Shown here one piece after another: positions 1 to 64,000 of a stretch of DNA of 64,000 nucleotides. Location: NCBI GenBank assembly GCA_949285735.1, contig CASEAQ010000003.1, forward strand, positions 1 to 64,000. The letters are read 5' to 3'. The notes under the pieces are model-generated. The model did not search any database. It was given only the letters and a program-made list of their open reading frames with translations, and was not told the DNA's origin. Positions within the stretch are counted from its first letter, which is position 1; every line of letters starts with the position of its first letter. The stretch is from an uncultured Bacteroidales bacterium (GTDB lineage Bacteria > Bacteroidota > Bacteroidia > Bacteroidales > Muribaculaceae). The position numbers and the translations under genes are program-made.

Positions 1-72
1 ACGTGATTCTAAAATCCTCCGCGCTCCAAAAGATTATATAAAACTTTGTTGTTTAATGAGTTGTGGAAAATG

Positions 73-318
73 TTAACAGTCTTTATTAGACACCAGTGGC
101 CCGTGGCGCGTCACTTCAATCGAGCCGTCGTCCATCGACCGCAAGGTGATTGCTGGCTCGGCGGCTGCCGTGGTGCTGCTGCCCGTGAGCAGCATGGGCG
201 AATAAATGTCGGAAGTGGCTTCGGTGGCATTGTCGCTTGTGCCGAAGAATGCAATTATGATTACGGCGACGGCAAGTGCCGTGATGTAAAATTCTATCGA
301 GGTGAAAATGCTGCTCAT
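73..318 (-). CDS. small membrane protein, unknown function
   Basis: An 81-residue product with one hydrophobic segment (about residues 9-26) near the N-terminus, preceded by a short stretch with few charges, so it is a single-pass membrane protein or carries an uncleaved signal anchor. The rest is polar, Ser/Thr/Ala-rich and probably periplasmic. It begins 33 bases after the AlkD-like gene on the same strand and is likely co-transcribed with it. I recognise no family. The 72 bases beyond its stop, to the window edge, show no gene. Its reality rests on position, codon pattern and a coherent membrane segment. Confidence 0.55.
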   Translation of the reverse strand: MSSIFTSIEFYITALAVAVIIIAFFGTSDNATEATSDIYSPMLLTGSSTTAAAEPAITLRSMDDGSIEVTRHGPLVSNKDC

Positions 319-351
319 GGTCGTGCGGTGGGGTAGGGGAGTGGCGGGTGA

Positions 352-1092
352 TTATTGTTGCTGCTGCGGTGAGCGTAGCGACAGGTAGTGCTTGCGTTGC
401 TCGGGCGTGAACCGCTCGATGGCATACCGCAGCGTGGTGCGTGGCATGGTGGCAGCATGAAGGTCGAGGAAGGTGCGCAGTCGTGCCTCGTCTTGCTTGC
501 CCACTTCGCGCAGCACCCACCCGGTTGCCTTCTGCAACAAGTCGGCTTGCGAGTCGAGCAGCATGGTGGCAATATCGACAGCAGTCACTAATTGCCCCTT
601 GCGCACTTGTGCGAGCGTCGAGACGATGGCTATGCGCCGCTCCCACATATTGTCGCTCTTGGCAAGCGACCTCACTATGCTGTCGTCGCCGGTGAGCAGC
701 ATGTATTCGCCCACGATGTATTGCGACGACAAGTCAACCAAATCCCAATTGTTGCAGCACGATGTGTTGGCAAGGTAGAACTCATATATCTCATGGCAAC
801 GGTCGCGGTCGCCCTTGGCTCGTTTGTATGCCTCGACAAGGGCGAGCAGTCCGGCAAGGCGGAACTCGTGTATGGGGTCGTGGAGCATTTCCTTGATTTG
901 GTCGAGCGGCAACGAGTGGTAATGCCGGGATACCGAGCGGTTGACAGGAACGGGTATGCCGATGAAGATGTCTCCTTCGCCATATTCTCCTTTGCCGGTC
1001 TTGAAAAAAGAAGAAAGGATTTTCACTTTCTCCTCGCGAGCCACCGAGCGTAGCTCCTCTTTCCAAATGCTGATGTTGTCCATGACTGACAC
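352..1092 (-). CDS. DNA alkylation repair enzyme, AlkD-like
   Basis: A 246-residue all-helical protein of the AlkD family (HEAT-like repeat DNA glycosylases that remove positively charged 3-methyladenine and 7-methylguanine bases without flipping them). Visible hallmarks are the NNWDLVD motif (about residues 114-120), holding the Asp that in AlkD stabilises the excision site, the MWERRIA motif (about 149-155), and the QKATGWVLREVGK helix near 188-200. Length fits the family. The start is the ATG 12-20 bases below a TACTTTTG -7 box; a second in-frame ATG three codons later is possible. It heads a two-gene minus-strand unit with the small membrane protein. Alkylation substrate is inferred from the family only. 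Confidence 0.9.
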   Translation of the reverse strand: MSVMDNISIWKEELRSVAREEKVKILSSFFKTGKGEYGEGDIFIGIPVPVNRSVSRHYHSLPLDQIKEMLHDPIHEFRLAGLLALVEAYKRAKGDRDRCHEIYEFYLANTSCCNNWDLVDLSSQYIVGEYMLLTGDDSIVRSLAKSDNMWERRIAIVSTLAQVRKGQLVTAVDIATMLLDSQADLLQKATGWVLREVGKQDEARLRTFLDLHAATMPRTTLRYAIERFTPEQRKHYLSLRSPQQQQ

Positions 1093-1110
1093 AGAAAAAA
1101 ATTGTTTTCA

Positions 1111-1118
1111 CAAAAGTA
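1111..1118 (-). promoter_or_regulatory. -7 box for the AlkD-like gene
   Basis: The minus strand reads TACTTTTG, matching TAnnTTTG, with transcription expected to begin near 1104, about 12 bases before the ATG. No clear TTTG -33 element lies 19-20 bases upstream. Confidence 0.5.
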
Positions 1119-1338
1119 AGTAATGTGGTGCAAAGTTTTGGCGAGTTTCAGTGGAATATCCCGAATAAATTACCGAGGCGTGAACGATTTTTCAATTCTC
1201 AAGGGGTTGAAATTTGCCTAATCGGCATAAATACAGCTTGATAGGTGCAATTTTTTGATTTTTAAAACCAGCTGAGAAAATTTGCCAACGGCTGAAAGTG
1301 TGCCAATGTGCAAAAACAAAGTGTCGGAATATGCTCGA

Positions 1339-1370
1339 TTTGCTTTTACGCTCAACTTGCACTATATTTG
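1339..1370 (+). promoter_or_regulatory. ybeY promoter (Bacteroidetes sigma-A type)
   Basis: TTTG at 1339-1342 and TATATTTG at 1363-1370 are separated by 20 bases, the expected spacing of -33 and -7 elements in Bacteroidetes. Predicted start of transcription is near 1377, roughly 30 bases before the ybeY ATG. The 313-base gap 1093-1405 otherwise holds only the divergent AlkD promoter and A+T-rich sequence in which I see no gene. Confidence 0.75.
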
Positions 1371-1405
1371 TACCAATTAAAAACGCACGTGTTACTTGCA
1401 AGAGT

Positions 1406-1837
1406 ATGACTAATATAGTTTTTGAAACCGTGGGTGTAGAAGTGCCTGCCCTCGACCGGGAAACGACCGGCAAATGGATAGAGGCTGTGGCTGGTGGGTT
1501 TGGGAAAACCGTCGGCACGTTGACTTATATATTTTGCACCGATGAAGAGATATTGCGAGTGAACCGTGAATTTCTCAAGCACGATTATTATACCGATATT
1601 ATAACTTTCGACTACTCGACGCGTCGCCGTATTGCCGGAGATATGTTTATATCGCTCGACACGGTGCGCACCAACGCCGAGGCTTTCGGCAGGGTATATG
1701 ACGACGAGCTTCGCCGCGTGGTCATCCACGGGGTGCTGCACTTGTTGGGCATAAACGACAAGGGCCCCGGCGAGCGTGAGGTAATGGAGCGGCACGAAGA
1801 CGAAGCGTTGTCGATGCTCTATGATGGGCGATTTTGA
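1406..1837 (+). CDS. ybeY: endoribonuclease YbeY, rRNA maturation
   Basis: A 143-residue single-domain metal-dependent endoribonuclease acting in 16S rRNA 3' maturation and ribosome quality control. The catalytic signature HGVLHLLG lies near residues 110-117 and is followed by INDKGPGER rather than the YDH ending of enterobacterial YbeY. From memory, Bacteroides YbeY proteins share this variant, so two metal-ligand histidines of the usual three are in place and the third differs across the group. The conserved HDYYTDIITFDY segment is at about 58-69. The ATG at 1406 was chosen because upstream in-frame codons precede the predicted transcription start. Next gene is mnmG, 86 bases on. Confidence 0.95.
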   Translation: MTNIVFETVGVEVPALDRETTGKWIEAVAGGFGKTVGTLTYIFCTDEEILRVNREFLKHDYYTDIITFDYSTRRRIAGDMFISLDTVRTNAEAFGRVYDDELRRVVIHGVLHLLGINDKGPGEREVMERHEDEALSMLYDGRF

Positions 1838-1923
1838 CGATTAATGCGTGCCATCATCATTGCGCGTGAAAGAGTTATTGCGGTTTAAAATCGAATATAC
1901 ACACAATATTTTAAGGATATAGA

Positions 1924-3801
1924 ATGAGATTTGACTATGATGTCATTGTGGTGGGTGCCGGCCATGCTGGCTGCGAGGCTGCGTGTGCTGCCGCGCGGCT
2001 TGGGTCGCGCACATTGCTCATCACGATGGATATGAACAAAATTGCCCAGATGAGTTGCAACCCGGCTGTGGGTGGCATCGCAAAAGGGCAGATTGTTCGG
2101 GAAATTGACGCACTCGGGGGGCAGATGGGGATTGTGACCGACCGCGCTTCGATACAATTCCGAATGCTCAACCGCTCGAAAGGGCCGGCAATGTGGAGCC
2201 CGCGGGCGCAAGCCGACCGCACTCGATTTATTGCCGAATGGCGCAATGTCATCGAGAATACCGACAACCTGTATATGTGGCAAGATAGCGTTACAGGGCT
2301 TGAAATATGCGATGGAACCGTTGTCGGCGTGACTACGGCCCTCGGTGTAGCATTCAAGGCTCGCGCCGTGGTACTGACAGCTGGCACGTTCCTGAACGGG
2401 CTGATGCACATCGGCAGGGTGATGCTCCCTGGCGGACGTATTTCAGAACCTGCCTCGCACGGATTGACCGAACAATTACGGCAATTAGGATTTGAAACTG
2501 CCCGCATGAAAACAGGTACGCCTGTACGAATAGATGCGCGTTCGGTTCACTTCGATGAAACCGAGATACAGGAGGGAGATACCGACTTCCACAAGTTTTC
2601 GTTTATGCCTGGCGTGAAGCGTGGCTTGCAGCAACGCCCGTGTTGGATTGTTTATACCAATCCCGAGGTACACGACATATTGCGTGCCGGGTTGCCCGAT
2701 TCTCCATTGTATAACGGGCAAATCCAGAGTATAGGCCCTCGCTATTGCCCGAGCATCGAAACGAAGATTGTGACATTTGCCGAGAAGACACAGCACCAAC
2801 TATTCCTCGAGCCCGAAGGGGAAACGACACAGGAGTTTTACCTCAATGGCTTTTCGTCGTCGTTGCCTCTCGACATTCAGGTGAGGGCGTTGCAGAAGAT
2901 TCCGGCACTACGCGACGTGCAGATTTATCGCCCGGGTTATGCAATAGAATATGATTTCTTCGACCCGACGCAACTTTTACACACGCTCGAAACGAAACGT
3001 GTTGCCAACCTCTTCTTCGCCGGACAGGTGAACGGAACCACCGGCTACGAGGAAGCGGCGGGTCAGGGGTTGATTGCCGGTATAAATGCGCATCAGAAGA
3101 TTAACGGGCTTGAACCGTTTACGCTCGGGCGTGATGAAGCCTACATAGGTGTATTAATCGATGATTTGGTTACGAAGGGTGTTGACGAGCCTTACCGCAT
3201 GTTTACATCCCGCGCCGAATATCGCATACTGTTGCGGCAAGACGATGCCGATATGCGGCTCACCGAGCGGGCTTACCAACTTGGACTCGCCACTCGTGAG
3301 CGTTACGGCTTGATGCTCTCGAAGCGCAACCAGCGCGACGCGATAATCAAGTATGCCAAGGATTTCTCGATTAAGGCGTCGATTATAAATCAGTCGTTGG
3401 AAGCCCTTGGCACTGCTCCGCTAAAGCAGGGCGTGAAATTGCACGACTTGATTTTGCGACCGCAGCTCGACATCGAAAAATTGTCGGGCATAATTGCGCC
3501 GTTCAGGCAATTCCTCGACACAATCGAGGCTGAGCGCAGGGAGGAGATTGTGGAGGCTGCCGAGATACTTATAAAGTACCAAGGCTACATCGACCGCGAG
3601 CGTGTGATTGCCGACAAGATACGCCGCCTCGAAAATGTGAAGTTGAAAGGTAAGGTGGTATATAACGATGTGAAGTCGCTCTCGACCGAGGCGCGCCAGA
3701 AGTTGACCCGTATCGACCCAGAGACCATTGCTCAGGCATCTCGAATACCGGGCATATCTCCGAGTGACATCAATATATTACTTTTGCTTTTAGGCAGATA
3801 A
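1924..3801 (+). CDS. mnmG: tRNA uridine-5-carboxymethylaminomethyl(34) synthesis enzyme MnmG
   Basis: A 625-residue FAD protein (also GidA). With the GTPase MnmE it installs the carboxymethylaminomethyl group on U34 of tRNAs reading NNA/NNG codons. The Rossmann FAD motif GAGHAG is at residues 11-16; the second family signature FFAGQVNGTTGYEEAAG is at about 362-380; the C-terminal helical domain that binds MnmE and tRNA covers about 540-625. Length is normal. The start ATG follows an A+T-rich leader with AAGGA eight bases upstream. A parS sequence begins nine bases after its stop, recalling the link between gidA and the partition region in many chromosomes; mnmE, rsmG and parAB are not in this window. 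Confidence 0.97.
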   Translation: MRFDYDVIVVGAGHAGCEAACAAARLGSRTLLITMDMNKIAQMSCNPAVGGIAKGQIVREIDALGGQMGIVTDRASIQFRMLNRSKGPAMWSPRAQADRTRFIAEWRNVIENTDNLYMWQDSVTGLEICDGTVVGVTTALGVAFKARAVVLTAGTFLNGLMHIGRVMLPGGRISEPASHGLTEQLRQLGFETARMKTGTPVRIDARSVHFDETEIQEGDTDFHKFSFMPGVKRGLQQRPCWIVYTNPEVHDILRAGLPDSPLYNGQIQSIGPRYCPSIETKIVTFAEKTQHQLFLEPEGETTQEFYLNGFSSSLPLDIQVRALQKIPALRDVQIYRPGYAIEYDFFDPTQLLHTLETKRVANLFFAGQVNGTTGYEEAAGQGLIAGINAHQKINGLEPFTLGRDEAYIGVLIDDLVTKGVDEPYRMFTSRAEYRILLRQDDADMRLTERAYQLGLATRERYGLMLSKRNQRDAIIKYAKDFSIKASIINQSLEALGTAPLKQGVKLHDLILRPQLDIEKLSGIIAPFRQFLDTIEAERREEIVEAAEILIKYQGYIDRERVIADKIRRLENVKLKGKVVYNDVKSLSTEARQKLTRIDPETIAQASRIPGISPSDINILLLLLGR

Positions 3802-3809
3802 GTCCAAAA

Positions 3810-3825
3810 TGTTTCACGTGGAACA
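3810..3825. other. parS centromere-like site (ParB binding)
   Basis: The 16 bases read TGTTTCACGTGGAACA; the complementary strand reads TGTTCCACGTGAAACA, the sequence I recall as the Bacillus subtilis parS consensus and conserved across bacterial phyla. It is a near-perfect palindrome (one mismatched pair) in the 45-base gap between mnmG and apt, where coding constraint cannot explain it. Known role: nucleation of CTP-dependent ParB clamps for chromosome partition. The parA and parB genes are outside the window. Confidence 0.85.
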
Positions 3826-3846
3826 ATTTTAAAATAGCATATATTC

Positions 3847-4380
3847 ATGGAAAAAGAAAAATTGGAAAAGATAAAAAGTTTGATTCGCGACATACCCGAT
3901 TTCCCTGCAAAGGGGATTCTGTTCAGGGATCTCACCACGGTGTTTAAAGATGGCGAGGCTTTCCGCATGGTGTGTGAAGAGTTGAAAAAAGAGTACGAGA
4001 CTCTCGGCGTGACCAAGGTGGTGGGCATCGAGGCTCGCGGTTTCATTTGCGGGGCTGTGCTTGCCCATGAACTTGGCGCAGGCTTCGTGCCCGTGCGCAA
4101 ACCGGGGAAATTGCCTGCCGACACGGTGCAGAAGTCATACACTAAGGAGTATGGGGTTGACGTGATAGAGATACACCGCGATGCAATAAACGAAAACGAC
4201 GTGGTGGTGATGCACGACGACTTGCTTGCAACTGGTGGTACGATGGCAGCCGCCTATGAACTTGTGAAGTCGATGAACCCGAAAAAGGTGTATGTGAACT
4301 TTATCGTGGAATTGAGCGACCTCGACGGGCGCAAGGCTTTCCCCGACGATGTTGACGTGCGCTCGATGATTGTGTATTGA
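3847..4380 (+). CDS. apt: adenine phosphoribosyltransferase
   Basis: A 177-residue cytoplasmic type I phosphoribosyltransferase that salvages adenine with PRPP to AMP. The PRPP-binding loop MHDDLLATGGT is at residues 122-132; position 122-123 is Met-His where many relatives have Ile-Val. The N-terminal IPDFPAKGILFRD segment (16-28) and the RPGKLP-type flexible loop (RKPGKLP, 84-90) are typical of Apt. Start ATG directly follows an A+T-rich leader. Its stop lies 10 bases before the GTG chosen for uvrC, suggesting translational coupling in one transcript. Confidence 0.96.
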   Translation: MEKEKLEKIKSLIRDIPDFPAKGILFRDLTTVFKDGEAFRMVCEELKKEYETLGVTKVVGIEARGFICGAVLAHELGAGFVPVRKPGKLPADTVQKSYTKEYGVDVIEIHRDAINENDVVVMHDDLLATGGTMAAAYELVKSMNPKKVYVNFIVELSDLDGRKAFPDDVDVRSMIVY

Positions 4381-4390
4381 GGGTGCAGGA

Positions 4391-6205
4391 GTGAACACGC
4401 GCGAGGATCTTAAGGATAAAGTGGAATTGTTGCCCGATAGTCCGGGGGTCTATCTTTACTACGACAAAGAGGGTACCGTGATATATGTGGGTAAAGCCAA
4501 GCGTTTGCGCCGTCGTGTGAGCAGTTACTTCAACCGTGTGCACAGCGTGGCGCGCACCAATTTGCTTGTGCGCAATATTTGTGACCTGAAGTATATTGTT
4601 GTGGGGAGCGAGGAGGATGCGCTGCACCTCGAGAATAGCCTCATCAAGGAGTACAAGCCGCGATATAACGTGTTGCTCAAGGACGACAAGTCTTATCCGT
4701 GGATATGTGTCACCAATGAGATGTATCCACGGGTGTTCTTGACAAGGACGGTGACGAAGAGTGGAGGAAAGTATTTCGGGCCTTATTCCAACCTGCAAGT
4801 GGCAAAAGCCGTGATAGAGACATTGCGCGAAATGTATCCCATACGCACGTGTCGTCTGCCCATTACTGCCGAGAGCATCGACAAGCATAAGCACAAGGTG
4901 TGCCTGCAATACCATATCAAAAATTGCAAGGGGTGTTGCGAGGGGCTGATAGGCGTTGACGCGTATGGCAGATATTTCGATGAAATCAGGCAAATATTGA
5001 ACGGAAACGTGCAGCAGGTGTGCGACTACTTGAAAGAGGAGATGGCGAACCTTGCTGCCGAGTTGCGATTTGAAGAGGCGCAAGAGGTGAAGGAGAAGTA
5101 TATGCTTGTCGAGCGGTACAAGGCACGGTCGGTGATTGTGAGTGCCACGATTCATGACGTTGACGTGTATTCGGTCGATAGCGACGACGATTGCCACTAC
5201 GTCAATTACATGCACATTCGCAATGGTTCGATAGTGCAGAGCCTAACGCTCGAGTATCGGAAAAAACTCGATGAAACGGTGTCGGAAATCTTGTCGATGG
5301 CGATTAACGAGGTGCAGACCAAGTTTGACCGCCGTGTGCGAGAGATTATCGTGCCCGAATTGCCCGATGTTGAGTTTGAAGGCGTGACGTTCACAGTGCC
5401 GCAAAAAGGCGACAAGAAGAAGTTGCTCGAAGTGTCGTTGAAAAATGCCAAACAGTATAAAGTCGATAAGCTGAAAACATCGGAGAAACTCAATCCCGAG
5501 CAGCGGACGATGCGCACGCTCACAACGATGCAGCGCGACTTCCGCCTGAAGGAGCTGCCGCGACACATCGAGTGCTTCGACAACTCCAACATACAGGGAA
5601 CAAATCCTGTCGCCTCGTGTGTGGTGTTCAAGAATGCCAAGCCGTCGAAGCGTGACTACCGCCACTTCAACATCAAGACGGTGGTGGGACCCGACGATTT
5701 CGCCTCGATGAAGGAGGTGCTCACGCGCCGCTACACGCGGTTGATGCAGGAGGGCGAGGAGTTGCCCCAACTTGTCATCGTCGATGGCGGCAAGGGGCAG
5801 TTGAGCGCGGCTGTCGAGGCTTTCGATGCGATGGGGCTGCGTGGCAAGGTGGCTCTTGCCGGTATAGCGAAACGCCTTGAGGAGATTTATTTCCCGGGCG
5901 ACAGCGTGCCGTTGTATATCGACAAGAACAGCGAGTCGCTCAAGGTTGTCCAGCATCTGCGTGACGAGGCACACCGTTTCGGTATCACGCATCACCGCAA
6001 CCGCCGCAGCAAGGGGCAGGTGCATTCGGCGTTCGACGACATAAAGGGCGTGGGCGAGAAGACGCGCGACACGTTGCTGAAGCATTTCAAGAGCCTCAAG
6101 CGCGTGCGCGAGGCATCGCTCGACGATATTGCCGCAGTCGTTGGGCAGGCAAAAGCCAAGATTGTCTATGACGGGCTGCGCGAGGAAATTGTAGAAACCA
6201 AATAA
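4391..6205 (+). CDS. uvrC: excinuclease ABC subunit C
   Basis: A 604-residue nuclease making both incisions around UvrA/B-bound DNA lesions in nucleotide excision repair. Order of domains: GIY-YIG nuclease (about 12-95, with GVYLYY and VIYVGKAK), UVR motif binding UvrB (RFEEAQEVKEKY, about 225-237), RNase H-like 5' endonuclease beginning near HIECFDNSNIQGT (about 392), and tandem helix-hairpin-helix (about 548-600, with IKGVGEKTR). The GTG start (MNTREDL) matches the usual family N-terminus; an upstream in-frame TTG would overlap apt and add seven residues. Length is normal. Confidence 0.96.
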   Translation: MNTREDLKDKVELLPDSPGVYLYYDKEGTVIYVGKAKRLRRRVSSYFNRVHSVARTNLLVRNICDLKYIVVGSEEDALHLENSLIKEYKPRYNVLLKDDKSYPWICVTNEMYPRVFLTRTVTKSGGKYFGPYSNLQVAKAVIETLREMYPIRTCRLPITAESIDKHKHKVCLQYHIKNCKGCCEGLIGVDAYGRYFDEIRQILNGNVQQVCDYLKEEMANLAAELRFEEAQEVKEKYMLVERYKARSVIVSATIHDVDVYSVDSDDDCHYVNYMHIRNGSIVQSLTLEYRKKLDETVSEILSMAINEVQTKFDRRVREIIVPELPDVEFEGVTFTVPQKGDKKKLLEVSLKNAKQYKVDKLKTSEKLNPEQRTMRTLTTMQRDFRLKELPRHIECFDNSNIQGTNPVASCVVFKNAKPSKRDYRHFNIKTVVGPDDFASMKEVLTRRYTRLMQEGEELPQLVIVDGGKGQLSAAVEAFDAMGLRGKVALAGIAKRLEEIYFPGDSVPLYIDKNSESLKVVQHLRDEAHRFGITHHRNRRSKGQVHSAFDDIKGVGEKTRDTLLKHFKSLKRVREASLDDIAAVVGQAKAKIVYDGLREEIVETK

Positions 6206-6221
6206 GAAATTCTGAAACACA

Positions 6222-6674
6222 ATGAAGATAGTAATCCAACGAGTATCGAGGGCATCGGTGTCGATTGGCGGCAACTTGTTCAGCTCGATAGGAGAGGGGC
6301 TGATGGTGCTTGTGGGCGTAGTCGAAGGCGACACTGCTGAAGATGTAGATTGGCTCGCGCAGAAGACAGTGAACATGCGCATTTTCGACGATGAAAACGG
6401 GGTGATGAACCGCAGCGTCGCCGAGGTGGGCGGCGAGGTGCTTGCCGTGAGTCAATTCACGCTTGCAGCCTCCACCAAGAAGGGCAACCGCCCGTCTTAT
6501 ATCCATGCTGCAGGGCATGAGTTGGCTGTGCCGCTGTATGAGCGTTTTTGCGAGCAGGTGGAATTGCTGCTTGGCAAACGTGTCGCCCGAGGACAATTTG
6601 GTGCCGACATGCAAGTGGAGCTTGTCAACGATGGTCCTGTGACGATTATCATGGACTCAAAAAACAAAATATAA
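6222..6674 (+). CDS. dtd: D-aminoacyl-tRNA deacylase
   Basis: A 150-residue cytoplasmic proofreading enzyme that hydrolyses D-amino acids mischarged on tRNA. Begins MKIVIQRVSRASV as the family does. The SQFTLAA motif (about 76-82) and the GNRPSYIHA segment (about 88-96) shape the active site; the usual Gly-cisPro motif is seen as the NDGPVTI stretch near the C-terminus. It starts 16 bases after uvrC and ends 19 bases before the MazG-like gene, so all three are probably co-transcribed. Confidence 0.95.
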   Translation: MKIVIQRVSRASVSIGGNLFSSIGEGLMVLVGVVEGDTAEDVDWLAQKTVNMRIFDDENGVMNRSVAEVGGEVLAVSQFTLAASTKKGNRPSYIHAAGHELAVPLYERFCEQVELLLGKRVARGQFGADMQVELVNDGPVTIIMDSKNKI

Positions 6675-6693
6675 AAGAGGGGAGGGATAGACT

Positions 6694-7020
6694 ATGACTC
6701 TCGATGAAGCGCAGCAGCGCGTTGACGCATGGATTCGCACCTATGGCGTGCGTTACTTCAGCGAACTTACGAATATGGCGGTCTTGATCGAGGAAGTGGG
6801 TGAATTGGCGCGCATAATGGCGCGCCGTTATGGCGACCAGTCGTTCAAGCCGGGAGAGAATGCCGACGCCTTGCCCGAGGAGCTTGCCGATGTGCTCTGG
6901 GTGTTGATTTGCATCGCCAACCAGACCGGTGTGAACCTCACCGAAGCCCTTGAAGCAAGTTTCGCCAAAAAGACCCGCCGCGACAGCACCCGCCACCTCC
7001 AAAACGAAAAACTGAAGTAG
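6694..7020 (+). CDS. MazG-like nucleotide pyrophosphohydrolase
   Basis: A 108-residue all-alpha NTP pyrophosphohydrolase of the MazG/dUTPase superfamily, expected to hydrolyse non-canonical or surplus (d)NTPs to NMP and pyrophosphate. Metal ligands form the pattern E33-E34-x2-E37 followed by E63-x2-D66 (EEVGE and EELAD). It is the short single-domain type, not full-length MazG. The location after dtd and before deoC fits nucleotide housekeeping; the ATPase/DUF3226 cassette now separates it from deoC. Substrate is not inferable from sequence. Confidence 0.88.
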   Translation: MTLDEAQQRVDAWIRTYGVRYFSELTNMAVLIEEVGELARIMARRYGDQSFKPGENADALPEELADVLWVLICIANQTGVNLTEALEASFAKKTRRDSTRHLQNEKLK

Positions 7021-7080
7021 CTGGCAGGTGCGTGAGGAGAATATTCGCTAAAAACGGTGGTAGATGTAAAATATATTTCC

Positions 7081-7088
7081 TACCTTTG
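7081..7088 (+). promoter_or_regulatory. -7 box upstream of the ATPase/DUF3226 cassette
   Basis: TACCTTTG matches TAnnTTTG; transcription would start near 7095, about 24 bases before the ATPase ATG. No TTTG lies at the ideal -33 distance. It indicates that the cassette can be expressed independently of the uvrC-dtd-mazG unit. Confidence 0.55.
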
Positions 7089-7118
7089 GGTGAGTTACAC
7101 TAATGTTCCATCTGAGAT

Positions 7119-8219
7119 ATGATACAATCAATCAGCATTTATAATTTCAAGAATTTGTCTGGATTGGGCATATCGAGTTTTTCTCGCGTAAACCTTATTT
7201 CGGGCAAGAACAACGTCGGGAAGTCGGCGTTGCTTGAAGCATTGGAGCTTCATATTTCCAATTCAGGTCTTTTCTCCATCTTGGAAAGACGTGGAGAGGA
7301 GTATGCCAGGCATTCAGCCCGTATTGGCGTTGATGCGCAGAAAAGGAATCATGAGGCTTTGTCGTCGTTGTTTACAGGACGCAACGGCTCGACTGATGGC
7401 AGTAACTCAATGTCGATTAATGACGGGGAACATACGTTTGCCGCCCGTTTTGTGCGGTATCTTTTCCAAACCGAAGAAACCGATGACGGCACCATCAGAA
7501 AGCGGTTGGTGTTGTCGGCAAGCGATGAAGCCAATTACACTGGCGAAGATGTGAAAGTCGGCTTGGAAATATCACGTGACAGAAGCAAAACGGTGCTTCC
7601 GTTAGACCGCTCCCTCTATGGGTTCGACTTGGAGGCGCGAAGGGCCGATATAGCGCGATGCGTCTATGTGAAGCCAAATTTCAATGAAAACGATTATATT
7701 TCCAAGTTTTGGGATAATATTGCGTTGACCGATAAGGAGCAGCACGTAATAAGGGCGTTGCAAATTGTCGATTCTAATATCGAGAACCTGGCATTCTTGG
7801 AGTCGTCGGCTGTCAGAGGGCGTTACCCTGTTGTGAAAATCAAAGGGGAAAACCGTCGGTTGCTGCTACGCAGTTTGGGCGACGGGCTGAACCACATATT
7901 GTCGATAATATTGGCTGTGGTGAACTGTGAGAACGGTTGCGTGCTGATCGATGAAATCGACAACGGATTGCACTATTCGGTGCAGAAGCAGTTGTGGACG
8001 GTGATTTTTGAATTGGCAATGGCGTTAAATGTTCAAGTGTTTGCTACCACCCACAGTTCTGACTGTATAAGCAGTTTCGGCAAGGTCTTGGCTATTGGCG
8101 ACAATGCAAATGTGGGTCGTTATTTAAGGCTCGAATGCAAGGGTGGCGAAATCAAGGCTGTTGATTACGACGCAAGCGAACTCGGGATTGTAGCATCGCA
8201 AAACATTGAAGTGAGGTAG
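7119..8219 (+). CDS. ABC/SMC-like AAA ATPase (OLD/AriA-type), putative defence
   Basis: A 366-residue ATPase of the AAA_15/AAA_21 group. Walker A GKNNVGKS at residues 29-36; ABC-like signature SLGDGLNH about 252-259; Walker B CVLIDE about 274-279 followed by DNGLHY; H-switch THSSD about 311-315. The region between the Walker A and the signature (about 45-245) is an insertion rather than a long coiled coil. The partner DUF3226 gene begins four bases after the stop. Such ATPases paired or fused with TOPRIM-like nucleases form OLD, Gabija and PARIS anti-phage systems. Function as defence is inference from architecture. Which known type it belongs to, if any, cannot be decided by eye. Confidence 0.85.
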   Translation: MIQSISIYNFKNLSGLGISSFSRVNLISGKNNVGKSALLEALELHISNSGLFSILERRGEEYARHSARIGVDAQKRNHEALSSLFTGRNGSTDGSNSMSINDGEHTFAARFVRYLFQTEETDDGTIRKRLVLSASDEANYTGEDVKVGLEISRDRSKTVLPLDRSLYGFDLEARRADIARCVYVKPNFNENDYISKFWDNIALTDKEQHVIRALQIVDSNIENLAFLESSAVRGRYPVVKIKGENRRLLLRSLGDGLNHILSIILAVVNCENGCVLIDEIDNGLHYSVQKQLWTVIFELAMALNVQVFATTHSSDCISSFGKVLAIGDNANVGRYLRLECKGGEIKAVDYDASELGIVASQNIEVR

Positions 8220-8223
8220 GCAC

Positions 8224-8859
8224 ATGGATTACAATCAAGTCTTGTTGGTGGAAGGCAACGACGATTTGCACGTGATAAGTGCGCTGTGTTGCCAGTTTGG
8301 CATAAAGGAAACATTTAAGATTGAAGACTGCAAGGGCGTGGACAGAATCTTAAATGGGTTACCTGTGAGGCTTAAAGGGTCGGGCGACATAAAGACCATC
8401 GGTATAGTTGTCGATGCCGACGTTGATATGGAACGCCGATGGTTGGCAGTACGTCGTATTTTGGTCGATTCGGGGCGCTATGATGCCGTGCCAGATGTTT
8501 GCCCGAATGGAGGATTGATATTGAAGCCGCGGATTGCAGACGACATAAAAGTGGGGGTGTGGATTATGCCTGATAACCGCACCAACGGAATGCTGGAAAA
8601 TTTTGTGGCATTCTTGGTTCCCGAAGAGGATGACTTGATGCCTGTAGTCGATGAGACGTTGGCTGGAATCGAGAGCCGCAAGCTCAATAGATACTCAATT
8701 GTGCATCACGACAAGGCACGTATCCACACATGGCTCGCATGGCAAGAAAGCCCGGGAACACCGATGGGAATGGCTGTAACAAAAAAGTATTTGACAACAA
8801 CGCCGGCAATCTGTCAGGATTTTGTAGATTGGCTGAACTTGTTGTTTAACGAAGATTGA
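8224..8859 (+). CDS. DUF3226 / TOPRIM-like protein, putative effector
   Basis: A 211-residue protein resembling DUF3226. The start LLVEGNDD (residues 7-14) and the later VVDADVD (62-68) reproduce the TOPRIM pattern of a catalytic Glu after strand one and a DxD after the next conserved strand, as in OLD-family nucleases and the DUF4435 effector AriB. The C-terminal half (IHTWLAWQESPGTPMG, about 160-175) is a conserved-looking segment of the family. It is translated immediately after the ATPase, so the two should act together. Nuclease activity is inferred from the acidic residues. The known alternative is a ribosome- or tRNA-directed TOPRIM toxin. Confidence 0.8.
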   Translation: MDYNQVLLVEGNDDLHVISALCCQFGIKETFKIEDCKGVDRILNGLPVRLKGSGDIKTIGIVVDADVDMERRWLAVRRILVDSGRYDAVPDVCPNGGLILKPRIADDIKVGVWIMPDNRTNGMLENFVAFLVPEEDDLMPVVDETLAGIESRKLNRYSIVHHDKARIHTWLAWQESPGTPMGMAVTKKYLTTTPAICQDFVDWLNLLFNED

Positions 8860-8888
8860 AATTCAAACAGGAAAAACAGATATTGACA

Positions 8889-9815
8889 ATGGAAGAGAAC
8901 CACATTCATGACCACGAGCATGAGCAGCAGGTTACCGACAAGTATCTGCAAGCGATAAATGAGAGCAATGTCACTACCGACGACTTGCAAGTGAAAAACA
9001 GCGTGGAAAAGCTGCTTGCCGAGCATCTCGACGAGAACCGTTCGGAGAGCGTTTACAGCTTCATGTTTAACTGCATCGACCTCACCACGCTCAACAGCAC
9101 CGACAGCGAACGCTCGGTGGCTGCCTTCACGCGCCGCGTGAACGACTTTGAGGAGAATTATCCGCAATATCCCAACGTGGCTGCGATATGCGTATATTCA
9201 AATTTCGCCGAGGTGGTGCGCCAAAACCTTGAAGTGAGCGAGGTGAACATCGCCGTTTGCTCTGCCAATTTCCCTTCGTCGCAGGCTCATCTCGAAGTGA
9301 AGTGTGCCGAGACGGCATTGGCTGTCGCCGACGGTGCCGACGAGGTTGACATCGTGTTTAACCTCGGATATTTTGCCGACAGGGCTTATGAGGACTTGTG
9401 TGACGAAATATCGGAAATAAAAGAAGCTGCCGGCAGCGCGCGCCTGAAGGTGATACTCGAAACCGGTGCGTTGAAAACTGCCGAGAACATCAAGGCAGCG
9501 TCGATATTGTCGATGTATTCGGGAGCCGATTTCATCAAGACTTCGACCGGCAAGATTTATCCCGGGGCATCGCTTGAGGCTGCATGGGTGATGTGCCAAT
9601 GTATCAAGGAATATTACGAGAAGCATGGCAGAATGGTGGGCTTCAAAGTTTCGGGCGGCGTGAGAACCACCGAGGAGGCTTTGAAATACTACACCATAGT
9701 CAAGGAAGTGCTTGGCGAGAAATGGCTCACGAACGAGTATTTCCGCATAGGTGCATCGAGCCTTGCCAACAACCTTTTTGCCGACATCACAGGCGAGCAG
9801 AAAGAGGTGTTCTGA
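8889..9815 (+). CDS. deoC: deoxyribose-phosphate aldolase
   Basis: A 308-residue class I aldolase splitting 2-deoxyribose 5-phosphate into acetaldehyde and glyceraldehyde 3-phosphate in deoxynucleoside breakdown. Schiff-base lysine is in DFIKTSTGK (about residues 213-221) and the second active-site lysine in GFKVSGGVRT (about 251-260). The N-terminus is acidic and His-rich (ENHIHDHEHEQQ), about 60 residues longer than minimal DeoC, as in many Bacteroidales forms. The ATG at 8889 is preferred over an upstream TTG that overlaps the DUF3226 stop. A strong hairpin terminator follows. Confidence 0.95.
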   Translation: MEENHIHDHEHEQQVTDKYLQAINESNVTTDDLQVKNSVEKLLAEHLDENRSESVYSFMFNCIDLTTLNSTDSERSVAAFTRRVNDFEENYPQYPNVAAICVYSNFAEVVRQNLEVSEVNIAVCSANFPSSQAHLEVKCAETALAVADGADEVDIVFNLGYFADRAYEDLCDEISEIKEAAGSARLKVILETGALKTAENIKAASILSMYSGADFIKTSTGKIYPGASLEAAWVMCQCIKEYYEKHGRMVGFKVSGGVRTTEEALKYYTIVKEVLGEKWLTNEYFRIGASSLANNLFADITGEQKEVF

Positions 9816-9845
9816 CCAGCATACGCACGGCGTTGAAATAGCAAA

Positions 9846-9884
9846 AGCGTGGACGCACAACCATCGAGTGTGTCCACGCTTTTT
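9846..9884. terminator. bidirectional hairpin terminator after deoC
   Basis: AGCGTGGAC (9846-9854) pairs perfectly with GTCCACGCT (9872-9880), followed by TTTT on the plus strand and preceded by AAAA, so it can also stop the convergent endonuclease transcript from the minus strand. Confidence 0.85.
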
Positions 9885-9949
9885 GTGTAGTTGAGCCGTG
9901 CTGTCGTGCAGGGGCTACTGCGATATGGCTCAGGAGCCGTTTTAAAAGG

Positions 9950-11632
9950 CTACCTGACGAGTATTTTTATCGGGGTGTGCAATTGGTCGGTCGTGACGAG
10001 ATAAGCCCCGTATGGCAGCGAAATCATCGTTCCCGGCTCGATGGTGTCGATGGAGCGCACCAATTGTCCGCTTATGTCATAGATTCGGCATCCCGTGTGC
10101 GGCTCTTCGCAGGTGAAGCGCACGAGTTGCCCGTCATAGATGGTCACGGCAAGCGGGCGGTCGTCGGTCGCCACTTGCTGCACTCCCGATGTGTTTACGG
10201 TTATCGTGTTGGACGGTTCCGACAGATACCCCAGGCGGCTCGATTGCACGTAGTAGGAGTGTATTTCGCCGGGCTGCATGTCATTGAAGTCAAAGTAATT
10301 TTCTTCCGACTGTTCTTGAGTTGTGGTTGCGTTCCCTCCGCTGTAAACCGTCCGTGTAATCACGTAGTAGTCGATTGCCTCGGTTGCTGCTTCCCATTCT
10401 GCGCGGTAGGACGTGGCAGTCACGTTGGTTGCCGGGCGGGCAGTCAGGCGCGAAAGGGTGGGTACGGGGAGGCTCTCGCCCGAAAGCCCCATGCCGACGC
10501 TGCCAGTCAATCCGCCATCGGAAAGCACCAGTCGAGCCGAGTGGCTGCCTGTCGCGGTCGGCGAGTAGGTCACCCTCAATGGGAATCCGTCGGCAGTGTT
10601 TGCGCTCGATGCAGGAATTGAATTTACGGCTATGCTGAAGTAGTTTGCGTTGGTGCCATACACCGTTACGCTTATGTTGCCCCTTAATCCCGTACCTTTC
10701 ACGTTCAGGTCGATTCCTTGTGACGAGCCGACGGCAGCCTCGCCGAAGTTGAGTTCGCTGTCCTGTACCGGGCTTATCAGTATCGGGTCGCCGTCATAAT
10801 GGGCGGCTGTGTATTGTTCGCCTTGGCGGTCGCCCCAGATGTATTCGACGAGTTCGGGGTCATCAACAAACGGGTTGCGGTTGCCCTGTATGGCATACAC
10901 GGCGTTGTTGCGGTCGATTTCCTTTTGGCTCACCGGGTCGATGCGCGACCAGTCGAGCAGCATGTCTATCGCCCAGTCGCGCATCGACAGGTAGCTGTTG
11001 TTGGTGAACATGTAGGTGTAACGCCATTCATACGACTGGTAGCAAGTGACCATGTAGAAATAAATGCGAGCAAAGTCGCCCTTGTATTCGTCGTCGGGTT
11101 CAAACACACGCGACGAGCCGCCGCCTTGCCCCGACACGGGAATGCCCACGGTGCTTGTGCCGTTGCTGAATGTTATGCTGCTCGGGTCAACTTCGCCGAG
11201 GGGGTAGTTCGACTTTGCCATGTTGGCATCGCCGTCAGATGGCAATATGTGCATGATGTCGGTTCCTGCCGGGAAGTCGTAGATGGCATCGTTGCCCGAG
11301 CCCCACCAGCTTTTGGGCACCGAGTGTTCGCGGTTCAAGCCGCGGGTGCCGCCATAGTAGTAATACGTTTGGTTAGCCCAGTTGTCGGAATACATATCCC
11401 ACACGAGCAATCGCCCGTTTACCCTTTCGGGATAGGCGTCGGTTTCGGGGTAGTAATCCCACAGGCTGTTGTAGCTGAGCCGTGTGTGGGAGTTGATTAT
11501 CGAGCACAATTGGTCTTTCAGCGACTCGTCGCGCAAGCCGTCGAGCGAGCTGTAATATCCATCAGGGATTTCTGCCGACAGCGAGAGTGCCGTTGCCGAC
11601 AGCAACAGTGTGGTAAGGTAAAAATACTTCAT
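9950..11632 (-). CDS. secreted endonuclease I family protein with T9SS-type tail
   Basis: A 560-residue exported protein: signal peptide (1-20), endonuclease I domain (about 30-285), an Ig/choice-of-anchor-like segment (about 290-385), a fibronectin III-like segment (about 390-475), and a C-terminal domain of about 75 residues. The nuclease motif NREHSVPKSWW (100-110) carries the expected beta-beta-alpha-metal His103, and the later DGDANMAKSNYPLGEV supplies metal-binding Asn. The end (CRIYDISGQLVRS ... LPYGAYLV ... IKILV) resembles the type A sorting domain read by the type IX secretion system. Likely an extracellular nuclease for DNA/RNA scavenging. Sorting route is inference. Confidence 0.88.
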   Translation of the reverse strand: MKYFYLTTLLLSATALSLSAEIPDGYYSSLDGLRDESLKDQLCSIINSHTRLSYNSLWDYYPETDAYPERVNGRLLVWDMYSDNWANQTYYYYGGTRGLNREHSVPKSWWGSGNDAIYDFPAGTDIMHILPSDGDANMAKSNYPLGEVDPSSITFSNGTSTVGIPVSGQGGGSSRVFEPDDEYKGDFARIYFYMVTCYQSYEWRYTYMFTNNSYLSMRDWAIDMLLDWSRIDPVSQKEIDRNNAVYAIQGNRNPFVDDPELVEYIWGDRQGEQYTAAHYDGDPILISPVQDSELNFGEAAVGSSQGIDLNVKGTGLRGNISVTVYGTNANYFSIAVNSIPASSANTADGFPLRVTYSPTATGSHSARLVLSDGGLTGSVGMGLSGESLPVPTLSRLTARPATNVTATSYRAEWEAATEAIDYYVITRTVYSGGNATTTQEQSEENYFDFNDMQPGEIHSYYVQSSRLGYLSEPSNTITVNTSGVQQVATDDRPLAVTIYDGQLVRFTCEEPHTGCRIYDISGQLVRSIDTIEPGTMISLPYGAYLVTTDQLHTPIKILVR

Positions 11633-11653
11633 GCGGAATGATTTTGCAACTTA

Positions 11654-11661
11654 CAAAGTTA
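11654..11661 (-). promoter_or_regulatory. -7 box of the endonuclease gene
   Basis: The minus strand reads TAACTTTG, matching TAnnTTTG, about 22 bases before the ATG. The -33 element is not at the ideal distance. Confidence 0.5.
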
Positions 11662-11887
11662 GCGAAAAATGTCGAGCAGCAATGTTACAAAACAGTGAAA
11701 AAAACTTGCTTATTTTTGATTGGTATCTCCGTGTTGCAACAATTGATATAAGGGAAGGTTTTTTGCCAGCAAGGAACGCCAACTGTCGAGTTGGTGGAAT
11801 TTTTGCTGTTTGCCAGGTATAATGTGGGTTAAAATGGGGAGTGGTAGAAAAAGAATTGCTAATTTTACCGCCCCAAAATTATGCTTG

Positions 11888-13381
11888 ATGAACAGGAACT
11901 ATCTCCATGTGGTGCTTTGGCTTGTCCTGCTGGTGATTATAGCCTTGCTTGCTCTGAACAGGCTGCCACAACTCTCGTTGATGGGAGAACCGTTGAAAGA
12001 GGTTGACATACTTGCCGACTTGAAGTCTCCGAAAAACAATTCCGACCCCGAAGATGCGGCGATTGCCGACATCATAAACCGTCGTGCCGACTCGATTGCC
12101 GCCGCCCGAAAGGCTGTGGTGGCGGCGAAGCAGGACACTGCCGGCAGCAGTGCCGGGCAGACGGCAAAACCCAAGAAGCCGCGCCAGCCGTCAGCCGTCA
12201 GCGATTCCTTGTTGGCGACGGGGGGCAGCAGCGCGTATATCGAAGATTTCAGCTTGGGCGACGGGTGTGGAATGGAACCATATTACGACGCTATCGACCG
12301 CATGGCGAGCGAGGGCGGCGTGGTGAGGATTGCCGTGCTTGGCGATTCCTATATCGAGGGCGACATTCTCACTGCCGACTTGCGCATGATGCTGCAAAAG
12401 CAGTATGGCGGTTGCGGAGTGGGCTACGTGCCTGTCACCTCCGAGACCTACGGCTTCCGCCGCAGCGTGCGCCACAGCTTCTCGGGGTGGCGTTCCTACA
12501 AGGTCACCGACGTGGGCAAGGGCTTCGACAAAAGCCGCGAGACCATTTCGGGCGAGTATGCAATCCCCGACAGCATGGCGACGGTCGAACTGCGCGGGCA
12601 GCGCAAGTATTACAGCAGCCTCGACAGTTGCGACGAGTCGTCGATATACTTCCGCGCCTTTGCCCCGTGCACGGTCACGGCATCGGTCAACGGCGGGCAA
12701 TACAAGCAGCAGTTTGAGGTTTCGCCGCAACAGGGCTTGCAGGTGCTGACTGTCGATGCCGATGGCGGCAAGGTGGGGCGCGTGCGCTGGTCGGTTGACC
12801 GCAGCGGCGACGATTACACTTTCTATGGCGCGACGATGGATTGCCGCCGAGGCATAGTGCTCGATTGTTACTCGATGCGCAGCACGAGCGGACCCAACTT
12901 GCTGGGAGTGCCCGAGGGGAACATTGCCGACTACGACCGCTTGCGCCATTACGACCTCATCGTGCTGATGTATGGGTTGAATGCCATCACCTCGGAGATT
13001 ACCAATTATGCCGGCTACAAGGAGCGAATGTGCGAAGTAATCGAGCGCATCAAGAGCAATTGCCCCGGCAGCGGCATACTGGTGGTGAGCGTGGGCGACC
13101 GTTGCGAACGCCGCGACGGCGAGATGCGCACGATGCGCGGCGTGCTTGCCATGGTGAAATACCAGCGGCTGATTGCGGCAGAGAGCGGCGTGGCGTTTTG
13201 GAGCATGTTTGACGCTATGGGAGGCGAAGGTAGCATCGTGAAGATGGTCGAGGGCACTCCTCGCGAAGCCAATGGCGACTACACCCACATCAACTTCCTC
13301 GGTGGCCGCAGGCTTGCCGGATATTTCTATGATGCCTTGGTGAAGGGGAAAGAAGAATATGACAACAACGAAGCACAATAA
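11888..13381 (+). CDS. SGNH/GDSL hydrolase-type membrane protein, O-acetylation partner
   Basis: A 497-residue protein with an N-terminal membrane anchor (about 7-24), a low-complexity Ala/Lys/Gln/Pro linker (about 65-110) and an SGNH hydrolase domain in the periplasm. Block I is GDSYIEGD (about 151-158) with the nucleophile Ser; a block III-like YGLNAI is near 360; block V DYTHINF (about 463-469) has the Asp-x-x-His pair. Only eight bases separate it from an MBOAT acyltransferase, matching PatA/PatB and AlgI/AlgJ-X pairs that O-acetylate peptidoglycan or exopolysaccharide. The target glycan is unknown. The ATG at 11888 gives a normal anchor; upstream in-frame starts would add 26 unlikely residues. 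Confidence 0.82.
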   Translation: MNRNYLHVVLWLVLLVIIALLALNRLPQLSLMGEPLKEVDILADLKSPKNNSDPEDAAIADIINRRADSIAAARKAVVAAKQDTAGSSAGQTAKPKKPRQPSAVSDSLLATGGSSAYIEDFSLGDGCGMEPYYDAIDRMASEGGVVRIAVLGDSYIEGDILTADLRMMLQKQYGGCGVGYVPVTSETYGFRRSVRHSFSGWRSYKVTDVGKGFDKSRETISGEYAIPDSMATVELRGQRKYYSSLDSCDESSIYFRAFAPCTVTASVNGGQYKQQFEVSPQQGLQVLTVDADGGKVGRVRWSVDRSGDDYTFYGATMDCRRGIVLDCYSMRSTSGPNLLGVPEGNIADYDRLRHYDLIVLMYGLNAITSEITNYAGYKERMCEVIERIKSNCPGSGILVVSVGDRCERRDGEMRTMRGVLAMVKYQRLIAAESGVAFWSMFDAMGGEGSIVKMVEGTPREANGDYTHINFLGGRRLAGYFYDALVKGKEEYDNNEAQ

Positions 13382-13389
13382 CGGGAATT

Positions 13390-14880
13390 ATGGGAGAACA
13401 TATTTCAGGGATATTTGAACGATTGGGCAACTTGCTCGCCTACGACCCACAGGCACCGATGATTTTCAGCAGCGGCTTTTTCCTGTGGCTCTTTGCCGGT
13501 TTTCTTGTAGTATATACCTTGCTTGAACGCAAGGACAATGCCCGCATCTTGTTTGTGGTTCTATTTTCGTATTATTTCTATTACAAGAGTAGCGGTTTCT
13601 TCTTTTTCCTGCTTGCCGTGGTGACGGTGAGCGATTACTACATAGCACGATGGATGGGGCGCACCGAGGGGCGGTGGGCGCGCAAGGGGCTTGTGGCGCT
13701 GAGCCTTGTCATCAACCTTGGGTTGCTGTGCTATTTCAAGTACACCAATTTCTTCGGCGAGGTGTGGGCTGACCTGACGGGGGGCAATTTTGAGCCGTTC
13801 GACATATTCCTGCCAGTGGGTATATCGTTTTTCACGTTTCAGTCGCTCAGCTACACCATCGACGTGTATCGCCGCCGTATAGTGCCGCTCGACCGCCTCA
13901 TGGATTATGCCTTTTTCGTGTCGTTCTTCCCGCAATTGGTTGCAGGACCCATCGTGAGGGCAAAGGACTTCATTCCGCAGATTCGCCGCCCGCTGATGGT
14001 GACGCGCGAGATGCTTGGCACGGGCGTTTACTTCATCGTGTGCGGACTTTTCAAGAAGGTCGTCATCGGCGACTACATAAGCATCAATTTCGTTGACCGC
14101 ATATTCGACAATCCGTCGCTTTATTCGGGGCTTGAAAACCTCGTGGGCTTGTATGGCTATGCGTTGCAGATTTATTGCGACTTCTCGGGCTACAGCGACA
14201 TGGCGATAGGCATCGCGCTGCTGCTCGGCTTCCATTTCAACATCAACTTCGACAGCCCCTACAAGTCGGCTTCGATAACCGAGTTTTGGCGGCGGTGGCA
14301 CATCTCGCTGTCAAGTTGGCTCAAGGATTACCTCTACATCTCGCTTGGCGGCAACCGCAAGGGGAAGGTGCGTCAATACATCAATCTCATCATTACCATG
14401 TTCCTTGGCGGCTTGTGGCACGGGGCATCGTGGAACTTTGTGCTATGGGGCTTGCTTCACGGCGTTGCGCTGGCATTCCACAAGGTGTGGATGGCGATTA
14501 CCGGACAGAAGGTGGGGCAGAAGCGCGGATTCTGGGCACAGACGCTCTGCGTCGTCCTCACGTTCCATTTTGTGTGCCTGTGCTGGATATTCTTCCGCAA
14601 TGCCGACTTCGACAACTCTATGGCGATGTTGCGCCAGATAGGCACGTCGTTCCACATCGATTTGCTTCCGCAGCTCATCGAAGGCTATTGGAAAGTGCTG
14701 TTGGTGATGCTCATTGGCTTTGTGCTGCACTTCTTGCCCACGTCGTGGGAGTCGGCAGCCAAGCGCGCAATGGTGAAGTTGCCCATCGTGTGTTATTGGC
14801 TGCTGTTGGTGGCAGTGATATACCTTGCCATTCAAATGAAGAGCAGCGAGATACAGCCGTTCATCTACTTCCAGTTCTGA
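13390..14880 (+). CDS. MBOAT family O-acyltransferase (AlgI/DltB/PatA-like)
   Basis: A 496-residue polytopic inner-membrane protein with about 10-12 membrane segments. The family-defining catalytic His is in GGLWHGASWNFVLWG (about 339-353), and the upstream conserved FWRRWHISLSSWLKDYLY (about 299-316) contains the second conserved His. It moves an acyl group, usually acetyl, from a cytoplasmic donor across the membrane to the partner SGNH protein, which transfers it to a sugar hydroxyl. Length equals that of AlgI. Co-transcription with the SGNH gene is near certain from the spacing. Confidence 0.93.
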   Translation: MGEHISGIFERLGNLLAYDPQAPMIFSSGFFLWLFAGFLVVYTLLERKDNARILFVVLFSYYFYYKSSGFFFFLLAVVTVSDYYIARWMGRTEGRWARKGLVALSLVINLGLLCYFKYTNFFGEVWADLTGGNFEPFDIFLPVGISFFTFQSLSYTIDVYRRRIVPLDRLMDYAFFVSFFPQLVAGPIVRAKDFIPQIRRPLMVTREMLGTGVYFIVCGLFKKVVIGDYISINFVDRIFDNPSLYSGLENLVGLYGYALQIYCDFSGYSDMAIGIALLLGFHFNINFDSPYKSASITEFWRRWHISLSSWLKDYLYISLGGNRKGKVRQYINLIITMFLGGLWHGASWNFVLWGLLHGVALAFHKVWMAITGQKVGQKRGFWAQTLCVVLTFHFVCLCWIFFRNADFDNSMAMLRQIGTSFHIDLLPQLIEGYWKVLLVMLIGFVLHFLPTSWESAAKRAMVKLPIVCYWLLLVAVIYLAIQMKSSEIQPFIYFQF

Positions 14881-14990
14881 ACCGCCGTCGGTGGGATTGT
14901 GTTAAAAAACAGTTTTATTGAATATATTTTCCGCAAGCCGATGCAAGGTTTTGCCAATTTTGGGGTTTATAAGGAAAAAGAATCGATGAA

Positions 14991-15266
14991 ATGAAAATTT
15001 GCGTGATATATTTCTGTTTGTTTTTGTCCTTCAGTTTGGGCATCTCGCTTGCGGCGTTCACCACTCCGCGGCAGTTTGAGCAGGCTCTGAAAGATTATTT
15101 CATGCACTACGGTGACGAAGTTTCAGGCATCTTGAAAGTTGAAACCGCGCCCGACAGCAGCAAGTCGCCCGATGTCGTGGATGTGGCAAAGGCGAGGAAG
15201 GGCAACTACGTCGGCATCGACTCGCTGCAACAAGCTGCGCTCACGAGCGTTTCAATAGCCTATTAA
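14991..15266 (+). CDS. small exported protein, unknown function
   Basis: A 91-residue product with a clean signal peptide (about 1-22, hydrophobic core then LAAF). The mature part is mixed-charge with no cysteines and no recognised domain. It stands alone 110 bases after the MBOAT gene and is followed 43 bases later by a perfect 10-bp hairpin terminator, which supports it being expressed. I do not recognise a family; a role beside the O-acetylation pair is possible but only suggested by position. Confidence 0.6.
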   Translation: MKICVIYFCLFLSFSLGISLAAFTTPRQFEQALKDYFMHYGDEVSGILKVETAPDSSKSPDVVDVAKARKGNYVGIDSLQQAALTSVSIAY

Positions 15267-15309
15267 TTTTAGAACAATTGCATTAACTATTTTGTCGTAC
15301 TAACTTGCT

Positions 15310-15345
15310 GGGGCGCACGGTTCATCTCGTGCGCCCCTGTTTTTG
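15310..15345 (+). terminator. rho-independent terminator
   Basis: GGGGCGCACG (15310-15319) pairs perfectly with CGTGCGCCCC (15328-15337) around an eight-base loop, then TGTTTTTG. It closes the SGNH/MBOAT/small protein unit. Confidence 0.9.
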
Positions 15346-15391
15346 TGGGTAAACACGAGCAGTTGAGGCGACTTTTTCGGGGCGGCGTGGG

Positions 15392-16990
15392 TCAGAACTT
15401 GTAGGTGAGCATTGCGTAGATGCCCACTTGCTTGCTCGATATTAGCAGGTTGCTGCCGTTGAAGTAGCCGCCGTTTCCGTCCTCAATGTGGTCGGGGTAA
15501 TTTTCGTAGTTGGTGAAGCGGTAATAGTAGTCAACGCCCACGGTGGCATATATCCTGTGCCACAATCGGCAACTCACCATCGCTTCGAGATGGTTGAACG
15601 ATGCGGTCGAGTAGTTACCCTGCACGTTCACTGGTTCCCCCGTAACGTCGAGCCGTGTTGGGTCATACCCTTTCCATGTGAAAAGTTTGTAGTACTGGTC
15701 TTTCACCGATATTGAAAGCCGCTGCTTGAACAGGTGCAGGTTTACGCCGGCTTTGGCTGCGTAGCCTGACCCCCAGTTGTAATTGCGGTTGTAGTTGCGG
15801 TAGAAGTCGCTCAGCACCCCACCCATTATTATGCCGTTGACGTGTGCATAGGCATCGAGTTGCATGAAAGGGGCGTTGGTGTAGCGAAACACAGCTCCGC
15901 CGCCAAGCGAGGCAGGTGTTCCAAACTTGTAGGGCACCGTGCAAGGGTCGTAGAAATGCTGGTCGTTGTTGTCGCTTATGGTATCGGAGTCGAAATAGTC
16001 GAAGTGCTGGTACATTCCCACCGACAGGCTGCTATTGGGCTTTTCGATGAGGTTGGTTGACAGCAGCCGCCCCATGATTTCAACACGGCTCAGCAACGGT
16101 TGCGTCTTCATTGCATTCAGTTCGATGAGGAAGCTGAAGTTGTCGTAGGGCGTTGTGGTAGGGGTGAACGGGTCGCCATATTCGATGTTTACGCGCATGG
16201 CTGCGCCAGCCTTTGTCAGATTGTCCTTGTCGTGGAACAGCAGCATGCGAGTGCCGAGCGAGAGGTCGATGCTGATGGGTGGCAGTCCGAAGCGTCGCCC
16301 CGTGGTTGACCGCTTTTCCCAAGCCCTGCCAGTGACGATGCGAGTGAATCCGCGCATGGGCGACAAGATAAATGCTGCCAATTCGCGCCCGAAACGCCGT
16401 CCGCCGGTGGTGCGGTCGTCGAGCACCAAGTCGGACGTGCGGTATAGCACTTCGCCTATCGCCGCGCCGCCTATTGGTGTGGCAATTATGTCGTTGGTCG
16501 ATGGATATTCACACTCCATGAACATTTCCCACATCGCGCTGCCGCCGATTGCAAACAGCCCCGATTGCCAAAAGTTGTAGCCGTTGGAGCGTCCGGCGTT
16601 GTAGAAGAGCGACCCGTTGTAGGGGTGGGCAAACATATTGGTGCCAAGGTGGTCGTTATCCCATTCAAACCCGTGCTTGAAGTTCTCTTTAATCGTTTCA
16701 AAGTTTATATAGGCGTAATGCCCCTTTTGCACATATCGGTCGAATGCCCACAAGCCAATGTTGAAGCCTACCGTCTCGGCTGATGCGCGCCAGAAAGCCT
16801 TTTTCTGCAGCCGTTGCACGTCGCTGCTGTCGGGTGGCACGGGTGTGCCCACCAAGTGCCTTGCGGGGTATAGTTCCCATTCTGTCGCTGCCGGAGATGG
16901 AGTGGAGTCCGTTGCTGAGGTTTGCCCGTTTGCCAGTGCGGCAAATGTGGCAATGCAGCAACATAATGCTGCAAGAACGATGTGCTGCAT
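15392..16990 (-). CDS. DUF3943 domain protein, probable outer-membrane barrel
   Basis: A 532-residue exported protein with a signal peptide (1-22). The DUF3943 core is recognised by DRYVQKGHYAYINFETIK and FAHPYNGSLFYNAGRSNGY (about 80-140), followed by many alternating-hydrophobicity strands with frequent Tyr/Phe that end in a terminal Phe, typical of an outer-membrane beta-barrel. No function is established for the family. It is the last gene of an operon after an ABC exporter and purN, 35 bases after purN. A role in envelope or lipid transport would fit the exporter but is inference. Confidence 0.8.
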   Translation of the reverse strand: MQHIVLAALCCCIATFAALANGQTSATDSTPSPAATEWELYPARHLVGTPVPPDSSDVQRLQKKAFWRASAETVGFNIGLWAFDRYVQKGHYAYINFETIKENFKHGFEWDNDHLGTNMFAHPYNGSLFYNAGRSNGYNFWQSGLFAIGGSAMWEMFMECEYPSTNDIIATPIGGAAIGEVLYRTSDLVLDDRTTGGRRFGRELAAFILSPMRGFTRIVTGRAWEKRSTTGRRFGLPPISIDLSLGTRMLLFHDKDNLTKAGAAMRVNIEYGDPFTPTTTPYDNFSFLIELNAMKTQPLLSRVEIMGRLLSTNLIEKPNSSLSVGMYQHFDYFDSDTISDNNDQHFYDPCTVPYKFGTPASLGGGAVFRYTNAPFMQLDAYAHVNGIIMGGVLSDFYRNYNRNYNWGSGYAAKAGVNLHLFKQRLSISVKDQYYKLFTWKGYDPTRLDVTGEPVNVQGNYSTASFNHLEAMVSCRLWHRIYATVGVDYYYRFTNYENYPDHIEDGNGGYFNGSNLLISSKQVGIYAMLTYKF

Positions 16991-17025
16991 ATTCGTTTGT
17001 ATATCAGTATTTAAAAAACATATTC

Positions 17026-17607
17026 TTAACTTGCCTGCATAGTGTCGGCAAGGGTGGCGATTACGCCGGGCAATGCATCATATTCGAGCTGGTGGACGCG
17101 CTGGGCAAGCGACTCGGGAGTGTCGCCGGGCATGACGGGGCAACGCCGCTGGCACAATATGGCACCGCCGTCGATTTCCTCGGTCACATAGTGTATGGTG
17201 ATTCCGCTCTCGGTGTCGCCGGCTTCGAGCACGGCGCGATGCACGTGCATTCCCCACATTCCCTTGCCGCCGTGGCGTGGCAGCAGCGAGGGGTGAATGT
17301 TGATGATGTTTCCGCCGACGGCATCAATGATTTCTTTCTTCACCACACTCAGGAATCCCGCAAGCACGATGAGGCGCGTTTCGAGCCTGTGCAGCTCATT
17401 CACGATGTCGGTGGGGTCGTTCCACTGCTCGCGCGAGAAAATGCGGCAGGGCACGCCGTAGCGGCTCATGCGCTCGATTACGCCTGCCCTGGGGTTGCCT
17501 GTGAACATGGCAGCCACTTTCACGGTATCGCTGCCGGCAAAGTGTCGGACTATGTTTTCGGCGTTGGTGCCGTTGCCCGATGCAAAGATTACGATATTAA
17601 TAGTCAT
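17026..17607 (-). CDS. purN: phosphoribosylglycinamide formyltransferase
   Basis: A 193-residue folate-dependent GAR transformylase of purine synthesis, moving a formyl group from 10-formyltetrahydrofolate to GAR. The phosphate-binding GNGTNAENI is at about 11-19 (SGNGTNAE replaces the commoner SGxGSN), the catalytic Asn-His pair lies in IINIHPSLLP (about 103-112), and the Asp of the family in EEIDGGAIL (about 141-149). The ATG at 17607 begins MTINIVIFASG; upstream in-frame codons would add 20 residues extending into the 40-base gap after the ABC exporter gene. Its place between an exporter and DUF3943 is unusual for purN. Confidence 0.95.
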   Translation of the reverse strand: MTINIVIFASGNGTNAENIVRHFAGSDTVKVAAMFTGNPRAGVIERMSRYGVPCRIFSREQWNDPTDIVNELHRLETRLIVLAGFLSVVKKEIIDAVGGNIINIHPSLLPRHGGKGMWGMHVHRAVLEAGDTESGITIHYVTEEIDGGAILCQRRCPVMPGDTPESLAQRVHQLEYDALPGVIATLADTMQAS

Positions 17608-17647
17608 ATTGGCTTTGTGGGTGTGTGGTGTTATCCATGAAAAAAAG

Positions 17648-19474
17648 TTAGAATTTCTGCATGTCAACGAGCCGCTTGTATTGCCCGTTGAGGGCTATGA
17701 GCTGGTCGTGTGTGCCGCGCTCCACAATCTCGCCTTCGTGCATCACGCAGATGAGGTCGGCGTTGCGTATCGTTGACAGGCGGTGGGCGATGACGAGTGT
17801 CGTGCGGTCTTTCATCAGGCGGTCGAGTGCTTCTTGCACAAGGTGTTCGCTCTCGGTGTCGAGTGCCGATGTCGCCTCGTCGAGAATCAATATGGGCGGA
17901 TTCTTCAATATGGCGCGGGCGATGCTGATGCGTTGGCGTTGTCCGCCCGACAGGCGGCAGCCGCGGTCGCCGATGTTGGTCTCGAAGCCGTTTTCCGACT
18001 CCATGATGAAGTCGTAGGCGTTTGCCACCCGTGCGGCTTGTTCCACTTGCTCCATTGTGGCGTTTTTCACGCCAAATGTGATATTGTTGTAGAAAGTGTC
18101 GTTGAACAATATTGCCTCTTGGTTGACGTTGCCCATGAGCGAGCGCAAGTCATACACCTTTAGCTGCCTGATGTCGATGCCGTTGATGGTAATCGACCCC
18201 TCGTTGACGTCGTAGAAGCGCGGCAACAGGTCGGCCATTGTTGACTTGCCCGACCCCGACTGCCCAACGAGGGCAACTGTTTGCCCGAATGGGATTTCGA
18301 GCGACACATTCTTTATGACCCAGTTTTGCGAATATTTGAAGAAAACGTTGTTGTAGCGAATCGATGGCTTTGCCTCGGGGAGCGGCTTGGGCGATGCAGG
18401 GTCTTTTATCGGGTTGTCGGCTTTGAGTATCTTGTCGATACGTTCCATCGAAGCCATACCGCGCTGTATCGAATAAACCGCCTTCGACAAGTCCTTGGCT
18501 GGATTGATTATCGAGTAGAAAATCACCATGTAGTAGATGAACGAGGCTGCGCTAATCGAGCTGTTGCCCGCGAGAATTAGCGTTCCGCCAAACCACAACA
18601 CGATGGCAATGGTGAGGGTTCCAAGCAGCTCGCTCATGGGGTGGGCGAGTTCATAACGGCGGTTCATGCGGTTGGAGATGCGCACAAATTTCTCGTTTTC
18701 ACGCTTGAAGCGCCCGTTCACCTTCGACTCGGCGTTGAATGCTTTCACTATGCGCAGTCCGCCCAGTGTCTCCTCTATGTTTGACAGCAACACGCCCCAT
18801 TGCGTCTGCCCTTCGAGCGAGGCACGCTTCAGGTTTTTGCCCACTTTGCCCATCAAAGCCCCTGCAATGGGTAGCAGGATGAGCACAAATATGGTGAGTT
18901 GCCAGCTCACGATAATCATCGTCACGAGGCACACGATTATCATGATGGGATTCTTGAACAGCATGTTAATCGACGAGGTGATGGAGTTTTCAACCTCGCC
19001 AACGTCAACGCTGATACGTGCCATCACGTCGCCCTTGCGTTCGGTCGAGAAGAACCCGATGGGCAACGACAATATTTTGTCGAAAATCTGTTCGCGAATG
19101 TCGCGCACGACCCCCGTGCGCATCGGTATGCTGAAGTAGGCGCTCAGGTATGCCGTGCCGGTCTTCAGCATGGTCATGAACACGAGCATTGCTGCCAGCG
19201 CAGCCAGTGCCACCGATTGCCCGTGGTTGACTATTATTTCTTGGGTGTAGTAATAGAAGTTGTTGACAGCCACGTCTTTAAAATCCCCGTTGCCCCAAGC
19301 GATGTATTCGTAGTGCTGAGGGCTGATATGGAACAGCATTTCGAGGATTGGGATTATCAGTGCAAACGAGAAAAGCGTAAGAAATGCCGACAGAATATTG
19401 AAGAAGATATTCAGTATGAGGTATTTCTTGTAAGGAGAAATATAACGTTTGGCTAATAAGAGAAAATCTTTCAT
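17648..19474 (-). CDS. ABC exporter, fused permease/ATPase (MsbA-like)
   Basis: A 608-residue half-transporter that should work as a homodimer. The membrane domain covers about 1-330 with six segments and a long loop between the first two (about 45-100); the ATPase covers about 360-600 with Walker A VGQSGSGKST (about 402-411), signature LSGGQRQRIS (about 505-514), Walker B ILILDEATSALD and the H-loop IAHRLSTI. Close in build to MsbA-type lipid flippases, but multidrug or peptide export cannot be excluded. First gene of the ABC-purN-DUF3943 operon, with a leader of about 150 bases bearing an inverted repeat. Confidence 0.92.
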   Translation of the reverse strand: MKDFLLLAKRYISPYKKYLILNIFFNILSAFLTLFSFALIIPILEMLFHISPQHYEYIAWGNGDFKDVAVNNFYYYTQEIIVNHGQSVALAALAAMLVFMTMLKTGTAYLSAYFSIPMRTGVVRDIREQIFDKILSLPIGFFSTERKGDVMARISVDVGEVENSITSSINMLFKNPIMIIVCLVTMIIVSWQLTIFVLILLPIAGALMGKVGKNLKRASLEGQTQWGVLLSNIEETLGGLRIVKAFNAESKVNGRFKRENEKFVRISNRMNRRYELAHPMSELLGTLTIAIVLWFGGTLILAGNSSISAASFIYYMVIFYSIINPAKDLSKAVYSIQRGMASMERIDKILKADNPIKDPASPKPLPEAKPSIRYNNVFFKYSQNWVIKNVSLEIPFGQTVALVGQSGSGKSTMADLLPRFYDVNEGSITINGIDIRQLKVYDLRSLMGNVNQEAILFNDTFYNNITFGVKNATMEQVEQAARVANAYDFIMESENGFETNIGDRGCRLSGGQRQRISIARAILKNPPILILDEATSALDTESEHLVQEALDRLMKDRTTLVIAHRLSTIRNADLICVMHEGEIVERGTHDQLIALNGQYKRLVDMQKF

Positions 19475-19484
19475 AGTCGCAATG

Positions 19485-19606
19485 AGAAGCTGTTTTTAAT
19501 TTGTTTATGAACAATTTTATGCAGAATGGCTGAATTGTTGTCCTTTGTTCATGATTTGCCGGAAACCGATTATAAACCATTGAACAAGAAAATCAAAACA
19601 GCTTCT
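19485..19606 (-). repeat. 12-bp inverted repeat spanning the exporter leader
   Basis: AGAAGCTGTTTT at 19485-19496 is matched exactly by its complement AAAACAGCTTCT at 19595-19606. Both arms lie in the untranslated leader of the ABC exporter operon, the inner arm ending about ten bases before the ATG. Pairing in the RNA would enclose about 98 bases and bring the ribosome start region into a stem. It could instead be a bipartite operator. Confidence 0.55.
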
Positions 19607-19634
19607 GAATATCGTTAGTTGTCAAATGATTTTG

Positions 19635-19642
19635 CAAAGATA
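19635..19642 (-). promoter_or_regulatory. -7 box for the ABC exporter operon
   Basis: The minus strand reads TATCTTTG, with TTTG 23 bases further upstream (19666-19669), slightly beyond ideal spacing. Expected transcript start is near 19628, giving a leader of about 150 bases. The 383-base gap 19475-19857 contains this promoter, the inverted repeat, and on the plus strand the A+T-rich leader of the barrel gene; I see no gene in it. Confidence 0.6.
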
Positions 19643-19857
19643 GTGTAAGGTGGGAGCATAAAAGGCAAACTTGACGGTATTTTTTGTATATTTTATGTAA
19701 TTGCACGGTGGTGTAGCGTTATGTGTCACAGCAAGGCTGCGAGATTTTGTGTTTTTAAAATTTAACTTTGGCAGCATGTTTGCATCTAAAAGACTGTAAT
19801 TGCAATGCTCGCATGGGTTGCGAACAGATGTTTTTTTAAGAGAAAAAGATTGGTTCA

Positions 19858-22797
19858 ATGAAATACTTTTGGGTAATAGCGGTTTTGCTGTCGGTCGTAG
19901 GTTTTAGTGCATCGGCGGCAATTATAAGTGGTAAACTTGTGTCGGGTACCGACCAGTCGCCTCTTGCCGGGGCTTCGGTGAGGCTTATGCGCAACAATGC
20001 CGACAGCACATTTGTTTCGGCTGTGACTGCCGGCAACGACGGGTCGTTCAGGCTTGCCGGTGTGGCTCGGGGCAAGTATATTGTGGGCTTCACGTTCCTC
20101 GGCTATGAGACAATAATGCGCAGTATTGATGTGAAGGGTGCCAACATCAATCTTGGAAAGATGGAGATGAAAGAGAGCAGTATATTGCTGCAAGAGACCA
20201 CCGTGGTGGGCGTGAAAACCGAAATCGTAGTGAAAGAAGATACTATTGAATATAACGCCGACTCATACCGCACGCAGCCCAATGCAGTGGTTGAAGACCT
20301 GCTCAAGCGGTTGCCTGGTGTGGAGGTTGACAGTGAGGGTAAAATAACTGCCAACGGCAAGGAAGTGACAAAAATCCTTGTTGACGGGGAGGAGTTTTTT
20401 TCGGATGACCCCAAGGTTGCCACAAAAAACTTGCCGGTTGACATCGTTGACAAGTTGCAGGTAATCGACCGCAAGAGCGACCTTGCGCGGCTCACAGGTG
20501 TTGACGACGGCGAAGACGAAACCGTGATTAACCTTACGGTGAAGAAGGGAATGAAGAACGGATGGTTTGGCAATTTCACTGGAGGATATGGCACCGACGA
20601 TCGTTATACGGGCAATTTCATGGTGAATTACTTCCGTGACAAGAATCAGTTTTCCATTCTTGGAAGTGCCAACAACACCAACGAAATGGGATTTACCGAC
20701 CGCGGTGCGTCGCGTTTCACTCGCTTCGGCGGTAGGAACGGCATCAGTTCGACGCAGTCGATAGGCGTAAACTTTGCTCTCGGTAGCGAAGACAAGTTGC
20801 GCATCGGTGGTGACGTGTTCTATTCCCACAGCGACCGAGACAGCCGAAACAGCAGCAATCGTCAATATCTGTTTACCGACTCCACTTCATATTACGATGA
20901 GGCTGGCTCGTCGCGCGACAAGGGGCATAACATCTCGGGAAACTTTAGGCTGAAATGGGAAATCGACTCGTTTTCGACGCTTGAATTCCGTCCGCGGTTT
21001 GCCGTCAGCCTGAGCGAATCGTCGAGCGGTGACAGCTCGCTGACGCGTGCCGGAGATGCTGCGCGCTCGCTTGTCAACCGAAGCCTTAGCAGCAAGTATA
21101 ACGACGGCACAAGCTATGAGTTCAGTGGCAGGCTCATATTCAACCACAAGTTCCGCAGCCATCCGGGGCGCAGTTACAGTGCGAGCCTTAATTACCAGTT
21201 CAGCGACGTGAAGGAAGATGGCAGTACCAATACCGACAATACTTATTACCTCGTTGAAGGTGAAGATGAGAATATCGACCAAATATACGATAACCACCAG
21301 TGGAGCAACAATGTGCAGGGTCGCCTCACGTGGACTGAGCCGCTTGGCGACGTGAAGAACGCTCGTTTCCTGACATTCTCGTATAACGGGCAATACCGTT
21401 TCAACAATGCCGACAAATATGTCTATGACCTTGTGGCGGCAACCACTGCAGCCATCACTGCCAACGGTGCGCTCATGTCGATGCTCCGCGACCCTTCGTT
21501 TAAGCGGGCTGTGATTGAGCAGTATGGCGACTTGGCGTGGACCAACCCCACGATGTTGAGGCAGATTGTGGAGGACGAGTTGCAACCCGAGCTTAATGCC
21601 GAGCAGAGCAACCGCTTCCGCAACCACTACTTCAACCAGTCGATACAGGTGGGATTCAAGCAGGTGAGGGATAACTACAATCTCGATGTGGGGGCTATGG
21701 TCAACTCGTCGATGTCGAGCAGCGAGGATTTGATAAACGCCGACCGCAACATCTCCACGCGGTGGGTGTGGAATGTGGCTCCGTATGCCCGCATACGCTT
21801 CAAGATGAACAAGTCGAGGTCGCTCGCGCTCGATTACCGTGCGCGCTCCACGCAGCCGTCGTTGACGCAGTTGCAGCCTGTGGCAGATGTTTCCAACCCG
21901 TTGCGCATTGTTGTGGGTAATCCCGACTTGGCTCCTACTTTCACTCAGCGCGTGAATGTGAGATACAGCGACTTCAACCAGGAGAAGCAGCGCAGCATCA
22001 TGGCGATGCTCAATGTGCAGTTTGCCACCAACAGCATCATCTCGACCACCGACTACGACTCGCAGACGGGCGGACAGGTGACGACCTATGAGAATGTTAA
22101 TGGCGTGTGGAGTGCCAATTTGATGGGAATGGCAAGTATGCCATTCCGCAACAAGAGTTGGTATTTTTCGTCGATGGCTGCCGTTCGATACTCCAACACC
22201 GTGGGCTACAACAATGGGCAGTATAACCGCAGCGGCTCGTTCTCGGTGAACTTGTCGCCGGGCATACGCTTCAACACCGATGTCGTGCAACTTGAGTTGC
22301 GCCCTAACTACAACGTGCAAATCACCCACAACACCGTGCAGTCGCAGAACGACCGCACCATTCACAGCTACGGCGGAATGTTCAACGGGGCTTATTACAC
22401 TCCGTTTGGGTTGTCGATTAACACCGACCTTTCTTATAGCGGCACTCAGGGCTATAGCGAGGGCTACGACAGCGACCAATGGCTGTGGAATGCGTCGATT
22501 TCCTACCAGTTCCTGAAAAACAAGGCGGCTACAATTACAGCCAAGGTATATGACTTGTTGCACCAGAAGCAGAACATAAGCCGAACCATAAATGCCAGCT
22601 ACATCGAGGATAGCGAGTATAACGCAATCACTCGTTATGCCATGTTCACGTTCACCTACCGTTTCACGACATTCGGTAAAAACGGCAGCGGCGATGAGCC
22701 ACCCATCGACTACGATGGCAGTGGACCTGGCAGGCATCGTGGACGCATGATGGGCCCGCCTCCGGGCGGAATGCGCCACGGCGGCAGAATGATGTAG
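19858..22797 (+). CDS. outer-membrane beta-barrel protein, TonB-receptor-like (OMP_b-brl_3)
   Basis: A 979-residue outer-membrane protein: signal peptide (1-20), carboxypeptidase regulatory-like beta domain (about 22-110), plug-like region (about 125-235, with VVEDLLKRLPGVEVD and ILVDGEEFF), then a large beta-barrel to about 945. This matches the outer membrane beta-barrel family seen beside TonB receptors; I see no obvious SusD partner, so it may not be a standard polysaccharide importer. After the last strand (MFTFTYRFTTF) there is an unusual tail of about 40 residues rich in Gly, Pro, Met, Arg and His, whereas barrels normally end at the final aromatic residue. Ligand unknown. A hairpin terminator follows. 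Confidence 0.88.
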   Translation: MKYFWVIAVLLSVVGFSASAAIISGKLVSGTDQSPLAGASVRLMRNNADSTFVSAVTAGNDGSFRLAGVARGKYIVGFTFLGYETIMRSIDVKGANINLGKMEMKESSILLQETTVVGVKTEIVVKEDTIEYNADSYRTQPNAVVEDLLKRLPGVEVDSEGKITANGKEVTKILVDGEEFFSDDPKVATKNLPVDIVDKLQVIDRKSDLARLTGVDDGEDETVINLTVKKGMKNGWFGNFTGGYGTDDRYTGNFMVNYFRDKNQFSILGSANNTNEMGFTDRGASRFTRFGGRNGISSTQSIGVNFALGSEDKLRIGGDVFYSHSDRDSRNSSNRQYLFTDSTSYYDEAGSSRDKGHNISGNFRLKWEIDSFSTLEFRPRFAVSLSESSSGDSSLTRAGDAARSLVNRSLSSKYNDGTSYEFSGRLIFNHKFRSHPGRSYSASLNYQFSDVKEDGSTNTDNTYYLVEGEDENIDQIYDNHQWSNNVQGRLTWTEPLGDVKNARFLTFSYNGQYRFNNADKYVYDLVAATTAAITANGALMSMLRDPSFKRAVIEQYGDLAWTNPTMLRQIVEDELQPELNAEQSNRFRNHYFNQSIQVGFKQVRDNYNLDVGAMVNSSMSSSEDLINADRNISTRWVWNVAPYARIRFKMNKSRSLALDYRARSTQPSLTQLQPVADVSNPLRIVVGNPDLAPTFTQRVNVRYSDFNQEKQRSIMAMLNVQFATNSIISTTDYDSQTGGQVTTYENVNGVWSANLMGMASMPFRNKSWYFSSMAAVRYSNTVGYNNGQYNRSGSFSVNLSPGIRFNTDVVQLELRPNYNVQITHNTVQSQNDRTIHSYGGMFNGAYYTPFGLSINTDLSYSGTQGYSEGYDSDQWLWNASISYQFLKNKAATITAKVYDLLHQKQNISRTINASYIEDSEYNAITRYAMFTFTYRFTTFGKNGSGDEPPIDYDGSGPGRHRGRMMGPPPGGMRHGGRMM

Positions 22798-22830
22798 AGC
22801 CGAAGTCTCTCCGATGGAAAAGTAACGAGG

Positions 22831-22866
22831 CAGGGAACGTGCAATTCGGGCGTTCCCTGTTTTTTA
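22831..22866 (+). terminator. rho-independent terminator after the barrel gene
   Basis: CAGGGAACG (22831-22839) pairs with CGTTCCCTG (22851-22859), followed by seven T residues. The T-run overlaps the last codons of the convergent ATPase gene. Confidence 0.9.
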
Positions 22867-24267
22867 TTGCCCTGTGGTCGGGTGTAGCATTGCTATGACA
22901 TCTTCGGGATAGAAAATGCGGCAATCGCAATCGTCTTGCGGCTTTTCACGCAGGAACAAGGCGAGGTGTATGTGCTCAACTTCCTTGGCGAATGGCAGCA
23001 ACGATGCCTTTTGGGCGAGATTTGCTAATAGGCGAGATGCACATTCTGGGGAGGTCCATTTGCATTCGCCAACGAACAGGTGCTTTTTGTCGATTGACAT
23101 AGCCACCACGTCCAACTCCAGTTGTCTGCCAGTTTTAGCGGTTTTGTCGTAAACAGTTCCCCACCATCGAGATGCCAGCCCGTAGGTTATGCCATCAACG
23201 TTTTGCCCGCTTATTGCTCGTCGGCAGAATTTCTCCCAGTGGTTTCCAACATAGCTGTTTATGTCGGTCGAAATAATGTTCCACACGGCATCTTCCCGCC
23301 CCAAGCCTATGAGTGACAAGTTGGGTGCGATGAAACGGTAATAAGCGTCCATGAACTCGTCTTTGATGCGGTAAATCGAACGTTTGCTGTTTTTGGGGTC
23401 TTCGCCAAATGGCATTTCGCGTTCGATAAATCCCATTTCGATAAGTCGGCGTAACGGTGCTGTGAGTTCCGATGCGTTTTTGTCGAGCCTTCCGGCAATT
23501 TCCGACAGGCGGTTGGTTCCGCTGCCTATAGTTGAAAGCAGTGTGCGGCTAAGTGTCAAGTCGCGCAGTTCGTCGCGCAGCAATCGGCTTGGCTCGTCGG
23601 CGAGAGTTCCATCGGGGGTGAGCAGCAGGTGGCGCAAGGCGTTTTCAAGCGACCCCTCGCCCGATAGTAGTTTCCAATACCGTGGCACACCGCCCCAAAA
23701 GGCATAGTTGGTTATGGTGTCTTTAGCCGAAAGCCCGGTTATTGCCTCCTGCAAGAATGGCAGCGCGATTGGCTGGAGCTTGATGATGCAGTTGGCTCGC
23801 CCATACAGTGGGGATTTGTCGTTAAGCACGTCGGAGTACATCGATTGTTGCGATGAGCCACACAGTATGAGGTTGAAACGTGGTGAGGCTGTATCCCAAA
23901 ATTGCTGTATTACCGATGGCAGGGCGTTGAAACTTTTCACCAAATAGGGGAACTCATCGAGGCAAATGGTTATTTTTTCGGTTACACGGTAATTCAATGT
24001 TTCGAGCAGTGACGACCAGTCGCTGTAGGTGACACGGTCGAAACCTTTGACAACTGTTGAAATGGCTTTAGCCACGAGGCGTAACTGGTTGGCTGTCTGC
24101 GTTTCATCGGCTTGGAAATACACGTCTTTCCCAGGAACAAGCACTTTCTGTATAAGTGTTGACTTGCCGATTCTTCGCCGTCCATAAACTACAATCAGTT
24201 GGCTTTCGTCGGCTTGCGTGACTCTTGTCAAACGCTCGATTTCGTTTTTGCGATCTACAAACTTCAT
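22864..24267 (-). CDS. ATP-binding protein, ATPase_2/DUF234 type
   Basis: A 467-residue cytoplasmic protein. N-terminal STAND-like ATPase: Walker A GRRRIGKS (29-36), Walker B TICLDEFPYL (100-109). A winged-helix segment lies near 235-300, and the C-terminal DUF234 region shows a PD-(D/E)xK-like nuclease motif: ELDVVAMS (about 383-390) then GECKW (about 400-404). The family is often called archaeal ATPase and is common in Bacteroidetes, Treponema and archaea. Cellular role is unknown; it has been speculated to act on nucleic acids or in mobile elements. The ATG at 24267 (MKFVDRKNEI) matches the family start. Codon pattern is less G+C-rich than the neighbours, suggesting transfer. Confidence 0.85.
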   Translation of the reverse strand: MKFVDRKNEIERLTRVTQADESQLIVVYGRRRIGKSTLIQKVLVPGKDVYFQADETQTANQLRLVAKAISTVVKGFDRVTYSDWSSLLETLNYRVTEKITICLDEFPYLVKSFNALPSVIQQFWDTASPRFNLILCGSSQQSMYSDVLNDKSPLYGRANCIIKLQPIALPFLQEAITGLSAKDTITNYAFWGGVPRYWKLLSGEGSLENALRHLLLTPDGTLADEPSRLLRDELRDLTLSRTLLSTIGSGTNRLSEIAGRLDKNASELTAPLRRLIEMGFIEREMPFGEDPKNSKRSIYRIKDEFMDAYYRFIAPNLSLIGLGREDAVWNIISTDINSYVGNHWEKFCRRAISGQNVDGITYGLASRWWGTVYDKTAKTGRQLELDVVAMSIDKKHLFVGECKWTSPECASRLLANLAQKASLLPFAKEVEHIHLALFLREKPQDDCDCRIFYPEDVIAMLHPTTGQ

Positions 24268-24291
24268 GGCTTTGGGAATAATTGATGAGTA

Positions 24292-24299
24292 CAAAAATA
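24292..24299 (-). promoter_or_regulatory. -7 box for the DUF234 ATPase gene
   Basis: The minus strand reads TATTTTTG, about 25 bases before the ATG at 24267. No -33 TTTG at ideal spacing. The remaining gap to amtB is A+T-rich. Confidence 0.5.
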
Positions 24300-24479
24300 A
24301 TGTTTCTACTCCATATTTTCAAGAAAATGCCCGTATTCTTCTCTGCCAATGTGCAATAGAGGGGATAGCTCGGTGCAATGGGCATTCGGGCAACTTTGCT
24401 TTCTTATAGACAGGGATTGCGTGTTTTGTATGTAATTATGCTATTATTTTGAATTAATTATAAAATTATTGCTATGAAA

Positions 24480-24511
24480 TTTGCGTGTTTAAAAACAAAT
24501 AGATAGTTTTG
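24480..24511 (+). promoter_or_regulatory. ammonium transporter promoter
   Basis: TTTG (24480-24483) and TAGTTTTG (24504-24511) are spaced by 20 bases, an ideal Bacteroidetes promoter. Transcription would begin near 24518, about 36 bases before the ATG. Confidence 0.75.
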
Positions 24512-24553
24512 TGGCGAAAAAGATTGCAAAAAGTTTATTTAAAGTGGAATAAA

Positions 24554-25987
24554 ATGGAAAAGGTTAAGAAAAGATGGCTGATACTGTTTTGCATTGTTTG
24601 TTTTATCAGTGTTTTAGGTTTATTTGTTTCTGGTTCGACTGCCGATTTTGATTTGCCCGACCTCTCTGCGCAGCAATATGCCAATATTGCATGGATGATT
24701 ACAGCCACGATATTCGTGTTGATGATGACTCCAGGACTTGCATTCTTTTATGGCGGCATGGTGAGGGCAAAGAATGTGATTAGCACCATGTTGCAAAGTT
24801 TCATCGTAATGGGCGTGGTCAGTGTCGTTTGGGTGGTGTTTGGTTTCGGGTTGTCGTTTGGTGATGATATTTGTGGCTTGATTGGCAATCCCGCCGATTT
24901 CTTTATGCTGAAAGGGGTAGGTGCCGAAAACCTGTATCCTGCCGGCAGCGGTTTCGACCTCACGCAAGAAGACCTCGCCATCACCACTATACCGCTTGCG
25001 TTGTTTGCACTGTTCCAAATGAAGTTTGCCATTATTACGCCATCGCTCATCACGGGGTCGTTTGCCGAGAGGGTGAAATTTTCGGGCTACCTGGTATTCA
25101 TGATTCTGTGGGTGATTATAGTGTATTGCCCGTTGGCTCACTGGACGTGGCATCCCGAGGGGATTTTTGCCAAGATGCACGTGCACGACTTTGCCGGTGG
25201 CATAGTGGTTCATGCCGCGTCGGGCGTGGCGGCTCTCGCCGGGGCTTTGTTCCTTGGCAAGCGCACGAGCGAAGAGGGCAAGGCGGCAAACATACCTTTT
25301 GTCTTGCTTGGGGCGGCATTGTTGTGGCTCGGGTGGTTTGGCTTCAATGGAGGTTCTTCGCTGGCTGCCGACGGGGTGGCAATTGCGGCATTCCTTAACA
25401 CCAACACGGCTGCAGCCACGGCTATGGTTACGTGGGTATTCCTCGATTGCCTGCTTGGTCGCCGCCCGTCGGCTATGGGTGCGGCAATTGGCGCGGTTGT
25501 CGGGCTTGTTGCCATCACGCCGAGTGCCGGCTGGGTGACTGTGGGGCAAAGCATCTTCATCTCGTTTGTCACCACGCTCATTTGCAACTTTGCGGTGACT
25601 TACAAGGCAAAGAAGCATCTTTTTGACGATGCGCTCGACGTGTTCCCGACACACGGACTTGGTGGAATTGTGGGCACGATATTGACAGGTGTGTTCACAT
25701 ATACCTACTTTTTCCCCGACGGGAACGAAGAAATATCACACACTCAATTCTTTGTCAATCATGTGTTGGCTGTGGCAATAGTTTTTGGTTATACTTTTGT
25801 CATGAGTTACGGGCTTTACTGGTTGACCAACAAGATGGTGCGTATGCGTGTGTCGCGCAAGAGCGAACGCATCGGGCTCGACCGCTCGCAGCACAACGAG
25901 GAGTATGGTGGTGAGGTGGCAAACACCGAGATAGCCGAGGAGATTCCTACCGAAGCCGAGTGGATTAAATCGGTGTCGGAAAATTAG
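24554..25987 (+). CDS. amtB: ammonium transporter
   Basis: A 477-residue Amt/Rh channel. After an N-terminal hydrophobic segment (about 10-25), the core begins with ANIAWMITATIFVLMMTPGLAFFYGGMVRAKN (split here: MMTPGLAFFYGG is the family hallmark, about 60-71). The pore histidine motifs appear as DFAGGIVVHAASGVAAL (about 208-224) and FPTHGLGGIVGTIL (about 364-377). Eleven membrane segments are expected. A PII gene (glnK), the usual partner, is not adjacent. The C-terminal tail of about 50 residues is acidic. The ATG at 24554 is in step with the promoter. Confidence 0.95.
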   Translation: MEKVKKRWLILFCIVCFISVLGLFVSGSTADFDLPDLSAQQYANIAWMITATIFVLMMTPGLAFFYGGMVRAKNVISTMLQSFIVMGVVSVVWVVFGFGLSFGDDICGLIGNPADFFMLKGVGAENLYPAGSGFDLTQEDLAITTIPLALFALFQMKFAIITPSLITGSFAERVKFSGYLVFMILWVIIVYCPLAHWTWHPEGIFAKMHVHDFAGGIVVHAASGVAALAGALFLGKRTSEEGKAANIPFVLLGAALLWLGWFGFNGGSSLAADGVAIAAFLNTNTAAATAMVTWVFLDCLLGRRPSAMGAAIGAVVGLVAITPSAGWVTVGQSIFISFVTTLICNFAVTYKAKKHLFDDALDVFPTHGLGGIVGTILTGVFTYTYFFPDGNEEISHTQFFVNHVLAVAIVFGYTFVMSYGLYWLTNKMVRMRVSRKSERIGLDRSQHNEEYGGEVANTEIAEEIPTEAEWIKSVSEN

Positions 25988-26019
25988 CGTATCGCTCCAT
26001 GTTGGCATAAAAAAGGTAC

Positions 26020-26063
26020 TTTGCCAAGATTGCAGGGGCTATCGGTCGCGCAATCTTGGCAAA
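26020..26063. terminator. convergent-gene hairpin, likely bidirectional terminator
   Basis: TTTGCCAAGATTGC (26020-26033) is matched perfectly over 14 bases by GCAATCTTGGCAAA (26050-26063). It lies between two convergent genes. On the minus strand six T residues follow after a six-base spacer; on the plus strand no long T-run is seen. Confidence 0.65.
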
Positions 26064-26078
26064 ATGTGTGTGTTGGGG

Positions 26079-27035
26079 CTACCGCAGGTGCAGTTTTATG
26101 TCGGGCTTGAGCGAGCGTTTCGAGTTTTTGGTTGACAGCTTGTTGAGCTTGCACAGCGATTTCACGCTTATCCCGAATTGCTGGGAAATGGAGTGGACGC
26201 TGTCGCCCGTCTTTGTGACGTAGGAGTCGGGAGTGTCGGCGGTGGCTTCCTTGTGTTTCTCTTCGAGATATATTATAGAGCCGGCTTGTAATTCGTCGTT
26301 GCGTTCGCCTCTGCCAAGGTCGTTGAACGACAATAGCTTGCGTGAACGTATGCCAAACTCCTCGGCGATGCTCGAATAGGTGTCTCCGCTCTTTGCTATC
26401 ACGCAATAAAGCCCGTTGCGTTGCACTATCTCATGTACCGATGTTATTTCTTCGTAGATTTGGCTGTCGATTGAGTGCTGGAGCGACTCGTCGCCCTCCA
26501 AATGTTTCGGCTGGGCGATGATTGGCTGCCCGGTGTCGTAGCGGTATAGCTCGTAGGTCTCGATGATGTCGATTAGCTTGTCGGCATAACGCTTGTCGGT
26601 GGCATATCCGCACTCCCTGAGGGTGCGCGCCCACCCCTTGTAGTCGGTTACCTTCAGCTTGAACAAGGGAGCATATCGTTTCTGCTTGAGAAACCGCGCA
26701 TGGTCTTCAAACGAATCGTCTGCCGAACGATAGCTGCGGAAACATTCGTCGGGGGCATCGTCGTCGGCATAGATTTTTCCACCATTCCATCGCTTCCCGT
26801 GACACTTTATGCCAAAGTGGTTGTTGCCCATCGTGGCAAGGCGGCTGCGTCCGGCGCGGCTTTCGAGCAATCCTTGTGCCAGCGTGATGCTGGCTGGAAT
26901 GCCATATTGCTGCTGGTGCAATATGGCTATGTGGTGGTAGGTTTCGATATATTCGAGGTAGGCTGCCGATTTCCCGTGGGCAGCCATCGAGCAAGCCATC
27001 ATGCACACGAGGGCAATGAGCAGCTTGCTGAACAT
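26079..27035 (-). CDS. exported glucosaminidase with two LysM domains
   Basis: A 318-residue peptidoglycan hydrolase: signal peptide (1-21), glucosaminidase/FlgJ-like domain (about 28-170) with catalytic Glu58 in AQGLLESRAG and the NNHFGIKC segment (71-78), then two LysM repeats (about 213-258, with AKSGDTYSSIAEEFGI; and about 272-316, with KTGDSVHSISQQFGI) that bind GlcNAc-containing glycan. It should cleave the glycan backbone during wall remodelling. The ATG at 27035 gives the signal peptide; upstream in-frame sequence would run into the promoter of the divergent cdd gene. Confidence 0.92.
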   Translation of the reverse strand: MFSKLLIALVCMMACSMAAHGKSAAYLEYIETYHHIAILHQQQYGIPASITLAQGLLESRAGRSRLATMGNNHFGIKCHGKRWNGGKIYADDDAPDECFRSYRSADDSFEDHARFLKQKRYAPLFKLKVTDYKGWARTLRECGYATDKRYADKLIDIIETYELYRYDTGQPIIAQPKHLEGDESLQHSIDSQIYEEITSVHEIVQRNGLYCVIAKSGDTYSSIAEEFGIRSRKLLSFNDLGRGERNDELQAGSIIYLEEKHKEATADTPDSYVTKTGDSVHSISQQFGISVKSLCKLNKLSTKNSKRSLKPDIKLHLR

Positions 27036-27106
27036 GGTGTGGTGTGATGAAATGGTTTTTTGTGATATAGGCTGCGTCTCGGCAATGCAAAAATGAACGA
27101 GTTCTT

Positions 27107-27138
27107 TTTGGCATTGCTCTCGACTTTCACTATATTTG
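27107..27138 (+). promoter_or_regulatory. cdd promoter
   Basis: TTTG (27107-27110) and TATATTTG (27131-27138) with 20-base spacing. Transcription should begin near 27145, so translation must start at the ATG at 27157 and not further upstream. Confidence 0.8.
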
Positions 27139-27156
27139 CATAAATACTGTACTGCC

Positions 27157-27627
27157 ATGGAAGAAAAAGTTTTGAATACAAAGATAAGGGTTTACTCTTA
27201 TAATGAATTGGGCGAAGATGAGCAAAAGTTGGTTGAAATGGCAAAGGATGCCACTTCACGAGCTTACACACCTTATAGCCATTTCCACGTGGGGGCGGCA
27301 CTGTTGCTCGAAAACGGTGAGATTGTGACTGGTGCCAACCAGGAGAATGCGGCGTTTCCGGCTGGAACGTGTGCCGAGCGGTCGGCGTTGTTCTATGCGG
27401 CTGCGCGTTACCCGGGTGTGCGTTTCGTCAGGATTGCCATTGCGGCATGGCAGAATGGTGATTTTGTCGAAGAGCCTGTTTCGCCTTGCGGCGTGTGCCG
27501 GCAAGCTATATTGGAATATGAGAAACTTGGTGGTAGCCCTATCGATATATTGCTGTGTGGACGAAACGAGGTTTACCGCATCGAGGGTGTGAGGGCATTG
27601 TTGCCGCTCAGCTTTGAGGAGTTTTAG
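27157..27627 (+). CDS. cdd: cytidine deaminase
   Basis: A 156-residue zinc enzyme of pyrimidine salvage deaminating cytidine and deoxycytidine. Zinc ligands Cys72 and the catalytic Glu74 are in TCAERSAL, and the second Cys pair C111/C114 in SPCGVCRQ. Substrate-binding segment YTPYSHFHVGAAL is at about 37-49. Length fits the homotetrameric type. A hairpin terminator follows, overlapping the end of the convergent kinase-like gene. Confidence 0.96.
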   Translation: MEEKVLNTKIRVYSYNELGEDEQKLVEMAKDATSRAYTPYSHFHVGAALLLENGEIVTGANQENAAFPAGTCAERSALFYAAARYPGVRFVRIAIAAWQNGDFVEEPVSPCGVCRQAILEYEKLGGSPIDILLCGRNEVYRIEGVRALLPLSFEEF

Positions 27628-27687
27628 TCACTGTGTGTGATTGATATCTCGAGTAAGATATGGTCGCCCAAAGTATGGGTGAAAATT

Positions 27688-27730
27688 GCGATTAATTCGG
27701 TGTCGCGGCGACGAGTTAATCGCTTTTTTT
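27688..27730 (+). terminator. cdd terminator
   Basis: GCGATTAA (27688-27695) pairs with TTAATCGC (27716-27723), then seven T residues. The 3' arm contains the stop codon of the convergent gene on the minus strand. Confidence 0.85.
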
Positions 27731-28807
27731 GTGCGTTATCTTGTCGAGTAGTGGCATCAGGTCATCGGCTGGATTGGCAGAGTGGGTTATGTTGTCGATG
27801 CCGAGGCTGTGCAACATGGGCATATCCTCGATGCTTTGTGCCATGCAGTAAAGTGAGGTGCCGCTCCTTTTGATAGCTGTGATTAGTGTCAAGAACGCAG
27901 GGCTGGAAACGACTGTGGGGGAGAGGTCGGGGCAAATCATTACTGCTGCCGATGCTTGTTTCAGAGTCTCGCAGAGGCATTTGCTGCCAGGAACTATTTC
28001 GGTTGCTGGTTTTAGCCTGGCGTTGAAAAATGAAACGAAAGCCCCTGCCAAGCCGCCCCCGGCACCGCAGGCGGTTGCATACGACACATCACGACCGTTG
28101 TGCTTGAAGTATATCGAAGCCATGTTGCGCAGCCCGTTGTCGAGAATGTCGGCAGTTACTTCGTTTGACCCGAGGTTGCGAGCATTGCGTCTTGCTGGAC
28201 CTGTGGAGGCATAGAATGCTGCATCGTCGTTGCAGGCGATGGTGAAGCGGCATCGTTTCAGCGCCAGCGACTTCTTGCTGTAGGTAACGCTGGTGACGCG
28301 TAGCATCTCCGAGCCGCGATATAGCCGCAGTTCGGTACCGTCATGAGTCAGCATCTTGTAACCCAATGCGTTGAGTGCGCCCAGCCCGGCATCGATTGTA
28401 GCCAAGTGATTGATGCCGATAACGAAGTTGCGGCAATTGTGCGACAGTGCGTCGGCAATTGCCTCGCCTATCCCGTGTGTGAAAGTCGTTGCAGGGTTGC
28501 TGCCGCTGTCGGCAGGGTCATAGCCACATATTGCGTCGGCTTCGATATATGCCGATTTTCCGTCGTGCGAAATCAGGTAGCTTGTTTCCTTAGGGGCAAG
28601 GTGGCGGTCGCGCACCGTCACTGAGACGCGCCGGCAGCCACCGTGGCTTGCCTCGATGGCATCGAGGAATCCTTTGCCTCCGTCGGATATTGGCAATACC
28701 GCGACGGGGGCAATCGGTGCCTTGTGTGTGGCGGCATATTCTTCTGCCACATTTTTTATGCTTGAGGCACCGGCGATGCTGGTATGGTATAATATTGCGA
28801 TGCTCAT
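27716..28807 (-). CDS. divergent glycerate kinase family protein
   Basis: A 363-residue protein of the GckA/GlxK glycerate kinase fold. Recognisable pieces are ISDGGKGFLDAI (about 40-51, for the usual ADGGEGT), HGIGEAIADAL (about 109-119), DAGLGALNALGYKM (about 138-151, for NDGGAGMLQALG) and ACGAGGGLAGAF (about 245-256, for GAGAAGGLG). Several motifs that in the family bind substrate are changed or absent: the N-terminal DSFKGS is replaced by YHTSIAGAS, the GSATND loop reads NHLATID, and the C-terminal TGEGRLDxQT block is not recognisable. It may use another substrate or be non-catalytic. No operon partner on this strand. Confidence 0.72.
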   Translation of the reverse strand: MSIAILYHTSIAGASSIKNVAEEYAATHKAPIAPVAVLPISDGGKGFLDAIEASHGGCRRVSVTVRDRHLAPKETSYLISHDGKSAYIEADAICGYDPADSGSNPATTFTHGIGEAIADALSHNCRNFVIGINHLATIDAGLGALNALGYKMLTHDGTELRLYRGSEMLRVTSVTYSKKSLALKRCRFTIACNDDAAFYASTGPARRNARNLGSNEVTADILDNGLRNMASIYFKHNGRDVSYATACGAGGGLAGAFVSFFNARLKPATEIVPGSKCLCETLKQASAAVMICPDLSPTVVSSPAFLTLITAIKRSGTSLYCMAQSIEDMPMLHSLGIDNITHSANPADDLMPLLDKITHKKSD

Positions 28808-28896
28808 TGTGTGTGCAAAGTTATGAAAAAAATTGACGAAATTCTTCGATTAATCCGCTAATCGGCTGAAATACTGACAAAAAAGCCTATTAAATA

Positions 28897-28929
28897 TTTG
28901 GTACAAAAAGCGTCTTGACATTATATTTG
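28897..28929 (+). promoter_or_regulatory. promoter of the exopolysaccharide-type operon
   Basis: TTTG (28897-28900) and TATATTTG (28922-28929), spacing 21 bases. Transcription would begin near 28936, leaving a leader of about 109 bases before the HEAT-protein ATG. Confidence 0.7.
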
Positions 28930-28978
28930 TAAAGAAGTCTGTGAAAGACAAGCAGAAGTTCGTTTTAAAAAACGGGTC

Positions 28979-29038
28979 ATGAAACTCCTTTTTTATGGGG
29001 GAGTGGCATGGCACGAAAACGCCTTATGGAAGTTTTGA
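28979..29038 (+). other. possible 19-codon upstream reading frame in the leader
   Basis: An ATG inside the leader opens a frame of 19 residues (MKLLFYGGVAWHENALWKF) ending in TGA six bases before the ATG of the HEAT gene. Two Trp codons in so short a frame are notable. It might be a leader peptide that tunes translation of the operon, or chance. Confidence 0.25.
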
Positions 29039-29044
29039 TTTTTT

Positions 29045-30256
29045 ATGGAAGTTGACTACGGTACATACGTGTTTAAGGTGATTTCCTACTATTTTTGGTA
29101 CTTGTGTGATTTATATGTAGGTTTTCCCTTAGTAATACAGATTTGTGTCCTCATCATTATGCTCAGCATTTGTGTGGGGATATACTTGTTGTGTCAAACG
29201 ATATACTTGTATATAATCAAGCACAAGGAGCGCAAGATTATGGACAGGTTTGTTGAGTTGTATCGCGACCCCATGATAGAAATAGGCAACGACGATGTGG
29301 TACACGAGCCCGACGAAATTGCCGAAGTGCTCGAGTATGACAGACGCAAACCGATGTCGTTGAGGGAGAAAAGGCTGCTCGTGCAAATGATAGTTGACAC
29401 CAAAACCGAGATAACCGACACCCGTACAGATGCCGGTGAAACCATCAACCGCACCAATTTTCACAATATAATAGTGGCATTCGGCCTCCAAAGTTTTTTT
29501 GAGAGCGAATTGCAATTTTCACGTACCAAATACAAGGTGAGGGCTCTGACGTGGGTGCGTTTCCTCGAAGAGAATGTGCCCGGGGCTGTGATTACGCCGC
29601 TGCTTTATGCGCGCAACAACGACTTGCGTAAGGCGGCACAAGCCACCTTCATGTGGAACAGCGTGGTAGAGCCGTTTCGTTTTTTCGACAATGGCGACTA
29701 CGACAAGTATTATCGCGATTGGGATAAAATCGACATTCACTCGATACTGGTCAACCGCCGCAAATGGGGGCTTCCGATTCCAAATGTTGCCCACTGGGTG
29801 AAGGACTCGAAGAACGAGAAGTTGAAACCGTTGTTTGCAAGCGAGATACGCTATTTGAACAAGACCAATGAGTGTGACGAATTGTTTGACACATTCATAC
29901 GCACGAGCAACATCGAGCTGAAGTGCGAGATTGCCTGTACGCTCGGAAAGATGCATCACGTGGCAGACGAGGAGAATCTGGTGGATGCCTACAAGGTGCA
30001 GGTGGAACAGGTGAAGATGGCTATCATAAATGCCATAGTTGACATGGGCACCGGGCGGCAAGTACATTTCCTTGAACGGTGTTACGACGAGGCTGGTGAC
30101 TACTCGGTGAAGTTTGCCGCTGCGCTGGCTCTGTACAATTATGGCGATGAGGGAATGCAGGTGTTTAACCGCAAGCAAGCCAATGCCGGAACCAAGTATG
30201 AATGGATATTCAACCACATTAACGACCCTATTATCAATAGGAGGTTTGCCGTATGA
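29045..30256 (+). CDS. membrane-anchored HEAT-repeat protein, exopolysaccharide operon
   Basis: A 403-residue protein with one or two N-terminal membrane segments (about 10-56) and a cytoplasmic helical-repeat domain (about 120-395). Repeats with HEAT-like pattern are seen at YKVRALTWVRFLEENV, NIELKCEIACTLGKMHHV and YSVKFAAALALYNYGD. It overlaps the following glycosyltransferase by four bases (ATGA), so the two are translationally coupled. I do not know a published function. In the inferred machine it occupies the place of an inner-membrane accessory subunit such as PgaD or a PilZ co-polymerase, but it has no PilZ motif. Confidence 0.75.
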   Translation: MEVDYGTYVFKVISYYFWYLCDLYVGFPLVIQICVLIIMLSICVGIYLLCQTIYLYIIKHKERKIMDRFVELYRDPMIEIGNDDVVHEPDEIAEVLEYDRRKPMSLREKRLLVQMIVDTKTEITDTRTDAGETINRTNFHNIIVAFGLQSFFESELQFSRTKYKVRALTWVRFLEENVPGAVITPLLYARNNDLRKAAQATFMWNSVVEPFRFFDNGDYDKYYRDWDKIDIHSILVNRRKWGLPIPNVAHWVKDSKNEKLKPLFASEIRYLNKTNECDELFDTFIRTSNIELKCEIACTLGKMHHVADEENLVDAYKVQVEQVKMAIINAIVDMGTGRQVHFLERCYDEAGDYSVKFAAALALYNYGDEGMQVFNRKQANAGTKYEWIFNHINDPIINRRFAV

Positions 30257-31737
30257 AAGATATGCTGTTTGACATTTATGGCTATTGTGTGTTTTTCTAC
30301 AGCTTGCTGTTGATAATCAACTACACTGTGCTGATGTTCCTCAGCTTCAATTCGCAGCGCAAGGAAAAGACATTCCTGAGTATCGCCTACATAAAGAAGA
30401 TGCTCAGCAACTCGCCCTACACGCCCGGGGTGTCGATTATCGCCCCGGCATATAACGAGGAGAGCAACATTATCGACAATGTGGTGTCGATGCTGTCGGT
30501 CGATTACCCGAAGTTTGAGGTGGTGATTGTCAATGACGGTAGTACCGACTCGACGCTCGAAAAGCTGATAGAGTACTTCAGCCTTGTCGAAGTGCCATTT
30601 GCCTACCGTGAATATGTGAAATGCGCCCCGGTGAAACGGGTGTTCAAGTCAACCAAGCCCATCTTCGAGCAATTGATTGTGGTTGACAAGGTTAATGGTG
30701 GCACCAAAGCCGATGCGTCGAATGCCGGCATCAACGTCGCCCGTTATCCATATTTCATCGATACCGACGTGGACTGTATTATCGACAAGAACGCGCTTTA
30801 CCGCCTTGTGTGGGCAGTATTGAAGGAGAAAACGCCCGTCATAGCCGTCAGTTCGACAATGCTCATGGTGAACGGATGCAAGGTCGAGAATGGTAGAATG
30901 GTTGAGTCGCGTGTCTCCAAGCGGCCTGTTCCGCTTTTCCAGCAAGTCGAGTACCTGCGTTCCTACCTTGTGGGCAAAATGGGGTGGGCTGCTATCAATG
31001 CCGTCAACAACGTGTCGGGTGGATTCGGTTTTTTCCGCCGCGACGTGGTAGTGGCTGTCGGCGGCTACGATTCTTCGAGCTTTGCCGAGGATATGGACTT
31101 GATAATGCGCATGATTTCATATATGTGTGAACTCAACCAGCCCTACCGCATTCCGCATGTGGCAGAAACCACTTGTTGGACCGAAGGTCCGCCAAACTTG
31201 TGGGCGTTGAGCAAGCAGCGCACACGTTGGGCGCGAGGATTGATGCAGTGTATGGTCATGCACCGCAAGTTGCTGTTCAATCTACGCTACAAGCGTTTGG
31301 GGCTCATCACCTATCCTTACATGTTTATGTTTGAATTTATAGCTCCTGTCATCGAGTTCATTGGGTATATTTCGCTTATTTGGTTTGTGCTGATTGGAGC
31401 GGTCAACTGGACTACGTTCTGGGTGATATTGCTCATGTTGTACACTTTCAACGAGTTTATGTTGCTGGTCATTTGCTTCTTCAGCTATTACGTTGAAGAC
31501 CCGAGCAACCGCAACAGTAAGTGGGATTATCTGTGGCTTTTCGTGGCATCGTTTTTCGAGCCGGTACTTTACCACCCTATAATTGTGTTTTTTGCAGTAA
31601 AGGGTTACTTCAGCTTCCTCACCAAGAGGTCGTTTAAGTGGGAAGACATTAAGCGCGAAGGTTTCGGCAAGGAACGCCGAAAGAAGAAAGGCGAGGATGC
31701 GGATGAGGACAATGAGCCTGTTCCGCAAACGTTGTGA
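30253..31737 (+). CDS. processive family 2 glycosyltransferase (PgaC/BcsA-like)
   Basis: A 494-residue inner-membrane polysaccharide synthase. An N-terminal membrane segment (about 8-32) precedes the GT-A domain with the D,D,D,QxxRW set: DGSTD (95-99), DTDVD (170-174), EDMD (about 278-282) and KQRTRWARG (about 320-328). Three to four membrane helices follow (about 350-470), forming the channel through which the growing chain passes. The last 30 residues are Lys/Glu-rich. Layout equals that of PNAG, hyaluronan and cellulose synthases. Sugar donor is not readable from the sequence. Next gene starts 25 bases later. Confidence 0.9.
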   Translation: MKDMLFDIYGYCVFFYSLLLIINYTVLMFLSFNSQRKEKTFLSIAYIKKMLSNSPYTPGVSIIAPAYNEESNIIDNVVSMLSVDYPKFEVVIVNDGSTDSTLEKLIEYFSLVEVPFAYREYVKCAPVKRVFKSTKPIFEQLIVVDKVNGGTKADASNAGINVARYPYFIDTDVDCIIDKNALYRLVWAVLKEKTPVIAVSSTMLMVNGCKVENGRMVESRVSKRPVPLFQQVEYLRSYLVGKMGWAAINAVNNVSGGFGFFRRDVVVAVGGYDSSSFAEDMDLIMRMISYMCELNQPYRIPHVAETTCWTEGPPNLWALSKQRTRWARGLMQCMVMHRKLLFNLRYKRLGLITYPYMFMFEFIAPVIEFIGYISLIWFVLIGAVNWTTFWVILLMLYTFNEFMLLVICFFSYYVEDPSNRNSKWDYLWLFVASFFEPVLYHPIIVFFAVKGYFSFLTKRSFKWEDIKREGFGKERRKKKGEDADEDNEPVPQTL

Positions 31738-31762
31738 GAATAAAGACATTAAATATACGCGC

Positions 31763-34621
31763 ATGAAGCGACAAAAATTTGCATATACTTGGTTATTGGC
31801 GATTGTGTGTTCGCTGTTTTTCTTGTCGGCTACCGACGAGGACAGCGTGCACCTGCCCGACTATTATGTCGATGCGGCAAAGCAATGCTTTGCGCGGCAC
31901 CAGAACGAAGCGGCAAAGGAGATTCTCGACAAGGGTGTAAAGGTGCACCCTGTCGATCCCAACATTCGCTGGTTGCTCGGGCGTTACTACTATGAAAAGC
32001 AAGACCTTGACATGGCTCGCTACAACCTTATAAAGGCTGTGGAGAGCGACTATAACCATGTTGATGCAAAACAGTTGCTTGTGAAAGTGGAAGATGAATC
32101 GGGGCATTATTCGAGCGCAATATGCTATGTCAACGAGCTACTTGAAGTGAATCCCTACTGGCGCGGGTTGTGGCGCAGAAAAATCGACCTGTACCGCAAA
32201 ATGGGTAATGATGTCGAAGCCGACCGCTTGCTTGAGCGCATCAGCCAGATTTATCCCGAGGATAGCGGATTGAAGAAGGATTTGGCTTACTCTTATGAAA
32301 TGTCTTACTTAAAGTATCGCAAAAGTGGCAATATTGCCGAGGCTACGAAATATCTTGAAAAGTTGCTCGCTACCGACCCCGACAAGGCTGACACTTACTT
32401 GGCTCTGTGCAATATGTACCTGCAACAAGGTTATATCGACAGGGCTTATGAAGTGGCTTCGCGCGGAGCCGAGCGTTTCCCGTCAAACATGGAATTGATG
32501 CGCAAGAAGGTGGGCATCTTGTGCGAACAGGGGCGTTATACCGAGGCTCTGACATACGTCAAGAATCGCATGAGCAGGAACAATTCCCCGGCGTTGCGCA
32601 ATTACTACAATTCGCTGTTGGTAGAGTCGGCACAGGCTGCCCGCGATGGCGACCCTTATGTGATGTATGGCAAGATTTATGAGGCGACGCACAGCCGCGA
32701 GGCTCTCGACTACCTGCTCAACACATCGCTCTCGCGCGGATATTACGATGATGCCCGCTACTACTTGTCGGAGGCGAAAAAGCGCGACGGACGTGACAAT
32801 GTCAAGTTGCTATATAAGGAGTATGTGCTCGAACGCCGTTTTGGCAACGACCGTGAAGCCAGCGCATTGCTCAACCGCATATACATGGCTGCACCCAACG
32901 ACTATGACGTGAACTATGAAATGGTGAAAGCGCAATATAACGAGGCAGAACGGCTCATGGCAAACAACGACTTCGCAAGTGCCATCCCGTGTGTGCAGTT
33001 TGTGGTAAAGAACGAGAAGGAAGACAGTTCGCTCGTGGTATCGGCTCGTGAACGCCTCGTTACTTGCTACGCCTCGCTCAAACGCTACAACGAAGCTCTT
33101 GCCGAGGTTGAGGCGTTGAAGCAGTATCGTCCCGACTACATGCTTTATGTGGAGCGGAAGGGCGACATACTGAACCGCATGGGGCACACGACTGCTGCGC
33201 TCGACTTGTATTATGAGGCTTATAACGACACGACTTCGGTCAACCGCGATATTTATGCGATGGCTTATGAGGAAACGGCTGTTCCGTATATCAAGAAGTT
33301 GATGCAGGACGGTGCCACCAGCCGGGCTTATTATGAAGCGCAACGGTTGCTCGAAGTCAATCCCGACAGCGACCTTGGGCTGAGATATGCGATTAATGCG
33401 GCTGCCTTGCTCGGGAAATCCGAAGAATTTGAGCAATATGCGCAGACAGGTGCCGAAAAATACCCGAACGACTTGTTCTACAAGGTGAAAGTGGCTCAGT
33501 CGCTCGATGAAAAGGGGCAATATGACGAATCGCTCGAACTCTTGCGCGGGCAACTTGAGGACTATCCCGACAATCCCGACGTGACGGGGGCATACGCGTC
33601 GAGCAGCGAGATGTATGCGCTCGACTTGATACGCGACAACAAGCCCGAGGCGGCTGTTGCCGTGGTTGACTCGGCTCTGACTTTCGACAGCGACAACAAT
33701 AGCTTGCTCTATACCAAGGGGCTTGCCTACGAGAAGATGCACCGCCTCGACTCGGCTTATATCTATCAGTTGCACTACGAGCCGACGATTGCCGAGGTTG
33801 GCGACTATAATCAGCACATGCGTGGGTTGCTCAACCGCAGCTACAAGAATCAAGTGGGGTTATATTATCTGCATTCGCGCCCAGCCAGCGAGGACGTGAT
33901 TACGTCGATTGCTACGGTAGAATACACGCGCACGGGCGCAAAGAACGATTTTTCGGGCAGGGTCAACTACAAGAGCCTTGACGGCAACATGAACCCCGAC
34001 GACGTGGGGGAGGATCTCGATGACGGCGGCACGGGAATACAGTTGCAGGCGGCATGGACGCATCGCTTCAACGCGTTGTGGAGCTTGAACGCCAATCTTG
34101 CGTGGGCAAACGATTATTTCCCCAAGTGGGTTGCCAACGTGGGTGTGACCAAGACGTTCAAAAAGGAGTGGGAACTGAATTTCAACTTGGGTTACCGCCG
34201 GTTGGTTGACGACAACAATATGTTCTCGTTGTCGCCCACGGTGTCGAAGATGTGGTCGCCAGTGCTTGCAAGCCTCAAGCTCGATTTGCTCACGACCAAT
34301 TCTGAATTTTACTACAACGTCACGGGGCAAGCCAAGTTTTTCCTGAACCAAGACCGACGCACCAATATAACTGCAATGGCAGGCATAGGCAATTATCCCG
34401 AGATAACGTTGCTCGACAACGGTATAGTGACGGGCTATCAGCATCATAAAACGTCGTCGATGGTGGGGTTGGGCGGAACTGTCATGCTCACCCGCAACTT
34501 CTCGGTGGGCGTGCTTGGCACCTGGTACAATTATTTCAACCCATACAGCGAGGTTGTGGAAACTGCTTCAAGGCACAGGAATATATATAATGTCGAATTG
34601 CAGCTTTATGTCAATTTCTAA
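31763..34621 (+). CDS. TPR protein with C-terminal YaiO-like outer-membrane barrel
   Basis: A 952-residue exported protein: signal peptide (about 1-24), a long superhelix of tetratricopeptide repeats (about 30-690; for example VHPVDPNIRWLLGRYYYEK and TDPDKADTYLALCNMYLQQG), and a beta-barrel of about 255 residues (695-952) that ends in VELQLYVNF, a proper outer-membrane assembly signal with terminal Phe. This is the architecture of PgaA, AlgK-AlgE and BcsC: TPRs in the periplasm guide the glycan to an outer-membrane pore. The ATG at 31763 gives a good signal peptide; an upstream in-frame start would overlap the synthase gene. Confidence 0.87.
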   Translation: MKRQKFAYTWLLAIVCSLFFLSATDEDSVHLPDYYVDAAKQCFARHQNEAAKEILDKGVKVHPVDPNIRWLLGRYYYEKQDLDMARYNLIKAVESDYNHVDAKQLLVKVEDESGHYSSAICYVNELLEVNPYWRGLWRRKIDLYRKMGNDVEADRLLERISQIYPEDSGLKKDLAYSYEMSYLKYRKSGNIAEATKYLEKLLATDPDKADTYLALCNMYLQQGYIDRAYEVASRGAERFPSNMELMRKKVGILCEQGRYTEALTYVKNRMSRNNSPALRNYYNSLLVESAQAARDGDPYVMYGKIYEATHSREALDYLLNTSLSRGYYDDARYYLSEAKKRDGRDNVKLLYKEYVLERRFGNDREASALLNRIYMAAPNDYDVNYEMVKAQYNEAERLMANNDFASAIPCVQFVVKNEKEDSSLVVSARERLVTCYASLKRYNEALAEVEALKQYRPDYMLYVERKGDILNRMGHTTAALDLYYEAYNDTTSVNRDIYAMAYEETAVPYIKKLMQDGATSRAYYEAQRLLEVNPDSDLGLRYAINAAALLGKSEEFEQYAQTGAEKYPNDLFYKVKVAQSLDEKGQYDESLELLRGQLEDYPDNPDVTGAYASSSEMYALDLIRDNKPEAAVAVVDSALTFDSDNNSLLYTKGLAYEKMHRLDSAYIYQLHYEPTIAEVGDYNQHMRGLLNRSYKNQVGLYYLHSRPASEDVITSIATVEYTRTGAKNDFSGRVNYKSLDGNMNPDDVGEDLDDGGTGIQLQAAWTHRFNALWSLNANLAWANDYFPKWVANVGVTKTFKKEWELNFNLGYRRLVDDNNMFSLSPTVSKMWSPVLASLKLDLLTTNSEFYYNVTGQAKFFLNQDRRTNITAMAGIGNYPEITLLDNGIVTGYQHHKTSSMVGLGGTVMLTRNFSVGVLGTWYNYFNPYSEVVETASRHRNIYNVELQLYVNF

Positions 34622-36779
34622 GAGGGCGTGTGCGGCAATTGTGTTGTTGCCATGCCTGCTGGGCGGTTGCGCCAACGCCTCAAGCACGACTGCCGATGGC
34701 GATATTGCTGCTCGGCAGCAGTGCAAAAGTGCCAATGTATATGAAATATTGGTGGCAAAAAAAGCCGATGAAATCGATGTCAAATGGAGCGATTATCTCG
34801 CTAAGTGCATGAGGCAGCGGTCGATTGACGGCAACCGAGTGGTCGAAACAAGCGATGAAAGCGCGCATTGCGCCGATGCCATGAGGATTACGGTTGACGT
34901 TGATGCCAAATACCCCGATGAATACGCAATAATCGAAAAAAACGGCAATGTGCAGTTGATTGCCCGCAGCGAGCGCACGATGCAGTGGCTCGTGTGCCAG
35001 TTGTTGAAGAACATTTCGATTGCCGACAAGTCGATTCTTGCTGACGACCTGCCTCCAGCCATTATAGAAGTCAAGGCTGGTGCGAAGAGATCGGGAAATT
35101 TTGCCTTTGAGTATCGTGAAGCATATTTGCCCGAAAACATCGAGCCTGAGCAATCGGCGATTCATGGCGAGAACAACGTTGGCAGCGATTGGGGGCTGTG
35201 GGGGCATAATCTTTACCGCATTATAGGGGAAGACCCCGATACAGCTGTGTATGCCTTGGTCGGCGGCAATCGTTATGGCGGGCAATATTGTTTTTCATCG
35301 AGTGTGTTGCATGAGGCGGTGAGCAGCTATATTGCCGATAACTTCAGCAAGCCGTCGAGGTTTGTCGTAATGCCCAACGACGACGATGCCGTGTGCCAAT
35401 GCAGTTTGTGCACCAAGGTTGGCAACAGCGATAGGAATGCTACACCTGCTGTGGCGAAGTTGGTGAGGGAGCTTGCCGAGGCTTTTCCCGAACACACTTT
35501 CTTCATGGGGGCGTATGGCAGCACATTTGCCGCTCCTGCCGACAAGATGCCTGGCAACGTGGGCGCATTGGTGAGTGCGATGGGGTGGCAATTGTCGCCC
35601 GTGGCAGGAGGCAGGCGGCGCGCCGATTTCGATGCCGTGGTGCGCAACTGGCAAGGCGTGTGCAGCAAGATATATGTGTGGGATTACATCAACAATTTCG
35701 ACGATTATTTCACTCCGTTCCCGGTGTTGCGCATCATGCAGCAGCGGTTGAGGCATTACCGCTCGATTGGCGTGGGTGGAGTTTTTCTTAATGGCAGCGG
35801 CGAGGAGTATTCTTCGTTCTCGGGCTTGCACAATTTTGTGCTGTCGGCGTTGATGATTGACCCCGATACCGATGTCGAGACGCTTGTGCACAGCTATTTC
35901 ATGCAATATTTCCCAACGGCTGGCAAGATGCTTGCCGAGCAGTATTTGCTGTGGGAAGATGCCGTGGCAGCGAGCAAGTCGCGGCTCAATATATATGCCC
36001 CCATAAACCAAGCCATGGAGTATTTGGGCGGGGCAGAGTTTGGCGTTTTCTACCGCAATCTGTGTGCTGCTACTGACTATGCCGACGGCGAGGAGCGCAG
36101 CCATTTGCTCGATTTGCAGACGCGGCTGGCATACACCATGCTCGAAGTGGCTCGTGTGCTTGGCTGTCGCGACGGTGGCTGCATTGCACCGTCGGGCAAG
36201 GTGAGTGCCGATGTCAGGTCGTGGCTTGACGTTTTTGTCGCGGCTGCCCAAGATTGCATTTCGGAGTCGGGATTGAAAGTCGCCGACTATGTGAAGTGCT
36301 GGAATATGTCGATACTTGGGCATTCGACAACCAATCTCATTGCAGGAAAGGAGCTGAAGGCCTTGACGAGGCTCGATGCCGGCTATGGCGACTTGTCGGT
36401 GTTGACCGATTGCGTCAATGGGTTGCCTTGCGGCTACCACTACGGGTGGCTCATCTCCTCGCTTGACAAGCGGTTGGAGATTGAAGTGCCGTTAGACCCA
36501 CGGGCGCAGCGGCTCGATGTGTCGTTCCTGAAGTTACCACGTCACCGCATCTCATTACCAGTGAAGATTGAGGTGCTGAAAGATGGCAAGCACATCGCTG
36601 CGCCACTGACGGCTGACGATGCTGCCGAAGCCGACGTGTTGAGGGAAGAGAGCCGACGGCTGGTTTACAGTTTCGACATAGGCAATGTTGCCGCCGACGG
36701 TGGCAGCGTGGTGCTGCGCATAACGAGGCACAAGGGGAGTAACAGCCACTTGGCGATAGACGAGATAAGGTTGAAGTAA
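34608..36779 (+). CDS. DUF4838 lipoprotein, glycoside hydrolase-like
   Basis: A 723-residue lipoprotein with lipobox LLGGC (Cys21). DUF4838 is recognised from the central region with the CQCSLC cysteine motif (about 263-268) and the block WQLSPVAGGRRRADFDAVVR plus IYVWDYINNFDDYFTPFP (about 325-370). The family's fold is thought to resemble GH67 alpha-glucuronidase and related TIM-barrel hydrolases. A beta-sandwich-like domain follows at the C-terminus (about 610-723). It overlaps the barrel gene by 14 bases. In the operon it could trim or modify the exported polymer as PgaB does, but catalytic residues are not identifiable by eye. An alternative ATG lies 18 bases upstream. Confidence 0.8.
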   Translation: MSISKRACAAIVLLPCLLGGCANASSTTADGDIAARQQCKSANVYEILVAKKADEIDVKWSDYLAKCMRQRSIDGNRVVETSDESAHCADAMRITVDVDAKYPDEYAIIEKNGNVQLIARSERTMQWLVCQLLKNISIADKSILADDLPPAIIEVKAGAKRSGNFAFEYREAYLPENIEPEQSAIHGENNVGSDWGLWGHNLYRIIGEDPDTAVYALVGGNRYGGQYCFSSSVLHEAVSSYIADNFSKPSRFVVMPNDDDAVCQCSLCTKVGNSDRNATPAVAKLVRELAEAFPEHTFFMGAYGSTFAAPADKMPGNVGALVSAMGWQLSPVAGGRRRADFDAVVRNWQGVCSKIYVWDYINNFDDYFTPFPVLRIMQQRLRHYRSIGVGGVFLNGSGEEYSSFSGLHNFVLSALMIDPDTDVETLVHSYFMQYFPTAGKMLAEQYLLWEDAVAASKSRLNIYAPINQAMEYLGGAEFGVFYRNLCAATDYADGEERSHLLDLQTRLAYTMLEVARVLGCRDGGCIAPSGKVSADVRSWLDVFVAAAQDCISESGLKVADYVKCWNMSILGHSTTNLIAGKELKALTRLDAGYGDLSVLTDCVNGLPCGYHYGWLISSLDKRLEIEVPLDPRAQRLDVSFLKLPRHRISLPVKIEVLKDGKHIAAPLTADDAAEADVLREESRRLVYSFDIGNVAADGGSVVLRITRHKGSNSHLAIDEIRLK

Positions 36780-36801
36780 ACAGAAAAAATATCGGAAATA
36801 T

Positions 36802-37326
36802 ATGATGAAACGCGTGTCGAATATAATCGTTTTGGTGTGCCTGGCTGCTGCAATGCTTGGTGCGATGCAGTCGTGCAAGAAAAAGGTGAACATGACAGCT
36901 ATCGAGATTGAAGACCAGGATCGCCATTATTATCCCATCTTGCAAGGCGAGGAGTTCGAATTGAACTACGGTATAACCAACGTTGGTGATGAACCACTAA
37001 TAATCAAGGAGATACAAACGTCGTGCGGCTGCATGATTGTCAACGACAAATTGCCGCTCATGGTGATGCCTCGCAAGAAGGGGTTTATACACATCAAGTA
37101 TAACAGCACCAAGAATGTGGGGCTTGTGAAACATTACATATATTGCTATGGCAACATAGCCGAGACTGGGCGCGCCGAGTTGCGCTTCGACGTGCATGTG
37201 GTGCCCGATGCCGATTATACGCGCGACTATGAGGAACTCTTCCGCGAGCAACGCAATCTCGACGGAAGTGTGGGCGATGCCGTCGATGGCGGTTTGCAGC
37301 GAGGATATTATGTAGATAATCCATAA
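36802..37326 (+). CDS. DUF1573 lipoprotein
   Basis: A 174-residue lipoprotein (lipobox AMQSC, Cys25) with one DUF1573 Ig-like beta-sandwich (about 40-140): NYGITNVGDEPLIIKEIQTS, then SCGC (about 73-76) and the KGFIHIKYNSTKNVG strand pair. The family is related to ASH/MSP-like domains and is abundant in Bacteroidetes envelopes; specific functions are unknown. It starts 22 bases after the DUF4838 gene and so is probably the fifth member of the polysaccharide operon. The last 35 residues are hydrophilic and may be disordered. Confidence 0.85.
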   Translation: MMKRVSNIIVLVCLAAAMLGAMQSCKKKVNMTAIEIEDQDRHYYPILQGEEFELNYGITNVGDEPLIIKEIQTSCGCMIVNDKLPLMVMPRKKGFIHIKYNSTKNVGLVKHYIYCYGNIAETGRAELRFDVHVVPDADYTRDYEELFREQRNLDGSVGDAVDGGLQRGYYVDNP

Positions 37327-37331
37327 CTTTG
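37324..37331 (+). promoter_or_regulatory. internal -7 box before namZ
   Basis: TAACTTTG overlaps the stop codon of the DUF1573 gene; transcription would start near 37338, about 23 bases before the namZ ATG. No TTTG at the usual -33 distance. It would let the salvage genes be expressed apart from the polysaccharide genes. Confidence 0.5.
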
Positions 37332-37360
37332 CAGAAGAATAAAAATTAATTGCAAAGATT

Positions 37361-38536
37361 ATGGTTATTTACCGCTTGGTTGCGCTGGTGGTCGCCTTGG
37401 TGGCGTTTATCCCAGCCATGCAGCCGCAAAATATCAAGGTCGGGGCTGAACGTGTAGCCCAATACGTGCCTTTGCTCAAGGGCAAGCGTGTTGCATTGCT
37501 TAGTAACCACACGGGCATGGTGGGCGAGCGGCACACGCTCGATGTGATGCTCGAAAATGGCATTGAAGTCACCACGATTTTCTCGCCCGAGCATGGATTC
37601 CGTGGCAACGCTGATGCCGGTGAGAAGGTGTCGAGCGGCGTTGATGCAGCTACGGGCATTCCCATCGCCTCGCTCTATGAAGGGAAGACGCGTATGCCCT
37701 CGGCAAAGACTATGGGGCGTTTCGACGTGATTGTTACCGACCTGCAAGATGTGGGATTGCGATATTACACTTATTATATCACAATGCTCGACTTGATGAA
37801 CGCAGCGGTTGCCTACGGCAAGGAATTTGTCGTTTTTGACCGTCCGAATCCAAACGGAATGTATGTCGATGGGCCGATACTCGACATGAAGTATAAGTCG
37901 GGCGTGGGGCGGCTGCCAATTCCTGTCGTGCATGGCATGACTCTTGGCGAACTTGCGCTGATGGCTGATGGCGAAGGGTGGCTGAAAGGGGGCAAGCGGC
38001 TTGGCGACCGCCTCTCGGTGGTGCCTTGCGAGGGCTATACTCACCAGAGTCGATACCGCCTGCCTGTGGCTCCGTCGCCCAATTTGAAGTCGATGATTGC
38101 CATTTACCTGTATCCTTCCACTTGCTACTTCGAGGGCACAGTGGTGAGCCTCGGGCGTGGCACCAAGCACCCGTTTGAGATATATGGGCACCCCGACATG
38201 GAGGGCTACACCTTCTCGTTCACGCCGCAGAGCATCGACGGGGCTAAGAATCCTCCGTTGTTGGGCAAAAAGTGCTTCGGGCGCGACCTCTCGGGGCTTG
38301 ACGAGGAAGAAGTGATAGCAGCAGGAATCAACCTCGAATATGTGATAGATACTTATCGCCGCTTGGGAAAGGGCGACCGCTTCTTCACGTCGTTTTTCGA
38401 GCTGTTGATTGGCGATGGCAACGTGCGTCGCATGATAGAGGAAGGGAAGAGCGCAGCAGAGATAAAAGCCACGTGGAGCGACGATGTGGAGGCATTCAAG
38501 CAACGCCGCCGCCCATATTTGTTGTATGAAGAATAA
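37361..38536 (+). CDS. namZ: exo-beta-N-acetylmuramidase (DUF1343, NamZ family)
   Basis: A 391-residue exported protein with a signal peptide (about 1-21). DUF1343 signatures in order: LLSNHTGMV (about 45-53), FSPEHGFRG (about 74-82), DLQDVGLRYYTYYI (about 127-140), FDRPNPNGMYVDGP (about 162-175), TNLKSM-like PNLKSMIAIYLYPSTC. Bacillus YbbC and the Tannerella forsythia enzyme of this family (GH171) release MurNAc from the non-reducing end of peptidoglycan fragments. Here it likely acts in the periplasm. The symporter gene follows after 33 bases, which suggests uptake of the freed sugar. Confidence 0.9.
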   Translation: MVIYRLVALVVALVAFIPAMQPQNIKVGAERVAQYVPLLKGKRVALLSNHTGMVGERHTLDVMLENGIEVTTIFSPEHGFRGNADAGEKVSSGVDAATGIPIASLYEGKTRMPSAKTMGRFDVIVTDLQDVGLRYYTYYITMLDLMNAAVAYGKEFVVFDRPNPNGMYVDGPILDMKYKSGVGRLPIPVVHGMTLGELALMADGEGWLKGGKRLGDRLSVVPCEGYTHQSRYRLPVAPSPNLKSMIAIYLYPSTCYFEGTVVSLGRGTKHPFEIYGHPDMEGYTFSFTPQSIDGAKNPPLLGKKCFGRDLSGLDEEEVIAAGINLEYVIDTYRRLGKGDRFFTSFFELLIGDGNVRRMIEEGKSAAEIKATWSDDVEAFKQRRRPYLLYEE

Positions 38537-38569
38537 TACTATCCCTAACACATACAGGTCTGAGCATTT

Positions 38570-40042
38570 ATGAGTCCGATTATAGTTCTTGCCACGATAG
38601 TTGGCTATTTTGTGCTGTTGTTCATTGTCTCGGCAATCGCCGGGCGTGGCAGCAGCAATGCGAGTTTTTTCACCGGCAGCAGGCAAGCCCCGTGGCTGGT
38701 GGTAGCTTTTGCCACTACCGGGGCGGCAATCTCGGGCGTGACGTTTATCTCCGTTCCCGGCATGGTGGTTGCAAAGGGATATAGCTATTTGCAGATGGCT
38801 CTCGGCTTCGTCATTGGTTATGTAGCGATAGCATTTGTGCTTGTGCCGCTGTTTTACAAGCGCAATTTGGTGTCGATATATGGCTATCTCGAACAACGGT
38901 TTGGCTTGATGACCTATCGCAGCGGTGCGTGGTTCTTCTTCGTGTCGAAGATATTGGGTGCGTCGGTTCGCTTCTTCGTGGTGTGCGTGGTGTTGCAGAG
39001 CCTCGCATTTGGTCCGCTCGGAGTGCCGTTTGTGCTTAATGTAGTCATCACCATCGCGCTTATATGGCTCTACACCATGCAAGGCGGGGTGAAGACAGTC
39101 ATTTGGACCGATACGCTCAAGTCGTTTTGCCTCATTGCGTCGGTGGTGTTGTCGATTGTTTTCATCGCTCGTGGGTTGGGGCTCGATTTCGGCGGCATGG
39201 TGTCGGCAGTTGTCGGCGACAGCTCTTCACGGGTGTTTTTCTTCGACGACCCCAAGTCGGGAGAATATTTCTGGAAGCAATTTATGGCTGGTATTTTCAT
39301 GGTTATTGCCACTACGGGGCTCGACCAAGACATGATGCAGCGCAACCTTGCTTGCCGCAATTCGCGCGAGTCGCAGAAGAATATGATTGTGAGCAGCATC
39401 GCCCAGTTTTTCATTATTGCCCTTTTCCTGATTCTCGGCACGCTGCTCGTGATGTATGTGTGGGCCACCCCAGGAATGGAGATGCCCGAAAAGACCGATG
39501 AACTCTTCGGGCTGGTGGCTTCGCACGACTCGATGCCGGTCATTGTTGGCATTGTGTTTATCCTTGGGCTTGTGTCGGCGGCTTATTCGGCAGCAGGGTC
39601 GGCACTCACGTCGCTCACCACGTCGTTTACGGTCGATATATTGGGTGCCGGCAATCTCGACGAACGCCGCCTCACGCTCACCCGCAAGTGGGTGCATGTG
39701 GCGATGTCGGTCGTTATGGGGCTGGTGATAATCGTGTTCTACTTCATCAGCGACAGCGATGCCATAAGTGCCGTTTACACGCTTGCCAGCTACACCTACG
39801 GGCCCATTCTCGGCTTGTTTGTGTTTGGGCTTTTTGTGCCATTCAAGGTGCGCGACCGCTATGTGCCTGTGGTGTGCATTGCCGCTCCGGTGGTTTGCTA
39901 TTTCGTGCAGGGGTGGCTGCTTGAGCGGTTTGGCTACACGATGAGTTTTGAACTGTTGCTGCTCAATGCGGCGGTTACATTTGTTGGATTGTTGTTGCTT
40001 GCAAAAGGAGGCAAGGAAGATGGCAAAGAACTTGATAAATAA
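38570..40042 (+). CDS. sodium:solute symporter family transporter
   Basis: A 490-residue LeuT-fold permease with about 13 membrane segments. Family features include GAAISGVTFISVPGM (about 45-59), GYLEQRFGLMTYRSGAW (about 105-121) and the sodium-site region GLVSAAYSAAGSALTSL (about 335-351). The start follows namZ by 33 bases and its end overlaps the WYL regulator by 23 bases. Given namZ upstream, MurNAc, an anhydro-sugar or a muropeptide are reasonable cargoes; Tannerella forsythia has a non-PTS MurNAc permease, but I cannot tell whether this is its orthologue. Confidence 0.9.
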   Translation: MSPIIVLATIVGYFVLLFIVSAIAGRGSSNASFFTGSRQAPWLVVAFATTGAAISGVTFISVPGMVVAKGYSYLQMALGFVIGYVAIAFVLVPLFYKRNLVSIYGYLEQRFGLMTYRSGAWFFFVSKILGASVRFFVVCVVLQSLAFGPLGVPFVLNVVITIALIWLYTMQGGVKTVIWTDTLKSFCLIASVVLSIVFIARGLGLDFGGMVSAVVGDSSSRVFFFDDPKSGEYFWKQFMAGIFMVIATTGLDQDMMQRNLACRNSRESQKNMIVSSIAQFFIIALFLILGTLLVMYVWATPGMEMPEKTDELFGLVASHDSMPVIVGIVFILGLVSAAYSAAGSALTSLTTSFTVDILGAGNLDERRLTLTRKWVHVAMSVVMGLVIIVFYFISDSDAISAVYTLASYTYGPILGLFVFGLFVPFKVRDRYVPVVCIAAPVVCYFVQGWLLERFGYTMSFELLLLNAAVTFVGLLLLAKGGKEDGKELDK

Positions 40043-40916
40043 GTACATCTGGATTATCGACACCATTCAGCGCTATGGACGCATTTCGCGCGACGAGCTT
40101 AACCGACTGTGGATGAAGTCGTCGGTGAGCGATGGCGAACCGCTTGCGCGCCGCACGTTCTACAACTACCGCCGTGGTATAGAGGAGACGTTCAACGTTA
40201 CTGTCGAGTGCGACCAGTCAACGTTTGAGTATTACATCGACACCTCGGGCGGCGAGCAGGACGACCGCCTGCGCAACTGGTTGCTCGATGCCGCCTCGAT
40301 GAGTGGAATGCTATCAGACTCGCACGATGTGTCCGACCGCATCGTGCTCGAAGATGTGCCCAGCGCGCGTGGCAACCTGCCCGTGGTGATACAGGCGATA
40401 AAGGACTCGTGCCGCATCAACTTTTCATACCGGGCATACAACCGCGTCAACACCAAGCACGACATCACGATTGAGCCGTATTTCGTGCGCATCTTCAAGC
40501 AACTTTGGTATGTGATAGGTTTCAATGTGAAGGACGGAATGATAAAGACCTACTCGCTCGACCGCATGAGCGACGTGGTGATTCGCAACGAGCATTTCGA
40601 GATGCCGCCGGGCTTCAGTGCCGCCGACTACTTCAAAGACTGTTTCGGCATAATGCAGAGCAAGGGCGAACCGAAGTATATCACACTCAAGACGACGAGC
40701 AACCAGGCAAAATATTTCCGCGCCTTGCCGCTTCACCACTCGCAGAGCGAGGAGGTGCACGACAGCTATTCGCTGTTCCACTACCGGCTGTTGATTACAT
40801 ACGACTTCGTACAGGAAATACTTTCCCACGGTTCGCAAGTCGAGGTGATTGCGCCCCCCGAGCTGAAAGCGATGGTAGTGAGCGAACTGCGCGCCGCCCT
40901 CGACAATTACAGCTGA
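40020..40916 (+). CDS. WYL domain transcriptional regulator
   Basis: A 298-residue protein with an N-terminal winged-helix-like region (about 1-75; ISRDELNRLWMKSS and RRTFYNYRRGIEE) and a WYL domain (about 125-215). The ligand-binding core is seen as RINFSYRAYN, IEPYFVRIFKQLWYVIGFN and YSLDRM; the WYL triad reads W-Y-V. A WCX-like C-terminal extension follows (about 225-298). WYL proteins sense nucleic acid or nucleotide ligands and regulate DNA damage, phage defence or metabolism. The ATG at 40020 (MAKNLINKYI) is preferred. Overlap with the symporter gene implies co-expression and perhaps local control of the salvage genes. Confidence 0.88.
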   Translation: MAKNLINKYIWIIDTIQRYGRISRDELNRLWMKSSVSDGEPLARRTFYNYRRGIEETFNVTVECDQSTFEYYIDTSGGEQDDRLRNWLLDAASMSGMLSDSHDVSDRIVLEDVPSARGNLPVVIQAIKDSCRINFSYRAYNRVNTKHDITIEPYFVRIFKQLWYVIGFNVKDGMIKTYSLDRMSDVVIRNEHFEMPPGFSAADYFKDCFGIMQSKGEPKYITLKTTSNQAKYFRALPLHHSQSEEVHDSYSLFHYRLLITYDFVQEILSHGSQVEVIAPPELKAMVVSELRAALDNYS

Positions 40917-41342
40917 CGAGGTGGCGGCACAGCTCTTTCATTTAAAATAGAGCTGAGGGCGGCGGAGCCGCCTTATTCTGTAGCACACCGTCACCAAGAT
41001 TTAAAAGAAAGAGCCATGAATGAAAGTAAGGAGAAAAATTGTGGCTCAGTTTATTTCTCAAATTGTAGCTTGGATACCGACTCGAAGGAATGTTAAAATT
41101 TTATTGGGACAGCACTGCGGCACGCCACGGCTCTACAAGATTACAAATATGACATACCTTCCTCGTAATGTGCCATGGAAACGCCGAGCGGTTAGTCTCT
41201 AAAAACCGAGGTATTTGCCATATTTGGCAGGAACGATGCTGTGGGTGATTTTTGCCATGAGATACGAACCCGCAACTCCGCAAGTCAGTACGCTTAATAA
41301 TGTGTGAGATTGCTGGAAAAAAGTTGATGGGGAGAGGGGTGG
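40917..41342. other. 426-base gene-poor gap
   Basis: Convergent gap between the WYL gene and dnaX. It holds two small hairpins (AGCTCT/AGAGCT at 40931-40954; GGCGGC/GCCGCC at 40958-40972, followed by TTATT) that may terminate the upstream operon, an inverted repeat GAGCCA/TGGCTC (41011-41016 and 41042-41047), a 26-residue frame from 41016 (MNESKEKNCGSVYFSNCSL...) and overlapping short basic frames on both strands. None resembles a family I know. The minus strand near 41255-41275 has GGGTTCGTATCTC, superficially like a tRNA T-loop, but no tRNA folds. Confidence 0.5.
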
Positions 41343-43157
41343 TTATGCGAGGCTTAAGCCGAGTTCTTGTATCATATTGCGCACTTCGGGGTTGCGTTGC
41401 GCCATGTCCTCGACTATTTCGCGTGGCGACCAGAATTTCGGGGCAGGACCCGACTCGTTCACTTTCACGTCGATTGCCACCATGTCGTTGGAAAGTTGCT
41501 GGCGCAGAAATTCCACGATTTCGGTCTGTCGAGCTTTTATAAATTCCACTTGCCCGACATTTTCGACATATATTTCATATAGTGTGTCGTTGACCCGCTT
41601 GGGCAGAGCTGTGCGCATAGTGTTCACGATTACTTTTTCGCTCGGGTGTGCCTCGATGTATTTGTTCCAAGCCTCAAGCATCTGTTCGGCGGTAAATGGC
41701 GACAGGCGGCGTTGTGCCTGCGCTGCCGGGGCGTTGTTGCTTGCCGCTTGCTGCGGGGCAGTGTTGTTTATCATTATGCGTGGCATATTTCCCGGCATGT
41801 TGGTCGGTATGGGTCGTGCCGCTGCCTGACGGGGTGTATATGCCACTTTGGGGTCGGAAGCCGTCGTTGCTGCCGCTGTAGCAGGTGCGGCGGCTGGTTG
41901 TGCAGGAGTGGCAGTGTGTTGGGCTTGTGGCATGGCAGGAGCGGTCGCCCGTGGCTGAGGTGATGCCGTCGTTGCCGGTGCTGGCTGCCGAGTGGTGGGT
42001 TGCGGTGTGGCTGTGCCTCCGCCGCCATTGCCCCCGCCAGGAGCTGCCGGTGGAGTAGTGGGGCGTTCAAGCAGTCGGCATATCTTTATGAGCGTCAGTT
42101 CCACAAGGAATTGCTTGTTTGATGCCGTGCGATAGTTGAGGTCGCAGGTGTTGCACAAGTCCATTGCCATGTAGTAGAACTTGGGGTGGAATTTTGCCGA
42201 CTCGCTGATGAAGCGTGCTGCCACCTCTTCGCCCATGTCGAGCAGTTTGTGGGTTTGTGGAGTCGATGCCACCATCATGTCGCGAATGTGCTTTGCCAGC
42301 CCGTTGATGAAAAACAGCGAGTCAAACCCCTTGTCGCGTATCTCCTTGTAGATGAGTAGTGCTTCGGTGACATTGCACGTGCGGAAGGCTTCCATCAGGC
42401 GGAAGTAGTAGTCGTGGTCGAGCACGTTGAGGTTGTCGATGGTCGAGGCATAGGTGATGCTGCCGCCCGACGATGCTGCCACTTGGTCGAAAATCGACAG
42501 CGCGTCGCGCATTGCGCCGTCGGCTTTCTGCGCAATCACGTTCAGTGCGGCAGGTTCGGCACTTATCCCCTCGTTGCCGGCGATATATTTCAACTGGTCA
42601 ACGATGTCGGGAATGGTGATGCGCGAGAAGTCGTATATCTGGCAGCGCGACAATATGGTGGGCAATATCTTGTGCTTCTCGGTTGTGGCGAGAATGAAGA
42701 TGGCATGTGCAGGCGGCTCTTCGAGCGTCTTCAGAAACGCGTTGAATGCCGCTGTCGATAGCATGTGCACCTCGTCGATGATGAACACGCGGTAGCGGCC
42801 TATTTGTGGCGGAATGCGCACCTGCTCGATGAGGTTGCGAATGTCATCGACCGAGTTGTTGGAGGCGGCGTCGAGCTCGACGATGTTGAGCGAGCGTTGT
42901 TCGTTGAATGCCACGCACGACTCACACTCATTGCAAGCCTCCCCCTCGGCAGTGGGGTGCAAGCAGTTGATGGTCTTGGCGAAGATGCGCGCACAAGAGG
43001 TTTTTCCCACCCCTCGCGGACCGCAAAACAGGTAGGCATGAGCAAGGTGGCCCGAGTCGATTGCCGACTTTAGTGTGTGGGTGAGAGATTGTTGCCCCAC
43101 CACCGACCTGAATGTCGAAGGGCGGTATTTGCGCGCCGATACTATGTATTGTTCCAT
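41343..43157 (-). CDS. dnaX: DNA polymerase III subunit gamma/tau
   Basis: A 604-residue clamp-loader ATPase. Walker A GPRGVGKTS (about 45-53), zinc-binding cysteines in CLHPTAEGEACNECESC (about 64-80), Walker B IIDEVHML (about 125-132), sensor 1 ILATTEKHKI and the arginine finger SRC (about 175). Domains I-III end near 370; a linker of about 110 residues made almost only of Ala, Pro, Thr, Gln and Gly follows (about 380-490), then the tau C-terminal region (about 505-604) that would contact the polymerase. No A-run slippery site was noticed, so a short gamma form by frameshift is not evident. The ATG at 43157 (MEQYIVSARKYRP) fits the family. Confidence 0.96.
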   Translation of the reverse strand: MEQYIVSARKYRPSTFRSVVGQQSLTHTLKSAIDSGHLAHAYLFCGPRGVGKTSCARIFAKTINCLHPTAEGEACNECESCVAFNEQRSLNIVELDAASNNSVDDIRNLIEQVRIPPQIGRYRVFIIDEVHMLSTAAFNAFLKTLEEPPAHAIFILATTEKHKILPTILSRCQIYDFSRITIPDIVDQLKYIAGNEGISAEPAALNVIAQKADGAMRDALSIFDQVAASSGGSITYASTIDNLNVLDHDYYFRLMEAFRTCNVTEALLIYKEIRDKGFDSLFFINGLAKHIRDMMVASTPQTHKLLDMGEEVAARFISESAKFHPKFYYMAMDLCNTCDLNYRTASNKQFLVELTLIKICRLLERPTTPPAAPGGGNGGGGTATPQPTTRQPAPATTASPQPRATAPAMPQAQHTATPAQPAAAPATAAATTASDPKVAYTPRQAAARPIPTNMPGNMPRIMINNTAPQQAASNNAPAAQAQRRLSPFTAEQMLEAWNKYIEAHPSEKVIVNTMRTALPKRVNDTLYEIYVENVGQVEFIKARQTEIVEFLRQQLSNDMVAIDVKVNESGPAPKFWSPREIVEDMAQRNPEVRNMIQELGLSLA

Positions 43158-43185
43158 CGTGATGCTTCTGAAAAAACTATGTTTA

Positions 43186-43217
43186 CAAAGATACGACACC
43201 CCAGCCGCAATTGCAAA
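43186..43217 (-). promoter_or_regulatory. dnaX promoter
   Basis: On the minus strand TTTG (43217-43214) and TATCTTTG (43193-43186) are 20 bases apart. Transcription begins near 43179, about 20 bases before the dnaX ATG. The -33 box lies in the gap after the DUF418 gene. Confidence 0.8.
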
Positions 43218-43251
43218 TTTGGGCTTGCCTTGTGTCGGCAAAAAAGTGGCA

Positions 43252-44397
43252 TTACCGTCGAGCCTTGCTGGTGCCCATCCAAGTCCATTTGTGCCAGATG
43301 TGTTCCAGCGGGCCCTGTTTGTGGGTTGCCAGCCACCATTTGCAGAATTTTACTTGCAGCATGAAGGTGGCAATGCCTATCAGCAGGCTCAGCGAGTAGC
43401 CGCAATATGGCGCAAGGTATAGCCCGATGGGGAAATAGATGATGGCACCGATTATCGACTGGGTGATGTAGTTGGTGAGGCTCATCTTGCCATAAAAGCG
43501 CAAGTTGCCCACTGCCTTGCTGAAACGCTTGTTTTGGTAGAGGAGGACAAACGAGGCTACCAGCACGAATGTGAATGCCAGCTTTTGCCACATGTCGAAT
43601 GCCGTGCCGGCAGTTTGCTGCGTGATGGCATCGTTGGTCATTATAAGCTCTTTGAGCGTGTATAGCGGGGCGAATGCGATGGCTGCGACAATCAAGGCTT
43701 TTGTCCAGAAGCGCATGTTCTGCTCGGTGGCAACGAAGAGCTGCTTGCGCCCGATGTAGAACCCAAGCAGGAACAGTCCTGCCGTTTGGACAAACCGCCC
43801 GGCATTCACAGCCCATAGCAAACTGGCTTTCTGCCCGAGCGAGATGTTGCCCAAGAAGAACTCGCCAAGGTTGCCTGCCTGGGTGTACTCAGCCACTTCG
43901 GCATACATTTCACCAACTTTCAGGTCGGGCAACTGGTGGGCGGGATTTATGAGGCTGGCAACGTAGTGGAACCATTCAACGGGTTGCAGCAGCAGAATGA
44001 CGGCTGTCGTGATGATGGCTTTGTCGCTCCAGTTGCGTGTGAGGAACAGCACGATGCCCACCACCACAAACAGCAGCAGCACGTCGCCTGCGGGGAAGAA
44101 AGCGGCATTGAGCGTGGCAAAGCCCACAAGCAGCACCAGCCGCCACAGGAAGCGGTAGCCGAAGTCTTTGTCAAGTTTGCGCTGGTTGTTCGACTGTATG
44201 TAGAATGTGAACCCGAATAGCAGGGCGAATATGGCGTATGCCTTCCCTGCGAACAGGGTGAAGATGCCGTTAAGCACACCTTGGTCGAGCGCGTTGAGCC
44301 ATGCCGGCGAGTCGGTGGGATAGACTGGGAAAATGAAGTGCTCCAAGTTGTGAACCAGTATGATTGCCATTACGGCAAATCCTCGCAGAGCGTCCAC
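43252..44397 (-). CDS. DUF418 membrane protein, N-terminus possibly frameshifted
   Basis: A polytopic membrane protein of at least 381 residues in the DUF418 family: the opening DALRGFAVMAIILVHN matches the acyltransferase-3-like first helix of the family, and the C-terminal DUF418 block is SLTNYITQSIIGAIIYF to PLEHIWHKWTWMG (about 300-375). Function unknown; presumed envelope modification or transport. The usual ATG is missing: the frame extends upstream as LDKNPRIEVV, the expected family N-terminus, but an ATG nine bases beyond the GNAT stop is one base out of frame. Translation from the GTG (44397) would drop about 12 conserved residues. A dnaX promoter follows the gene. Confidence 0.82.
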   Translation of the reverse strand: MDALRGFAVMAIILVHNLEHFIFPVYPTDSPAWLNALDQGVLNGIFTLFAGKAYAIFALLFGFTFYIQSNNQRKLDKDFGYRFLWRLVLLVGFATLNAAFFPAGDVLLLFVVVGIVLFLTRNWSDKAIITTAVILLLQPVEWFHYVASLINPAHQLPDLKVGEMYAEVAEYTQAGNLGEFFLGNISLGQKASLLWAVNAGRFVQTAGLFLLGFYIGRKQLFVATEQNMRFWTKALIVAAIAFAPLYTLKELIMTNDAITQQTAGTAFDMWQKLAFTFVLVASFVLLYQNKRFSKAVGNLRFYGKMSLTNYITQSIIGAIIYFPIGLYLAPYCGYSLSLLIGIATFMLQVKFCKWWLATHKQGPLEHIWHKWTWMGTSKARR

Positions 44398-44440
44398 AAC
44401 CTCGATGCGCGGATTCTTGTCTAATGTTCATTCCATTTAT

Positions 44441-44995
44441 TTAGTATATTGTTGCTTTTGTGGCTTCCCATTCAGCCCGGGTCAGGCGGCTGACGTGCTC
44501 GGTGCGTGTGTCGTCGGTCAGCGGGCAATATTGGTTTTCGTTGGTGTGGTGGTAGGTGAATCCGCATTTTTCCTGCACACGTCGCGACTTGTCGTTGCCG
44601 TCGAAGTAGCCACACCACAACACGTTCAGCTTAAGGACTTCAAAGCTGTATCTGATGACTTCTCTCACGGCTTCGGGTATCAGCCCTTGCCCCCAGAACG
44701 GCACGCCAATCCAGTAGCCTATTTCACCCTCGTCGTCGCTTATGGGGAAATTGCTTTGCGAGCCAGTGGTCACGCCGACGCAGCCTATTGCCTTGTCGTC
44801 GCCTTTAAGCGTCACGGCAAATACGCCACGGGTGGCGAATACGGTCTGTATCACCGTCAGGCTTTCTTCCACGCTCTTGTGGGGCTGCCAGCCGGCAATG
44901 GGACCCACCCGTTCGTCGCTGGCATATTCATACAGGGCATCGGCATCGCTTTCTTTCCATTGGCGCAATACCAGTCTTTCGGTAGTCAGTGTCAT
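44441..44995 (-). CDS. GNAT family acetyltransferase (RimJ/RimL type)
   Basis: A 184-residue cytoplasmic N-acetyltransferase. Start MTLTTERLVLRQWKESDAD is the classic RimJ/RimL opening; the acetyl-CoA loop is seen as GYWIGVPFWGQGLIPEAV (about 90-107, with the Q/RxxGxG/A core) and the C-terminal NDKSRRVQEKCGF helix (about 133-145). The substrate could be a ribosomal protein N-terminus or a small molecule; sequence does not decide. It is 10 bases from the would-be DUF418 ATG, so the two are likely one transcript. Confidence 0.9.
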   Translation of the reverse strand: MTLTTERLVLRQWKESDADALYEYASDERVGPIAGWQPHKSVEESLTVIQTVFATRGVFAVTLKGDDKAIGCVGVTTGSQSNFPISDDEGEIGYWIGVPFWGQGLIPEAVREVIRYSFEVLKLNVLWCGYFDGNDKSRRVQEKCGFTYHHTNENQYCPLTDDTRTEHVSRLTRAEWEATKATIY

Positions 44996-45019
44996 AGCAT
45001 GAATGTTAAGTTACATTTG

Positions 45020-45027
45020 CAAAATTA
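45020..45027 (-). promoter_or_regulatory. -7 box for the GNAT/DUF418 unit
   Basis: The minus strand reads TAATTTTG, about 25 bases before the GNAT ATG. A TTTG at 45041-45044 is only 13 bases away, too close for the standard -33 element. Confidence 0.45.
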
Positions 45028-45071
45028 GCAGTTTCTCCCGCAAATCGAGGAATGTTACAGCACAATAGAAA

Positions 45072-45108
45072 GGAAAAAGGGCGCATGGCTTATGCCAAAT
45101 GCGCCCTT
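45072..45108 (-). terminator. cysS operon terminator
   Basis: On the minus strand AAGGGCGCAT and ATGCGCCCTT (45108-45099 and 45086-45077) form a perfect 10-bp stem with an extra inner TGGC/GCCA pairing, followed by a T-rich stretch. It lies about 30 bases after the cysS stop. Confidence 0.85.
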
Positions 45109-45139
45109 GTAGTATTGCCCGGAGGGGGAAAAGCGAGGG

Positions 45140-46615
45140 TTACTTCACTTTCCACTCGAAGCCGTCTTTGGTGTCTTTGATGTCGAAGCCTATTTCGGCG
45201 AGGCGGTTGCGGATTAGGTCGCTTGTCGCCCAGTCTTTGCGGCTCTTGGCATCTTTGCGTATTTCGAGCAGCAGGTCAACAGCCTGTTCGTAGGGCTTGA
45301 GGTTGACGCTGCCGCTTTCGCGCTCGTCGTATATGCCAAGTATGTCGAACAGGAATGTCTTGAACGTCGATTTCAACTGGTCGAGGTCGGCAGCCGAGAT
45401 TGTCGCCTTGCCGTCGTTCACTTGGTTGATGGCGCGGCAAGCGTCGAACAGGTGGGCTATCACCATCGGCGTGTTGAGGTCGTCGTTCATCGCCTCGTGG
45501 CACTTGCGGTCGAGGTCGGCAACGTTGACTGTCGAGGTTTCCGACGGACGCAGCTCGTTGAGCCTGCGCCAGCCGTCGAGCATACGCTCATAAGCCTTTT
45601 CGGCAGCTTGCAGGGCATCGTTGGAGAAGTCAACGGTGCCGCCGTAGTGGGCTTGCAAGATGAAGAAGCGTATGGTCATGGGCGAATAGGGCTGTGCAAG
45701 CATGTCCTTGCGGCTGCCGGTGAAGAACTCGTCGAGGGTGATGAAGTTGCCCAGCGACTTGCCCATCTTCTGCCCGTTGATGGTAATCATGTTGTTGTGC
45801 ATCCAGTAGCGCACGGCATCATGCCCCGAGTGTGCCACCGACTGCGCAATCTCGCACTCGTGGTGGGGGAATACAAGGTCCATGCCGCCACCGTGTATGT
45901 CGAACGTCTCGCCGAGGTATTTCTGCCCCATTGTCGAGCATTCGAGGTGCCAGCCGGGGAATCCCTCGCTCCAAGGCGACGGCCAGTGCATGATGTGCTC
46001 GGGCGCGGCTTTCTTCCACAGGGCAAAGTCGGCGGGGTTGTGCTTCTCTTGCTGCCCGTCGAGCTGGCGTGTTGCGCTGAACAACTCCTCGATGTTGCGC
46101 CCCGAGAGCTTGCCATAGTTGAAGTCGCGGTTATACTTGGGCACGTCGAAGTAAACCGACCCGTTGCTCACGTAGGCATATCCGTGGTCGAGAATCTCTT
46201 TGATATACTCAATCTGCTCGATGATGTGGCCCGATGCAAACGGCTCGATGCTGGGTGGCAACACGTTGAGCCGCTCCATAGCCTTGTGGTAGCGGTTGAC
46301 GTAGTATTGCACCACCTCCATCGGTTCGAGCTTTTCGAGGCGGGCTTTCTTTGCCACTTTGTCTTCGCCTTCGTCGGCATCGTGTTCGAGATGCCCTACG
46401 TCGGTGATGTTGCGCACGTAGCGCACCTTGTAACCAAGGTGCTGCAAATAGCGGAACAGTATGTCGAACGTGATTGCCGGACGCGCATGTCCAAGGTGGG
46501 CGTCACCGTAAACCGTGGGACCGCACACATACATTCCCACAAACGGTTCATGCAGCGGCACGAATTGCTCCTTGCGGCGCGTCAGCGTGTTGTATATATA
46601 TAATGGGTGTTCCAT
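45140..46615 (-). CDS. cysS: cysteinyl-tRNA synthetase
   Basis: A 491-residue class I aminoacyl-tRNA synthetase. Zinc ligand Cys31 and the HIGH-type motif HLGH (40-43) near the N-terminus; zinc-binding [10 protein letters not shown] and HHECEIAQS in the middle (about 215-255); KMSKS-type loop KMGKSLGN (about 282-289); DALR helical domain from about 355. The ATG at 46615 ([11 protein letters not shown]) follows the family start. Last gene of a five-gene minus-strand run beginning with tcdA. Confidence 0.97.
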
Positions 46616-46625
46616 GTGCCTGGGT

Positions 46626-46940
46626 TTATGCTTGTCCGTTAGGACCCATAAATGGAGGCACGTTGCCGCCCTGGTTGTTGGGAACCTTGGGGGTGATGGT
46701 GCCGAATGTCTTTTCATACTTGTTGATGTTGTCTTGCAGGGCAAACATCAGTTGCTTGGCGTTTTCCGGGGTCATGATTATGCGGCTTTGCACCTTGGCT
46801 TGCGGCGTGTTGGGTGTGAGGCATATCATATCGAAGAAAAATTCTGCCGGGCCGTGGCTGATTACTGCAAGGTTGGCATATTTGCCTTGTGCCACTTCGG
46901 GCGAAATCTCAATCTTTATTTCTTTCTTTTCTTGTGACAT
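46626..46940 (-). CDS. DUF3467 domain protein
   Basis: A 104-residue soluble protein of the DUF3467 family: [21 protein letters not shown] (here as [16 protein letters not shown]), [11 protein letters not shown] and [21 protein letters not shown]. The family is common in Bacteroidetes, where the small proteins have no assigned role. The C-terminal 20 residues are Gly/Pro/Asn-rich and look disordered. Spacing of 10 bases to cysS and 14 bases from the nigD-like gene places it inside the operon. Confidence 0.9.
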
Positions 46941-46954
46941 AGTGAATTGTGTAT

Positions 46955-47635
46955 TTAATTTGTTTTTGTGAAATCGTAATATTTGCGTTCGGGATATGCC
47001 ACATCGTTGATGTGTACCCTCACTGTTTTACAAGACTGCAAATTCCATACCGAACTTATGTCGAACGACATATAGCAGCGTCGCCAAAAGTAGGTGGAGG
47101 CTTGCATCATGTTGTGCATCAGGTAGCAATGCACTGTGTCGTCGTTGAATGTGGTGTAGTCGGCGACGAGTGCCATGATGCGGGCATACTCGGTGTATCT
47201 GACACGGCAATATATGTTGATATACTTGCCCGTGCGCCAAATGCTGTTCAGGTTGATGGAGTCCATCGGCACCGACGTGTCTGTTGGCACCATGCGCAGC
47301 GTGTCGGTTATCGCCCTTGTGTAGCTGCGGGCAGTGATGTTGAGCGAGCCGTCGCTGTTGCGGCTGTCAACGATGTAGTTGAGCAATATCCTGTCGCCAC
47401 TGTCCAAGCCTCCTGCCGTGCTTGCAGCCGCGCTTTGGTCGATCATTGTCACGGGGGTGGTGTCGTCGGCAGGATAATTGATGTAGGTGTCGCCACTGGC
47501 GTTGCCGTCTTGCCCGACGAATGTCACCATGTCGAAACGGAAGTCGCCATATTGGTAATATTCGTCATCGTCGTTGCACGATGTCGCCGCCGTCGATATT
47601 ATGGCTGTGAGCAATATGTACAGCAGTCGTTTCAT
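46955..47635 (-). CDS. NigD-like lipoprotein
   Basis: A 226-residue lipoprotein with a lipobox ending STAATSC (Cys20) followed by Asn-Asp-Asp-Asp, an arrangement that often favours surface display in Bacteroidetes. The remainder has two beta-rich parts, matching the N-terminal OB-like and C-terminal domains of NigD proteins (named from the nigerythrin-type region of Bacteroides); roles are unknown. Its ATG overlaps the lolD stop by four bases, so expression is coupled to LolD, which itself serves lipoprotein release. Confidence 0.78.
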
Positions 47636-48300
47636 ATTGTCGCGCCGTCTTGTATAATCATGCCGTCGTTCATGTGGATTATGCGGTCGGCACCGCGGGC
47701 GAGTGTTTCGTCGTGGGTGACTATGACAAACGTCTGCTTCATCTCGTCGCGCAGGTTGAAGAACAGGCGGTGCAATTCCTCCTTGTTCTCGCTGTCGAGG
47801 CTGCCCGACGGCTCGTCGGCAAACACCACGGCAGGACGGTTGACCAGCGCGCGCGCCACTGCCACGCGTTGGCGTTCGCCGCCCGAGAGTTGCGCCGGCT
47901 TGTGGTCGGTGCGGCTGGCAAGCCCCATGTAGTCGAGCAACTCCATTGCCCGGCGGTGGGCATCACCTTGCTTGTCGCCGCCGATGAGTGCCGGAATCAT
48001 CACGTTCTCGATGGCGGTGAACTCGGGCAGCAGTTGGTGGAACTGGAACACGAAGCCTATGTTGCGGTTGCGGAAGTGGGCAAGGTCGCGCTCCTTGAGC
48101 TTCAGCACGTTTTGCCCGTCATATTCCACCGTGCCGCTGTCGGGAGCATCGAGCGTGCCGAGGATTTGCAGCAGCGTTGTCTTGCCTGCACCGCTGCGGC
48201 CCACTATCGACACTATTTCTTGCCGCCCGATGCTGAGCGACACGTCGCGCAGCACGTGCAGCTGCCCATAATGTTTGTTTATGCCGTTTGCTTCAATCAT
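47632..48300 (-). CDS. lolD: ABC transporter ATPase, LolD-type
   Basis: A 222-residue ATPase of the MacB/LolD clade. Walker [10 protein letters not shown] (34-42), Q-loop in [19 protein letters not shown] (about 90-108, the LLPEFTA signature typical of LolD), signature [10 protein letters not shown] (about 142-151), Walker [13 protein letters not shown]. LolD powers extraction of lipoproteins from the inner membrane with LolC/E; the permease genes are not here, which is common in Bacteroidetes. The ATG at 48300 ([12 protein letters not shown]) is the natural start; the longer in-frame extension overlaps tcdA. Confidence 0.9.
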
Positions 48301-48398
48301 TTCGGTCTTGGTAGCTGTCTTTTTTTGTTGATTCTTGTGCCCGAAATGGCTCGTGAAGCCAGGGCAAAGAACCAGCCAGTTCCGTATTGTGTTAAAGT

Positions 48399-49118
48399 TT
48401 AAAAACTCTCTCTTAGCTTGTTGATTACGTGAGCGGCAAGCATGCAGCCGAATATGCAAGGCAGATAGCTCACCGTTCCATAACTCGACCGCTTGTTTTG
48501 CAACTCGTCGGTGAGCGTCAGGGATGCCTCTCGGGGCAACTCTTCGCTCCACACCACCGTCAAGCCGCTTTTGAAGCCGTCTTTGCGCAACCGTGTGCGC
48601 ACGACACGTGCCAGCCCGTCGTTACGTGTCTGAGCGATGTCGGCATACCTCACAGCCGTAGGGTCGATGCGTCCGCCTGCCCCCATCGACGAAACGATGT
48701 TTATGCCTCGGCGCAGGCAGTGTTCAATCAGTGCCACCTTTGGCGCAATCGAGTCGATGGCATCGATTACGAAGTCGGGGTTGCTGGCAAGCAGGCTGCC
48801 CACGGTGTCGGGCGTGACAAATTCCTTCAGCGCGTCAATTCTTGCCTCGGGATTGATGTCTGCCATGCGCCGCCTCATCACTTCCACCTTGTCGATTCCC
48901 ACGGTGGAGTGCAGCGCCGGCAACTGGCGGTTGATGTTGCTTGGGCTAACGGTGTCGCCATCGACAATCGTCATGCGCCCCACGCCGGCACGGGCAACCA
49001 TCTCGGCGGCGTATGCGCCCACGCCGCCGACACCTACAACCATGACGTGGGCGGCGGCGAGCCTTTGAGTGGCTTGCTGCCCCAGTAGCAGGTATGTCCG
49101 TTCGTTCCAGTCTTGCAT
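48399..49118 (-). CDS. tcdA: tRNA threonylcarbamoyladenosine dehydratase
   Basis: A 239-residue E1-like (ThiF/MoeB superfamily) enzyme that cyclises t6A37 of tRNA to ct6A using ATP. Nucleotide-binding [11 protein letters not shown] is at 29-39, [13 protein letters not shown] (about 54-66) includes the conserved Asp and Arg, and [11 protein letters not shown] is at about 120-130. The C-terminal segment with [15 protein letters not shown] matches TcdA/CsdL. No CsdA/CsdE neighbours. A 98-base gap with no obvious promoter separates it from lolD, so it probably leads the operon. Confidence 0.93.
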
Positions 49119-49256
49119 CTATTGTTTGGTGCTTCTGCTTTCCGCCCCACGAAGTTACAAAAAATTCTGCGACACCATGCCCCACCGACAGAATAATCTT
49201 CAACCAAGCCCCAAAATACCCAAAATGAAACCCCACAGCAGAGCTACTCTCCATGC

Positions 49257-49314
49257 AAAAAAGTGGCGATACTGTGCGAAAATGCGATTTTTTTATCAAC
49301 TTTCGCACGGTATC
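49257..49314 (-). terminator. strong hairpin terminator of the 116-residue gene
   Basis: GATACTGTGCGAAA (49268-49281) and TTTCGCACGGTATC (49301-49314) pair over 14 positions with one mismatch (G-T in the RNA). On the minus strand the stem is followed by GCCAC and six T residues. Confidence 0.8.
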
Positions 49315-49340
49315 GAGCTGTTTTGGGGGGCTCGCGGTGA

Positions 49341-49691
49341 TTATCGCAGGCTGCGCTTCAGGCGGTAGTGCAATCCGTGGTCGAGAATGTATTCGAGCAT
49401 TTCTTGGAAGATGGCCTCTACTTGCGAGGGAAGAAGCATGGAGTTGCCGAGGTTACCAAATTCTTCGTCTATGGCATCGGGCAGGTGGGCGACATCGGTT
49501 TTGAGCTTTTTGGCGAGTGCCGCAGTGTTTTCCCTGTCGAGGGTGGCGTGCGTGTGGTGCTTTTGGTCGGAAGAGTCAACGAATTCAAGATGCATGTCCA
49601 TGCATTTGAAATCGTCTATTCCCACCTCGATGGTTGACCATACATCCAAGTCTTCGTGGGAGGATACGATTAACAGGTAGTCGGTAAGCAT
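49341..49691 (-). CDS. conserved-looking hypothetical protein
   Basis: A 116-residue soluble, acidic protein with no signal peptide. Features: an N-terminal strand MLTDYLLIVSS, a pair of strands around WSTIEVGIDDFKCMDMHLEFVD, a polar His-rich loop (QKHHTHA) and a C-terminal helix SQVEAIFQEMLEYILDHG. I do not recognise the family; it reads like a small alpha/beta Bacteroidales protein. It has its own -7 box and a strong terminator, so it is a real single-gene unit. The ATG at 49691 is chosen because upstream codons lie in the promoter. Confidence 0.68.
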   Translation of the reverse strand: MLTDYLLIVSSHEDLDVWSTIEVGIDDFKCMDMHLEFVDSSDQKHHTHATLDRENTAALAKKLKTDVAHLPDAIDEEFGNLGNSMLLPSQVEAIFQEMLEYILDHGLHYRLKRSLR

Positions 49692-49719
49692 AAATCCAAT
49701 GTATTGGTTTTTTCTCTGC

Positions 49720-49741
49720 GGCAAAAATAACTACTTTTGCC
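49720..49741. promoter_or_regulatory. overlapping divergent -7 boxes within an inverted repeat
   Basis: GGCAAAA (49720-49726) and TTTTGCC (49735-49741) are perfect inverted copies. The minus strand carries TATTTTTG (49729-49722) for the 116-residue gene and the plus strand TACTTTTG (49732-49739) for the pseudouridine synthase gene, each about 10-35 bases from its start codon. Confidence 0.6.
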
Positions 49742-49749
49742 GATACATT

Positions 49750-51489
49750 ATGAATATATTCCACAAATTTGACATTGATATTTCGGGAATTGAATTACCG
49801 AAACGGCTCAATTCGCCGTTTAATTACGAGCCGCACCCGTTGGCGAGAATAGCCGCCATGCAGGTGAGACGGCATATTGCCGAAAACCCGCAGCTCGAAA
49901 ACCTGTTCAGCCAAGGGAAGATGCTTGGCGTACTTGTAGTTGCCGATGGCGAGGGGCAGTGTGGGTTTGTGGCTGCCTATTCGGGATCGTTAGAGCAAAC
50001 GGCGTTGCTGCAAGACTATTTTGCGCCGCCTGTTTTCGACTTGCTCGATGCGGAAGGTTATTTCAAGCAGCAAGAGTGTGAAATATCAGGGATAAACCGC
50101 GAAATCGAAGCCGTTGAAAATGGTCCGTTGCTTGCAGAGGCGCGCAGGGGCGTTGAGGTTGTTGAGCAGGAAGCTCGTGCCGAGGTGGAGGGCTACAAGC
50201 GGCTGATGGCGCAGTCGAAGGTGGCGCGCGATGCCGCCCGGGCTGCCGGCAGTGCCGATGAGGCGATGCTCATGCGCGAAAGCCAGCACCAGAAAGCCGA
50301 GCTGAAGCGGTTGCGCAAGGCGTGGGGCGACAAGATTGAAGCGGCGCGCCGTCCGCTTGCCGAGGTTGAAGCCCGTTTGGTGCAACTCAGGGAGGAGCGC
50401 CATCGCCGCTCAGAGGCTTTGCAGAGGTGGATTTTCGGTCAGTTTTCGATGCTCAATGCTTGTGGAGAAAGTCGCGACTTGATTGAGATATTTTCTGCAA
50501 CGCCGCAAGGTGTGCCGCCAGCCGGGGCAGGGGAGTGTGCCGCCCCGAGGCTGTTGCAATATGCCTATATGCACGGATTGATGCCGTTGTCGATTGCGGA
50601 ATTTTGGTATGGCAAGCCGCAGGGAGGGCACGTGCGCCGCGATGGCGAGTTCTACACGGCTTGCCGGGGGAAGTGCCTGCCCATATTGACGTTCATGCTG
50701 CAGGGATTGGACGTTGAATTGGATCCTCCCTACGAGGGGAAACCGTTCACGTGTGCCGACATTGCTGTGATATATGAAGACCAGTGGATGGTTGCGGTTG
50801 ACAAACCTGCCGGATTGCCCACCGTACCAGGGAAGAATTGCGGCAAGTCGTTGCTCGAATTGCTACAAGAGGAGGAGCGGTTTTGTGGCGAATTGTTGCC
50901 GGTTCATCGCCTCGACATGGACACATCGGGGGTGGTGCTGTTTGCACGCGACAGGCAGACACAAAAGCGGCTGCAATCCATGTTTGCCACAAGAACGATG
51001 GCAAAGCAGTATGTAGCCTTGCTCGACGGGTTGCTTGTTGCCGATGGCGGGACAATAGACCTCCCCTTGCGCCCCGATTATGAGCACCGCCCGATGCAGG
51101 TGGTTGACGAGGTTGACGGAGCACCAGCTGTGACACGTTATGAAGTGGTGGAGCGATACCCGGGTAAGGAGCATACGTTGGTGCGGTTTTATCCGCTCAC
51201 GGGGCGCACCCACCAGTTGCGGGTGCATTCAGCCCACCACTTGGGGCTTGGAATTCCCATCGTTGGCGACAGGTTGTATGGCAAGGCTGGCGAGCGGCTG
51301 TGCCTTCACGCCCAATGCCTGTCGTTTGTCCATCCGCAGACGGGCAAGCCGATGGAGTTGCAATCGCCGCTGCCGTCAGTTTTCGGCAGTCTTGAGCAAT
51401 TTCCCCAACGCACTCCACAGCAAGGCTACGGTGGTGGCAAACAGAATGGCTCCAGCCACCACGTCCTTGACAAGGATAACGCCCGATGA
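49750..51489 (+). CDS. RluA family RNA pseudouridine synthase with long N-terminal region
   Basis: A 579-residue protein. The RluA catalytic domain occupies about 335-550 with HRLDMDTSG (catalytic Asp, about 387-395), preceded by VAVDKPAGLPTVPG and followed by the RTHQLRVH segment (about 495-502). The N-terminal 330 residues include a charged coiled coil (about 130-235) and a motif EFWYGKPQGGHVRRDGEFY near 295-313; this long form is usual in Bacteroidetes and its RNA target is not known. The last 38 residues, beyond the natural family end near QSPLPSVF, are translated antisense to the convergent small membrane protein gene, an overlap of 114 bases. Confidence 0.9.
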   Translation: MNIFHKFDIDISGIELPKRLNSPFNYEPHPLARIAAMQVRRHIAENPQLENLFSQGKMLGVLVVADGEGQCGFVAAYSGSLEQTALLQDYFAPPVFDLLDAEGYFKQQECEISGINREIEAVENGPLLAEARRGVEVVEQEARAEVEGYKRLMAQSKVARDAARAAGSADEAMLMRESQHQKAELKRLRKAWGDKIEAARRPLAEVEARLVQLREERHRRSEALQRWIFGQFSMLNACGESRDLIEIFSATPQGVPPAGAGECAAPRLLQYAYMHGLMPLSIAEFWYGKPQGGHVRRDGEFYTACRGKCLPILTFMLQGLDVELDPPYEGKPFTCADIAVIYEDQWMVAVDKPAGLPTVPGKNCGKSLLELLQEEERFCGELLPVHRLDMDTSGVVLFARDRQTQKRLQSMFATRTMAKQYVALLDGLLVADGGTIDLPLRPDYEHRPMQVVDEVDGAPAVTRYEVVERYPGKEHTLVRFYPLTGRTHQLRVHSAHHLGLGIPIVGDRLYGKAGERLCLHAQCLSFVHPQTGKPMELQSPLPSVFGSLEQFPQRTPQQGYGGGKQNGSSHHVLDKDNAR

Positions 51490-51693
51490 CAGCGAGAATA
51501 TAAACACCGCCCACCCTGCAAGGCAGATGGCGAGGCTGATGATGTATGCCACTACGGCAATCCAAGAGTAGCTGCGGACAGGCTTTGGCGGCAGGCGGTT
51601 GAGCACCCGTCGGGTAAACCATTCGTTGTCGGCAGCCGGCATCTGCTCCTTGAGAGCGATGCCTATTTTTTTGTCTATGTCGTCCTTTTTCAT
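51376..51693 (-). CDS. small two-helix membrane protein following the ECF sigma gene (candidate anti-sigma)
   Basis: A 105-residue protein: cytoplasmic N-terminus of about 40 residues (MKKDDIDKKIGIALKEQ and EWFTRRVLNRLPPK), then two membrane helices (about 42-62 and 70-92). The start overlaps the sigma gene by four bases (ATGA), the usual arrangement for an anti-sigma factor. It lacks the zinc HxxxCxxC motif of many anti-sigma factors, so this role is inferred from position only. Convergent overlap with the pseudouridine synthase gene is noted there. Confidence 0.75.
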   Translation of the reverse strand: MKKDDIDKKIGIALKEQMPAADNEWFTRRVLNRLPPKPVRSYSWIAVVAYIISLAICLAGWAVFIFSLSSGVILVKDVVAGAILFATTVALLWSALGKLLKTAEN

Positions 51694-52235
51694 AATTCCT
51701 GTTTTTTGTCGAGTATTTGTGCAAGTTTTGCCTTGGCGCGGCTCAAGTGCGACTTGACCGTTCCAGCAGGCAAACGTGTGATTTCGCAAATCTTTTTTAT
51801 CGGCTGGTCGTCGATGTAGAACAATGTCACCACGGCGCGTTGCTGCTCGCTCAGTTGCTGCATGGCGGTGTGCACGTCGATTTGAGCCTCGCTTTGCCGG
51901 CTTGCCTCGTCGTCGAGCAGATTACCGATGGGGGTGTCGTCGTTGATGCGCTCCTCATGCGTCCGCCTCAGCCATGCGTAGTATTCGTTGTAGGCGATGC
52001 GATAGAGCCATGTGCGGAATCGCGACAACCCTTTGAAGCTGCGTATGCTCAAATATGCCTTGATGAATGTTTCTTGTGCAAGGTCGTCGCTCAGCGCGGC
52101 ATCGCCAAGTGTGAGGTTGAGGAAAAAACGCATTATGTCGGAGCGGTATGCCTCGACCAGCCGCCCGAATGCGTCCCTGTTGTCGGCAAGGACGCATTGT
52201 GTCAGTAGTTTTATTTCTTCAACCCGTGTAAGCAT
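51690..52235 (-). CDS. ECF sigma factor (RpoE/SigW type)
   Basis: A 181-residue sigma-70 family protein with region 2 (about 24-90; DLAQETFIKAYLSIRSF and FRTWLYRIAYNEY) and region 4 (about 122-172; QQLSEQQRAVVTLFYIDD and LPAGTVKSHLSRAKAKL). Regions 1.1 and 3 are absent, as in ECF factors. Preceded 24 bases upstream by a DUF6249 membrane protein gene and followed by a coupled small membrane protein, which suggests an envelope-responsive regulatory operon. Target promoters are not known. Confidence 0.93.
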   Translation of the reverse strand: MLTRVEEIKLLTQCVLADNRDAFGRLVEAYRSDIMRFFLNLTLGDAALSDDLAQETFIKAYLSIRSFKGLSRFRTWLYRIAYNEYYAWLRRTHEERINDDTPIGNLLDDEASRQSEAQIDVHTAMQQLSEQQRAVVTLFYIDDQPIKKICEITRLPAGTVKSHLSRAKAKLAQILDKKQEL

Positions 52236-52259
52236 TTTTCTCCTTGGTGGATAGTGCCG

Positions 52260-53117
52260 TTATTTGTTTTCTTGCTGTTCCTCGCTGTGTGAGAATGTCG
52301 GTGGCTCTTGAACGCTGTCGGGCTGTTGCGGCGGAGTGGGGATATTCTTGCGAGTCAGGTAGGGAATGAATATCTTCGACAAGCCGAGCAGAAGCGGAAT
52401 CACCGACAGTGCGGCAAAGAAGTCGATCCCGAGCAAAGCAAAGAACAATATAAGCCCGATGCCCACGATTGCCAATTTGATACCTTGCCGCATTTCTGCC
52501 TCGCTGGTGTAGGCAAACAATTGCCTTGCGTTTGAGCCTTTTTGCGTGTTACCAGCAGGGGCAATTATCTCGCAGTGCTGCTGTGCGGTTCTGCCCGTGA
52601 AGAAGCTGTCGGGAAGTTGGTAGTTGTTGTCAATAGCCTTTTCTATCACCCTGAGCCGGTTGCGGCGGTTAAGGTAGTAAATCACGAGGCAGGCAATGAC
52701 GATGAACAATATGGTGCCGAAAACTATGCCCGTAATGACCATTGCGGTTATTTTTTCTTGCATCGCCTGTTTGTACTCATATTGGTAGTTGAGTTCCATT
52801 TCTTTCAATACCGATGACGAATCGTCGTCGCTATCGTCGCTGTTGTCCGACGATGTGTAGAACGACGAGGCAAACAGCGTGTCGTTGAGGCGGTTTGCCA
52901 ACTTGTTGACGCCAGTCGATATTATCGTGTCGCCGTTTATGGCAATGATAGTTTTGACCCCGTTAGTGGCAGTCGTGTCAACCGAGATGTTGATAGTCTT
53001 GTTGCCGTTTTTTACGGTTAGTTCGTTGTCGGAGAAATGTACTGGTGTCGCAGCCATTCCCACAGCCGATGCCGTTGTAATCAATGCCGCAAGGGCAATC
53101 ATAATAAATTGTTTCAT
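52260..53117 (-). CDS. DUF6249-like exported membrane protein
   Basis: A 285-residue protein with a signal peptide (1-22), a periplasmic beta-like region (about 25-80), an acidic Ser/Asp stretch (SSDNSDDSDDDSSS, about 89-102), a membrane segment (about 127-150), the NRRNRLRVIEKAIDNNYQLP motif (about 151-170) typical of DUF6249, and two more membrane segments near 213-255. The tail is Pro/Gln/Glu-rich. Function unknown; association with the ECF sigma gene suggests it belongs to the same signalling or stress unit. Confidence 0.75.
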   Translation of the reverse strand: MKQFIMIALAALITTASAVGMAATPVHFSDNELTVKNGNKTINISVDTTATNGVKTIIAINGDTIISTGVNKLANRLNDTLFASSFYTSSDNSDDSDDDSSSVLKEMELNYQYEYKQAMQEKITAMVITGIVFGTILFIVIACLVIYYLNRRNRLRVIEKAIDNNYQLPDSFFTGRTAQQHCEIIAPAGNTQKGSNARQLFAYTSEAEMRQGIKLAIVGIGLILFFALLGIDFFAALSVIPLLLGLSKIFIPYLTRKNIPTPPQQPDSVQEPPTFSHSEEQQENK

Positions 53118-53269
53118 ATAAGTCGTGCTTTTTTATTTCAAGTTTAATTGTAGGGTCTATCCGAGCAACCCTTTCTGAGCATTAGATGCGCCACCCCCAC
53201 CAAAAGGTTGCACCTAAAAATAGAAAATTATTTTGAATATTTGTTCTCGATGTGAAAGATTATATGTCG

Positions 53270-53299
53270 TTTATATTTCCATAATTTAGCGTATCTTTG
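53270..53299 (+). promoter_or_regulatory. promoter of the EcoRV-like restriction-modification pair
   Basis: TATCTTTG (53292-53299) is a perfect -7 box, with TTTA (53270-53273) 18 bases upstream as an approximate -33 element. Transcript start is near 53306, about 20 bases before the endonuclease ATG. An inverted repeat GCAACC/GGTTGC (53165-53170 and 53206-53211) lies further upstream in the same gap. Confidence 0.65.
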
Positions 53300-53326
53300 T
53301 GGCTATATAAAACGAGTTGAGGCACT

Positions 53327-54127
53327 ATGAATAAAGAAACGTTCCAAAATCTTATTGTTGAAGAGGTAAAATCATATAAATCGCTGCTTGAAACGCATAG
53401 TGGCGATTGGATTGTGAAAGGTTTTGTTGACGTGGAGAGGAATGTATATACTATTACTAATGACACGAAAGTAGTTTCTAAAATTATAGAAATAATGCTT
53501 GTGCCTCGGCTTATTTCTTTTGCCCAAAAGCATGACATGAGGGTTGAATTGCCCTCGGCGCAAAATTTTTATCCCGACATGACATTTATAGACAGCGAGA
53601 ACAATTTGTATGCTTTGGATTTCAAGTCGAGTTTTTATGATGATAATCGTACTTGCGGCTTTACTCTTGGTTCTTATTGGGGGTATTTCAGGCAAAGAGA
53701 TAAAAAGAAAAATACAGATTACCCATACAATGCCTATAAGGGGCATTACGTGTTGGGGATTTTATACAGACAAAGTGCTGAGATTAGTTCTGAGCGGAGA
53801 ATATATGCTTTAGATGAGATTGATGCCATAAAATCGGTCATTAGGGATTTTACTTTTTTTGTTCAGCCTAAATGGAAAATAGCAAGCGACCGTCCTGGCA
53901 GTGGAAACACGCGCAATATCGGCAGCGTACTCGGCATTGATAATTTGGTTAACGGCAATGGTCCTTTTTCTAAATTGGGCGAAGATTTCTTTGACGACTA
54001 TTGGATGAATTATTTTAATGTTACCGATGCTCGAAATGCAGGAATAGGTAGCCCTTATTATAACAATATTGAAACGTATAAGGAATATTTGTCAAGCAAG
54101 CGTGAATTATTGAAGAAATTGAAGTAG
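53327..54127 (+). CDS. type II restriction endonuclease, EcoRV family
   Basis: A 266-residue PD-(D/E)xK endonuclease clearly homologous to R.EcoRV. Catalytic residues align as Asp84 (NFYPDMTF), Asp98 and Lys100 (ALDFKSSF), equivalent to EcoRV D74/D90/K92, and Glu55 for E45. The DNA-recognition loop GSGNTRNIGS (191-200) is nearly identical to the EcoRV loop that reads GATATC, and DYWMNYFNVTDARN (224-237) matches the C-terminal part. Recognition of GATATC with blunt cutting is inferred from this. The gene is strikingly A+T-rich and is followed after two bases by its methylase. In classic EcoRV the two genes are divergent; here they are in tandem, endonuclease first. Confidence 0.95.
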   Translation: MNKETFQNLIVEEVKSYKSLLETHSGDWIVKGFVDVERNVYTITNDTKVVSKIIEIMLVPRLISFAQKHDMRVELPSAQNFYPDMTFIDSENNLYALDFKSSFYDDNRTCGFTLGSYWGYFRQRDKKKNTDYPYNAYKGHYVLGILYRQSAEISSERRIYALDEIDAIKSVIRDFTFFVQPKWKIASDRPGSGNTRNIGSVLGIDNLVNGNGPFSKLGEDFFDDYWMNYFNVTDARNAGIGSPYYNNIETYKEYLSSKRELLKKLK

Positions 54128-54129
54128 CA

Positions 54130-55041
54130 ATGGCTGTTATAGTACCTCCGATAAAATCACAAGGAATCAAAACTAAACTCGTGCCTTGGATAAATGATTT
54201 GATTCTTTGTTCAGGCGTAAACCTTGATGCAAGATGGATAGAACCGTTTTTTGGAACAGGAGTTGTTGGGTTCAATTCACCGCTGCGAGGCGAACGTATA
54301 GTTGGCGACACCAATCCTCATATTATTAATTTTTATAGGGGGGTGCAAAATGGGGATATTACGCCTCAAACGATGCGTGTATATCTCGAAAGGGAGAATT
54401 GTTTGCTTGAAAGATCGGAAGAAAATGGTTATGTGCACTTTAGAGAAGTGAGAGACCGTTTTAATAAGGAACGCAGCCCGTATGATTTTATATTCTTATC
54501 TCGGGCAGGGTTTAATGGAATGATGCGTTTTAATCGGAAAGGAGAGTGGAATGTGCCATTTTGTAAAAAGGCAGAACGCTTCTCTCCTGCGTATGTGACG
54601 AAGATATGCAACCAAATAGAACAGGTGCGCCGAGCTATGAAAAGGCACAATTGGAGATTTTATAATGAGTCTTTTCTTGAGACGATAGCAGAAGCCGGAG
54701 CAGATGATTTTATTTATTGCGATCCTCCATATTATGGTCGATATGTGGATTATTATAATGGTTGGACTGAGCAAGATGAGCATATCCTTTTTGAGGCTTT
54801 GTCTCATACGCGTGCTAAGTTTATATTGTCAACGTGGCATCACAATGATTACCGTTCTAATGAAATGCTAAATCGCTATTGGAATCATTTTAACGTAATA
54901 ACGAAAGATCATTTCTATCATAATGGTGGTAAGATTGAAAACCGTCGGTCTGTAGTGGAGGCATTAGTCTTTAATTTTGATATTAAAGAACGTATTGATG
55001 TCGAGGAAAAAGTGGAGTGTCAGTTGGAGCTTTTTCATTGA
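54130..55041 (+). CDS. adenine-specific DNA methyltransferase, M.EcoRV-like
   Basis: A 303-residue Dam-type (alpha class) N6-adenine methyltransferase. SAM-binding EPFFGTGVVGFN (38-49), catalytic CDPPYYGR (197-204), and long runs shared with M.EcoRV as I recall it: VPPIKSQGIKTKLVP (5-19), DTNPHIINFY (60-69) and STWHHNDYR (234-242). It should protect GATATC sites from the adjacent endonuclease. Low G+C matches the endonuclease, so both arrived together. It ends 22 bases before the convergent rnz stop. Confidence 0.95.
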   Translation: MAVIVPPIKSQGIKTKLVPWINDLILCSGVNLDARWIEPFFGTGVVGFNSPLRGERIVGDTNPHIINFYRGVQNGDITPQTMRVYLERENCLLERSEENGYVHFREVRDRFNKERSPYDFIFLSRAGFNGMMRFNRKGEWNVPFCKKAERFSPAYVTKICNQIEQVRRAMKRHNWRFYNESFLETIAEAGADDFIYCDPPYYGRYVDYYNGWTEQDEHILFEALSHTRAKFILSTWHHNDYRSNEMLNRYWNHFNVITKDHFYHNGGKIENRRSVVEALVFNFDIKERIDVEEKVECQLELFH

Positions 55042-55063
55042 AACATTATCCAGTTTGGCGGGG

Positions 55064-55999
55064 TTATAGCAGTTTTGGGGGTTGGGTGAGGTCGATGGTG
55101 AGGCATTCCTCGGCGGCTATTGTCGAGGGGAATATTGTCCGGGCTTCTTCCACGAGGGGGCGCGTGTCGTTGTAGCGTTTTGAGAAGTGTCCCAGGATGA
55201 GGTGCTTTGCCCCGGCTTCCAGTGCCACACGGGCGGCATCGGTGCTTGTGCTGTGTCCGCGGGCGCGGGCTTTGTCGGGCAGCGAGGCATCGTAGGTTGC
55301 TTCGTGGTAGAGCCAGTCAACTCCTTTTACGGCATCGGATACGCGGCGAGCACGCACGGTGTCGGAGCAGTAGGCGTAGCTGATGCACGGGTCGGCAGCA
55401 GTCGTGAGCACGTCGTTTGCAATTACGGTGCCGTCGGGCAGCGTGAAGTCGGCTCCCGAGCGTATTTCGTTCATCATGTAGTGTGGCACTCCATAGTATT
55501 TTGCCACGTCGCCGCATATGTGCCTTAGTTTTGGCTTTTCGGCGAAGATGAACCCTACCGTGGGCACACGGTGGAAAAGCGGGAACGAGCGCACCGTTAT
55601 TGCGTCGTCTTCGTAAATGAGTTGTTCGGCAACTGTAATTACATTGAACTTAACCTTGAACGGCAATTCGCGGCAGAAGAAACCGAGTATTTCGCCGAAT
55701 ATCCGTTGCCCCTCTTCAAAGGTGTGTATGGTGATTTCCCCAGTCTTTCCCAACAGTGCCATCGTGGAAATAAGTCCGGGTAGCCCGAAGCAATGGTCGC
55801 CGTGGAGGTGGCTGATGAATATGTGGTTGAGACGGGCATACTTGAGCGACATTTTGCGCAATTGCAGTTGTGCTCCTTCGCCGCAATCAATCATGAACAG
55901 ATTGTCGCGAATGTTGAGCACTTGGCACGACGGAAAATGCCTCAGCGATGCCGTGGCAGAGCCACACCCCAATATGTTAAGTTCAAATTTTGTTGGCAT
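55064..55999 (-). CDS. rnz: ribonuclease Z
   Basis: A 311-residue metallo-beta-lactamase-fold tRNA 3' endonuclease. The metal motif HLHGDH is at residues 64-69 (SHLHGDHCFGLPG), further His ligands at FHRVPTVGF (about 142-150) and GHFSKRY (about 270-276), and the start MPTKFELNILGCGSATAS is typical of Bacteroidetes RNase Z. It trims the 3' end of tRNA precursors lacking encoded CCA. Normal length. Confidence 0.96.
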   Translation of the reverse strand: MPTKFELNILGCGSATASLRHFPSCQVLNIRDNLFMIDCGEGAQLQLRKMSLKYARLNHIFISHLHGDHCFGLPGLISTMALLGKTGEITIHTFEEGQRIFGEILGFFCRELPFKVKFNVITVAEQLIYEDDAITVRSFPLFHRVPTVGFIFAEKPKLRHICGDVAKYYGVPHYMMNEIRSGADFTLPDGTVIANDVLTTAADPCISYAYCSDTVRARRVSDAVKGVDWLYHEATYDASLPDKARARGHSTSTDAARVALEAGAKHLILGHFSKRYNDTRPLVEEARTIFPSTIAAEECLTIDLTQPPKLL

Positions 56000-56019
56000 T
56001 TCACAATTTCATTGACAAG

Positions 56020-56027
56020 CAAAGATA
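56020..56027 (-). promoter_or_regulatory. -7 box of rnz
   Basis: The minus strand reads TATCTTTG about 20 bases before the rnz ATG. The -33 region is only weakly T-rich (TTTCC). Confidence 0.6.
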
Positions 56028-56159
56028 GTCACAAATGGCGAGATTTGGAAATTGCGAGTGCTTGTGTTTTATGCCGTTGTTTTGTGCTGCTGCGGCAATA
56101 TCTGTAAATGGGGTTGAATTATCAGTAATTCATACACAGATGGTGCTTAATGGCGTGGG

Positions 56160-56167
56160 TATCTTTG
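56160..56167 (+). promoter_or_regulatory. -7 box of the cyclophilin-like/flavoprotein pair
   Basis: TATCTTTG on the plus strand; transcription would start near 56174, giving a leader of about 108 bases. No TTTG at ideal -33 distance. Confidence 0.6.
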
Positions 56168-56281
56168 CAATAAACAAATTTCACTTGTATTGCAGGCGAT
56201 GCTGTTCCAAGTGCCAGGCAGCATCGAGAATGTGAGATTTGAAAGACCCTGAAACTGTGTTGAAATGTAAAGCAAGGAATT

Positions 56282-56728
56282 ATGAGAAATATATTATATG
56301 TTGTTTTGGCTATGTTGCTGTCGGCAGCTGCCATGACAGCCTATGCCGCTGATAAAAACGAGAAAATGGAAACGAACAAAATTAAACTGAAAATCGGTGA
56401 GCAGACGTTTACTGCCACATTGGTCGATAACTCTTCAACCAAGGCATTGAAGGAGATGCTTGCCAAGGGCGACGTGACCGTAGAGATGGAAGACTATGCC
56501 AACATGGAGAAGGTGGGGCCTTTGGGTGCATCGTTGCCCCGAAACGACAAGCACACCACAACATCGGCTGGCGACTTGATTTTGTATCAAGGACGTTACC
56601 TGGTGATTTATTACGACCCCAACACATGGTCGTTCACACGGCTTGGCAAAATCGACAACGTGTCGCGCAGCGAACTTTTGGCAGCCTTGGGACGCGGCGA
56701 TGTGACTGTCACCCTGTCGTTAGACTAA
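56282..56728 (+). CDS. exported cyclophilin-like fold protein
   Basis: A 148-residue protein with a signal peptide (1-22) and one cyclophilin-like domain (about 30-148): IKLKIGEQTFTATLVDNSST, DVTVEMEDYANMEKVGPLG, SAGDLILYQGRYLVIYYDP and FTRLGKIDN are the signature strands of the prokaryotic Cyclophil_like2 group. These are not known to be peptidyl-prolyl isomerases. The following flavoprotein gene starts 18 bases later; this pairing with flavodoxin-like or reductase genes is frequently seen for the family and suggests a redox-related role, unproven. Confidence 0.85.
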   Translation: MRNILYVVLAMLLSAAAMTAYAADKNEKMETNKIKLKIGEQTFTATLVDNSSTKALKEMLAKGDVTVEMEDYANMEKVGPLGASLPRNDKHTTTSAGDLILYQGRYLVIYYDPNTWSFTRLGKIDNVSRSELLAALGRGDVTVTLSLD

Positions 56729-56746
56729 GCACGCTCTGGTTAAGAT

Positions 56747-57406
56747 ATGGAGCGGCGGGATTTCTTGCGCAAGTCGCTACTTGCGGTTGCGGGCAGTGCC
56801 GTGCTTGGCGGCGGCATAATGAGTGCCATGAAGATTGGCAATAATGACGAAACAACTAAAAAGGGCAAAAACATGAAAATAGTGGTATTGACGGGCAGCC
56901 CCCGTCGGAATGGCAACTCGGCTCACCTTGCCGAGCAGTTTATAAAAGGCGCGGAGGAACAGGGGCACGAGGTGTTCCGCTTCGACTGCGCATTCAAGCA
57001 GGTTGCACCTTGTCGTGCCTGCAACCGTTGTGGCATGAACGGGGCTTGCATTCTCAATGACGATTTCAATGAGTTGCGCCCACGCCTCATTGAAGCCGAC
57101 ATGGTGGTGTTTGCCATGCCGATGTATTACTTCGGCATGTCGGCGCAGATGAAGCGTGTCATCGATCGTTTCTATGCCATAAACGGGCAAATCAAGGGGC
57201 GTTACAAGAAGGCTGCATTCCTGATGACGTATGCCGACACCGAGCCAGCGGAGGCGCAGCCCATGCTGTTGCACTATCGCACATTGCTCCACTACCTTGG
57301 CTGGGAAAGCGTGGGCGAGGTTGTGGTTTCGGGCGTGTGGACGGCAGGGTCGGTGAAGAATACTTCGTATGCCGACCAAGCTTATCGCTTGGGCAAGGGG
57401 TTGTAG
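56747..57406 (+). CDS. Tat-exported iron-sulfur flavoprotein (flavodoxin fold)
   Basis: A 219-residue flavoprotein with a twin-arginine signal (ERRDFLRKSLLAVAGSAV, residues 2-19) fused to a flavodoxin/NADPH-dependent FMN reductase domain (about 43-219). FMN-phosphate loop GSPRRNGNS (50-58), then Cys89, Cys92, Cys95 and Cys101 in the pattern CX2CX2CX5C, which in the iron-sulfur flavoprotein family binds a 4Fe-4S cluster. Most relatives are cytoplasmic; the Tat signal implies export of a folded, cofactor-loaded protein. A second ATG at 56873 would give the cytoplasmic form without the signal. Partner gene is the exported cyclophilin-like protein. Confidence 0.87.
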   Translation: MERRDFLRKSLLAVAGSAVLGGGIMSAMKIGNNDETTKKGKNMKIVVLTGSPRRNGNSAHLAEQFIKGAEEQGHEVFRFDCAFKQVAPCRACNRCGMNGACILNDDFNELRPRLIEADMVVFAMPMYYFGMSAQMKRVIDRFYAINGQIKGRYKKAAFLMTYADTEPAEAQPMLLHYRTLLHYLGWESVGEVVVSGVWTAGSVKNTSYADQAYRLGKGL

Positions 57407-57459
57407 GCGCATGTGCCCCTCTTTGATGCTCACTCTCTTCTCTCACGCCATGCACGTCG

Positions 57460-58773
57460 TCAGCGGCCTGTGGCTTGCTGGTATTGCGTGCGTTTCACGA
57501 GATAGGTGGTGATGTCGGTAACGAGCTGGTCGCGCGTCTGTTGCAGCAGCGACTGTGCGTCGAGCAGTTCGCTCATCGGCACCACTCCGGCTTGGTAGCT
57601 GTCGCTGTTGAGCCTCAAGTTCTCGGTGGCTTTTGCCACCGATTCCTGTGATATGGCAACTTGCTTGTAGGCTTCGACAAGTTCGTTCCACAATTGTTGC
57701 ATCTGTATGAGCAGCAGTTGGCTGCTGTTCTGCATCTCATACTCGGCTATTTTTATTTGCGTGTTTTTCTCGCGTATTGCGTGAGAGCCTCCCCACCAGT
57801 CGGAAATAGGAATCTTCACGGTGGCAAACACCACGCCGTTGGAGGTGTTGTCGTCGAGCAATTTTATTTTGTTGTTGTCGGGCAAGTGTGAATACATGTA
57901 GCCTACGCCTACGCCCACCTGCGGCAGGTATTTGCCAAGTTCAATCTTCTTTTGCAGGCGGCTGGCTTCGATGCTTTTCGACAGCAGTTGGTAGGGGTAT
58001 GTGGTGTAGAGTGCTTCGTTGTGGTCGATGCGCAAGCTCTCGGGCGACGGAATCTCGTCGAGCGACGTGCTGGCGATGTCGAAGCTGTCGGCTGGCAGCG
58101 ATATGCAGTGGGCGAGCAGCATCTTTGTCACGCGCAGCCCGTTTTCCACCTTCAGGCGGTCTTTGGCAATGCTGTTGCGTTGCAGCTCGGCTTGCAGCAG
58201 GTCGTTGTGCATCACAATGCCGGCATCGGCGGCAGCCTGTACGTCGCGGCAAATAGTGTCGATTTGGCAACCGATGATGTCGAGCGTCTTCAGCTTCTCG
58301 TTGAGCGACACCATCTGCCAGTAGTATTGCTCCACTTGCAGGGCGATGTCGTTTTGCCGCTGTTGCAACTGCACCTGTTTCACTTCCTCGCCCACGCGCG
58401 CAAGGCGATTGTTGTTGACAATCTGTCCACCGGCAAACAGTGGCTGCACTGCCGACACTCCAGCCGTGTAGCCCTTTTCGATATAGGAGGCTGTGACCAG
58501 CCCGTCGAGCAGCGAGAAGTTGACAATGCCGTCGGTGGCATCAAAGCCCATTGCCGACGCACTTATCGTGGGGAAATACTTGGTGAACGCCTGTCGCCTC
58601 ACTTGGTGCGCGCCCTCCACTTGCAATTGCGCCGCCTGCAGCTCTATGTTGTTCTGCATGGCAAGTTGGCGGCAATCGTCGAGCGAGAGCATTGTTGGCT
58701 GTGCTTGCAGCAGTGAGCCGCCACAAGCTATCATCAATGAGGCAAGGGATAATATGGAAAGAAATCGTTTCAT
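57460..58773 (-). CDS. TolC family outer-membrane efflux channel
   Basis: A 437-residue outer-membrane factor: signal peptide (about 1-24) then two repeats of the helical-barrel plus beta pattern (OEP domains, about 30-225 and 245-430). Typical segments are LSLDDCRQLAMQNNIELQAA near the start and the GVVPMSELLDAQSLLQQTRDQL block (about 395-416). The start overlaps the RND gene by four bases (ATGA). It provides the exit duct of the tripartite pump encoded by the two upstream genes. No lipobox was seen. Confidence 0.92.
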   Translation of the reverse strand: MKRFLSILSLASLMIACGGSLLQAQPTMLSLDDCRQLAMQNNIELQAAQLQVEGAHQVRRQAFTKYFPTISASAMGFDATDGIVNFSLLDGLVTASYIEKGYTAGVSAVQPLFAGGQIVNNNRLARVGEEVKQVQLQQRQNDIALQVEQYYWQMVSLNEKLKTLDIIGCQIDTICRDVQAAADAGIVMHNDLLQAELQRNSIAKDRLKVENGLRVTKMLLAHCISLPADSFDIASTSLDEIPSPESLRIDHNEALYTTYPYQLLSKSIEASRLQKKIELGKYLPQVGVGVGYMYSHLPDNNKIKLLDDNTSNGVVFATVKIPISDWWGGSHAIREKNTQIKIAEYEMQNSSQLLLIQMQQLWNELVEAYKQVAISQESVAKATENLRLNSDSYQAGVVPMSELLDAQSLLQQTRDQLVTDITTYLVKRTQYQQATGR

Positions 58774-61700
58774 CGTTTAGTTGACCTGAAAAGCAGCCAG
58801 TATGCTACTGGCAAGATTGTTGAAATAAATACCATCGAAATGAGTGTTCCGAAGAAAATAACGGTACCCATCGGAGTCCACAGAGCCGTGTGTTCGAGTA
58901 TCATCGGCAACACGCCCACCGAGGCGGCAGCCGAGGTGAGGAAGATGGGGCGCATACGTCTCACGCCGGCATGGTAGGCGGCATCGCGGACGCTCATGCC
59001 CATGTCGCGCCGCAATTCCTCGGCATAGTCGAGCAGAATAATGCCGTTGCGCACGAGTATGCCCATCAGGCTGACCAATCCCAATATTGCCGTTATGCTG
59101 AAGTCCATGCCGAGTATCTTCAACCCTATGGCACCACCTAACACGCATAGCATCACGGCGGCGAGGTTGATTGATGCAAGGCCTATCTTCTTGAAGTGGA
59201 ACAGCAAGATGAAGAATATAATCACTATCGACACCGACACGCCGCCAAGCACCATCGGCATCGCCTCCTTGTCTTGCTCGGTGACTCCGCCAGCCGACAG
59301 TGTCACGCCCTGTGGCAGCTTGTCAGCAGGAATGGCTTTCATCACTTCGCGCGAGAGGTCGTTTTCGTTGTAACCATGTCGTGGGTCGCCTACTACCGAG
59401 AGGGTGCGCACCCCGTTGCGCCTCACTATGACCCCTTGCGTCCAGTCGGGCACTACGGTTGCCAGTTGCCTCAGTTGCACCGATGTTGTTCCGCCAAGCA
59501 CGGGGATATACTCGTTGAGCAGGTCGTTTACATTCTCCACTCCGCCACGCTCGGCTTTCAGCACCACATTGATGGGGTAATCTTGTTCCCACACCGATGT
59601 GGCAGCTATGCCGTCGCCGAAGTGCAGCGCGAGCAGCGTAGAGAGCATAGCCTTGCTCACTCCGAGGCGGTTGGCTTCGACCTCGTCGAGTTTTACCGAG
59701 ATGCCGGGCAACGGGTTGGCATAGTTGGTGCGCACCAGTTTCAGTCCCTTGTTGGCGAGCATCGTTTGTTTCACGATCTCGGCAGCCCGTTGCAGGCTGT
59801 CGATGCTGTCGCCGCTTATCCTGATTTCGACGGGATAGACGGCATCGGTGTAGTCCATTTGCTTGAAGCGCAGGTAGGCGTTGGGGAAATAGTCGGCATA
59901 GCGGTCGGCATATTCCTCAAGCATAGCCTCGGTTTCGAGCCGCCCAGTGGTGTTGACAATGAATTGGGCGAAGTTGTTGCCGCCCACTTGTGGCGCATAG
60001 GTCGAGTGGAAGCGTGGCGACCCTTGTCCGATGAATGCAGTCACTGATACCACGCGAGGGTCTTGCCGCAGTATCGTGCGCAAGCTGTCGGCGACTGCCG
60101 CACTTTGTTCTGATGCCACTCCTTCGGGCAAGTATATTTCTACGGCAAACTGGTTGCGCTCGGCTATAGGCATCAGCCGTTGCTCGACGCTCAACAGTAG
60201 CATCACGCCGCCCACCACCACAGCCACGCCCAATGCAACAGTCCACTTGGGGTGTTTGAAGCATACGCCAAGCAACCAATTGTAGCCGCTTTGCAGATAA
60301 GTGAGGGGTGTGCGCCGTTGCTTGCCGTCCTTGGCTACTGCCGGCAACCCTTTCTTGATGAAGACATATTGCAGATAGGGGGTGACGAGCAGCGAGACGA
60401 GCAGCGAAATGCTCAATATGATGAACATTGCCCACGGGAACGACTTCACGAAGTCGCCATAGGGACCGCGCATGGTGAACAGCAACGGGAAGAAGATGAC
60501 GCTTATCGACAGCGTTGCCGACAGCACCGACATGAAAAACTCCTTGGGCGCGGCTATGGCGGCGTGCCATCGCGATATACCCGAACTGAGCTTGTCGATG
60601 TAGTTGTCGATTATCACCACCGAGTCGTCAACAATCATGCCGAGCGTGACGATGAGTGCAGCAAGGGTGACAGTGTTGAGCTCGATGTTGAACATATAGA
60701 ACAGGGCGAGTGATATGAAGATGGTGATTGGAATGGAGATTGCCGATACCTCCGCCACTCGCAGCGGCATGAGCAAGATGACTACGATAATCACCGATAC
60801 TATGGCGATGAGCAGTTCGCGCAGGAAGTTGATTACCGAGTCTTCGACCACCCAGCTTTGGTCGGTGATGATGCTTATCTTCACGTCATCGGGGAGCGTC
60901 GTGCCAAACTCGTCGAGCGTGGCGTGTACCTGCCGCCCCATAGACACGATGTCGAACCCCTCGCGCATCTCTATCGAGAGCAACACGCACTTGGTGCCGT
61001 TGATGGTGATATACTTGTCGGCATCGGGATACTCGCGCACGACACGGGCAATGTCTTTGAGCCTTACGATGTTGCCCTGAGGGTCGGAATACACGATTTG
61101 TTCCTCGACGGCACGCTGGCTGTCGTAGGTTTCGGCAACATGGATTGGCATTATATCCTGTTTGTCGTCGAGGTTGCCGCTGACGGTGGTCAATCCCTCG
61201 GCTTTGAGCTTGCCGAACACCGACATCGAGCTGATGCCGTATTGGGCCATGCGGCTGGGGTCGAGATATACCGATATTTGTTCCTGGAGCAAGCCTGAGC
61301 GTCGCAGTCGCGAGATGGCTTCGATGCGCCGCAGCCGGTCTTCGAGTTGTTCGAGGTATTTTTCGAGTTCGCGGTAGGTCTTTTGGTCACTTTCGATGGT
61401 GATGAGCAGTTGAGAAGTGTCGCCCACGTCGTCGATGGCTTGCAGAGCCAATACTCCCGACGGCAATTGTGTCTTGAATGCCTCAAGTCCGTGTTTGAAT
61501 TTTGCCCAGAAGGCATCGCGGTCGAGAATGTTGTCGTTGAGTTCGACATACACTATCGCCAAGCCGTCTTTGCTGTGTGAGTAGGTTTTTTCCTTGTCAA
61601 CCTCCTTATACTCGAAGATGAAGTTTTCGAGCGGCTTTGTCACTCGCTCTTCGACTTGGGCTGAGGTCGCACCCGGATAGGCGGCTACTACGAGTCCTTG

Positions 61701-61853
61701 TCGGACTACGATGGTTGGTATTTCCTGCTTGGGCATCTTTATGAGCCCGACAATGCCTATCACCACGAGCATCGTCACAATGAGAAGCACTATCTTGTGG
61801 TATCTCATTGCCCCGTCTATGAAACGCTTGTTGTCTGCCATCTTCTTTGTCAT
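58770..61853 (-). CDS. RND efflux permease (HAE1/AcrB-like)
   Basis: A 1027-residue inner-membrane pump with 12 membrane helices and two large periplasmic loops. The proton-relay Asp pair is in GMIVDDSVVIIDNY (about 400-413); the N-terminal helix precedes PKQEIPTIVVRQG, and the repeat-related LGLVSLMGILVRNGIILLDY lies near 930-950. It expels lipophilic drugs, dyes or bile salts using proton flow, acting with the adjacent adaptor and TolC protein. The ATG at 61853 overlaps the adaptor stop (ATGA) and is preferred over one two codons earlier. Substrates unknown. Confidence 0.94.
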   Translation of the reverse strand: MTKKMADNKRFIDGAMRYHKIVLLIVTMLVVIGIVGLIKMPKQEIPTIVVRQGLVVAAYPGATSAQVEERVTKPLENFIFEYKEVDKEKTYSHSKDGLAIVYVELNDNILDRDAFWAKFKHGLEAFKTQLPSGVLALQAIDDVGDTSQLLITIESDQKTYRELEKYLEQLEDRLRRIEAISRLRRSGLLQEQISVYLDPSRMAQYGISSMSVFGKLKAEGLTTVSGNLDDKQDIMPIHVAETYDSQRAVEEQIVYSDPQGNIVRLKDIARVVREYPDADKYITINGTKCVLLSIEMREGFDIVSMGRQVHATLDEFGTTLPDDVKISIITDQSWVVEDSVINFLRELLIAIVSVIIVVILLMPLRVAEVSAISIPITIFISLALFYMFNIELNTVTLAALIVTLGMIVDDSVVIIDNYIDKLSSGISRWHAAIAAPKEFFMSVLSATLSISVIFFPLLFTMRGPYGDFVKSFPWAMFIILSISLLVSLLVTPYLQYVFIKKGLPAVAKDGKQRRTPLTYLQSGYNWLLGVCFKHPKWTVALGVAVVVGGVMLLLSVEQRLMPIAERNQFAVEIYLPEGVASEQSAAVADSLRTILRQDPRVVSVTAFIGQGSPRFHSTYAPQVGGNNFAQFIVNTTGRLETEAMLEEYADRYADYFPNAYLRFKQMDYTDAVYPVEIRISGDSIDSLQRAAEIVKQTMLANKGLKLVRTNYANPLPGISVKLDEVEANRLGVSKAMLSTLLALHFGDGIAATSVWEQDYPINVVLKAERGGVENVNDLLNEYIPVLGGTTSVQLRQLATVVPDWTQGVIVRRNGVRTLSVVGDPRHGYNENDLSREVMKAIPADKLPQGVTLSAGGVTEQDKEAMPMVLGGVSVSIVIIFFILLFHFKKIGLASINLAAVMLCVLGGAIGLKILGMDFSITAILGLVSLMGILVRNGIILLDYAEELRRDMGMSVRDAAYHAGVRRMRPIFLTSAAASVGVLPMILEHTALWTPMGTVIFFGTLISMVFISTILPVAYWLLFRSTKR

Positions 61854-62881
61854 TCCCATGTTACGTTCATTCCGTCGCTCACTTTTTGGCTCCCTTGCGT
61901 AATCACCATGTCACCGGGGGCAAGCCCCGAGGTGATCACCACGCCACGGCTGGTGAGATTGCCTGTGGCTACTGTCTGCCGCCAGGCTTGGTTATCTTTT
62001 ACCGTCCACACGAAGTGACTGCCGTCGGTATCCACTTTCACCGTGTTTGCCGGGATAATGATTTGCGTGTCGCCATCACTGGCAGAGAGGCTTGCGCGGC
62101 ACACCATTCCAGGCAGCAGAGAGCGGTCGGCGTTGGCATACAGGCATTTCACTTTGTAGGTGTGTGAGATGGGATTGGCTTCTATCCCTTTTTCTGTTAT
62201 GCGGGTGTTGTAGGTGCCATTGCCCACGGCATCGACGGTGAATGTCACCTGTTGCCCCTCCTTCATGCCCGAGATCTCTTTTTCGGGCACTGCAAAGGTG
62301 ATATACACCTCGTTGATGTTTACCAACTTCGCCACTGGCGAGCCGGGCATCACGTTCATGCCCGTCTGTGCCGGGCGCGAGGCGATGTAGCCGTCGTAGG
62401 GGGCACACAGGGTGCAATCATTAAGACGCTTTTGCGCTATTGCCACAGCCGATTCGGCTTGTTGCAACTTGCTCTCGACTTCAATCCACTTTATGTCGGG
62501 CAAGCTGCCTTTTTCGTGCAGTTGCTTGTAGCGCGTGTAGGCATCTCGGGCTTGCGTGAGCGTGGCTTGCGCGGCATCGAGCATACTTTGCAGTTGGGCT
62601 GTGTTGAGCCGTGCTATAGGTTGTCCTGCCCGTACTCTGTCGCCGGCATCGACCATCATTTCCTCGATGTTGCCAGCCACTTCAAAGCTGAGCATCGAGC
62701 CTGTTTCTTCCTCGACGGTGCCGACAAACTGGCGTGCCGGGGCAATGGTGGCAGGTTCGACAGTATATACTTTCACCGGAGTTGCCGTCGGTGTGCGGCT
62801 CGCTTTGTTGTCGGAGTTGGAACAACTTGCTAAAAAGACCAGCATTGCCGATAATATGTAATATCCGAAAGTGTGTTTCAT
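61850..62881 (-). CDS. RND efflux adaptor (membrane fusion protein), lipoprotein
   Basis: A 343-residue periplasmic adaptor with lipobox FLASC (Cys about 19-20), a barrel-sandwich (biotinyl-lipoyl-like) domain split by a short helical hairpin of about 45 residues (about 88-135), and beta-barrel plus membrane-proximal domains (about 170-343; VYITFAVPEKEISGM). It links the RND pump to the TolC duct. The ATG at 62881 is chosen because it gives a proper lipoprotein signal; an upstream TTG frame adds seven residues. First gene of the three-gene efflux operon. No adjacent TetR-type regulator is seen. Confidence 0.92.
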   Translation of the reverse strand: MKHTFGYYILSAMLVFLASCSNSDNKASRTPTATPVKVYTVEPATIAPARQFVGTVEEETGSMLSFEVAGNIEEMMVDAGDRVRAGQPIARLNTAQLQSMLDAAQATLTQARDAYTRYKQLHEKGSLPDIKWIEVESKLQQAESAVAIAQKRLNDCTLCAPYDGYIASRPAQTGMNVMPGSPVAKLVNINEVYITFAVPEKEISGMKEGQQVTFTVDAVGNGTYNTRITEKGIEANPISHTYKVKCLYANADRSLLPGMVCRASLSASDGDTQIIIPANTVKVDTDGSHFVWTVKDNQAWRQTVATGNLTSRGVVITSGLAPGDMVITQGSQKVSDGMNVTWE

Positions 62882-63002
62882 TTTACCCGTGTTTTTTTGC
62901 AATAACGCAAATTTCCGTTATTTTTCGGTAATTTCCCATGTCTGTTTTTACTGAAAATTGTTCAAAAAGTAAGACTGGGAGTGTGGCGTGTGTAAATAAG
63001 CG

Positions 63003-63039
63003 CAGGAGGAAGCACACGAGCCGTGCGCGCCCCCTCCTG
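63003..63039 (-). terminator. possible terminator after the DUF4954 gene
   Basis: CAGGAGG (63003-63009) pairs with CCTCCTG (63033-63039), with extra inner pairing CACG/CGTG. It lies about 25 bases after the DUF4954 stop; the T content beyond the stem on the minus strand is modest. Confidence 0.5.
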
Positions 63040-63064
63040 GTGTGGTGAGGAGAACGATATGGCG

Positions 63065-64000
63065 TCAGAACGTCATGGCGGCTATTATGCTGTCGCCAAG
63101 TGCCGTTTTCACCTTGATGTGCTCAAGGATGGATTGCACCGACGGGTCGCGCTCGAACACGCCGCGCACTTGCTCGAAGTCTTCGATTTGCTGGGTGCGG
63201 TCGCCGTCAACCCCGAAGCCCGTCATCGACGACAACGAGAATTCCTTCTTGGCATCGTTGTAAACGAGGTTGTCGATGCCCACAACGGCTTTTTTCCAGC
63301 GGTTCACGATTTCGATGACGTCGGCAGCCGTGATTCTGTCGGGGTCGAGGTTGTAGTACCACAATATTTTGTCGTATGCCCAAGTCCATTCATACTGGTA
63401 GTAGTTGCCGTGCATTTCGGCAAAGCAGTCGTGTATGGCATCGACGCTGGTGACGCGCTGCTGCTCGATGTCGTCGATAAGGCGCAGCACTTCGCTCTTG
63501 GGCGCGATAAGCCCCGACAGGTCGCACCAGTCGCCCAGACCGATGGCGATGTCGGGTTTCAACCGGCTGCGTATCTCCTCGTTGCTGGAGGGGGCGAGTC
63601 CTTCGAGTCGCTTGATGATGGAGTTGCCGAGGAACTTGTTGATTGCCATGTCGTAGAGTTCGAGTCCGCGCACGAGCGAGCTGTTCTTGATGCGTGTGCT
63701 CTGGTAGGAATACACCACCGATGTCTCGCCCGCCAACCGTTGCAGGTCGCGCAGAATGCGGCAGCCGTTAATCATCTTTTGGATGGTGTAGGGGCTCAGC
63801 AGGTTGTAGTTGATTTGGTCGAGGCGGTGGGGGTCGGTGCGCTTGTCGCGCATGGGCCACTTGCGGGCATCGCGTATGGTGCCAACGCTGCGCAGGTTGA
63901 TGGCAGGGTAGAGGTAGGTCATGTTCTCATGCTCGATGAGGTAGGAGAATGGCAGGTCGCTCGTGTCGGGGTGGTCGGTGTGCCGCCCCATCACAAGCGA
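63065..64000 (-). CDS. DUF4954 family protein, 5' end outside the window
   Basis: The last 312 codons of a longer gene that runs off the window edge in frame (codons Ser-Leu-Val precede the first visible Met). The sequence around GRHTDHPDTSDLPFSYLIEH, YLYPAINLRSVGTIRDARKW and DPHRLDQINYNLLSPYTI matches the central part of DUF4954 proteins, which are typically about 650-700 residues and start with left-handed beta-helix (hexapeptide) repeats. Function is unknown; the hexapeptide portion suggests a sugar-nucleotide or acyl transferase relative. The visible part is helix-rich and complete at its C-terminus. Confidence 0.88.
   Translation of the reverse strand, partial: SLVMGRHTDHPDTSDLPFSYLIEHENMTYLYPAINLRSVGTIRDARKWPMRDKRTDPHRLDQINYNLLSPYTIQKMINGCRILRDLQRLAGETSVVYSYQSTRIKNSSLVRGLELYDMAINKFLGNSIIKRLEGLAPSSNEEIRSRLKPDIAIGLGDWCDLSGLIAPKSEVLRLIDDIEQQRVTSVDAIHDCFAEMHGNYYQYEWTWAYDKILWYYNLDPDRITAADVIEIVNRWKKAVVGIDNLVYNDAKKEFSLSSMTGFGVDGDRTQQIEDFEQVRGVFERDPSVQSILEHIKVKTALGDSIIAAMTF

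Follow-up and report, generated by a model that had tools for sequence, protein, structure and literature searches.

A five-gene locus of Bacteroidota predicted to encode a synthase-dependent exopolysaccharide line with a HEAT-repeat protein and a DUF4838 lipoprotein

Several described systems share parts with the locus analysed here. The Pga/Hms system for PNAG (PgaABCD) is encoded, like our locus, by a small operon of adjacent genes and has in common with it a processive GT2, a TPR protein with an outer-membrane barrel and a lipoprotein with a hydrolase part, PgaB, the E. coli annotation of which names a deacetylase and a glycoside hydrolase. The Bcs cellulose system likewise combines a GT2 synthase with a TPR-barrel exporter and a periplasmic hydrolase. 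In such other systems PgaB, BcsZ or PelA trim or clear the chain. The yaiO-yaiP-yaiS region of E. coli also joins a YaiO barrel to a GT2 (YaiP), whereas its YaiO has 257 residues and the putative deacetylase YaiS and the acyltransferase fragment yaiX are found there instead of HEAT, DUF4838 and DUF1573 proteins. Finally, excerpts from PMC8669472 describe NfrA-NfrB, the N4 glycan receptor of E. coli, as a glycan secretion line with a GT2 and a TPR outer-membrane barrel, in which NfrB has a C-terminal MshEN-like c-di-GMP domain.

In the window, i.e., the whole 64 kb stretch of gut-bacterial DNA that was analysed, a block of five genes forms a real unit (Table 1). The original prediction of five plus-strand genes with overlaps or gaps of at most 25 bases holds for number and strand, but the spacing had to be corrected for the overlap between the TPR exporter and DUF4838 genes, while the kinds of protein it had named were confirmed by Pfam, profile and model. 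No description of the five-gene system was found in the literature, and the excerpt of PMC10434189 considered had no bearing on the locus.

Table 1. Features of the five-gene locus, in positions of the window
Feature	Positions (strand)	Length	Remarks
Candidate Bacteroidota-type promoter	28897..28929 (+)		TTTG-N21-TATATTTG, ahead of the operon
HEAT-repeat inner-membrane protein	29045..30256 (+)	403 aa	
Processive GT2 synthase	30253..31737 (+)	494 aa	overlaps HEAT gene by 4 bases
TPR exporter	31763..34621 (+)	952 aa	25-base gap after GT2; starts at signal-peptide ATG (31763), ORF opens at 31697
YaiO-type beta-barrel region of TPR exporter	33848..34618 (+)		Pfam stretch 718-902, NCBIfam stretch 777-945, both numbered on the ORF opening at 31697
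DUF4838 lipoprotein	34590..36779 (+)	729 aa	lipoprotein ATG at 34590; 32-base overlap with TPR exporter
DUF1573 lipoprotein	36802..37326 (+)	174 aa	22-base gap after DUF4838 gene

Related loci were retrieved with patterns from the operon-type DUF4838 protein, and the best 80 of 217 DUF4838 relatives in named genomes were kept. All five genes occur in the same order and on the same strand in 69 of these 80 loci, a fraction that, given the way of retrieval, describes this subfamily and not all DUF4838 proteins; eight further loci are cut by contig ends, one is without DUF1573 and two are lone paralogs. Because so many related loci share genes, order and strand, the arrangement is more than chance, and the original prediction, which depended on the genes occurring together in other genomes, is not refuted on this point. 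The shared order extends to many Bacteroidota, culturable commensals such as Bacteroides xylanisolvens XB1A and Bacteroides finegoldii being among the carriers. Within the genus, a genome has either the whole five-gene block or none of it, and in three genomes without it the surrounding site is otherwise conserved. The window genome has one copy of the line and its spread is patchy.

In our view, with a probability of about 0.7, the block encodes a synthase-dependent line by which Bacteroidota make and export an exopolysaccharide, with the HEAT protein as synthase subunit, the DUF4838 protein as hydrolase and the DUF1573 protein as accessory. The GT2 would polymerise a nucleotide sugar in the cytosol, probably UDP-GlcNAc or another N-acetylhexosamine, and extrude the chain, probably a beta-linked N-acetylhexosamine polymer, through its own membrane helices, while the HEAT protein, tethered to the membrane next to the GT2 by a single transmembrane helix, might be a cytosolic scaffold or regulatory subunit. 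The TPR solenoid would then lead the chain across the periplasm to the YaiO barrel, its exit, the DUF4838 lipoprotein may trim or clear the chain as a GH20/GH84/GH163-like glycoside hydrolase, and the DUF1573 lipoprotein would aid periplasmic assembly. Synthase-dependent secretion, as had been proposed originally, is supported by the conserved motifs of a processive GT2, by the TPR protein with its YaiO barrel and by the GH-clan fold. We know of no activity for any member.

The GT2 matches PF00535 with 63.4 bits and, in Pfam searches up to E 1, no further domain was detected beyond GT2 models. D95, D172xD174, E279D280xD282 and Q322xxRW326 are conserved in 71/71 sequences and hydrophobic segments of the window protein (12-30, 366-384, 391-409 and 429-447) flank the catalytic domain, so that the locus possesses the processive membrane GT2 expected of synthase-dependent exopolysaccharide secretion. 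A sequence search of the PDB was topped by chondroitin and cellulose synthases, and its matches to the N-terminal part included non-polymerising GT2s, e.g., ceramide glucosyltransferase and sll0501. The latter would suit a lipid glycosyltransferase accompanied by a TPR-barrel protein with a different function, such as the assembly of envelope glycolipids. We regard this as very unlikely in view of the polymer synthases heading the same search, the QxxRW and ED motifs shared by all 71 sequences, the hydrophobic segments around the catalytic domain, and the tight linkage of the GT2 gene to those of the TPR-YaiO protein and the lipoprotein with a GH fold.

Of four E. coli synthases compared with the GT2 family model, PgaC came nearest, with 85 bits, and YaiP obtained 40, BcsA 20 and NfrB 7.6. 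Tree placement of the GT2 relative to these synthases was set aside, their branches being very long. The best NCBIfam match of the GT2 was also PgaC_IcaA (TIGR03937), at 106.7 bits (cut-off 422.3); the cellulose synthase model TIGR03030 gave 41.3 bits (cut-off 699.1). The locus might thus be a Pga-type PNAG system that has merely diverged in sequence, with HEAT in the place of PgaD and DUF4838 in that of PgaB, and a hydrolase of a GlcNAc-active kind would suit PNAG. However, the cut-offs of both the PgaC and the PgaA model (TIGR03939; 27.7 bits for the TPR exporter, cut-off 366.65) are missed by far, none of the five family models gives E. coli PgaD more than 4.9 bits, and according to Pfam the de-N-acetylase domain PF01522 is absent from the five proteins, the three matches in the window genome all lying on other contigs. 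The line has neither a PgaD-like protein nor a deacetylase among its five genes, the HEAT and DUF1573 proteins are additional, its exporter is assigned to YaiO and its hydrolase to DUF4838, and we judge mere divergence from Pga to be unlikely. In contrast to NfrB, the window GT2 shows no MshEN-like domain in Pfam, and in contrast to Bcs, no BcsB-like or GH8 domain was found by Pfam in the five proteins. The five-gene line falls outside Pga and Nfr as these systems are defined.

For the TPR exporter, an N-terminal signal peptide was read by eye, many TPR models were matched in Pfam, and the barrel was recognized by PF19413 (46.7 bits, cut-off 23.9), although the NCBIfam model TIGR04390 OMP_YaiO_dom remained below its cut-off of 32 with 26.4 bits. 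The TPR part and outer-membrane barrel that characterize synthase-dependent exopolysaccharide secretion are both present. The TPR family model weakly matches BcsC (20 bits), NfrA (13) and PgaA (7), and gave no match to E. coli YaiO.

The HEAT protein is modelled as one transmembrane helix followed by a HEAT-like solenoid (pLDDT 89.3, pTM 0.79), with a long helix at 29-82 and helix pairs up to 393. HEAT_2 of Pfam scores 21.1 bits on the window protein, below the cut-off of 27.7. However, a profile of 43 HEAT sequences retrieved HEAT-like alphaRep proteins from the PDB, AlphaRep-7 at 3.6e-22, and Foldseek with the model gave alphaRep/HEAT matches (best E 1.5e-4), so that profile and fold both identify a HEAT-type alpha-solenoid. 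Among 73 HEAT sequences, 61 have one predicted transmembrane helix, eight have two, one has three and three have none. We read the solenoid as cytoplasmic because a positive stretch follows the transmembrane helix. A protein placed in this way may act as a cytosolic scaffold or regulator of the GT2, possibly replacing a c-di-GMP or PgaD-type subunit.

The DUF4838 protein matches PF16126 with 117.9 bits (cut-off 26.6), and its model (pLDDT 90.2, pTM 0.90) shows a GH-clan TIM barrel between an N-terminal domain and a beta-rich C-terminal domain. Whereas a PDB search by sequence gave no meaningful chain match, Foldseek returned GH20, GH84, GH115, GH67 and GH138 entries. As TM-scores were low (0.28-0.49 among the 50 matches listed) and N-acetylhexosaminidases were mixed with glucuronidases and others, the fold does not fix the sugar. 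The lipid-site Cys27 occurs in 77/79 operon-type rows, D264 and D365 are found in all 79 operon-type and all 28 ordinary sequences, and E559 in 79/79 and 26/28, respectively, consistent with a putative GH20/GH84/GH115-like hydrolase with conserved acidic residues. A dead-enzyme reading based on N401 in GVFxxG was rejected as unproven, because the equivalent position is no fixed acid in ordinary proteins (Q in 25/28, E in 3/28) and D264, D365 and E559 are kept. The DUF1573 protein reaches 52.7 bits with PF07610 (cut-off 26.1), and 69 of 77 ORFs have a lipobox-like site.

If the DUF4838 protein digested host or dietary glycans, the locus would serve glycan degradation and the GT2 would be incidental. 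In the order, 31 of 149 genomes encode a DUF4838 protein of one type or the other, and the portions of a review considered (PMC10154615) describe a GH163 of B. thetaiotaomicron that cleaves GlcNAc-beta1,2-Man and acts on host N-glycans; the link of DUF4838 to GH163 comes from a single table, in the part of PMC9870897 considered, where a Polaribacter DUF4838 protein bears this label. The same source reports induction of a GT2 (MED152_03905, 8.8-fold) and a DUF4838 gene (MED152_03915, 18.5-fold) with close locus tags, an observation that, like the GH163 label and the GlcNAc-cleaving GH163, also fits the exopolysaccharide line. Against degradation, GT2, HEAT and TPR-barrel are linked as tightly as DUF4838 itself, no family is widespread in the flanks of the 69 full loci (commonest cluster in 13), and among the DUF4838 proteins of the order the operon type (3 genes) obtains 120-138 bits with PF16126 as opposed to 287-390 for the 28 ordinary ones, which leaves a degradative locus scarcely probable at all.

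A sister group of loci in Bacteroidales, for which we know no name, has the order response regulator-YaiO-HEAT-GT2. Homologous HEAT and GT2 proteins are kept in them, a TPR-YaiO protein occurs in 7/10 and CheY-like receivers in 8/10; YaiO is shorter and upstream of HEAT, and no DUF4838 or DUF1573 relatives were detected in the stretches examined. The idea that the combination of HEAT with GT2 and YaiO is unique to the five-gene type is therefore rejected, and the pair of DUF4838 and DUF1573 and the large TPR exporter remain specific to this type. Tentatively, the membrane-anchored HEAT protein of the sister systems might clasp the GT2 and dock a phosphorylated single-domain response regulator, the window type having lost or replaced this input and recruited the DUF4838 hydrolase and DUF1573 lipoprotein. 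If true, these would be a synthase class of Bacteroidota's own, regulated without c-di-GMP.

Exopolysaccharides govern adhesion, resistance, and phage and host recognition of gut and aquatic Bacteroidota, and the best-known surface glycans of Bacteroides are Wzx/Wzy capsules. A conserved synthase-dependent line would offer genetics a compact five-gene target and an unexplored glycan, its HEAT partner a direct way to test synthase control other than via c-di-GMP, and the DUF4838 subfamily, interpreted as a degradative enzyme in the one paper found, would gain a biosynthetic context.

Ahead of the operon, the promoter pattern of Table 1, which we take to reflect the Bacteroidota-type consensus, stands at the matching place in all six genus loci examined (the window and L035-L039). 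It is absent from L014 and L016, and L040 has a promoter-like pattern with a shorter spacer. On both strands of the whole 64 kb, the pattern has six matches.

All five plus-strand genes of the original prediction, encoding a HEAT-repeat protein, a GT2 synthase, a TPR/YaiO-barrel protein, a DUF4838 lipoprotein and a DUF1573 lipoprotein, are present in the window in this order, with successive junctions of -4, +25, -32 and +22 bases. The source genome (2.6 Mb, 80% complete) contains a single match each for HEAT, GT2 (E <= 1e-60) and DUF4838, and the loci nearest to that of the window belong to Muribaculaceae MAGs. Our verdict is that the operon is a real, conserved variant of synthase-dependent exopolysaccharide secretion. 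Upstream of it, a promoter-like site was recognized which recurs at the matching place in six of six genus loci examined; in L040 it has a shorter spacer, and in loci L014 and L016, where it was also looked for, it was not found.

Features of the operon and its surroundings in the window
Feature	Position	Strand	Remark
Glycerate kinase gene	27716-28807	opposite to operon	absent from the site, like the operon, in three genomes of the genus
Promoter-like site TTTG-N21-TATATTTG	28897-28929		pattern comparison across loci
HEAT, GT2, TPR/YaiO barrel, DUF4838 lipoprotein, DUF1573 lipoprotein (in order)	29045-37326	plus	five-gene operon
DUF4838 lipoprotein	34590-36779	plus	fourth gene of the operon
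NamZ exo-muramidase, sodium symporter, WYL regulator	37361-40916		downstream of operon

An alignment built from eight DUF4838 proteins was used to search named genomes and retrieved 217 relatives; the best 80 were kept, and their loci were screened with our own profiles of the five families. The co-occurrence that the original prediction proposed to check by gene neighbourhood was borne out: the complete set, with identical order and strand, was found in 69 of these 80 loci, a sample whose search patterns and ranking favour operon-type DUF4838. Among the 11 incomplete loci, eight end at contig edges (L061, L070, L077, L088, L099, L110, L118 and L119), L101 lacks DUF1573, and L055 and L056 contain a lone DUF4838 without the other four genes. 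These lone DUF4838 proteins (at 9860-12085 of their loci) are near the operon type, and their source MAGs also hold five-gene loci (L053, L054). Carriers of the full set include Bacteroides, Prevotella, Alistipes, Dysgonomonas, Muribaculaceae, Capnocytophaga, Flavobacterium columnare, Mesonia, Arenibacter, Sphingobacterium and Brumimicrobium. The contig that carries the operon of L099 is 7.8 kb long and bears the label Gastranaerophilales, which is probably due to a binning error. Across 62 loci, the five families are correlated in their pairwise distances (Spearman 0.54-0.80, against at most 0.08-0.14 in 200 shuffles per pair), which shared descent alone could explain. No widespread family was detected outside the five genes, the commonest flank cluster occurring in 13 of the 69 loci. 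An ORF cluster of this frequency encodes a lipoprotein-like family without a Pfam match in the one member scanned (L085:915-2861); its genes lie near the operon, on one flank or the other. A further cluster, present in 11 of the 69 loci and recognized as DUF4842 in the one member scanned (L105:2246-4393), lies upstream of HEAT and is possibly an optional part of the operon.

In the GT2 alignment, from which rows shorter than 440 aa had been dropped, D95, D172xD174, E279D280xD282 and Q322xxRW326 are kept in 71 of 71 sequences. The GT2 family model scored the E. coli synthases PgaC, YaiP, BcsA and NfrB at 85, 40, 20 and 8 bits, respectively, and the GT2 of the window did not reach the PgaC equivalog cut-off. 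The exporter combines TPRs with a YaiO barrel according to Pfam. A structure model of HEAT from 43 sequences (pLDDT 89.3) predicts one long membrane helix followed by a HEAT-like solenoid. The DUF4838 model was built from 44 of 81 sequences (pLDDT 90.2, pTM 0.90). Foldseek listed 50 matches to it, with E values from 1.3e-14 to 7.3e-8 and TM-scores of 0.28-0.49, among them BT0459, which we take to be a GH20 enzyme, GH115, human O-GlcNAcase, BtGH84, GH138, GH20C, GH67 and Akkermansia blood-antigen enzymes.

When 79 operon-type DUF4838 rows (the 81 less L055 and L056) were compared with 28 ordinary proteins, H206, Q232, D264, Y309, N323, W354, W364-D365-Y366, P376 and P378 were invariant in both types, E559 occurred in 79 of 79 and 26 of 28, respectively, and the invariance of D371-D372 and N401 was limited to the operon type. 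A C-x-C-x-x-C cluster is found in nearly all DUF4838 proteins compared; C234, C269, C271 and C274 of the window protein, present in nearly all members of both types, are candidates for a metal site or disulfides. A paper on Polaribacter gives a DUF4838 protein the GH163 label (PMC9870897), and a review reports that a GH163 of B. thetaiotaomicron cleaves GlcNAc-beta1,2-Man (PMC10154615). The former paper reports that in a Polaribacter co-culture one GT2 and one DUF4838 gene, close by locus tag, were both induced, and classes them as CAZymes outside degradation loci (PMC9870897).

What is established of the mechanism is the five parts and their linkage. GT2 is predicted to synthesize and extrude the chain, HEAT would hold or regulate GT2 from the cytosolic side, the TPR-YaiO protein would export the chain, DUF4838 would trim it and DUF1573 would assist. 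Because of the kinship to PgaC, the fold group of DUF4838 and its GH163 label (PMC9870897; on GH163, PMC10154615), our guess for the polymer is a beta-linked N-acetylhexosamine. The window operon would operate in the manner of the Pga, Nfr and Bcs systems but failed tests that define each of them. No description of the five-gene set appeared among the listings of open-access literature searches, and the variant is apparently undescribed so far.

When 198 genomes of the order were searched for HEAT, 12 had a match: three carry the full set (G000, G019, G059), G182 has HEAT-GT2-TPR plus a fragment of DUF4838 where its contig ends, and eight are others. Together with G007 and G013, found by GT2, these eight provide ten sister loci; the contig of G013 begins within GT2, so its HEAT is out of view. 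GT2s of the ten form one clade (support 99), and 35 selected five-gene GT2s (of 71) all fall to the same side of a branch with weak support (66). A YaiO protein is nearby in seven of the ten (L018, L019, L021, L022, L023, L024, L042), another gene intervening in L019 and L024; no Pfam-recognized YaiO was found among the neighbours scanned in L017, and L020 and L041 are truncated. Eight of the ten (the same seven and L017) have CheY-like receivers nearby, and the sister class may be controlled by a receiver; an Hpt-like domain also occurs in L017, L021 and L024. Relatives of DUF4838 or DUF1573 were detected in none of the ten stretches examined (single-sequence search, E <= 1e-3). The HEAT partner of L019 (7916-9952) has N-terminal SPOR repeats and could reach peptidoglycan.

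A close GT2 is present in five of eight other same-genus genomes, all five of which carry the five-gene set; in L038, two of its genes are frame-broken. At the corresponding site of the other three (G198, G199, G202), none of the five genes and no glycerate kinase gene was detected, and the flanking genes keep their order: glucosaminidase, a gene that by eye resembles cytidine deaminase, NamZ, symporter and WYL. Another ORF occupies the site in G202. NamZ, the sodium symporter and the WYL regulator persist in genomes without the operon and seem to form a unit of their own. By strict search, operon-type DUF4838 was found in 8 of 393 genomes of the order sample and 5 of 395 of the phylum sample, both counts including the own genome. 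In the GT2 tree, Bacteroides pyogenes groups with Proteiniphilum (SH-aLRT 99), apart from other Bacteroides, a position that fits horizontal spread or ancient copies.
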